From a virus, in the IMG/VR virus record IMGVR_UViG_3300020051_000113, positions 1 through 20,654 of that record: a stretch of 20,654 nt of DNA, one strand, 5' to 3'. Of this stretch, positions 1 to 20,654 are shown in pieces. The notes beneath the pieces were generated by a model. It did not search any database and was not told the DNA's origin. It was given only the letters and a program-made list of their open reading frames with translations. Positions within the stretch are counted from its first letter, which is position 1; every line of letters starts with the position of its first letter. The translations under genes and the position numbers were made by a program.

Positions 1-2
1 AT

Positions 3-815
3 GCTACCGCAGATGTTCCTGTAGGCGGCGAATATATGAATGTTAAAAAACTGTTTCCTAAGAAAAAGAAAAAGAAAACATATGAAGATATGTTTCAAGG
101 ACTTAATCCTAAGTCAGAAATATATGTAGATATGGACGGAGTACTCGCAGACTTTTTTGGCGAGTGGAAAAGACTAGTTGGCAAAGATTGGCGCGAACTA
201 GGTAAAGATGAAATTGAACCAGCACTTAAAAAAATTAGAGACGAAAAGGATTTTTGGTTAAACATTCCTTTTACTTCTAATGCTAAAAATTTACTTGGTA
301 TTATTAAACAAGTAAAAGGCGATTACAAAATTCTAAGTTCACCATTAGCAAATGATCCTAATTCAGAACCACATAAGCGTGAATGGATTAAAAAGAATTT
401 AGACTTCTTCCCGCCAAGCGAAGTCATCATAACAAAGGATAAGGCGAAGTATGCTACTAACTCCGACGGCACACCTAATATCCTAATTGACGATTATGGT
501 GTAAACATAAGTGCGTGGGAAAGTGCCGGAGGCATAGGGTTCAAACACAAGGATCACAAGTTTGAACGTACTGCTAAAAAATTAAAAGCAGAGATAGAAG
601 AAAACTTTCAACATTTAGTTAGAGAACATATTGAAGAAAACTTTGCAGATGGTAAGAAAAAAGGTAAAAGCAGACCAGGACGTGTAAAACGTGCAGGTGC
701 TAGTTGTAACGGGTCCGTTACATCATTACGTAAAAAAGCAAAGAACGCATCAGGCGAACGTGCAAAGATGTACCACTGGTGTGCTAATATGAAAAGCGGA
801 AAGAAGAAGAAATAA
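3..815 (+). CDS. HAD-type 5'(3')-nucleotidase-like protein with basic C-terminal domain (5' partial)
   Basis: The first ATG is at 36, but the frame is open to the left edge and that ATG has no convincing ribosome site, so the gene probably begins upstream. Numbering from ATG 36, residues 30-41 (YVDMDGVLADFF) are HAD motif I with D32 and D34. SSP at 101-103 fits motif II, the lysines in TKDKAK near 133-138 motif III, and ILIDDYG with D152/D153 motif IV. This is the pattern of phage and bacterial 5'-nucleotidase (NT5C-type) deoxyribonucleotidases, which dephosphorylate dNMPs. Residues 205-259 form a separate very basic tail with two cysteines (ASCNGSVT and YHWCANMKSG). I recall such tails from other marine T4-like phage proteins, but its role is unknown to me. 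A very lysine-rich stretch precedes the HAD domain. The fold is well supported; substrate and tail function are inference. Confidence 0.8.
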   Translation, partial: ATADVPVGGEYMNVKKLFPKKKKKKTYEDMFQGLNPKSEIYVDMDGVLADFFGEWKRLVGKDWRELGKDEIEPALKKIRDEKDFWLNIPFTSNAKNLLGIIKQVKGDYKILSSPLANDPNSEPHKREWIKKNLDFFPPSEVIITKDKAKYATNSDGTPNILIDDYGVNISAWESAGGIGFKHKDHKFERTAKKLKAEIEENFQHLVREHIEENFADGKKKGKSRPGRVKRAGASCNGSVTSLRKKAKNASGERAKMYHWCANMKSGKKKK

Positions 816-1015
816 TGTTTAGTAAACAATGTAAACTACACCTAGAGAAAGTAGGAGAAACTGGAACACAGCATATGCTTAAAGCACTTAAGACTGCTGT
901 AAAACTGCAATGCTTAGTACCTGCACTAATTGTACACAGTATTGCTCCAAGATTCTTTACAAATACAGCATCGCGTGTAATGAAGGATATATTAGATGGA
1001 AGAAATAGACATTAA
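815..1015 (+). CDS. small DUF6356-like membrane protein
   Basis: A 66-residue protein whose ATG overlaps the previous stop (TAATG). It starts with a short amphipathic segment (HLEKVGETGTQHMLKAL), then a hydrophobic stretch at about residues 28-48 ending in VHSIAPRFFTNTAS. The arrangement of an N-terminal 'H..vGeTy.qHm..Al' and a central helix followed by 'HaiaP.lF..TaS' is what I remember of the DUF6356 family, which is common in marine phages and some bacteria and has no assigned function. It is probably a single-pass membrane protein. Coding reality is supported by the overlap and by the pattern; the family assignment is from memory. Confidence 0.7.
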   Translation: MFSKQCKLHLEKVGETGTQHMLKALKTAVKLQCLVPALIVHSIAPRFFTNTASRVMKDILDGRNRH

Positions 1016-1121
1016 GCATTATGTTGCTAAATTAAAGGAACACGATGAAAAACGTCTTAGTTTTAATGAGCGTATGGCTTATTGGAAAAAGTATCTAGAA
1101 GAACGTAAACAGGCTAAATAG
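996..1121 (+). CDS. small hypothetical protein (41 aa)
   Basis: A short reading frame giving MEEIDIKHYVAKLKEHDEKR and so on, 41 residues, charged and probably helical. ATG 996 lies inside the end of the previous gene (20 nt overlap) and is preceded by a good ribosome site, AAGGA at 983-987, 8 nt upstream. It fills what would otherwise be a gap before 1126. It has no recognised domain; the size, charge and helical character resemble other small accessory phage peptides. It is probably translated, with function unknown. Confidence 0.6.
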   Translation: MEEIDIKHYVAKLKEHDEKRLSFNERMAYWKKYLEERKQAK

Positions 1122-1125
1122 TATT

Positions 1126-1557
1126 ATGAAACTGAGTGAATTATTTACAGAAGATAGCAGAACGTCTATTACTAAAGATAAAGCAGATTATGAAGCAAAG
1201 CGTAAAGCATTGCAGGATATTCAGTTGGATCCTGAAACACACAAAAGCGAAAAGTTAAAGAAAGAACTTATGCGCAGAAAGTTTGAATTAGAGAAAGAAG
1301 CAGGTGAAAAGGGTTATAAAAGCGAATCTGCAACAGCAGGCGCTACAGCAGCAGGTAGTATTGCTAGTGTTGAAGCACCGCATTTAAGCCCAGGTAAAGC
1401 ACGTGGTAAAAAGTCATATACAGGATCTCCGGGCAAAAGTGGTACAAAAGCACCACCACAACCTAAAGTAAATCAACCAAAAGCAGCCAACGGAACTGCC
1501 AAAAATGCGCTAGATATGAAGAATAGTATTTTTGGAGAGAATCCTGTAAGAAGATAA
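1126..1557 (+). CDS. conserved marine T4-like phage protein, possibly virion-associated
   Basis: A 143-residue protein with a charged helical N-terminus (MKLSELFTED, then KRKALQDIQ and KLKKELMRRKFELEKEAGEKG). A low-complexity second half is rich in Gly, Pro, Ala, Ser and Lys: SATAGATAAGSIASV, HLSPGKARGKKSYTGSPGKS, KAPPQPKV, and a closing LDMKNSIFGENP. I recall this 'ATAG..AGSIASV.. PHLSPGKARGKKSYTGSPGKSGTKAPPQPK' style of tail from several marine phage proteins, where it seems to act as a modular linker, but I cannot name the gene. The next gene is also lysine-rich and phage-specific. Function unknown; a structural or packaging-associated role is a guess from context. Confidence 0.6.
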   Translation: MKLSELFTEDSRTSITKDKADYEAKRKALQDIQLDPETHKSEKLKKELMRRKFELEKEAGEKGYKSESATAGATAAGSIASVEAPHLSPGKARGKKSYTGSPGKSGTKAPPQPKVNQPKAANGTAKNALDMKNSIFGENPVRR

Positions 1558-1560
1558 ATA
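1553..1560 (+). promoter_or_regulatory. late-promoter-like motif GATAAATA
   Basis: GATAAATA differs at one base from the T4 late promoter element TATAAATA. It overlaps the stop of the gene before and lies 22 nt upstream of ATG 1582, a reasonable distance for a late transcript start and a short leader with GAGGAA at 1571-1576. The same octamer recurs at 18479-18486, also just before a gene. Confidence 0.4.
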
Positions 1561-1581
1561 CTTCTATAGAGAGGAACAACT

Positions 1582-2589
1582 ATGGACAATAGAGAATTAT
1601 TAAAAAAATTATATGAGATCGATCCTACTACGCCAAAAGAGGATTTGAATCGTTTAACAGAATTAGCAGAATCAACAGGTATATTTGTACAGCCTACTGA
1701 TACAAAACTTATGGAAGCAGCACAAAACGTTGCTCCGAGAGACGAAGTAAATGATATTACAAAACTTGCAGGTGTTACTGTTCCTCAAACAAAGCAAGTT
1801 GTAACTGAGTCCAAAGTTGAAGAAGCAAAGCCAGACTACATTGACATCGATGGCGACGGTGACAAAAAAGAGCCTATGAAGAAGGCTGCTAAAGATGCTA
1901 AGAAAAAGAAAAAAGTAGACGAAGCAGAGCAAGTAATTAAAGCAGAGAAGAAAGCAAAATTACCTAGCAAGAAAAGCATTTTAATGATGTGCAGTAAAGG
2001 TATGTCAGTAAAAGAAATGTGTGAAGCACATCCAGATTGTGATCAAGAGAAACTAAAAGAAATGTGTGAATCTTGTATGGAAGAATACAAGAAGAAAAAA
2101 GACGAGTCAGTTTCTTTTGTAGATATGGAAGGCGAAATTGTAGAAGCAAAATCCGCTGCTCAAAAGAAAGCACAAGAAAAATTTAAGAATATGGTCAAAG
2201 GCAAAAAGTCCGACGATAAAGAAATGGACGAAGGTGCGTATGGCAAGAAGAAAAAGAAAACTGTAAAAGAATCAGCAGAGCCTAAAGAAACTAAAATGTC
2301 ATTTGTAGAGATGATGAAATTAGTAAAAGAAAGCGGTGGACAACAAGCAATTGATCCTATGGACGATATCCTTTGGAATTGGGCTAACAGAGTTGCTGCT
2401 TCTAAAATTGAAGAGTCAAACAAACAAGAAATTTTTGCTGCAATGCTTTATGAAAGAAACGGTGGACGTTTTGAAATGTATGACGTTGTAGAAAAAAGTC
2501 TTACAGAAAATAAAGACTGCAACTGCGGACCAGAATGTGACTGCAAAGGCAAATGCGATGATAATTGCAACTGCGGACCAGACTGCTAA
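1582..2589 (+). CDS. lysine-rich phage protein with DxDxDG loop and cysteine-rich C-terminal tail
   Basis: A 335-residue, highly charged protein. ATG 1582 follows GAGGAA by 5 nt. Residues 88-93 (DIDGDG) form an EF-hand/dockerin-like calcium loop motif, followed by a KEPMKKAAKDAKKKKK run. A middle segment carries five cysteines (MMCSKG, KEMCEAHPDC, KEMCESC), perhaps metal-binding. The last 23 residues (313-335) hold eight cysteines in CNC, CDC and CxxxC spacings, resembling a small metallothionein-like tail, and are encoded partly by a 17-bp direct repeat. I recall 'DIDGDG...EPMKKA' segments from marine phage structural or scaffold-like proteins, but cannot assign this one. A strong terminator follows 21 nt after the stop, so this closes the upstream transcription unit. 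Confidence 0.6.
   Translation: MDNRELLKKLYEIDPTTPKEDLNRLTELAESTGIFVQPTDTKLMEAAQNVAPRDEVNDITKLAGVTVPQTKQVVTESKVEEAKPDYIDIDGDGDKKEPMKKAAKDAKKKKKVDEAEQVIKAEKKAKLPSKKSILMMCSKGMSVKEMCEAHPDCDQEKLKEMCESCMEEYKKKKDESVSFVDMEGEIVEAKSAAQKKAQEKFKNMVKGKKSDDKEMDEGAYGKKKKKTVKESAEPKETKMSFVEMMKLVKESGGQQAIDPMDDILWNWANRVAASKIEESNKQEIFAAMLYERNGGRFEMYDVVEKSLTENKDCNCGPECDCKGKCDDNCNCGPDC
2518..2582 (+). repeat. 17-bp direct repeat pair encoding the Cys-rich tail
   Basis: TGCAACTGCGGACCAGA occurs exactly at 2518-2534 and again at 2566-2582, in the same reading frame, encoding CNCGPE and CNCGPD. The near-identity at DNA level suggests a recent internal duplication of a cysteine-rich unit. Confidence 0.8.
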
Positions 2590-2610
2590 TTAATTTAACC
2601 AAAATTATAT

Positions 2611-2644
2611 AAAAAGCCAGTTAAACACTTGACTGGCTTTTTTT
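2611..2644 (+). terminator. rho-independent terminator
   Basis: An AAAAAGCCAGT arm at 2611-2621 pairs with ACTGGCTTTTT at 2632-2642 around a 10-nt loop, and the right arm runs into a tract of seven T (2638-2644). It sits 21 nt after the stop of the Cys-rich protein gene. The A-tract on the left would also let it extend as a U:A-stabilised stem. Confidence 0.88.
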
Positions 2645-2657
2645 GTGACTATATAAT
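2629..2657 (+). promoter_or_regulatory. sigma70-type promoter overlapping the terminator
   Basis: TTGACT (2629-2634) and TATAAT (2652-2657) are separated by exactly 17 nt. The -35 box lies in the loop and right arm of the terminator hairpin. Predicted start is near 2664, giving a short leader with AGGAG at 2672-2676 before ATG 2686. Confidence 0.85.
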
Positions 2658-2685
2658 ACTAAAACACTAACAGGAGTATTATTTT

Positions 2686-2982
2686 ATGACAGCAAGATCA
2701 AGTTACGGGCCTGAAGAAAAAGCAAAACTAGAACGTTTAATCAAAGAGGGTTCTAACGTGTTGCGTGAAGTAGAAGACCTAAACGAAGGACTTAAAGATA
2801 CTGTAAAAGCAGTAGCAGAAGAACTTCAAATTAAACCTAGCACAATCAATAAAGCAATTAAAATTGCACATAAAGGTGACTGGCAAAAGCACGAAGAAGA
2901 ATGGACAGAGATTGAAAGTATCTTAGGCATTACTAAGAACTTACCAGATGATGTGTCCGGTCCACGTGCGGACGACGAATAA
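2686..2982 (+). CDS. dsbA: DsbA-like double-stranded DNA-binding protein
   Basis: A 98-residue protein with a good ribosome site (AGGAG, 9 nt before the ATG) and its own strong promoter. The core RLIKEGSNVLREVEDLNEGL, then KDTVKAVAEELQIKPSTINKAIKIAHKGD, matches the pattern of the phage DsbA family: T4 DsbA has LAKFIKEAS, LIKDIR and RAKDELGVDG, then MFNRLLALYHKD. T4 DsbA binds double-stranded DNA and is connected with late-gene transcription; it is unrelated to the periplasmic disulfide isomerase of the same name. The KPSTINKAIKIA segment looks helix-turn-helix-like. The C-terminus is acidic (SGPRADDE). The next gene starts immediately at the stop codon. Family assignment is by remembered pattern and size; I rate it likely. 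Confidence 0.72.
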   Translation: MTARSSYGPEEKAKLERLIKEGSNVLREVEDLNEGLKDTVKAVAEELQIKPSTINKAIKIAHKGDWQKHEEEWTEIESILGITKNLPDDVSGPRADDE

Positions 2983-3264
2983 TTGGAAAAGATCAAAAAC
3001 TTTTGGGTAAACAGTTACCAAAGCGACAAAGTTGCATTTGGTTTTGAACTTGTGAGTTTTATCTTTACAGTAGGTGCAAGTATGACACTTGCTCTTACAG
3101 CAAGGGATCCTAATATGCTAATTGTGTACCCAGGGTTCTTTGTAGGTAGTATTACTCAATGCTACGCATCTTTACGTAGAGGTGCTGCTTGGGTAACACT
3201 ATTAACTTTTTACTTTGCTTGTGTAAACGTATTCGGTTATGCTGTAGCGGCTAACTGGATCTAG
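2983..3264 (+). CDS. small three-helix membrane protein
   Basis: A 93-residue protein starting with TTG directly after the previous stop (TAATTG). No earlier ATG exists, and the next in-frame ATG would remove most of the first helix. Three hydrophobic segments are visible: about 19-39 (ending in GASMTLALTA), 45-63 (MLIVYPGFFVGSITQCYAS) and 68-90 (AAWVTLLTFYFACVNVFGYA). A charged N-terminus (MEKIKNFWVNSYQSDKVA) suggests a membrane-anchored protein with a cytoplasmic head. I recall similar small proteins in cyanophages beside other tiny genes but know no function. It is probably co-transcribed with the DsbA-like gene from the promoter at 2629. Confidence 0.7.
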   Translation: MEKIKNFWVNSYQSDKVAFGFELVSFIFTVGASMTLALTARDPNMLIVYPGFFVGSITQCYASLRRGAAWVTLLTFYFACVNVFGYAVAANWI

Positions 3265-3275
3265 AAAGGACTACA

Positions 3276-3452
3276 ATGCCTAAATTATATCACTTTACTA
3301 TGGATAACAACGAAGTATATGAAGTCGTTGCAATGGACTTCAAAGATGCTTGTCTTACATTAGAAGAACAAGAACCAAACATCAATGTAAAGGATTTGCT
3401 AATGGTTGAAGAACATCCAACACCAAATCCTCTTGTAGATACAATCCACTAA
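3276..3452 (+). CDS. small hypothetical protein (58 aa)
   Basis: The frame encodes MPKLYHFTMDNNEVYEVVAM, then DFKDACLTLEEQ and NVKDLLMVEEHPTPN. A strong ribosome site, AAAGGA at 3265-3270, lies 5 nt before the ATG. The pattern of a short beta-hairpin followed by an 'A.DfkdA...l' helix is common in small phage and bacterial proteins that start 'yhFt.ddn..yev.A.d..dA'. I cannot name the family. It fills the space between the membrane gene and the promoter at 3462. Confidence 0.7.
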   Translation: MPKLYHFTMDNNEVYEVVAMDFKDACLTLEEQEPNINVKDLLMVEEHPTPNPLVDTIH

Positions 3453-3461
3453 AATAAACAC

Positions 3462-3490
3462 TTGACAACAGGATATAGTTGTGTTATTAT
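3462..3490 (+). promoter_or_regulatory. sigma70-type promoter
   Basis: TTGACA (3462-3467), a 17-nt spacer and TATTAT (3485-3490). The predicted start near 3497 is only about 4 nt before ATG 3501, so the first gene would be leaderless or use a later start. Confidence 0.75.
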
Positions 3491-3500
3491 ATAAACAATT

Positions 3501-3695
3501 ATGTCTAAAAGGAAAGAATACACAACATTCGACCCACGTATCCATTTCAAAGGTGGAGGAGGATCAGGTTACCAAATGAAGAAAACTAAGAAGAATAAAA
3601 AGCCGCAACAGACTGGCAAGGGCCCAACCCAAGACGGTCTAGAGATTGCAAAAGTTTTTGGTTGGGATGTAGGAAAGATTGCAAATGTCAAATAA
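3501..3695 (+). CDS. small basic hypothetical protein
   Basis: A 64-residue protein, MSKRKEYTTFDPRIHFKGGG and onward, with a glycine-rich segment (KGGGGSGYQ) and a lysine-rich one (KKTKKNKKPQQTGKG), ending GWDVGKIANVK. ATG 3501 has no ribosome site and lies almost at the predicted transcript start; the in-frame ATG at 3576 has an AGGAGG-like stretch upstream but with long spacing. I keep 3501 because the N-terminal half looks like real protein. It overlaps the next gene by 11 nt. The basic, low-complexity middle could contact nucleic acid; that is a guess. Family not recognised. Confidence 0.6.
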   Translation: MSKRKEYTTFDPRIHFKGGGGSGYQMKKTKKNKKPQQTGKGPTQDGLEIAKVFGWDVGKIANVK

Positions 3696-3975
3696 AGAAC
3701 TTATTGTGTCTAATCATATTGGTCCAGGCGGCGAACCTGCTGATAGAATTTATGGTAATCTAAATGGCAATGTTAGATTAGTAAATGCTGATTACACAAG
3801 TTACAAAGGTAACATTAAAAGAAAGCGTATCTATAAAAAGAGTGTAATTGACGGAACTAACATTACAACGCACATTTATGTAACGGACGATGGACGTTAT
3901 TTTGATAATGGCGGTATGCCTATTTTGAAACCTGATAATATAGAAGAGGATGATAATGACAGTACAAGTGAGTAA
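3685..3975 (+). CDS. hypothetical protein
   Basis: A 96-residue protein starting at ATG 3685, chosen because AGGAAAG (3671-3677) lies 7 nt upstream; a TTG at 3679 in the same frame lacks that spacing. Visible features are an N-terminal SNHIGPGGEPADRIYGNLNG, a beta-rich middle (NVRLVNADYTSY, THIYVTDDGRYFDNGG) and an acidic end (NIEEDDNDSTSE). Overlaps both neighbours, as is usual for this compact cluster. No domain recognised. Confidence 0.65.
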   Translation: MSNKELIVSNHIGPGGEPADRIYGNLNGNVRLVNADYTSYKGNIKRKRIYKKSVIDGTNITTHIYVTDDGRYFDNGGMPILKPDNIEEDDNDSTSE

Positions 3976-4210
3976 ACCATATCAACCATTAGCGTGGTCA
4001 GGCACTACAGTATTGCTTACAGCGGCAGTGCTTATAAGTGCATTTCCAAATGAAATGTACGGAGTGTATGGTTTCTTTTTTGCTTCTGTTATTTGGACAG
4101 TGGTAGGTGTGTTGTGGAAAGAAAAAAGTTTAATTGTTTTGAACGGAGTTCTTTCCTTAATTTATACATACGGAGTCACAAAACATTTACTAAGTGTTTT
4201 TACAGGATAA
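3956..4210 (+). CDS. small membrane protein
   Basis: An 84-residue protein. ATG 3956 is preferred over ATG 3950 because AGAAGAGG (3942-3949) is then 6 nt away. Hydrophobic segments lie at about 13-31 (WSGTTVLLTAAVLISAF), 34-54 (MYGVYGFFFASVIWTVVGVLW) and 58-74 (SLIVLNGVLSLIYTYGV). The middle of the family is typical of small inner-membrane proteins with short polar loops. It overlaps the previous gene by 20 nt and precedes DNA polymerase in the same unit. Function unknown. Confidence 0.65.
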   Translation: MTVQVSKPYQPLAWSGTTVLLTAAVLISAFPNEMYGVYGFFFASVIWTVVGVLWKEKSLIVLNGVLSLIYTYGVTKHLLSVFTG

Positions 4211-4215
4211 GTAAT

Positions 4216-4293
4216 ATGAAGATGGTAAAGTCGGCCAATAAGCGACACGTTGGTATTTGCAAGCCTGAAATTGCATACAAGGAGAACAAATGA
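4216..4293 (+). CDS. possible 25-aa peptide translationally coupled to DNA polymerase
   Basis: ATG 4216 opens a 25-codon frame, MKMVKSANKRHVGICKPEIA and five more residues, whose stop overlaps the DNA polymerase start as ATGA. AGGA at 4203-4206 lies 9 nt upstream. The peptide is basic and has no known match in my memory. It could be a real small gene or a leader whose translation helps polymerase start; it could also be chance. Confidence 0.35.
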   Translation: MKMVKSANKRHVGICKPEIAYKENK

Positions 4294-6953
4294 GCTACGT
4301 AGATGCATTCTATGATCGCGGTGAAGACACAATCAGAGTTGTCGAGCGAAAAGACGGAAAACGTGTATTCCACGAATACAATCCAAGACACATATTTTAT
4401 TTCCCAGACCAAAGAGGTAAGTATCAAAGTATTTACGGGGAACCACTGTCGCGAGTAAACGCAAAGAATATTAAAGAACTGCGTAAAGAACTTGCAATTC
4501 ATTCAAACAAAAAATTATATGAAAGCGATATAAATCCAATTTATCGATGTTTAGAAGACAACTACTTAAATGTTGATGCTCCTAAACTAAATGTAGCGTT
4601 TTGGGATATCGAGGTTGACTTTGATCCTGAGCGTGGATATGCATCTCCAGAAGATGCATTTATGCCTATTACATCAATTGCTGTACACTTGCAGTGGATG
4701 GATGAACTAATTTGTTTAGCGATTCCTCCAAAGACTCTAAGTATGGAAGAAGCACATAAAGCAATTGAAGGTATTCCTAATACTATACTGTATGACAATG
4801 AAGCAGATATGCTTGATGCGTTTTTAGATCTTATACAAGATGCTGACGTACTAAGTGGCTGGAACAGTGAAGGTTATGATATGCCTTACACTGTTAACCG
4901 TATTATCAAAGTTTTAAGTGCAGATGATACTAGACGTTTATGTTTGTGGGATCAAAAACCTAAGAAAAGAACATATGAAAAGTTTGGTAAAGAATCAACT
5001 ACATATGATCTAATTGGGCGTGTACACGTTGATAGTTTAGAACTTTACAGAAAGTATAACTATGAAGAACGACATACATACAGACTAGATGCTATTGGTG
5101 AACTAGAGATTGGCGAGAAAAAGACTGTTTATGAAGGTAGTCTTGATGCTCTTTATAACAATGACTTTAGAACATTTATTGAATACAACAGACAAGATAC
5201 TGCACTACTTGACAAACTAGATAAAAAACTAAAGTTTATTGATCTTGCAAATACTATTGCACACGAAAATACAGTGCTTATACAAACAACAATGGGTGCT
5301 GTTGCTGTTACAGAACAAGGTATTATCAACGAAGCACACAGACGTGGAATGATTGTTCCCAACAGAGTGAAACGTGAGCCAGGCAGTGAGCCTGCGGCAG
5401 GTGCTTATGTTGCATATCCTAAGAAAGGTATTCACGAATGGATAGGTAGTGTTGACTTGAATTCACTGTATCCATCTGTTATTAGAGCATTGAATATGGG
5501 TCCTGAAACAGTTGTTGGACAGTTGCGACAAGATGGTACTAAAGCACATATTGAAGGACAAATGGCAAAAGGCAAATCATTTGCTTCTGCTTGGGAAGGT
5601 ATGTTTGGCAGTGTAGAATATTCAAGTGTAATGGATAAAGAAGTTAGTAGAGAAATTACTATTGACTGGGAACGTGGCGGAGAAGATAAAATTAGTGCCG
5701 CACAAGTTTATGACTTAATTTATGAAAGCAACCAGCCTTGGATGCTTAGTGCTAACGGCACAATCTTTACATATGAAAAAGAAGGAGTCATTCCAGGACT
5801 GCTAACACGTTGGTATAAAGAACGTAAAGAAATGCAGGCGAAGCAGAAAGAAAGTCAAAATGCAGGGAACAAAATTGAAGAAGAATACTGGGCAAAAAGG
5901 CAGTTGGTTAAGAAGATTCTACTTAACAGTTTGTATGGTGCTATTCTTAATCCTGGTTGTAGGTTTTTCGACAATAGGATTGGTCAAAGTGTTACACTTA
6001 CAGGCAGATCCATTACACAGCATATGGCTGCAAAGATCAATGAGATAATTACTGGCACTTATGATCATACAGGTAAAGCAATTGTATATGGTGATACTGA
6101 TTCTACATACTTCAGCGCATATAGTACACTAAAGAAAGATATTGAAGCAGGTGCTATTCCTTGGACAAAAGATAGTGTTATGGAGTTGTATGATACAATT
6201 GGTGAGAATACTAACTCTACGTTTCCGAAGTTTATGAGTGATGCATTTCACTGCCCTAAGAAGCGTTCAGAAGTTATTGCTGCTGCTAGAGAGATTGTTG
6301 CAAGTAAAGGCTTGTTCATTACAAAGAAACGTTATGCAGTTCTTTACTATGACATTGAAGGCTTTAGAACAGATACAGAAGGCAAGCCAGGTAAAATTAA
6401 AGCAATGGGTCTTGATCTTAAACGTTCAGATACTCCAGTTGTTATACAAGATTTCTTAAGCAATGTGTTAGAAATGGTACTGTCCGGTAAAGAGAAAGAA
6501 GCAGTACTAGATTACATTACAGAATTTAGAACAGAATTTAAGTCACGTCCAGGTTGGGAGAAAGGTTCTCCAAAACGTGCAAACAAGATCACAGAGTATG
6601 AAGCAAAGGAAAAGAAAGCAGGCAAAGTGAATATGCCTGGACACGTAAGAGCAAGTATCAATTGGATGACGCTTAAACGTATGAACGGAGACAAATACTC
6701 TATGAATATTACAGATGGTGCAAAAGTTATTGTCTGTAAGGTAAAGGACAATCCAATGGGCTATACAAGTATTGCATATCCTGTGGATGAGTTGCGTTTG
6801 CCTGAATGGTTCAAAGATTTGCCATTTGATGACGCAACAATGGAAAATACAGTGATTGATGAAAAACTCAAGAACTTGATTGGTGTATTGGAGTGGGATA
6901 TAAGTTCAACCCGTTCCGATAATAATTTTAACAATTTGTTTGATTTTGAGTAA
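4290..6953 (+). CDS. 43: T4-like family B DNA polymerase (gp43)
   Basis: An 887-residue protein, close to T4 gp43 (898). AAGGAG at 4279-4284 sits 5 nt before the ATG. The 3'-5' exonuclease site is visible as FWDIEVDFDP with D106 and E108, followed by Exo II (SGWNSEGYDMPY) and Exo III (EYNRQDTALL). Polymerase motif A is SVDLNSLYPSVIRALNMGPET with D389, motif B KKILLNSLYGAI around 541-552, and motif C YGDTDS with D602 and D604. All catalytic residues are present, so it should be an active replicative polymerase with proofreading. The C-terminal end, NNFNNLFDFE, has the hydrophobic character of a sliding-clamp-binding tail, and the clamp gene is next. No intein or frameshift is seen. Confidence 0.97.
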   Translation: MSYVDAFYDRGEDTIRVVERKDGKRVFHEYNPRHIFYFPDQRGKYQSIYGEPLSRVNAKNIKELRKELAIHSNKKLYESDINPIYRCLEDNYLNVDAPKLNVAFWDIEVDFDPERGYASPEDAFMPITSIAVHLQWMDELICLAIPPKTLSMEEAHKAIEGIPNTILYDNEADMLDAFLDLIQDADVLSGWNSEGYDMPYTVNRIIKVLSADDTRRLCLWDQKPKKRTYEKFGKESTTYDLIGRVHVDSLELYRKYNYEERHTYRLDAIGELEIGEKKTVYEGSLDALYNNDFRTFIEYNRQDTALLDKLDKKLKFIDLANTIAHENTVLIQTTMGAVAVTEQGIINEAHRRGMIVPNRVKREPGSEPAAGAYVAYPKKGIHEWIGSVDLNSLYPSVIRALNMGPETVVGQLRQDGTKAHIEGQMAKGKSFASAWEGMFGSVEYSSVMDKEVSREITIDWERGGEDKISAAQVYDLIYESNQPWMLSANGTIFTYEKEGVIPGLLTRWYKERKEMQAKQKESQNAGNKIEEEYWAKRQLVKKILLNSLYGAILNPGCRFFDNRIGQSVTLTGRSITQHMAAKINEIITGTYDHTGKAIVYGDTDSTYFSAYSTLKKDIEAGAIPWTKDSVMELYDTIGENTNSTFPKFMSDAFHCPKKRSEVIAAAREIVASKGLFITKKRYAVLYYDIEGFRTDTEGKPGKIKAMGLDLKRSDTPVVIQDFLSNVLEMVLSGKEKEAVLDYITEFRTEFKSRPGWEKGSPKRANKITEYEAKEKKAGKVNMPGHVRASINWMTLKRMNGDKYSMNITDGAKVIVCKVKDNPMGYTSIAYPVDELRLPEWFKDLPFDDATMENTVIDEKLKNLIGVLEWDISSTRSDNNFNNLFDFE

Positions 6954-6979
6954 AAAAATTCTTGCACTTTCAATCAAAC
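6938..6979 (+). repeat. inverted repeat flanking the clamp promoter -35 box
   Basis: GTTTGATT (6938-6945) and AATCAAAC (6972-6979) are perfect 8-bp complements around a 26-nt centre that holds the polymerase stop codon and the TTGCAC -35 box. There is no T-tract after it, so it is not a standard terminator; it may be an operator-like site or chance. Confidence 0.4.
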
Positions 6980-6990
6980 CTAAATATAAT
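6962..6990 (+). promoter_or_regulatory. sigma70-type promoter for the sliding clamp / dpdA-like unit
   Basis: TTGCAC (6962-6967), 17-nt spacer, TATAAT (6985-6990). Predicted start near 6997 gives a 16-nt leader with GAGGAG at 7001-7006 before ATG 7013. Confidence 0.8.
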
Positions 6991-7012
6991 GTAAGTTACA
7001 GAGGAGAATTCA

Positions 7013-7750
7013 ATGAAAGACATCTTACAAGATATTGTTAGTCATACACAGAACTTAGGTTTTCTAACTACTGTGAAAGTGACTGGCGAAGAAGCAGGCA
7101 CATCGATGTTTTCAATGGCTGATGATAGATCAGTTATTATGGAAGCAGATACACATAACCCATATGCAGATATGATTGGCACATTTGGTATGCCACAATT
7201 AAACAAGTTGAAATACTTGATTGACGGTACTGAATATCAAAAGGACGCAAAGATTACTATTACAAACGCAGAACGTAATGGTGCAAATATTCCTGTAGGT
7301 ATTCACTTTGAAAATGCAGATGGTGATTTTAAAAACGACTATCGTTTTATGAATCAAGAAATTATTAATGAGAAAATGAAAACTGTAAAGTTTCGTGGTG
7401 TAAACTGGGACGTAGAAGTTGTTCCTACACTTGCAGGCGTACAGCGTTTTAATTTCCAAGCAGGGGCTAATCCAGAGCATCCAACATTCTTAGCAAAAAC
7501 TGAAGATGGTAACTTAAAGTTTATCTTTGGTGATGCAAGTACACACGGTGGCGAATTTATTTTTGCAACTGATGTAACTGGTACACTTGACAGAGGCTGG
7601 ACTTGGCCTGTAGCAAGTATTCTAGCAATCCTTAAGATTGCAGATGTTAACAATACTAAGATGAGCATTTCCAATGAAGGTGCAGTGCAAATTACACTAG
7701 ATAGCGGATTAGCAAAATACAAATATATTATTCCAGCACAGGCGGCTTAA
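7013..7750 (+). CDS. 45: DNA polymerase sliding clamp (gp45)
   Basis: A 245-residue protein (T4 gp45 has 228) with GAGGAG 6 nt before the ATG. The sequence begins with the FLTTVKVTG strand and continues through GMPQLNKLKYLIDGTEY, which matches the gp45 pattern 'm.dL.kL.yll..peY', then two clamp-fold halves joined near residues 120-135 and an end LDSGLAKYKYIIPAQ like the clamp's final strand. Gp45 is a homotrimeric ring that tethers gp43 to DNA and, in T4, also activates late transcription. The gene has its own strong promoter. Its stop is followed with no gap by the DpdA-like gene, so the two must be made from the same message. The loader genes 44 and 62 are not in the window. Confidence 0.92.
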   Translation: MKDILQDIVSHTQNLGFLTTVKVTGEEAGTSMFSMADDRSVIMEADTHNPYADMIGTFGMPQLNKLKYLIDGTEYQKDAKITITNAERNGANIPVGIHFENADGDFKNDYRFMNQEIINEKMKTVKFRGVNWDVEVVPTLAGVQRFNFQAGANPEHPTFLAKTEDGNLKFIFGDASTHGGEFIFATDVTGTLDRGWTWPVASILAILKIADVNNTKMSISNEGAVQITLDSGLAKYKYIIPAQAA

Positions 7751-9298
7751 ATGAAAGATCAAACAAACTTATCACCACTACAGAAAGATTACGCAGTGTT
7801 TCTTCCTGCGATTAGTTCTTTCTTTAGTACCTATGTTGCGAAACAAAGACTAGAAGAATTTGTTCCGCAAGATCGTATTCCTAAAGGATTCGATAGAGGT
7901 ATTGAAGGTATGAACTTTTTGAATGAAGAAGCAGGGTACTTTACATACAAGTATGGACTTTATAGTGCAGGTCACGCACAACTTGATTTGCAAAAAAGTC
8001 TAGTACAAGAAAGTATGATCCAAGATAGAAATCGAGACAAGACGATGATACTTGGAGACTCCGGCGGATATCAGATTGGTAAAGGTGTTATTAAGTTTGA
8101 TTGGTTAAATTTTGAAGGTGCTGAAGCAACTAAAGTAAGGCAACGTATCTTAGAATGGTTAGAACTAACTGCTGACTGGTCGATGATGCTTGATGTTCCA
8201 ACTTGGGCTTGTGATCATATTCACTCTCCTAAAACAGGACTAAAAACATTTGAAGACTGTCTTGATAAGACTCGTTACAATAACAAATACTTCCTTGATA
8301 ATCGTTTAGGTCAAACTAAGTTCTTAAATGTATTGCAGGGTTCAAACTGGGATACTGCTGAAAGGTGGTACGAAGGTGTAAAAGAATTCTCCGATCCTGC
8401 GGTATATGGTGATAAGGCTGCTGAAGGTTGGGCAATGGGTGGTGCTAATATGTGCAAGATGCCAATTACACTACGTAGATTGATTACAATGAAGTTTGAT
8501 GGTATGCTTGAAGGTAAAGACTGGATGCACTTCTTAGGTACAGCACAACTAGATTGGTCGTGTTACTTAACAAGTATTCAAAGAATTATTAGAGAGCAAA
8601 TTAATCCTAACTTTACTATTAGTTTTGATTGTGCATCTCCGTTTATTGCAACAGCACACGGACTTGTATATACAAATGCACAACATTCAAGCAAACGTTG
8701 GTCAGTGATTATGGACAAGGCTCCGGACAATAAAGCACTTGCTCAACGTCACGATATACAGTTTCCATTTGAAAGTGAAGTTGGAAGACGTATGACAATT
8801 GCTGACATCTGTCATTATGCTCCGGGTATGTTGAATAAGATCGGTAAAGAAGGCAAAACAAGTTGGGATAGTTTTGCGTATGCACTTATGATGTCGCACA
8901 ATGTAGAATGTCATATTAAAGCAGTACAACGTGCAAATACACTTATGGATATTGAGATTGCAAAAGCACAGCCTGATTGGAGACAATGGCGTAAAGTAAA
9001 AGAAGCAGATAAGAGTGATGAATACTCTGAATGGGTTCCACGTAACATCTTATACTTTGATAGATTTGTAAAAGAACTATTCGGGCAGCCAACTAAAGAG
9101 GCAGCGTTTGCAATGATTAAAGAAGCAGACAGTTTCCTAAAAGATCTTGAAGGTGCTAGACTGCGTGGTGGTGTAACTAACATTTCTGATAGTTTGTTTG
9201 TAGAAGTTGACGAGAACGGTGAAGAAGAAGTTCCGTGGACTGATGATAGAGAAGATACTGAACTTGATAAACTTGAGGAACAATTACAGGAGGCGTAA
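7751..9298 (+). CDS. dpdA: TGT-superfamily DNA transglycosylase, DpdA-like
   Basis: A 515-residue protein starting right after the clamp stop; AGGCGG inside the end of gene 45 (7740-7745) serves as ribosome site. TGT landmarks appear in order: LGDSGGYQIGKG with D103 (like the D102 general acid of Zymomonas TGT), MMLDVPTWACDH, NVLQGSNWD (TGT VQGS), WAMGGANMCK (the base-contacting GG loop), and SFDCASPFIATAHG with D293 as the nucleophile (TGT FDCVLPTR..RHG). The TGT zinc site seems changed: instead of CxCxxC only ICHYAP (C354, H355) is seen, though H383 in MSHNVE matches the usual histidine. The protein is longer than tRNA TGTs. DpdA enzymes exchange guanine in DNA for a 7-deazaguanine base; with folE, queE and a QueD-like gene nearby, DNA rather than tRNA is the likely substrate. 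The fold is well supported; substrate is inferred. Confidence 0.82.
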   Translation: MKDQTNLSPLQKDYAVFLPAISSFFSTYVAKQRLEEFVPQDRIPKGFDRGIEGMNFLNEEAGYFTYKYGLYSAGHAQLDLQKSLVQESMIQDRNRDKTMILGDSGGYQIGKGVIKFDWLNFEGAEATKVRQRILEWLELTADWSMMLDVPTWACDHIHSPKTGLKTFEDCLDKTRYNNKYFLDNRLGQTKFLNVLQGSNWDTAERWYEGVKEFSDPAVYGDKAAEGWAMGGANMCKMPITLRRLITMKFDGMLEGKDWMHFLGTAQLDWSCYLTSIQRIIREQINPNFTISFDCASPFIATAHGLVYTNAQHSSKRWSVIMDKAPDNKALAQRHDIQFPFESEVGRRMTIADICHYAPGMLNKIGKEGKTSWDSFAYALMMSHNVECHIKAVQRANTLMDIEIAKAQPDWRQWRKVKEADKSDEYSEWVPRNILYFDRFVKELFGQPTKEAAFAMIKEADSFLKDLEGARLRGGVTNISDSLFVEVDENGEEEVPWTDDREDTELDKLEEQLQEA

Positions 9299-9299
9299 T

Positions 9300-9479
9300 A
9301 TGTCCGACTATACAAAACGTTTACTTTGGTTAAAAGAATCACACAAATTCCTAAATACACAAGTAGACAAAATGGAAAAGACTGGTAATTTTAAAGACGA
9401 AGAATTAAGTGAAATGAAAAAGAAACGTCTTAAACTTAAAGATCAAATTGAAAGGATTGAAAAGGAACATACAGTATGA
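9300..9479 (+). CDS. DUF465/YdcH-like small coiled-coil protein
   Basis: A 59-residue protein. ATG 9300 is chosen because a perfect AGGAGG (9288-9293), inside the end of the dpdA-like gene, lies 6 nt upstream; the longer frame that opens earlier is unlikely. The protein is one long charged helix (LLWLKESHKFLNTQVDKMEK, then ELSEMKKKRLKLKDQIERIEKE). The 'L...h..Ld..i..mek....d.el..mKk.rL.LKDqI' pattern matches the YdcH/DUF465 family, found across proteobacteria and in marine phages, function unknown. Overlaps the next gene by 4 nt (ATGA). Confidence 0.72.
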   Translation: MSDYTKRLLWLKESHKFLNTQVDKMEKTGNFKDEELSEMKKKRLKLKDQIERIEKEHTV

Positions 9480-10006
9480 ACCGTGATTACGAAAATGGCA
9501 AAGCAGACAATGTTAGATTCTTTTCAGGCTTTGAAGTTGAAAAGACTCCTGCACATTTGAAACTTACATTATTTGTCACAGGCATTAACGATGTACAAAT
9601 TATTAGAGGACATTTAGATACTCACAAGCATATTTTCTTTGGTGCTAATCATAGTTTTGATCCTGCTACTGAAAACCATAGTGCAGATTATTATGAAGAA
9701 TGGGAGAAGATGATTCAACCATTTTTACAAGAAGGATATCTATGTAGTTTAGATATTCCAATTAATGCAGCAGAAATGTTTTTAGATGGACCATTAATTG
9801 AATACGAAAATTTTATTCCGCAACTACGTGTTCCAATTCCTTATATAAAACAATGGAACTACAACACAATGATTAAGATTGATGATAAAGATTTCCAAGC
9901 AACAAATCCAGGTGTATGGTGTCATAGATTGCACACACTAATGGATGAAGAAAGATTCACTAATTGGGAAGAATATAAAAACGATAAAATAGTGGATGAC
10001 AACTAG
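9476..10006 (+). CDS. uncharacterised protein in the deazaguanine block
   Basis: A 176-residue soluble protein whose ATG overlaps the previous stop as ATGA, with AAGGA just upstream. Possible functional residues are HLDTHKHIFFGANHSFDP (several His and an Asp), LDIPINAAEMFLDGP, and NPGVWCHRLHTLMD. I do not recognise the family with confidence, though I recall similar proteins in other marine T4-like phages. The His-rich stretch could hold a metal. It does not show a CxxxCxxC radical-SAM motif, PP-loop, or nucleotide-binding P-loop, so it is not an obvious missing QueC. Its position between the DpdA-like and QueD-like genes makes a role in the same pathway worth testing; that is inference only. 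Confidence 0.62.
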   Translation: MNRDYENGKADNVRFFSGFEVEKTPAHLKLTLFVTGINDVQIIRGHLDTHKHIFFGANHSFDPATENHSADYYEEWEKMIQPFLQEGYLCSLDIPINAAEMFLDGPLIEYENFIPQLRVPIPYIKQWNYNTMIKIDDKDFQATNPGVWCHRLHTLMDEERFTNWEEYKNDKIVDDN

Positions 10007-10024
10007 AACAAAAGGTAGTATACT

Positions 10025-10465
10025 ATGGGTATAACTGATACAATGATGAAAGAAGCAATGGCAGAAGACAATCATAGACGTATTATGTCTACAGCAAAAA
10101 GAATGATTTGGGTAACGTTCCGAAAGGAAGGTATCCACAAATATCCTGCGGCACTGGAAGATCCAGCACTTGCAACAGGTGATGAATATGATGTTTCGTT
10201 TTTGGGATATCCCCATAGACACATATTCCACTTTAAGGTCGGTATCACTGTAACACACAACGACAGAGATATTGAGTTCATTCAATTTAAACGTTGGTTA
10301 GAAAAACTGTATGAGGAGAAAACCCTTGAACTAGATTATAAAAGTTGTGAAATGATATGCGATGATCTATACGAACAGATTATTGCAAAACATCCAGGCC
10401 GTGAAGTCCATATTGACGTAAGTGAAGATGGAGAAAACGGTGCCCACATTGAGTATGCAAGATAG
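10025..10465 (+). CDS. divergent QueD/6-pyruvoyl-tetrahydropterin synthase-like (T-fold) protein
   Basis: A 146-residue protein with AAAGG at 10011-10015, 9 nt before the ATG. The layout from residue 55 follows QueD/PTPS: a strand and histidine pair (YPHRHIFHFKVGITV, with H64, H66, H69, like the HGHxY zinc strand), then DIEFIQFKRWLEKLY (like the GMVxDFxxLK step), LELDYKSCEMICDDLYEQI (like LDHxxLN and PTxENLA, E109 as the pterin-anchoring Glu) and VHIDVSEDGENGAHIEY (like VxVxETxxxxAxY, E134). The catalytic Cys of the first His region is not obvious, and about 50 N-terminal residues are extra. QueD makes 6-carboxytetrahydropterin from the FolE product. With folE and queE nearby this role is plausible; homology is remote and from reading only. 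Confidence 0.55.
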   Translation: MGITDTMMKEAMAEDNHRRIMSTAKRMIWVTFRKEGIHKYPAALEDPALATGDEYDVSFLGYPHRHIFHFKVGITVTHNDRDIEFIQFKRWLEKLYEEKTLELDYKSCEMICDDLYEQIIAKHPGREVHIDVSEDGENGAHIEYAR

Positions 10466-10479
10466 AAAAGGAGATTACA

Positions 10480-10680
10480 GTGTCTTATTTTGCAGACAAT
10501 CCCAAGATTGTCAAGGTGTTCAATGACCTTGATAAGTTCCGTGATTTTTGTCGTTTTGAATGGTTGCCATTCGATGAGAAAAATTTGTACAACAACTCTA
10601 GTAGAGAGTGGCGTGCATTTACCAAGCGGAACAATAACCACTATAAGAAGCGTGGTAGAAATTTTAACAAAAGGAAATAA
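10480..10680 (+). CDS. small phage protein with basic Arg/Asn-rich tail
   Basis: A 66-residue protein starting with GTG; AAAAGGAG (10466-10473) lies 6 nt upstream, which fixes the start. The first half, MSYFADNPKIVKVFNDLDKF and RDFCRFEWLPFDEKNLYNNS, resembles a short conserved phage family ('n..i..lFddL..FrdfC...g..F.E..LYn..s..w'). The last 20 residues (RNNNHYKKRGRNFNKRK region) are strongly basic, like RNA- or DNA-contacting tails. I know no function. Confidence 0.68.
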   Translation: MSYFADNPKIVKVFNDLDKFRDFCRFEWLPFDEKNLYNNSSREWRAFTKRNNNHYKKRGRNFNKRK

Positions 10681-10682
10681 CA

Positions 10683-11723
10683 ATGAACATTTGGTTAGTT
10701 GACTTAGAAGCAGTAGAAACACGTTACACAAAACAATGGAAAACTGAGTTTCCTAAAGTTCTAAAGTCTGCTGGCCACAATGTTAAAGTTATTAGCGGAG
10801 GGGATACGCCACAGGCAACTACACCTGGGGCGTTCCTCAACTTCGGCGGCACTAATGTTTACAAAAGCAATCAACAAGCACAGATTGCAGAAGCATTTTG
10901 TAATGGCGAAGTAAAAGACGGAGACTACTTCCTATACACAGATGCTTGGAATCCTACTGTAATACAATTAAAGTATATGGCAGAGTTACTAGGTGTTAAA
11001 ATAAAAATAGGTGGTATGTGGCACGCCGGTAGTTATGATCCTGAAGATTTTTTAGGTAGACTTATAGGCGATGCTCCGTGGGTTAGAAATGCAGAACGTA
11101 GTATGTATGATTGTTATGATCATAATTTTTATGCAAGTGACTTCCACATCGATATGTTCTTTAAGTCCTTTCCAGACTTAGATAAAAGCAAGGTTGTAAA
11201 GACAGGTTGGCCATTTGAATATATGGATAACACACTTACTCCTTATAAGCATATGGACAAAAAGGATACTGTTTTGTTTCCGCACAGACTTGCTCCGGAA
11301 AAACAATTGAACATATTTCGTGACTTAGCAGACACACTTACACAGTACAATTGGGTAGTTTGTCAAGAACATAACCTAAATAAGAATGAGTATCATAATC
11401 TATTAGGAGAGTCTAAACTAGTATTCAGTGCTAACTTACAAGAAACACTAGGTATAAGTTGGTATGAGGGTGCAGTAGTAGGTTCATTACCTATGGTTCC
11501 AGATAGATTAAGTTATAGTGAAATGGCAATTGATGACTTTAAATATCCAAGTGAATGGACTGATTCTTTCGAATCTTACAAATTACACAAGGATAAAGTA
11601 GTAGCCAAAGTTATTGATTATATGGAAAATTACAAAAACTATCTTCCAAGCCTAAATAAACAAGTAGCCAAACTAAATGGAGAATATTTTAGTTGCAAAG
11701 GTTTACTAGACGTGCTACATTAA
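10683..11723 (+). CDS. GT-B fold glycosyltransferase (GT4-like)
   Basis: A 346-residue protein starting 2 nt after the previous gene, with AAAGGA upstream of the ATG. The first half (IWLVDLEAVETRYTKQW, KSAGHNVKVISGG) looks like the N-terminal Rossmann half of a GT-B enzyme. The second half contains VLFPHRLAPEKQLNIFRDLA (the GT4 'GRL.peKg...li.A' donor-site strand) and SANLQETLGISWYEGAVVGSLPMVPD, an EX7E motif with E254 and E262 that binds the nucleotide-sugar. It therefore probably transfers a sugar from an NDP-sugar. T4-like phages use such enzymes to glycosylate modified DNA bases; its place between the QueD-like and folE genes makes that attractive here, but lipid or protein glycosylation cannot be excluded. 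Confidence 0.75.
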   Translation: MNIWLVDLEAVETRYTKQWKTEFPKVLKSAGHNVKVISGGDTPQATTPGAFLNFGGTNVYKSNQQAQIAEAFCNGEVKDGDYFLYTDAWNPTVIQLKYMAELLGVKIKIGGMWHAGSYDPEDFLGRLIGDAPWVRNAERSMYDCYDHNFYASDFHIDMFFKSFPDLDKSKVVKTGWPFEYMDNTLTPYKHMDKKDTVLFPHRLAPEKQLNIFRDLADTLTQYNWVVCQEHNLNKNEYHNLLGESKLVFSANLQETLGISWYEGAVVGSLPMVPDRLSYSEMAIDDFKYPSEWTDSFESYKLHKDKVVAKVIDYMENYKNYLPSLNKQVAKLNGEYFSCKGLLDVLH

Positions 11724-11762
11724 TAATATGCGCAATCCACTGCGTTAACATCGGAGATTAAA

Positions 11763-12452
11763 TTGAAAAAATACGAAGAAATAGCAAAACGCTTACAAGA
11801 CACAAAAACTAGATATTGGGCAGGCGATAATATCAGTGATTTTATTTTTGAAGGCGAAAAAGAACAACTTATCAAAGAAGCCACTGAAAAGTTTGAAGGT
11901 GTACTAGATGCACTTGTAATTGACAGACATAACGATCCAAACAGTATAGGAACTGGTAAACGTCTTGCAAAGATGTATATCAATGAACTAATGGCAGGAC
12001 GTTATGATCCTATGCCTGGTGCGACAGCATTTCCAAATGACAGTGCTTCACGTTATGAAGGTATGCTAGTAGTACGTTCAGAACTTACAAGTATGTGTTC
12101 ACATCATCATCAAATTGTAAGAGGCGTTGCATACATTGGCATTATTGCCGCAGACAAACTAATTGGATTGTCTAAGTATACACGTATTGCACAATGGTGT
12201 GCTGAACGTGGTACATTGCAAGAAGAACTTGCAAATGATATTACTCGTGAAATACAAAAAGCAACAGGTGCAGAACACTTAGGTGTGTATGTACAAGCAA
12301 CACACGGTTGCGTTGAAAACAGAGGTGTTAAAGCACATAGTTCACTTACACAAACTACCGTACTCAAAGGCGCATTCAAAGACGATGCGGCTACTAAGAA
12401 AGAGTTTATGGATAACATTAAATTACAGCAATCATATGCTTGTGATAGATAA
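11763..12452 (+). CDS. folE: GTP cyclohydrolase I (FolE)
   Basis: A 229-residue protein with a TTG start; GGAG at 11753-11756 is 6 nt upstream and no ATG occurs before the conserved core, so TTG is the best start. Family residues are clear: ELTSMCSHHHQIVRG with zinc ligands C112 and H115 (E. coli C110, H113), GLSKYTRIAQWCAER (the GLSKIARIV helix), and ATHGCVENRGVKAHSS with C183 (E. coli C181), the substrate-contacting Arg and the closing TVLKGAF. It converts GTP to 7,8-dihydroneopterin triphosphate, the first step for both folate and 7-deazaguanine. In this block the deazaguanine role is more likely. A short gene-free stretch of about 40 nt precedes it, with no promoter I can see. Confidence 0.93.
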   Translation: MKKYEEIAKRLQDTKTRYWAGDNISDFIFEGEKEQLIKEATEKFEGVLDALVIDRHNDPNSIGTGKRLAKMYINELMAGRYDPMPGATAFPNDSASRYEGMLVVRSELTSMCSHHHQIVRGVAYIGIIAADKLIGLSKYTRIAQWCAERGTLQEELANDITREIQKATGAEHLGVYVQATHGCVENRGVKAHSSLTQTTVLKGAFKDDAATKKEFMDNIKLQQSYACDR

Positions 12453-12461
12453 GGAGTAATT

Positions 12462-12683
12462 ATGCCAATACCAGAAAGAGTTTACGTTCCAGCAGCCAAA
12501 GATCCAGGCTTAGGACATTTTTATATTAGTTTAATTAAAAGTGTTGTAAGAATAGGAGCAGGTATTTCACTTGCACTAGGAGGTTATTATCTAGGTGCAA
12601 ATGACTGGGGCTTCTGGATTTTAATTGCAGGTGTTGCATTTGTTCTTGCAGAGATTCTTGGAATAGTTGAGGAGATTGTATAA
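12462..12683 (+). CDS. small two-helix membrane protein
   Basis: A 73-residue protein with AAGGAG (12451-12456) 5 nt before the ATG. A proline-containing polar N-terminus (MPIPERVYVPAAKDPGLGHF) is followed by two hydrophobic helices, about 22-44 (ending SLALGGYYLG) and 48-70 (WGFWILIAGVAFVLAEILGI). It is probably an inner-membrane hairpin. Family not recognised; its stop overlaps the next start. Confidence 0.7.
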   Translation: MPIPERVYVPAAKDPGLGHFYISLIKSVVRIGAGISLALGGYYLGANDWGFWILIAGVAFVLAEILGIVEEIV

Positions 12684-12913
12684 TGGACCTCAATAAAGAA
12701 AGAGTATATGCTGTGCAACCACAAAAGACACAAAACGATATTAAAATATTAACCCCTAACGAAGCACTTATGTACAATCTAAGAGGCATTAAACTTTTAG
12801 ATATGACAGAACGACATAATCTTACACCACACAAAGTTAGATTATCACGTGCTAATATGCCAAAGGAACCATTCTATGGAACAATATTCGGAAAAGAAAC
12901 AGAACCAGCGTAA
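12683..12913 (+). CDS. hypothetical protein
   Basis: A 76-residue protein; GAGGAG (12669-12674) is 8 nt upstream of the ATG, which overlaps the previous stop (TAATG). A segment ILTPNEALMYNLRGIKLLDM, then LTPHKVRLSRANM, looks like a small helical domain. It overlaps the next gene by 38 nt. No domain recognised. Confidence 0.62.
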   Translation: MDLNKERVYAVQPQKTQNDIKILTPNEALMYNLRGIKLLDMTERHNLTPHKVRLSRANMPKEPFYGTIFGKETEPA

Positions 12914-13073
12914 AGCGGCTATCGAGAAGGTTCTTAAAAATAAGAAACTTCCTGAAGATATGAGAATTATTTGGATGAGACATCTTAATAATCTCAGTGT
13001 TAACGAAGATGAATATAACGAGAAAGTAAAAAATATCTATGCAAACTTACGACCCTGGACAACCATTGCGTGA
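12876..13073 (+). CDS. small hypothetical helical protein
   Basis: A 65-residue protein beginning MEQYSEKKQNQRKAAIEKVL. ATG 12876 is preferred to the ATG at 12849 because AAGGAA (12863-12868) sits 7 nt before it. It is highly charged and helical (KNKKLPEDMRIIWMRHLNNL, EDEYNEKVKNIYANL). It overlaps the previous gene by 38 nt and the next by 35 nt, unusually long overlaps even here. Function unknown. Confidence 0.6.
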   Translation: MEQYSEKKQNQRKAAIEKVLKNKKLPEDMRIIWMRHLNNLSVNEDEYNEKVKNIYANLRPWTTIA

Positions 13074-13464
13074 TGACCTAATGGTGCAAGAGCAGATAGA
13101 TGGCTCTTGGCAACATATGGTCGGTGTAATTTGTTTAAACCAAACAAATAGAAAACAGGTTAAACGTGTACTTCCTGTGCTGTTTAACTTATGTCCTACA
13201 CCTATGCATTACCTAAATAGTTTACCAGAAACTATAAAAGAAATAATCAAACCTTTAGGAATGGTTAATATACGTGAACATCGTATTCGTAGAATGTCAA
13301 AAGATTACTTGACTTGGGACGGAAATGATGCTACTATGTTATATGGAATTGGAAAATATGGTTCTGATAGTTATGAGATATTTTTCAAGGATAATTACAG
13401 CGTACAACCAACTGATGGTGAGCTGAATAGATATTTGAACGAAGAGGTTTTTAATGTTTCTTAA
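13039..13464 (+). CDS. MBD4-like HhH-GPD DNA glycosylase
   Basis: A 141-residue protein that follows the C-terminal glycosylase domain of MBD4 along almost its whole length. SWQHMVGVICLNQTNRKQV matches 'pWkLLIATIFLNRTSGKmA'; LPVLFNLCPTPMHYL and IKEIIKPLGMVNIREHRIRR match 'PVLWkFLekyPS...' and 'dvsELLKPLGLYDLRAktI'. The helix-hairpin-helix is LYGIGKYGSDSYEIF (G103-G108), and the catalytic aspartate is D126 in QPTDGELNRY, matching MBD4 HPEDHKLNKY. MBD4 removes T or U opposite G, especially at deaminated 5-methylcytosine. No EndoIII-type Fe-S cysteines are seen. ATG 13039 is kept, though ATG 13081 is possible. Class well supported; natural substrate unknown. Confidence 0.82.
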   Translation: MQTYDPGQPLRDDLMVQEQIDGSWQHMVGVICLNQTNRKQVKRVLPVLFNLCPTPMHYLNSLPETIKEIIKPLGMVNIREHRIRRMSKDYLTWDGNDATMLYGIGKYGSDSYEIFFKDNYSVQPTDGELNRYLNEEVFNVS

Positions 13465-13951
13465 GTTACTAGATAAACTAGGACGTAAGCGTACAATATA
13501 TGATAGAGATGGTACTATTCCATATCTTGATCGCTATTATATATTTTTAAAAGACAGAAAGAACTTTCCGTTTAACATTACACTGCATAAGGTAATGGTA
13601 AGCGATGAAGATGTATTACACGACCATCCGTGGTCATATGCTACACTTATTTTGAAAGGTGGGTACTATGAACACATTCCTGTATACAATGATACTACAG
13701 GCGGAGTAGTTGGTGCAACTAGAGTATGGCGTGGTCCTGGACATTTTAGATTTAGAAAAGCAGATGACCTACACTGGTTAGAACTTGCAAAAGACAAAGA
13801 CGGAAACGAAATTCCTTGTTGGAGTTTGTTCTATATGGGCAAAAAAGAAAAGGAGTGGGGCTTTTTACCTTTTAATGGAAAAGGTGAACTTGAAGAACGT
13901 GGGTACCGTTGGGTACACAATGAACAATACTTGGAAGGACGTAATGGTTAA
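13454..13951 (+). CDS. cupin-fold protein
   Basis: A 165-residue protein; GAAGAGG (13441-13447) is 6 nt before the ATG, overlapping the glycosylase gene. The cupin metal-site pattern is visible as VLHDHPWSYATLILKGGYYEH, with a later strand RRGPGHFRFRK-like segment (WRGPGHFRFRKADDLHWLEL) providing a further histidine. The end, WSLFYMGKKEKEWGFLPFNG, is typical of a cupin family with this same 'HDHPW..yttliLkGgY.E' and 'PG..rfR.a.dlHwleL' layout that I recall from bacteria and phages. Probably binds a metal and a small polar ligand; enzymatic role unknown. Confidence 0.78.
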   Translation: MFLKLLDKLGRKRTIYDRDGTIPYLDRYYIFLKDRKNFPFNITLHKVMVSDEDVLHDHPWSYATLILKGGYYEHIPVYNDTTGGVVGATRVWRGPGHFRFRKADDLHWLELAKDKDGNEIPCWSLFYMGKKEKEWGFLPFNGKGELEERGYRWVHNEQYLEGRNG

Positions 13952-14510
13952 AAAGAAATATTATAGTTGGGCTGACGTTGAAAATATGTGCGTTAGCATT
14001 GTAAATAAGATGTATGCAGATAATTGGACACCTGATTATATTGTAGGCATTACTAGAGGCGGAAACGTCCCTGCTACTATACTAAGTAATATGACAGGGA
14101 TACGTTGTGAAGCACTTAAAGTAAGTTTACGTGATGATGATTGTGATAGTGAAAGCAATGCTTGGATGTCAGAAGATGCATACGGTTACGATGATGAAGG
14201 TTCTTATGCTCCTGAAATGGGAGAGTTTAAAAATAAACCACTTGGTAAAAACATTCTAATCGTAGATGATATTAATGATACAGGTGCAACATTTAATTGG
14301 ATCAGAGATGATTGGCAGAAAAATTGTTTACCTAATTCACCTCTATGGGAGCAGGTGTGGGCAAACAATGTTCGCTTTGCAACGCTAACAGAGAATATGG
14401 CAAGTGAGTTCGGACTAGTTAATTACTGTTGTGATATAGTTAACAAAGCCGAAGAAGATGTTTGGTTAGTTTACCCCTGGGAAAATGTTGGAGAATATAA
14501 ATGCGAGTAA
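13944..14510 (+). CDS. type I phosphoribosyltransferase
   Basis: A 188-residue protein. ATG 13944 is chosen because GGAAGGA (13933-13939) immediately precedes it and the product MVKKKYYSWADVENMCVSIV starts the fold sensibly; an earlier start would overlap the cupin gene by much more. DYIVGITRGGNVPATILSNM is the PRTase N-terminal strand-loop, and ILIVDDINDTGAT (residues 104-116, D108/D109) is the PRPP-binding signature. Such enzymes join a purine or pyrimidine base to PRPP. An acidic insert (DDDCDSESNAWMSEDAYGYD) separates the two and may form the flexible hood. Base specificity (guanine/hypoxanthine/xanthine or other) cannot be read. See the finding on guanine recycling. Confidence 0.85.
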   Translation: MVKKKYYSWADVENMCVSIVNKMYADNWTPDYIVGITRGGNVPATILSNMTGIRCEALKVSLRDDDCDSESNAWMSEDAYGYDDEGSYAPEMGEFKNKPLGKNILIVDDINDTGATFNWIRDDWQKNCLPNSPLWEQVWANNVRFATLTENMASEFGLVNYCCDIVNKAEEDVWLVYPWENVGEYKCE

Positions 14511-14734
14511 CTACAGATACATTTGTTGAAATTGAAAACGTACAGACTGGCAAAAAAGAAAATGCTAGTATTGGTATGTTTAAAGAAGAAAATATGATGG
14601 AAGTTTTTATTGTTGGCAATAGACTAGTCCTTAAATATAAAAAGTCAGCAGGTATGTATATTGGTTCTATTTACGGTATGGAGTTTCAAAGTAAAGGACC
14701 TGATATGGCAAATGTAAAAGAGTGGAGAGCATAA
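14501..14734 (+). CDS. small hypothetical protein
   Basis: A 77-residue protein with GGAG (14490-14493) 7 nt before the ATG, overlapping the previous gene by 10 nt. Beta-rich: VTTDTFVEIENVQTGKKENA, MEVFIVGNRLVLKYKKSAG, YIGSIYGMEFQSKGP. It resembles a small barrel-like domain. Family not recognised. Confidence 0.62.
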   Translation: MRVTTDTFVEIENVQTGKKENASIGMFKEENMMEVFIVGNRLVLKYKKSAGMYIGSIYGMEFQSKGPDMANVKEWRA

Positions 14735-15118
14735 ATGATAGATACACTTGAAAAGGCGCAACAAGATGGTAGAGCACCTTGGACAGATGTAGAAATTGAT
14801 ACTAGAGAATTTGTAGTATACAATGACATTTACCCTGTCACAGAAGGACATACTCTAGTTGTACCAAAACAAAATACAGAAGAAAACATTTTAAAATGTT
14901 TTAACTTTGCACTTACAATGGGTAACGATAATATTAAGTCAGAAAAAAACAACATAACAGGTTATAACGTGGGAATAAATATGGGACAAAGTGCAGGACA
15001 AACTTGTTACTATCCACACGTTCATTTAATTTTCCGTCGAGATGGCGATATGGAAGATCCGCGAGGAGGCGTTAGAGGCGTCATTCCATCAAAACAAAAC
15101 TACAAGGAAGGACTATGA
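14735..15118 (+). CDS. HIT-family protein
   Basis: A 127-residue protein, the usual HIT length, with GGAG (14724-14727) 7 nt before the ATG. The first half (REFVVYNDIYPVTEGHTLVVPKQNTEENIL) is the HIT 'd..Pv..GH.Lvip K.H' segment. GYNVGINMGQSAGQTCYYPHVHLIFRR is the C-terminal motif region. The usual HxHxH triad reads Y93-P94-H95-V96-H97: the first histidine is Tyr, while the middle histidine (the nucleophile in HIT hydrolases) and the last are kept. HIT proteins hydrolyse or transfer nucleotides (Ap4A, adenosine phosphoramidates). The insert DMEDPRGGVRGVIPSKQNY after it is family-like in phages. Activity is plausible but altered. Confidence 0.85.
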   Translation: MIDTLEKAQQDGRAPWTDVEIDTREFVVYNDIYPVTEGHTLVVPKQNTEENILKCFNFALTMGNDNIKSEKNNITGYNVGINMGQSAGQTCYYPHVHLIFRRDGDMEDPRGGVRGVIPSKQNYKEGL

Positions 15119-15324
15119 CATTGAAACAAACATTAATCAATGCTGCAAGGAAACACGCAGAAGCAGAAATCGAATTGCATAAGGCCAACATCGAAGTTTA
15201 TATGCAACAAGTAGTTGGTATTGGCGAACACAGTGACATCATTGAAACTATCCAAAAAGAGTTAGATAAGATGGCACAAGCGAACGATAGACTAGAAATG
15301 CTGGACAAGCATTTTGGTGAATAA
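15115..15324 (+). CDS. conserved phage helical protein
   Basis: A 69-residue protein overlapping the HIT gene stop (ATGA), with AAGGAAGGA (15104-15112) just upstream. Helical throughout: TLINAARKHAEAEIELHKAN, then VGIGEHSDIIETIQKELDKM. The pattern 'A.kHAe..i..hkanvevY......vGIGEHsDi.eti..ElDkia' is one I recall from T4-like cyanophages; function unknown. Confidence 0.72.
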   Translation: MTLKQTLINAARKHAEAEIELHKANIEVYMQQVVGIGEHSDIIETIQKELDKMAQANDRLEMLDKHFGE

Positions 15325-15529
15325 GACATATCAAATAAAATTAGAGGAAGATCCGGAAAATAAAGATCTGGTTCTTCCTATCCCCACTGAATTACTAAAC
15401 CAAATGGGCTGGGATATTGGAGACGATTTGGTTTGGACAGACAACTTTGATGGTACGTTTTCACTTACTAAAGAGGTTGACAAATCCATTAAGAAAGCGT
15501 ATAATAAACACAATGACGATAGCAACTGA
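15317..15529 (+). CDS. AbrB/MazE-like swapped-hairpin DNA-binding protein
   Basis: About 70 residues from GTG 15317 (a TTG at 15314 is the alternative). VLPIPTELLNQMGWDIGDDLVWTDNFDGTFSLTK is the SpoVT/AbrB or MazE pattern (a beta hairpin, 'lP.el...lGw..GD.l.w.d..dGtf.l'). Such proteins bind DNA as dimers, as transcription regulators or antitoxins; no toxin gene is adjacent. A consensus promoter for queE lies in its last codons, so its 3' end doubles as a regulatory region. It overlaps both neighbours. Confidence 0.72.
   Translation: MNKTYQIKLEEDPENKDLVLPIPTELLNQMGWDIGDDLVWTDNFDGTFSLTKEVDKSIKKAYNKHNDDSN
15477..15505 (+). promoter_or_regulatory. consensus sigma70 promoter in front of queE
   Basis: TTGACA (15477-15482), 17-nt spacer, TATAAT (15500-15505): a perfect match at both boxes, located inside the AbrB-like gene. 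Predicted start is near 15512, one base before ATG 15513. Confidence 0.75.
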
Positions 15530-16427
15530 TAAAAAGTATTACTACAGCGAAATCTTTCACAGTATTCAAGGTGAAGGACACTATACTGGTGTGCCTACTG
15601 CTTGGATACGTTTCTTCTTATGCAATTTACAGTGTAATGGCTTTGGACAGATAGATCCTACAAATCCTGATACATATGATTTGCCGTTTGAAAAGTTTGA
15701 TACAAGCACAGTAGAACGTGTAGAAGACTTGCCTGTATGGGATAAAGGTTGTGATAGCAGTTACACTTGGAGTAAGAAGTTTAAACATCTAATGGGGCAA
15801 AAGACTGCTGTCGAACTAGCACAACAAATTATTGATACACTTAAAACAGATAGTAATCCAGAAGGTAAGTTTTTACATCCTGTTACAGGACAAAGACAAC
15901 ACTTTTGCGTTACAGGTGGCGAACCACTTATGAAACACGCACAAGATGCCTTCATTGGTATTATGAGAGAATTTAAACGTATGGGCAATATGCCTGCTAG
16001 TGTAACATTTGAAACTAATGGTACACAAACGCTAAAACAAGAATTTATTGACTACTGGACTAAAGAAGCAGATGATGATATCGAACTGTTCTTTAGTGTA
16101 TCTCCTAAGTTATGGAGTGTAGCAGGCGAAACTGCTAAGAAAGCAATTAAGCCTGAAGCAGTAGCACAATACAGAACATTGTCTGATAAAGGACAATTAA
16201 AGTTTGTTGTAGGTTCCGAACAACAACAGTGGGATGAGATGGAAGATGCTATCGCACAATTTAAAGCACAAGGGGTTGATTATCCTGTTTGGGTAATGCC
16301 AGTTGGTGCTAGAGAAGAAGAACAAACAGCAACAGCCGGAGCAGTTGCTAAGATGGCATTCGAACGTGGATATAATGTAGCCGCAAGGGTACACGTATAC
16401 TTGTTTGGTAATGCTATCGGAACATAG
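15513..16427 (+). CDS. queE: 7-carboxy-7-deazaguanine synthase (QueE), radical SAM
   Basis: A 304-residue protein from ATG 15513. An in-frame ATG at 15417 would put a run of unrelated residues ahead of the conserved YYSEIFHSIQGEGHYTGVPT start, and overlaps the AbrB-like gene more. The QueE signature 'SiQGEG...G.ptaWiRf..CNL.C' is clear; the radical-SAM cysteines are C37 and C41, then the third in KGCDSSYTW (C80), with a 38-residue stretch between the second and third. VTGGEPLM is the SAM-binding GGEP. The canonical QueE spacing is compact, so the insert is notable. It converts 6-carboxytetrahydropterin to CDG using SAM and an Fe-S cluster. It should use the FolE and QueD-like products. Confidence 0.9.
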   Translation: MTIATDKKYYYSEIFHSIQGEGHYTGVPTAWIRFFLCNLQCNGFGQIDPTNPDTYDLPFEKFDTSTVERVEDLPVWDKGCDSSYTWSKKFKHLMGQKTAVELAQQIIDTLKTDSNPEGKFLHPVTGQRQHFCVTGGEPLMKHAQDAFIGIMREFKRMGNMPASVTFETNGTQTLKQEFIDYWTKEADDDIELFFSVSPKLWSVAGETAKKAIKPEAVAQYRTLSDKGQLKFVVGSEQQQWDEMEDAIAQFKAQGVDYPVWVMPVGAREEEQTATAGAVAKMAFERGYNVAARVHVYLFGNAIGT

Positions 16428-16435
16428 GAAAAGTT

Positions 16436-16780
16436 ATGGACTTTATAAAAAACTTATTTGGTAAAGGTAAAGCAGAAAAGAAGCCTGGACTAAGTGATAA
16501 AGAAGTTGCTACAAAGAAAAAAGAACCTTGGGTGGGCGTGTTGAATACACACGTTAACAAAGAAAATGTTCGAAATGGCTTCTTTGAACTTGACTGGAAC
16601 CAGTACTTTATAGTACAATTAAAACAACAAGGGTATGGAGTTGAAAATGATCCAGACGAAGAAGTAGTTGATCGTTGGTTTAGAGAACTTTGTGCAAATG
16701 TAGTAGTCGATGGTGACTACGGAGGACCGTTGGAAACTGGGTCTTTAGATATCAGTTCCGTGAAAAGAGAAAATGAGTAA
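16436..16780 (+). CDS. conserved T4-like marine phage protein
   Basis: A 114-residue protein with AGGAA upstream. A lysine-rich N-terminus (MDFIKNLFGKGKAEKKPG) precedes a conserved core, EPWVGVLNTHVNKENVRNGF, then FELDWNQYFIVQLKQQGYG and EEVVDRWFRELCANVV. I recall this core in many cyanophage genomes near replication genes. It has no known function in my memory; the position just before RNase H suggests replication or nucleotide metabolism context only. Overlaps the next start by 8 nt. Confidence 0.72.
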   Translation: MDFIKNLFGKGKAEKKPGLSDKEVATKKKEPWVGVLNTHVNKENVRNGFFELDWNQYFIVQLKQQGYGVENDPDEEVVDRWFRELCANVVVDGDYGGPLETGSLDISSVKRENE

Positions 16781-17765
16781 AATGACGCACATCATAGTTG
16801 ATACAGCAAACACGTTCTTTCGTGCAAGACACGTTATAAATGGCGATGCAGATATTAAGTTGGGTATGGCTTTCCATATTACATTGAATAGTATTAAGAA
16901 GGCTTGGCAAGACTTCAATGGTACACACGTTATCTTTTGTCTTGAAGGACGTAGTTGGCGTAAAGATCATTATGAGCCATACAAGCGTAATAGACAGGTT
17001 GCACGTGATGCATTAACAGAACAACAGCAAGAAGAAGATAAAGTATTCTGGGAAGCATTTGATACATTTAAAGATTTTGTTTCTGACAAAACTAACTGTA
17101 CTGTTCTGCAACACAATGAACTAGAAGCAGATGATCTTATTGCAGGTTGGGTACAAGCACATCCAGATAGTGATCACGTTATTATTAGCACTGATACAGA
17201 TTTCCAGCAGTTAATTGCTCCGAACTGTCGACTGTATAATGGTGTACAAGAAGTAACTACAACTACAGAAGGTTTCTTTGATAAGAAAGGTGAACTAGTA
17301 ATTGATAAGAAAACAAAACTACCTAAGGTAGTAGATCCAGAATGGATGTTGTTTGAAAAATGTATGCGTGGTGACACAAGTGATAATGTGTTTAGTGCAT
17401 ATCCAGGTGTACGTAAGAAAGGCACTAAGAACAAAGTTGGTTTGCTAGAGGCGTTTGCTGATAGACAAACTAAAGGCTTTAATTGGAATAACTTGATGCT
17501 ACAACGTTGGGTTGATCATAACGGTGAAGAACATCGTGTACTAGAAGATTATGAACGTAACAAAACTATTATTGATCTTACTGCACAACCTAGTGAAGTA
17601 AAAGAAAAGATAGAAAGCACAATCAGTACAGCAATTGAAGCAGATAAAAATATAAGTCAAGTTGGTGTAAGACTTATGAAGTTCTGTCATTTGTATGATT
17701 TGAAGAAAATATCAGATCAAGCACAAGCATATGCAGAACCGTTAAATGCGAGGTATAAAATATGA
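16773..17765 (+). CDS. rnh: RNase H / 5'-3' exonuclease (T4 Rnh-like, FEN family)
   Basis: A 330-residue protein (T4 RNase H has 305). FEN/5'-exonuclease acidic sites appear in order: IIVDTANTFFRARH with D10, ELEADDLIAGW (E116-D121), IISTDTDFQQLI (D141, D143) and MRGDTSDNVFSAYPGVRKKG (D201, D204, then the helix-hairpin region). Residues SWRKDHYEPYKRNR match the 'wR....YK.nR' segment near the arch. It removes Okazaki RNA primers and flaps during lagging-strand synthesis. No signs of truncation. Start ATG 16773 has weak ribosome-site support (GAAAAGAG); ATG 16782 is an in-frame alternative. Confidence 0.92.
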   Translation: MSKMTHIIVDTANTFFRARHVINGDADIKLGMAFHITLNSIKKAWQDFNGTHVIFCLEGRSWRKDHYEPYKRNRQVARDALTEQQQEEDKVFWEAFDTFKDFVSDKTNCTVLQHNELEADDLIAGWVQAHPDSDHVIISTDTDFQQLIAPNCRLYNGVQEVTTTTEGFFDKKGELVIDKKTKLPKVVDPEWMLFEKCMRGDTSDNVFSAYPGVRKKGTKNKVGLLEAFADRQTKGFNWNNLMLQRWVDHNGEEHRVLEDYERNKTIIDLTAQPSEVKEKIESTISTAIEADKNISQVGVRLMKFCHLYDLKKISDQAQAYAEPLNARYKI

Positions 17766-18238
17766 CAGTAATTCAAGCAAAGCCTATCATTGCTAACAAA
17801 TTTTGGATTGTAGAACAAAACGGTGAACGTATTGCTACATTACGTAAGAACGAAGAAAACTTTTTTGTCCTTAGTAATGAAAGCACTGTTACACGTTTTA
17901 AAGATAAAAAAGCATTACAAGATCAGTTCGGCAGCGACTTTTTTATTGCTAAAGTAGTTAGAGATAGCAAAGATAGTTTACCTTCAGAAGTACACGGTTT
18001 TAGCACAAGTAGTAAGCCACATAATGCTATGTACGATATTAAAAACAAACTGCCTTTGTTTACTAAAAGCAAAGATAGTAAAAGTTTATACTGTGCAGGT
18101 TACTATGTAATTAGATTTGACAAAGGCTGGGTAAAGTCTTTTTGTCCTAAGTTAATTACACTACAGCGTTATGAGTATAAAGGTCCATTTAAAACAGATA
18201 TAGAAATGAAGCAGGTATTAAGTCGTGTCAACAAATGA
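17762..18238 (+). CDS. conserved phage hypothetical protein
   Basis: A 158-residue protein overlapping the RNase H stop (ATGA), with an AGG-containing stretch upstream. It begins FWIVEQNGERIATLRKNEEN and later has SSKPHNAMYDIKNKLPLFTK and YCAGYYVIRFDKGWVKSFCP, with two Cys near a beta-rich end, closing LQRYEYKGPFKTDIEM. I recall the 'P.N.lydvk.klPlftKs.kSkS.ycAGyYvi.f..gW..s.CPK..tL.ry...GPfk' layout from T4-like marine phages. Function unknown; position suggests co-expression with RNase H. Confidence 0.72.
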   Translation: MTVIQAKPIIANKFWIVEQNGERIATLRKNEENFFVLSNESTVTRFKDKKALQDQFGSDFFIAKVVRDSKDSLPSEVHGFSTSSKPHNAMYDIKNKLPLFTKSKDSKSLYCAGYYVIRFDKGWVKSFCPKLITLQRYEYKGPFKTDIEMKQVLSRVNK

Positions 18239-18473
18239 ACTTCCAACAACTATGCCTAGTATACAAAGATTGCTACAACGCATATCAAGTGCAGAAAAAA
18301 GCAATCAAAAAGAAATAAGAATTACTATACAAGAAGCACGTGAATTAACAACTGATTTAGCATTACTTACAAGCAGATTAGGTACTACAGTGCAAGAAGT
18401 TCATACTATGTTACGTAAAATTAAACAAGATAGCGAGGAACTTGAAGTTAAATTTGATGGCGGCGACTTCTAA
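18225..18473 (+). CDS. conserved phage helical protein
   Basis: An 82-residue protein from a GTG start at 18225 (AGG at 18213-18215, 9 nt upstream), overlapping the previous gene by 14 nt. Helical: MPSIQRLLQRISSAEKSNQK, IRITIQEARELTTDLALLTSR, VQEVHTMLRKIKQDSEELEV, ending in an acidic FDGGDF. Resembles a small coiled-coil phage protein I recall next to this cluster in T4-like phages. Function unknown. Confidence 0.68.
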   Translation: MSTNELPTTMPSIQRLLQRISSAEKSNQKEIRITIQEARELTTDLALLTSRLGTTVQEVHTMLRKIKQDSEELEVKFDGGDF

Positions 18474-18478
18474 TTTTT

Positions 18479-18486
18479 GATAAATA
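18479..18486 (+). promoter_or_regulatory. late-promoter-like motif GATAAATA
   Basis: Same octamer as at 1553, one base from TATAAATA, in the short gap before ATG 18517 (31 nt upstream). Confidence 0.45.
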
Positions 18487-18518
18487 TATACGTAGTTAAT
18501 TAAGGAAATTACGTATAT
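18486..18518 (+). promoter_or_regulatory. hairpin presenting the ribosome site of the next gene
   Basis: ATATACGTA (18486-18494) and TACGTATAT (18510-18518) are perfect 9-bp complements. The 15-nt loop contains AAGGA (18502-18506), and the right arm includes the first two bases of the start codon at 18517. Confidence 0.55.
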
Positions 18519-18798
18519 GAGCAGACCTAAACCAAATGTGATTCTTGAACATACTAATAAAGAATCGTTTAAATTAGAGCAGATACTTGAGAGCGAAGCC
18601 ATTTGGGCCGTGTTCTATAAAGGTAAGCCTTTTAATTTAAAAAGCGGAAGTATGATATCTAGTTACCCAGGACCTAAGTATAAGAAAGTATCATTTAGTA
18701 ATCCAGGTCACGCTAGAAACTTAGCAAAGAAACTTAACAAACTTTTCGATACTAATGACTTTACAGTATACAAACTTACAGACGGAGAAAAAGAGTAG
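18517..18798 (+). CDS. conserved T4-like phage protein
   Basis: A 93-residue protein; AAGGA (18502-18506) is 10 nt upstream within a hairpin loop. MSRPKPNVILEHTNKESFKL, then EQILESEAIWAVFYKGKPFN and SSYPGPKYKKVSFSNPGHAR match a family I recall from marine T4-like phages ('..vil.htnKet.k.EqIle.dAIwaVfYkGkPfnLk...YPGPKYkKvsFsN.GHA.NLa..LN..F'). The aromatic/lysine pattern (YKGKPFNLKSGS, YPGPKYKK) could be nucleic-acid facing. It begins a new unit after the promoter-like motif. Confidence 0.75.
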   Translation: MSRPKPNVILEHTNKESFKLEQILESEAIWAVFYKGKPFNLKSGSMISSYPGPKYKKVSFSNPGHARNLAKKLNKLFDTNDFTVYKLTDGEKE

Positions 18799-18799
18799 T

Positions 18800-19195
18800 G
18801 TGGACGAAAAGCACAACTACACATCAATATTCCTAAAAGCCGCCGAACTTTCCGACGACATTACACCCGATCTTATCAAACAGAAAAAACTACAATGGTG
18901 GTGGAATGTAAGAACGAAAGATAGCGGCGGCTTAAGACTGACAGAAGAAGGCTTGAACTTTATACAAGTTGACGCCAAAATTAAAACATACAAAATAGAT
19001 TTTCCAAAAGACTTTAGTGTAACACCACAAGTGCTTTTATGGCTTGACAATTTCATAGAATCACCGTATTATATAACTAAGAAAGCAATTACAGTTCTTA
19101 AAGAACGTAGTGCTTTTGAGTTGTATTTGTTCAGTGGAGACGTTAAAAAGTTTGGTTACAATAAAGCACTATCCAAAAGAATGAATCAGAATTAA
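18800..19195 (+). CDS. hypothetical protein
   Basis: A 131-residue protein from GTG 18800, one base after the previous stop; longer frames would overlap the previous gene heavily. LQWWWNVRTKDSGGLRLTEE, then GLNFIQVDAKIKTYKIDFPK and TPQVLLWLDNFIESPYYITK, then ITVLKERSAFELYLFSGDVK. The 'wWwn.R....gGLRLT..G' and 'l..lD.fi.sPYyi....i.v' pattern is one I recall from marine T4-like phages, sometimes next to RNase H; the 'GLRLT..G' step resembles a winged-helix reader. Function unknown. Confidence 0.7.
   Translation: MDEKHNYTSIFLKAAELSDDITPDLIKQKKLQWWWNVRTKDSGGLRLTEEGLNFIQVDAKIKTYKIDFPKDFSVTPQVLLWLDNFIESPYYITKKAITVLKERSAFELYLFSGDVKKFGYNKALSKRMNQN
19044..19072 (+). promoter_or_regulatory. possible sigma70 promoter inside the previous gene
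   Basis: TTGACA (19044-19049), 17-nt spacer, TATTAT (19067-19072), the same boxes and spacing as at 3462. It would start near 19079 and could feed the genes from 19229 on. Being within a coding region, it may be chance. Confidence 0.5.
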
Positions 19196-19228
19196 AATTT
19201 ATAATAGTAGCAGTTAATAAATAATATT

Positions 19229-19501
19229 ATGATAGACTTGAATCCATTAGAAGTACTGCAAGAGAGAAAGATTGACGTTTTGCCACCGCACTTTGCAAAA
19301 CACAAACTTTTTAACAGCAGAAGAGAAATCCAAACTATTTCAGAATGGGTTAGAGACAAACTTAATGGAAGATATTGCATTGCAAATTATCCGAATTTGG
19401 ACAGTTCAGATAAGTTAGCAAGTGCCACTTACATTGGGTTTGAAGATCAAAAAGAACTAACATACTTTATGTTAGCCTGTCCACACTTAAGGAGAAACTA
19501 A
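19229..19501 (+). CDS. hypothetical protein
   Basis: A 90-residue protein, MIDLNPLEVLQERKIDVLPP and onward, with HFAKHKLFNSRREIQTISEW. No ribosome site precedes ATG 19229. An AATAAATA sequence (19216-19223), late-promoter-like, lies 5 nt upstream, so a leaderless start is possible. Contains YCIANYPNLDS and ATYIGFEDQKELTYFMLACP. Looks like a small mixed alpha/beta protein; family not recognised. Confidence 0.65.
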   Translation: MIDLNPLEVLQERKIDVLPPHFAKHKLFNSRREIQTISEWVRDKLNGRYCIANYPNLDSSDKLASATYIGFEDQKELTYFMLACPHLRRN

Positions 19502-19505
19502 AAAT

Positions 19506-19805
19506 ATGACTGAAGAAGTTAAAAAAGAAGCAGCACCCGCACAAAGCGGACCTGTACCTACACCAGGTGTAGAACAAGCACCAGCAGCACCAGATCTTAA
19601 TGTATCTGATCTTACTGGCGTAAAAAGTATCATTGATATCGCTACACAGCGTGGCGCATTCAAAGCAAACGAACTAGAAGCAGTAGGCAAACTTTACAAC
19701 AAGTTGAATACGTTTTTAGATCACGTTGCTAAAACACAGTCTGCTAACGCAGAAGCACAAGCGGCTGCAAACACTCCGGCACCAGAAGCGCCGGCAGGTA
19801 AATAG
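19506..19805 (+). CDS. conserved Ala/Pro-rich T4-like phage protein
   Basis: A 99-residue protein with AAGGAG (19490-19495) 10 nt before the ATG. Ala/Pro-rich ends flank a central conserved helix region, NVSDLTGVKSIIDIATQRGA, then FKANELEAVGKLYNKLNTFL. I recall the central 'nl.DL..vk.iIDvA..RGaFkAnEm.aVG.vynKL..FL' region from many cyanophages. Function unknown; probably an abundant small protein. Confidence 0.75.
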   Translation: MTEEVKKEAAPAQSGPVPTPGVEQAPAAPDLNVSDLTGVKSIIDIATQRGAFKANELEAVGKLYNKLNTFLDHVAKTQSANAEAQAAANTPAPEAPAGK

Positions 19806-19815
19806 GAGACCAATT

Positions 19816-20433
19816 ATGGCAAAAGAAATTAAACACACTGGAAAGATGAAAAACACAGGCAACAGAGTTGCTGTTGTGTTTAGAACCGTACCAGGTGAAT
19901 CAGATCAATGTTTAGTCATTGACTCTGCAACTTTACCTGATATGTACCACGATTCGCTTATGACAGCAATTGAATCAGACCAAGCACAAGAAAGTTTTGA
20001 ACTTGGCGAGTATATGTTCAGAAGTAGATTTCCAGATGGTAAAAATATGCTAGAAGCAATGCAGCAATCAGGTAGATTGCACAAAGTTGCAACTAGTGAT
20101 GTTTTGATGACACCAACACCTACAGACAGTGTTGCATTATCAGAACTTAACAGTCTTATTGCAGAACAAAGAAATGTTGCAGTAGATCAGTTGTACACAT
20201 TTGTTAGTGGCGCACCTCAAGCAGGTCAAGCAGTAACAGATACTCCTGCAGAAGCAGCACAACCTGCTCCGGCAGCAGCAGATCAAGGCGCATTAAGCGA
20301 TAAAGACTTAGCAAAATCATATCGTAGTCAAGCAGACGGAATGTATAAAGAAGCCGCAAGATTACGTAGAGAAGCAGACGAACTAGATCCTCCTGCAAAG
20401 AAGAAGAAGGCTACAGTCGCTGAAAGTGCATAA
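19816..20433 (+). CDS. conserved T4-like marine phage protein
   Basis: A 205-residue protein. ATG 19816 follows GGAG (19805-19808) by 7 nt; a longer frame from 19726 would overlap the previous gene heavily. MAKEIKHTGKMKNTGNRVAV, then VVFRTVPGESDQCLVIDSAT, LPDMYHDSLM and FPDGKNMLEAMQQSGRL form the conserved part. A TPTPTDSVALSELNSLIAEQ and VDQLYTFVSGAP segment is followed by an Ala-rich linker and a C-terminal helix, SYRSQADGMYKEAARLRREA. I recall this family as widespread in T4-like cyanophages, virion-related or unknown. It overlaps the next gene by 8 nt. Confidence 0.78.
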   Translation: MAKEIKHTGKMKNTGNRVAVVFRTVPGESDQCLVIDSATLPDMYHDSLMTAIESDQAQESFELGEYMFRSRFPDGKNMLEAMQQSGRLHKVATSDVLMTPTPTDSVALSELNSLIAEQRNVAVDQLYTFVSGAPQAGQAVTDTPAEAAQPAPAAADQGALSDKDLAKSYRSQADGMYKEAARLRREADELDPPAKKKKATVAESA

Positions 20434-20654
20434 GAAATATTTTAGACCTCCATCACATATCGTAAAGGAATGGCCTGAAGTATTTGAGGACTTGTATATC
20501 AATACGATGCCCATTGCTTATGTGGACACAATGATTCTGGAATTCAGTGATGGCAGAATATGGGAAATAGATGTTAAAGCCCAAACTGCCAACACTGATC
20601 CGGATGAAGTTGCCAAAAAACTATTAGATACTCTGTCTGAGTATAAAGACACAA
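20426..20654 (+). CDS. conserved T4-like phage protein (3' partial)
   Basis: Starts with GTG 20426 inside the end of the previous gene and runs off the right edge with no stop. The visible 76 residues, MHKKYFRPPSHIVKEWPEVF, then EDLYINTMPIAYVDTMILEF and SDGRIWEIDVKAQTANTDP, match a T4-like marine phage family I recall ('kKyF.PPSHi.kEWPEVFe.ly.NtMPvaYld.i.leF.dGriWeI'). Function unknown; ribosome site is weak. Confidence 0.7.
   Translation, partial: MHKKYFRPPSHIVKEWPEVFEDLYINTMPIAYVDTMILEFSDGRIWEIDVKAQTANTDPDEVAKKLLDTLSEYKDT

Follow-up and report, generated by a model that had tools for sequence, protein, structure and literature searches.

The stretch of DNA analysed here (the window) is a whole virus record of 20,654 bases from a marine phage, and in all likelihood covers only part of a larger genome. 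A 62,975-base contig derives from the same phage, with 99.97% identity to the window across 17,766 bases; both sequences are incomplete, and absences reported from them cover these fragments only. A UDP-glucose dehydrogenase gene of the same phage lies immediately to the right of the window. The following features were defined.

4290..6953, + strand: family B DNA polymerase (PF00136 E 1.2e-33, phrog_262 E 1e-199), the landmark upstream of the cassette
7013..7750, + strand: probable sliding clamp, abutting the 5' side of dpdA and named from position and size only
7751..9298, + strand: divergent DpdA, a TGT-superfamily transglycosylase by predicted fold and catalytic residues, presumably acting on DNA guanine
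9476..10006, + strand: component X, a co-conserved protein of unknown function
10025..10465, + strand: TfQ, a T-fold QueD paralogue without the QueD catalytic residues (the start may be 10085)
10683..11723, + strand: GT-B/GT4-like glycosyltransferase (GT) linked to deazaguanine genes, assigned from motif residues and PF00534 matches of relatives
11763..12452, + strand: FolE, GTP cyclohydrolase I (PF01227 E 1.1e-36)
13039..13464, + strand: HhH-GPD DNA glycosylase-like protein, accessory (PF00730 E 2.6e-6, over the cut-off)
13454..13951, + strand: phrog_4786 protein, accessory (E 1.8e-33; PHROG label 'cysteine dioxygenase', cupin-like by label)
13785..14510, + strand: phosphoribosyltransferase, PRT (PF00156 E 5.5e-10)
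14735..15118, + strand: HIT-domain protein, accessory (PF01230 E 3.4e-8)
15513..16427, + strand: QueE, 7-carboxy-7-deazaguanine synthase (phrog_2076 E 1.1e-55)
16773..17765, + strand: 5'-3' exonuclease (PF02739 E 2.4e-19), the landmark downstream of the cassette

A preliminary description of this DNA had proposed a deazaguanine pathway made up of a TGT-superfamily gene, folE, queE and a QueD-like T-fold gene. All four genes are present at these positions on the + strand, and the FolE and QueE assignments are sound; the description had left out GT, PRT and component X. The evidence supports a single conserved block, containing the dpdA-type gene, folE and queE, that adjoins the DNA polymerase gene.

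Several of the surrounding assignments carry further detail. The protein encoded at 7013..7750 matched phrog_12062 (unknown function, E 2.7e-34), gave no match in a Pfam search and has homologues at two other loci (L081 and L082). Pfam searches with component X and with the 13454..13951 protein were likewise without a match, and component X matched ACP17 gp122, the gene before the ACP17 DpdA2 (E 3e-20). The HhH-GPD gene is missing from part of the relatives. Because position 13785 falls inside the preceding gene, the true PRT start is probably downstream; the protein is homologous to the queE-adjacent PRTases of Synechococcus phage BUCT-ZZ01 (E 7.6e-14) and Paride. The queE ORF opens at 15417, and the ATG at 15513 is the likelier start and fits the relatives. 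QueE has a phage-type C-x3-C followed by an insertion and then a third Cys in common with nt-1. The window QueE, used as query at lower sensitivity, matched 203 of 50,697 phage records, and a plasmid search with it returned 25 records, with no lead among the 5 matches listed.

The 7751..9298 protein had no match in Pfam or PHROGs at E 0.1. Ten rows of its family alignment, searched against Pfam at E 10, yielded only two unrelated weak matches and no TGT; against PDB sequences the best match was an unrelated nascent chain (E 0.0094), again with no TGT, and the family profile had no match there. The Magnetospirillum relative was the only one to reach PF01702, at an E of 0.026 that is below the cut-off. 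The predicted structure (AlphaFold2, pLDDT 82, pTM 0.84) bore out the proposed superfamily: the nine top Foldseek matches in the PDB were all TGTs (E 1.7e-8 to 7.7e-5), and VIA gave Z 20.2 against the Thermotoga maritima TGT (2ash) and 19.6 against the Z. mobilis TGT 1p0e. D103, S104, G105, G106, Q108, D148, G197, G231 and D293 are kept in 37/37 DpdA representatives, and Q196 in 36/37. From the residue roles in TGT, we take D103 and D293 to be the catalytic Asp pair and D148 and Q196 to act in base recognition. The TGT zinc motif CxCxxC was not found in the protein, unlike in Escherichia coli TGT. The TGT fold, the invariant D103 and D293 and the lack of this motif together identify a divergent DpdA, which would act on DNA and not on tRNA.

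Profile comparison with hhalign placed DpdA2 nearest to the window DpdA profile (E 2.7e-5, probability 74%), followed by E. coli TGT (0.0018) and the DpdA of phage 9g (0.1), against 15 unrelated controls at E 0.051 or worse. The possibility that the protein clusters with tRNA TGTs only was therefore not borne out. ACP17 DpdA2 alone gave E 2.5e-7, while a shallow window-DpdA profile gave weak values for nt-1 DpdA2 alone (E 0.0042) and X1 alone (E 0.02). The DpdA2 family phrog_10773 did not match the window, Paride or Phosso DpdA proteins; by these comparisons, the window DpdA lies outside that subfamily and appears to be only distantly akin to it. No match to the window-DpdA family profile was found in Campylobacter phage CP220 at E<=1, a phage that reportedly encodes the DpdA3 of Cui et al. 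2023.

The gene at 10025..10465 is QueD-like in fold only. Its predicted structure is a T-fold (pLDDT 95) with E. coli QueD as top Foldseek match (TM 0.70), although VIA did not single out QueD: QueD (10.8) tied with dihydroneopterin aldolase (10.9), and the scores of dihydroneopterin aldolase and urate oxidase were at most 1 to 1.5 below that of the top row. In QueD, the relevant residues are presumably the Zn-ligand His residues, a catalytic Cys and an Asp-His pair. H38, H64 and H66 occur in 57/57 TfQ sequences and, from alignment with QueD, are predicted Zn ligands; a conserved Glu is retained beside the putative Zn His. The catalytic-Cys position of CxxxHG(H/Y) is occupied by Leu (L60) in 57/57, and the alignment shows no QueD Asp-His segment. 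PF01242 had no match at the TfQ sites, and TfQ falls in phrog_17812 (unknown function, E 1.1e-34). The T-fold proposed in the preliminary description thus stands, whereas the role of pathway QueD does not: we reject TfQ as the QueD of the cassette on the missing catalytic residues and on co-occurrence with a genuine QueD. The pathway QueD would then be supplied by the host or by another part of the phage genome. A Streptomyces TfQ-QueD-FolE group (L269 and L270), considered as evidence for tubercidin-like decarboxylation, was uninformative, since QueE and PRT profiles had no match within 16 kb and the tubercidin cluster, as described in the available part of its report, holds the UbiD-family decarboxylase TubF (PMC6112128).

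QueD was not found in the known 63 kb of this phage, and is present in 5/16 IMG/VR relatives; a separate QueD is encoded by 6/6 TfQ-bearing named phages tested. QueC was found neither in the window, as had been observed earlier, nor in the 62,975-base contig, incomplete as it is, which favours the earlier suggestion of a CDG-like base. FolE, QueE and DpdA, which belong to the dCDG gene set, are in the window. Full-length QueC is encoded by all four examined pathway phages without TfQ (nt-1, 2.275.O, 9g and CP220) and by none of the 11 named TfQ phages, nine of which gave no match and two a partial match only. The partial matches (G005, G012, D479 and X1) are PP-loop proteins on inspection of the sequences, with SGGLDS and a C-terminal Cys in G005 and G012. 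The divergent QueC-like proteins of these two window-type relatives and of D479 count against a CDG branch, and we do not claim that G005, G012, D479 and X1 are without any QueC-like step.

R202, K207 and E262 of the glycosyltransferase are present in 36/36 relatives and E254 in 34/36 (Asp in the other two), residues that we take to form the EX7E/R-K motif of GT-B retaining glycosyltransferases. The window protein had no significant Pfam match and a weak PHROG match (E 0.014), and its family profile reached three glycosyltransferases in the PDB at E 0.13-0.58 only. Relatives in phages X1 (PF00534 E 8e-12) and BUCT-ZZ01 exceeded the PF00534 cut-off, the latter narrowly. No T4 glucosyltransferase family was among the Pfam matches of the GT.

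Among IMG/VR loci with enough flank, which represent the window's nearest relatives and are not independent, 28/28 GT-seeded loci contained dpdA, TfQ, component X, folE, queE and PRT. In two dpdA-seeded sets, GT, TfQ and component X were present in 29/29 and 25/25, folE nearby in 29/29 and 18/25, and PRT in 23/29 and 18/25. Beyond this group, GT lies inside the deazaguanine block of five named phage groups (Paride, Phosso, ACP17, X1 and BUCT-ZZ01), which have two DpdA families and shuffled gene order. In Magnetospirillum and a Rhodospirillaceae MAG, GT, TfQ and DpdA are consecutive and followed by QueD. QueE and FolE are encoded by 6/6 GT records examined of 19. Sugar-editing genes lie close to GT in Paride (NAD epimerase) and PhiXhv-15 (PIG-L deacetylase). 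GT accompanies these genes across phages that are unrelated and also in some bacteria, which suggests a sugar-bearing deazaguanine.

Xanthomonas phage PhiXhv-15 was considered as a case of GT without deazaguanine genes. This was not borne out: its distant GT relative has a Gat-QueC one gene away (PF06508 E 4.4e-49, labelled aminotransferase), and QueE and FolE matches lie away from GT in both the PhiXhv-15 and Ep032 genomes, each QueE match holding one in-frame TAG. Window-type DpdA was not found in the 28.7 kb examined for these two phages. The PhiXhv-15 annotation names no deazaguanine gene within 14 kb of GT, and the Ep032 record is unannotated. Counting against a fixed cassette, its parts are separable: six named phages (RHph_I1_18, phiST, Bakedbeans, Ahp1, D479 and MA9V-3) have TfQ but not GT, and Vibrio phage 2.275.O has window-type DpdA and QueC, with neither TfQ nor GT.

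Among known systems, dG+ is established in phage 9g, and modification and its requirement for DpdA have been demonstrated for 9g/CAjan (PMC6884629). The 9g type (DpdA1) shares FolE, QueE and a DpdA with the window, and its dpdA is also next to clamp and polymerase genes, in reversed order. It differs in that its QueD is annotated and QueC is matched over the full length, in lacking TfQ and this GT, and in a DpdA that the window profile does not match (the hhalign value is inside the control range). The DpdA2 systems (nt-1, ACP17, X1 and BUCT-ZZ01) have a TGT-superfamily enzyme distantly related to that of the window. Acidovorax ACP17, Xanthomonas X1 and Synechococcus BUCT-ZZ01 also agree with it in GT, TfQ, FolE, QueE and the lack of a full-length QueC, whereas Vibrio phage nt-1 encodes QueC but neither TfQ nor GT. 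For Pseudomonas phage PA5oct/Paride, a 'deazaguanine synthesis/incorporation system' has been described (Iyer et al. 2021, PMC7824862), and linked GT or TfQ are not mentioned in the available part of that paper. Paride has the same DpdA family (40.5%), GT (46%), TfQ (57%), QueE and PRTase within one block, and differs in that FolE and QueD are about 54 kb off. In T4-type 5hmC glucosylation and 5-carboxymethylcytosine glycine ligation, as outlined in the accessible part of PMC12783734, the base is altered first and a transferase or ligase then decorates the chemical handle; the window differs from the T4-type systems in that its base would be guanine-derived and inserted by base exchange.

Taken together, the phage probably replaces guanines of its own DNA with a modified base, and we favour, with moderate confidence, a DNA-modification cassette working at the CDG level, in which TfQ would process the base and GT would glycosylate it. 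FolE, a QueD from elsewhere and QueE would make 7-carboxy-7-deazaguanine (CDG), the putative branch point, the QueC step being seemingly absent. TfQ, with its likely Zn site, may bind CDG or remove or alter its carboxylate; DpdA would exchange guanine in phage DNA for the TfQ-handled base, and GT would glycosylate this base once it is in DNA, or while it is still free. The phosphoribosyltransferase may serve to salvage displaced guanine, and the likely benefit would be escape from host restriction. Points against this reading are the weak database matches of the window GT, whose acceptor could be other than DNA, and the fact that the carboxylate is the only obvious acceptor on CDG, where a glycosyl ester would be an unusual product; if TfQ decarboxylates CDG, the acceptor for the sugar is less clear.

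An unlikely alternative is plain deazaguanine modification (dCDG, or dPreQ0/dADG via a host QueC) with GT a mere neighbour that modifies, for example, virion or cell-surface glycans. DpdA, FolE, QueE and a QueD are enough for dCDG, the adjacent UDP-glucose dehydrogenase gene and the GT-free 2.275.O fit this explanation, and glycosyltransferase clusters of jumbo cyanophages are thought to alter surface glycans, according to the accessible part of PMC7824862. Against it, GT and TfQ stay together in the five named groups, the window group and Magnetospirillum despite changing order and DpdA type, the module is complete in all 28 GT-seeded loci, and QueE and FolE accompany GT in each of the six records examined.

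Less likely again, TfQ would be a CDG decarboxylase and the inserted base 7-deazaguanine (DDG), with GT making a C- or N-glycoside or acting on a later product. In favour, TfQ retains the conserved Glu and the putative Zn His but not the QueD residues, it occurs where full-length QueC does not, and a phage CDG decarboxylase, DpdL, was reportedly predicted by Cui et al. in 2023. Against it, the tubercidin cluster, obliged to lose the CDG carboxylate, holds TubF (PMC6112128, available part). It is highly improbable that the genes boost the host queuosine/preQ0 pool for tRNA modification and leave DNA untouched. Hutinet et al. raise tRNA boosting for pathway phages without DpdA (PMC6884629), and the DpdA-like protein shares its fold with tRNA TGTs, but it lacks the TGT zinc motif, has DpdA2 as nearest profile and is encoded among replication genes, in a phage whose known sequence yielded no QueC.

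A glycosylated base remains our preferred reading, and a wider one, which we hold tentatively as close to evenly balanced, is that a mobile GT-TfQ-DpdA core with FolE, QueD and QueE carries out widespread glycosylated 7-deazaguanine hypermodification, that the Magnetospirillum contigs with QueD represent bacterial DNA-marking (possibly self/non-self), and that TfQ is a new CDG-processing enzyme replacing QueC. We know of no such glycosylated 7-deazaguanine DNA hypermodification. Titles and abstract openings gave no report of a GT linked to phage deazaguanine, from which we do not claim absence from print, and a literature search on CDG decarboxylase found nothing relevant. In the accessible literature on the Paride-type phages Paride and Callisto, data on deazaguanine or on sugar modification were not found.

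The earlier pathway interpretation holds for the DpdA-type enzyme, FolE and QueE in a conserved block, and is not supported for the T-fold gene as QueD; for 'QueD-like' genes of such phages, fold alone is insufficient for QueD annotation. GT and TfQ are enzyme families worth assaying, and the availability of isolates (Phosso, Paride and Magnetospirillum aberrantis) makes glycosylation immediately testable. For the bacterial cluster, one may ask whether it marks the chromosome and is paired with a restriction activity. Cui et al. are said to have added, in 2023, further small C7 groups on phage deazaguanines to those described before. Earlier work lists cyano, amido and aminomethyl groups and that of archaeosine (PMC6884629). 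A sugar on deazaguanine, if true, would join the deazaguanine and glycosylated-base strategies, and might block more nucleases.

The window spans the whole of a 20,654-base virus record, and every gene of interest in it lies on the + strand. A family-B DNA polymerase and a probable clamp are followed by dpdA, component X, TfQ, GT and folE, and then by an HhH-GPD protein, a 'cysteine dioxygenase' phrog protein, a phosphoribosyltransferase, HIT, queE and an exonuclease, with small genes interspersed among the named genes of this cassette:

7751-9298, + strand, dpdA (the 7751 protein)
9476-10006, + strand, component X
10025-10465, + strand, TfQ, a T-fold protein of phrog_17812
10683-11723, + strand, GT, a GT-B-type glycosyltransferase
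11763-12452, + strand, folE
13039-13464, + strand, HhH-GPD base-excision glycosylase-like protein, within the cassette
13785-14510, + strand, phosphoribosyltransferase (PRT)
14735-15118, + strand, HIT
15513-16427, + strand, queE, probably starting at ATG 15513

No tRNA genes were found in the window, and none of 50,697 phage records searched was a near match to it. The IMG/VR contig G001 (62,975 bases; source of locus L001) was 99.97% identical to window positions 2889-20654, and was taken as the same phage; it runs about 42 kb past the window's right end. Just past that end, on the opposite strand, this phage encodes a UDP-glucose dehydrogenase (G001:40987-42171, equivalent to L253:987-2171; phrog_9148, E 5.7e-98), which could have a role in surface glycans or UDP-GlcA supply. 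Window positions 36-815 encode an NT5C-type deoxynucleotidase domain with a basic C-terminal tail (PF06941, E 1.5e-7).

Searching Pfam and PHROGs with the 7751 protein gave nothing at E 0.1, and no tRNA-guanine transglycosylase (TGT) was matched among PDB sequences in sequence and profile searches. The preliminary description had placed the protein in the TGT superfamily, with D103 and D293 as catalytic residues, and structure comparison bore this out. The nine best Foldseek PDB matches to an AlphaFold2 model, built from 32 window and IMG/VR sequences, were all TGTs, and the Thermotoga maritima enzyme aligned with a VIA Z of 20.2 (rmsd 4.7, 306 aligned residues, 16% identity). Both aspartates were invariant in 37 DpdA representatives, as were S104-G105-G106, Q108, D148, G197 and G231; the CxCxxC motif of Escherichia coli TGT was missing. 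The nearest profile to the family was DpdA2 of phages nt-1, ACP17 and X1 (E 2.7e-5, 213 columns, probability 74%). E. coli TGT scored E 0.0018 over 10 columns, and 9g DpdA scored E 0.1, within the range of 15 unrelated control proteins or profiles (all E 0.051 or worse). The TGT fold, the invariant residues, the missing motif and the proximity to DpdA2 together indicate that the 7751 protein is a DpdA-like enzyme in a sequence family of its own, and we infer that its substrate is DNA. Thirteen records in the phage collection matched the 7751 protein; 11 come from PA5oct-like Pseudomonas phages (about 40%), and the other two from Vibrio phage 2.275.O and Sinorhizobium phage Phosso. A relative was encoded in 434 of 441 candidate IMG/VR stretches, and 80 of these were kept. 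Downstream of TfQ in three phages or contigs where the other DpdA families were not found, we spotted by eye a D-N-S-(A/G)-F-E stretch in proteins of ~280 aa (L242:8426-9298, L243:8692-9549 and L265:3464-4297). Those of L242 and L243 had no Pfam match; the three represent a possible further DpdA type.

FolE (PF01227, E 1.1e-36) and QueE (phrog_2076, E 1.1e-55) were recovered as first described. The window QueE carries C-x3-C, with a third cysteine beyond an insertion that it has in common with nt-1 QueE. Component X had no Pfam match and was strongly co-conserved with DpdA, TfQ and GT, and contains a stretch like LKIDDxxFxxTNPGVW; gp122 of Acidovorax phage ACP17 is a homologue.

TfQ had been described as a QueD-like T-fold protein. 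The T-fold is secure at the level of the predicted structure (pLDDT 95.3). The best Foldseek match was E. coli QueD (TM 0.70, 18% identity), although VIA gave a tie between QueD (Z 10.8) and dihydroneopterin aldolase (Z 10.9), with a Pyrococcus horikoshii homologue at 11.8; the choice of QueD as nearest relative depends on the Foldseek result and on H38, H64 and H66, which align with the QueD zinc ligands. These histidines were invariant in 57/57 sequences, as were S107-C108-E109 and E134. However, the catalytic cysteine position of phage QueD is leucine in all 57, the segment bearing QueD's Asp-His is absent, and PF01242 matched at no TfQ site. A separate QueD (PF01242) was present in every one of the six named phages with TfQ that were tested (Paride, Phosso, ACP17, X1, RHph_I1_18 and phiST). 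The fold and the aligned histidines thus stand, but TfQ was rejected as QueD itself. PF01242 found a separate QueD in 5 of 16 IMG/VR relatives. It found none in the 63-kb contig G001, so the QueD of the window's phage would be encoded either by the phage genome beyond this contig or by the host. In Vibrio phage Bakedbeans (L241:14263-15414) and Chryseobacterium phage MA9V-3 (L245:7395-8276), TfQ is the C-terminal region of a longer protein.

Four phages, nt-1, 2.275.O, 9g and CP220, had a full-length QueC, and all four lack TfQ and GT. No QueC match was seen in nine of 11 named TfQ-positive records (Paride, Phosso, ACP17, X1, RHph_I1_18, phiST, Bakedbeans, Ahp1, D479, BUCT-ZZ01 and MA9V-3); the partial matches in X1 and D479 fell below and above the cut-off, respectively. 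Among 16 IMG/VR relatives, 14 had no match, and G005 and G012 had short matches, lying in PP-loop ORFs 213 and 210 aa long. These two window-type relatives encode divergent QueC-like PP-loop ATPases (G005:C1:18252-18890 and G012:C1:93677-94306). Because full-length QueC occurred only in examined phages without TfQ, TfQ seems to mark phages whose pathway ends at 7-carboxy-7-deazaguanine (CDG), in a comparison of 15 hand-chosen rather than random named phages. We regard the CDG branch as likely.

GT carries an R...EK motif and EX7E, with R202, K207 and E262 in 36/36 relatives and E254 in 34 (Asp in the other two). The window GT had no significant Pfam match; PF00534 was above cut-off in its relatives from X1 (E 8e-12) and, by a narrow margin, BUCT-ZZ01 (E 5.5e-6). 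Its profile matched 16/16 IMG/VR contigs, the G012 copy being truncated at the contig end and that of G016 weak and partial. Across 80 GT-seeded IMG/VR loci we found, within the retrieved DNA, dpdA in 72, TfQ in 78, PRT in 70, folE in 63 and queE in 49; in the 28 flanked by >4 kb on the upstream and >7 kb on the downstream side, all five and component X were always present. Seeding with dpdA and keeping loci with >9 kb downstream gave GT, TfQ and folE in 29/29 (from 80 loci), queE in 28 and PRT in 23, and, from 69 further loci, GT, TfQ and queE in 25/25, with folE and PRT in 18 each. The IMG/VR loci are near relatives of one another, and some are the same contig counted twice. In many loci with about 67% GT identity, folE is relocated behind HIT.

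The association was also seen in named phages. The gene orders were dpdA-GT-TfQ-PRT-queE in Paride; TfQ-GT-folE-queE in Phosso, with dpdA about 170 kb distant; QueD-folE-X-DpdA2-GT-TfQ-queE in ACP17 (X, component X); folE-GT-DpdA2-TfQ-queE in X1; and queE-PRT-QueD-folE-(second GT4-like)-DpdA2-TfQ-GT in BUCT-ZZ01. These blocks show that the GT/TfQ pair is kept together across a change of insertion-enzyme family. Conversely, the window-type DpdA of phage 2.275.O is accompanied by QueC and an annotated preQ0 reductase, in a genome that lacks both TfQ and GT. QueE and FolE were present in all six of the 19 GT-positive phage records examined, one or two per group; for scale, the window QueE matched 203 of 50,697 phage records in a less sensitive search. 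The remaining GT-positive records were PhiXhv-12/15/16 and Ep032. PhiXhv-15 and Ep032 had FolE and QueE matches, the QueE stretch with one in-frame TAG, and the PhiXhv-15 GT lies one gene from Gat-QueC and adjoins a PIG-L deacetylase. With its Gat-QueC, deacetylase, distant GT relative, GFO/IDH/MocA oxidoreductase and GNAT protein, that block (L254:7322-15749) resembles a further deazaguanine pathway with sugar or acyl decoration.

Scanning 84,980 species, one genome each, for TfQ yielded 15 loci. Six of these, L256-L261, are contigs assembled from metagenomes that carry dpdA, TfQ and GT; they are probably binned phages. Four Magnetospirillum loci from three assemblies, and one Rhodospirillaceae MAG whose GT is cut by the contig end, have consecutive GT, TfQ and DpdA followed by QueD:

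L263:6853-10908, GT-TfQ-DpdA-QueD cluster of Magnetospirillum aberrantis SpK, the one isolate (424-kb contig); also in L262, L264, L266 and L267

In L263, GT, TfQ and DpdA (40, 54 and 33% identical to the window) are contiguous or overlap by a few bases, QueD matches PF01242 (E 1e-22), and a phage-type integrase (PF00589) lies about 3 kb downstream. The Magnetospirillum cluster is possibly a mobile DNA-marking island. The retrieved DNA of L265, L268 (3,975 bases) and two Streptomyces copies contained TfQ and no copy of this GT. In Streptomyces sp. NEAU-Y11 (L269:7962-9627; second copy, L270) a distant TfQ adjoins QueD and FolE, perhaps a 7-deazapurine metabolite cluster.

Deazaguanine modification in phages is already known: passages of PMC7824862 list PA5oct with such a system, and Hutinet et al. 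2019 (PMC6884629) noted that a phage lacking QueC alone, Bipper, could carry CDG. Our search found no publication tying a glycosyltransferase to the deazaguanine pathway, the two most relevant publications lying outside that search. Cui et al. in 2023 reportedly found dCDG and dDG and predicted a CDG decarboxylase, DpdL; TfQ might be this enzyme.

The conversion of GTP to CDG by FolE, QueD and QueE is established chemistry, as set out in passages of PMC6112128, and parts of PMC6884629 describe the requirement for DpdA in base insertion, demonstrated with phage CAjan. From the anatomy of the cassette, TfQ would process or deliver CDG in the place of QueC, DpdA would insert the deazaguanine base and GT would glycosylate it. 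The phosphoribosyltransferase may recycle the guanine freed by DpdA; alternatively, it could be a CDG-phosphoribosyltransferase, by analogy with tubercidin-pathway TubE, whose substrates are CDG and PRPP (passages of PMC6112128). Sugar-editing genes lie near GT in two lineages, an NAD epimerase in Paride and the PIG-L deacetylase in PhiXhv-15, and fit a sugar on the base. We consider it very probable that this phage carries out deazaguanine DNA modification, and lean slightly towards a glycosylated product.
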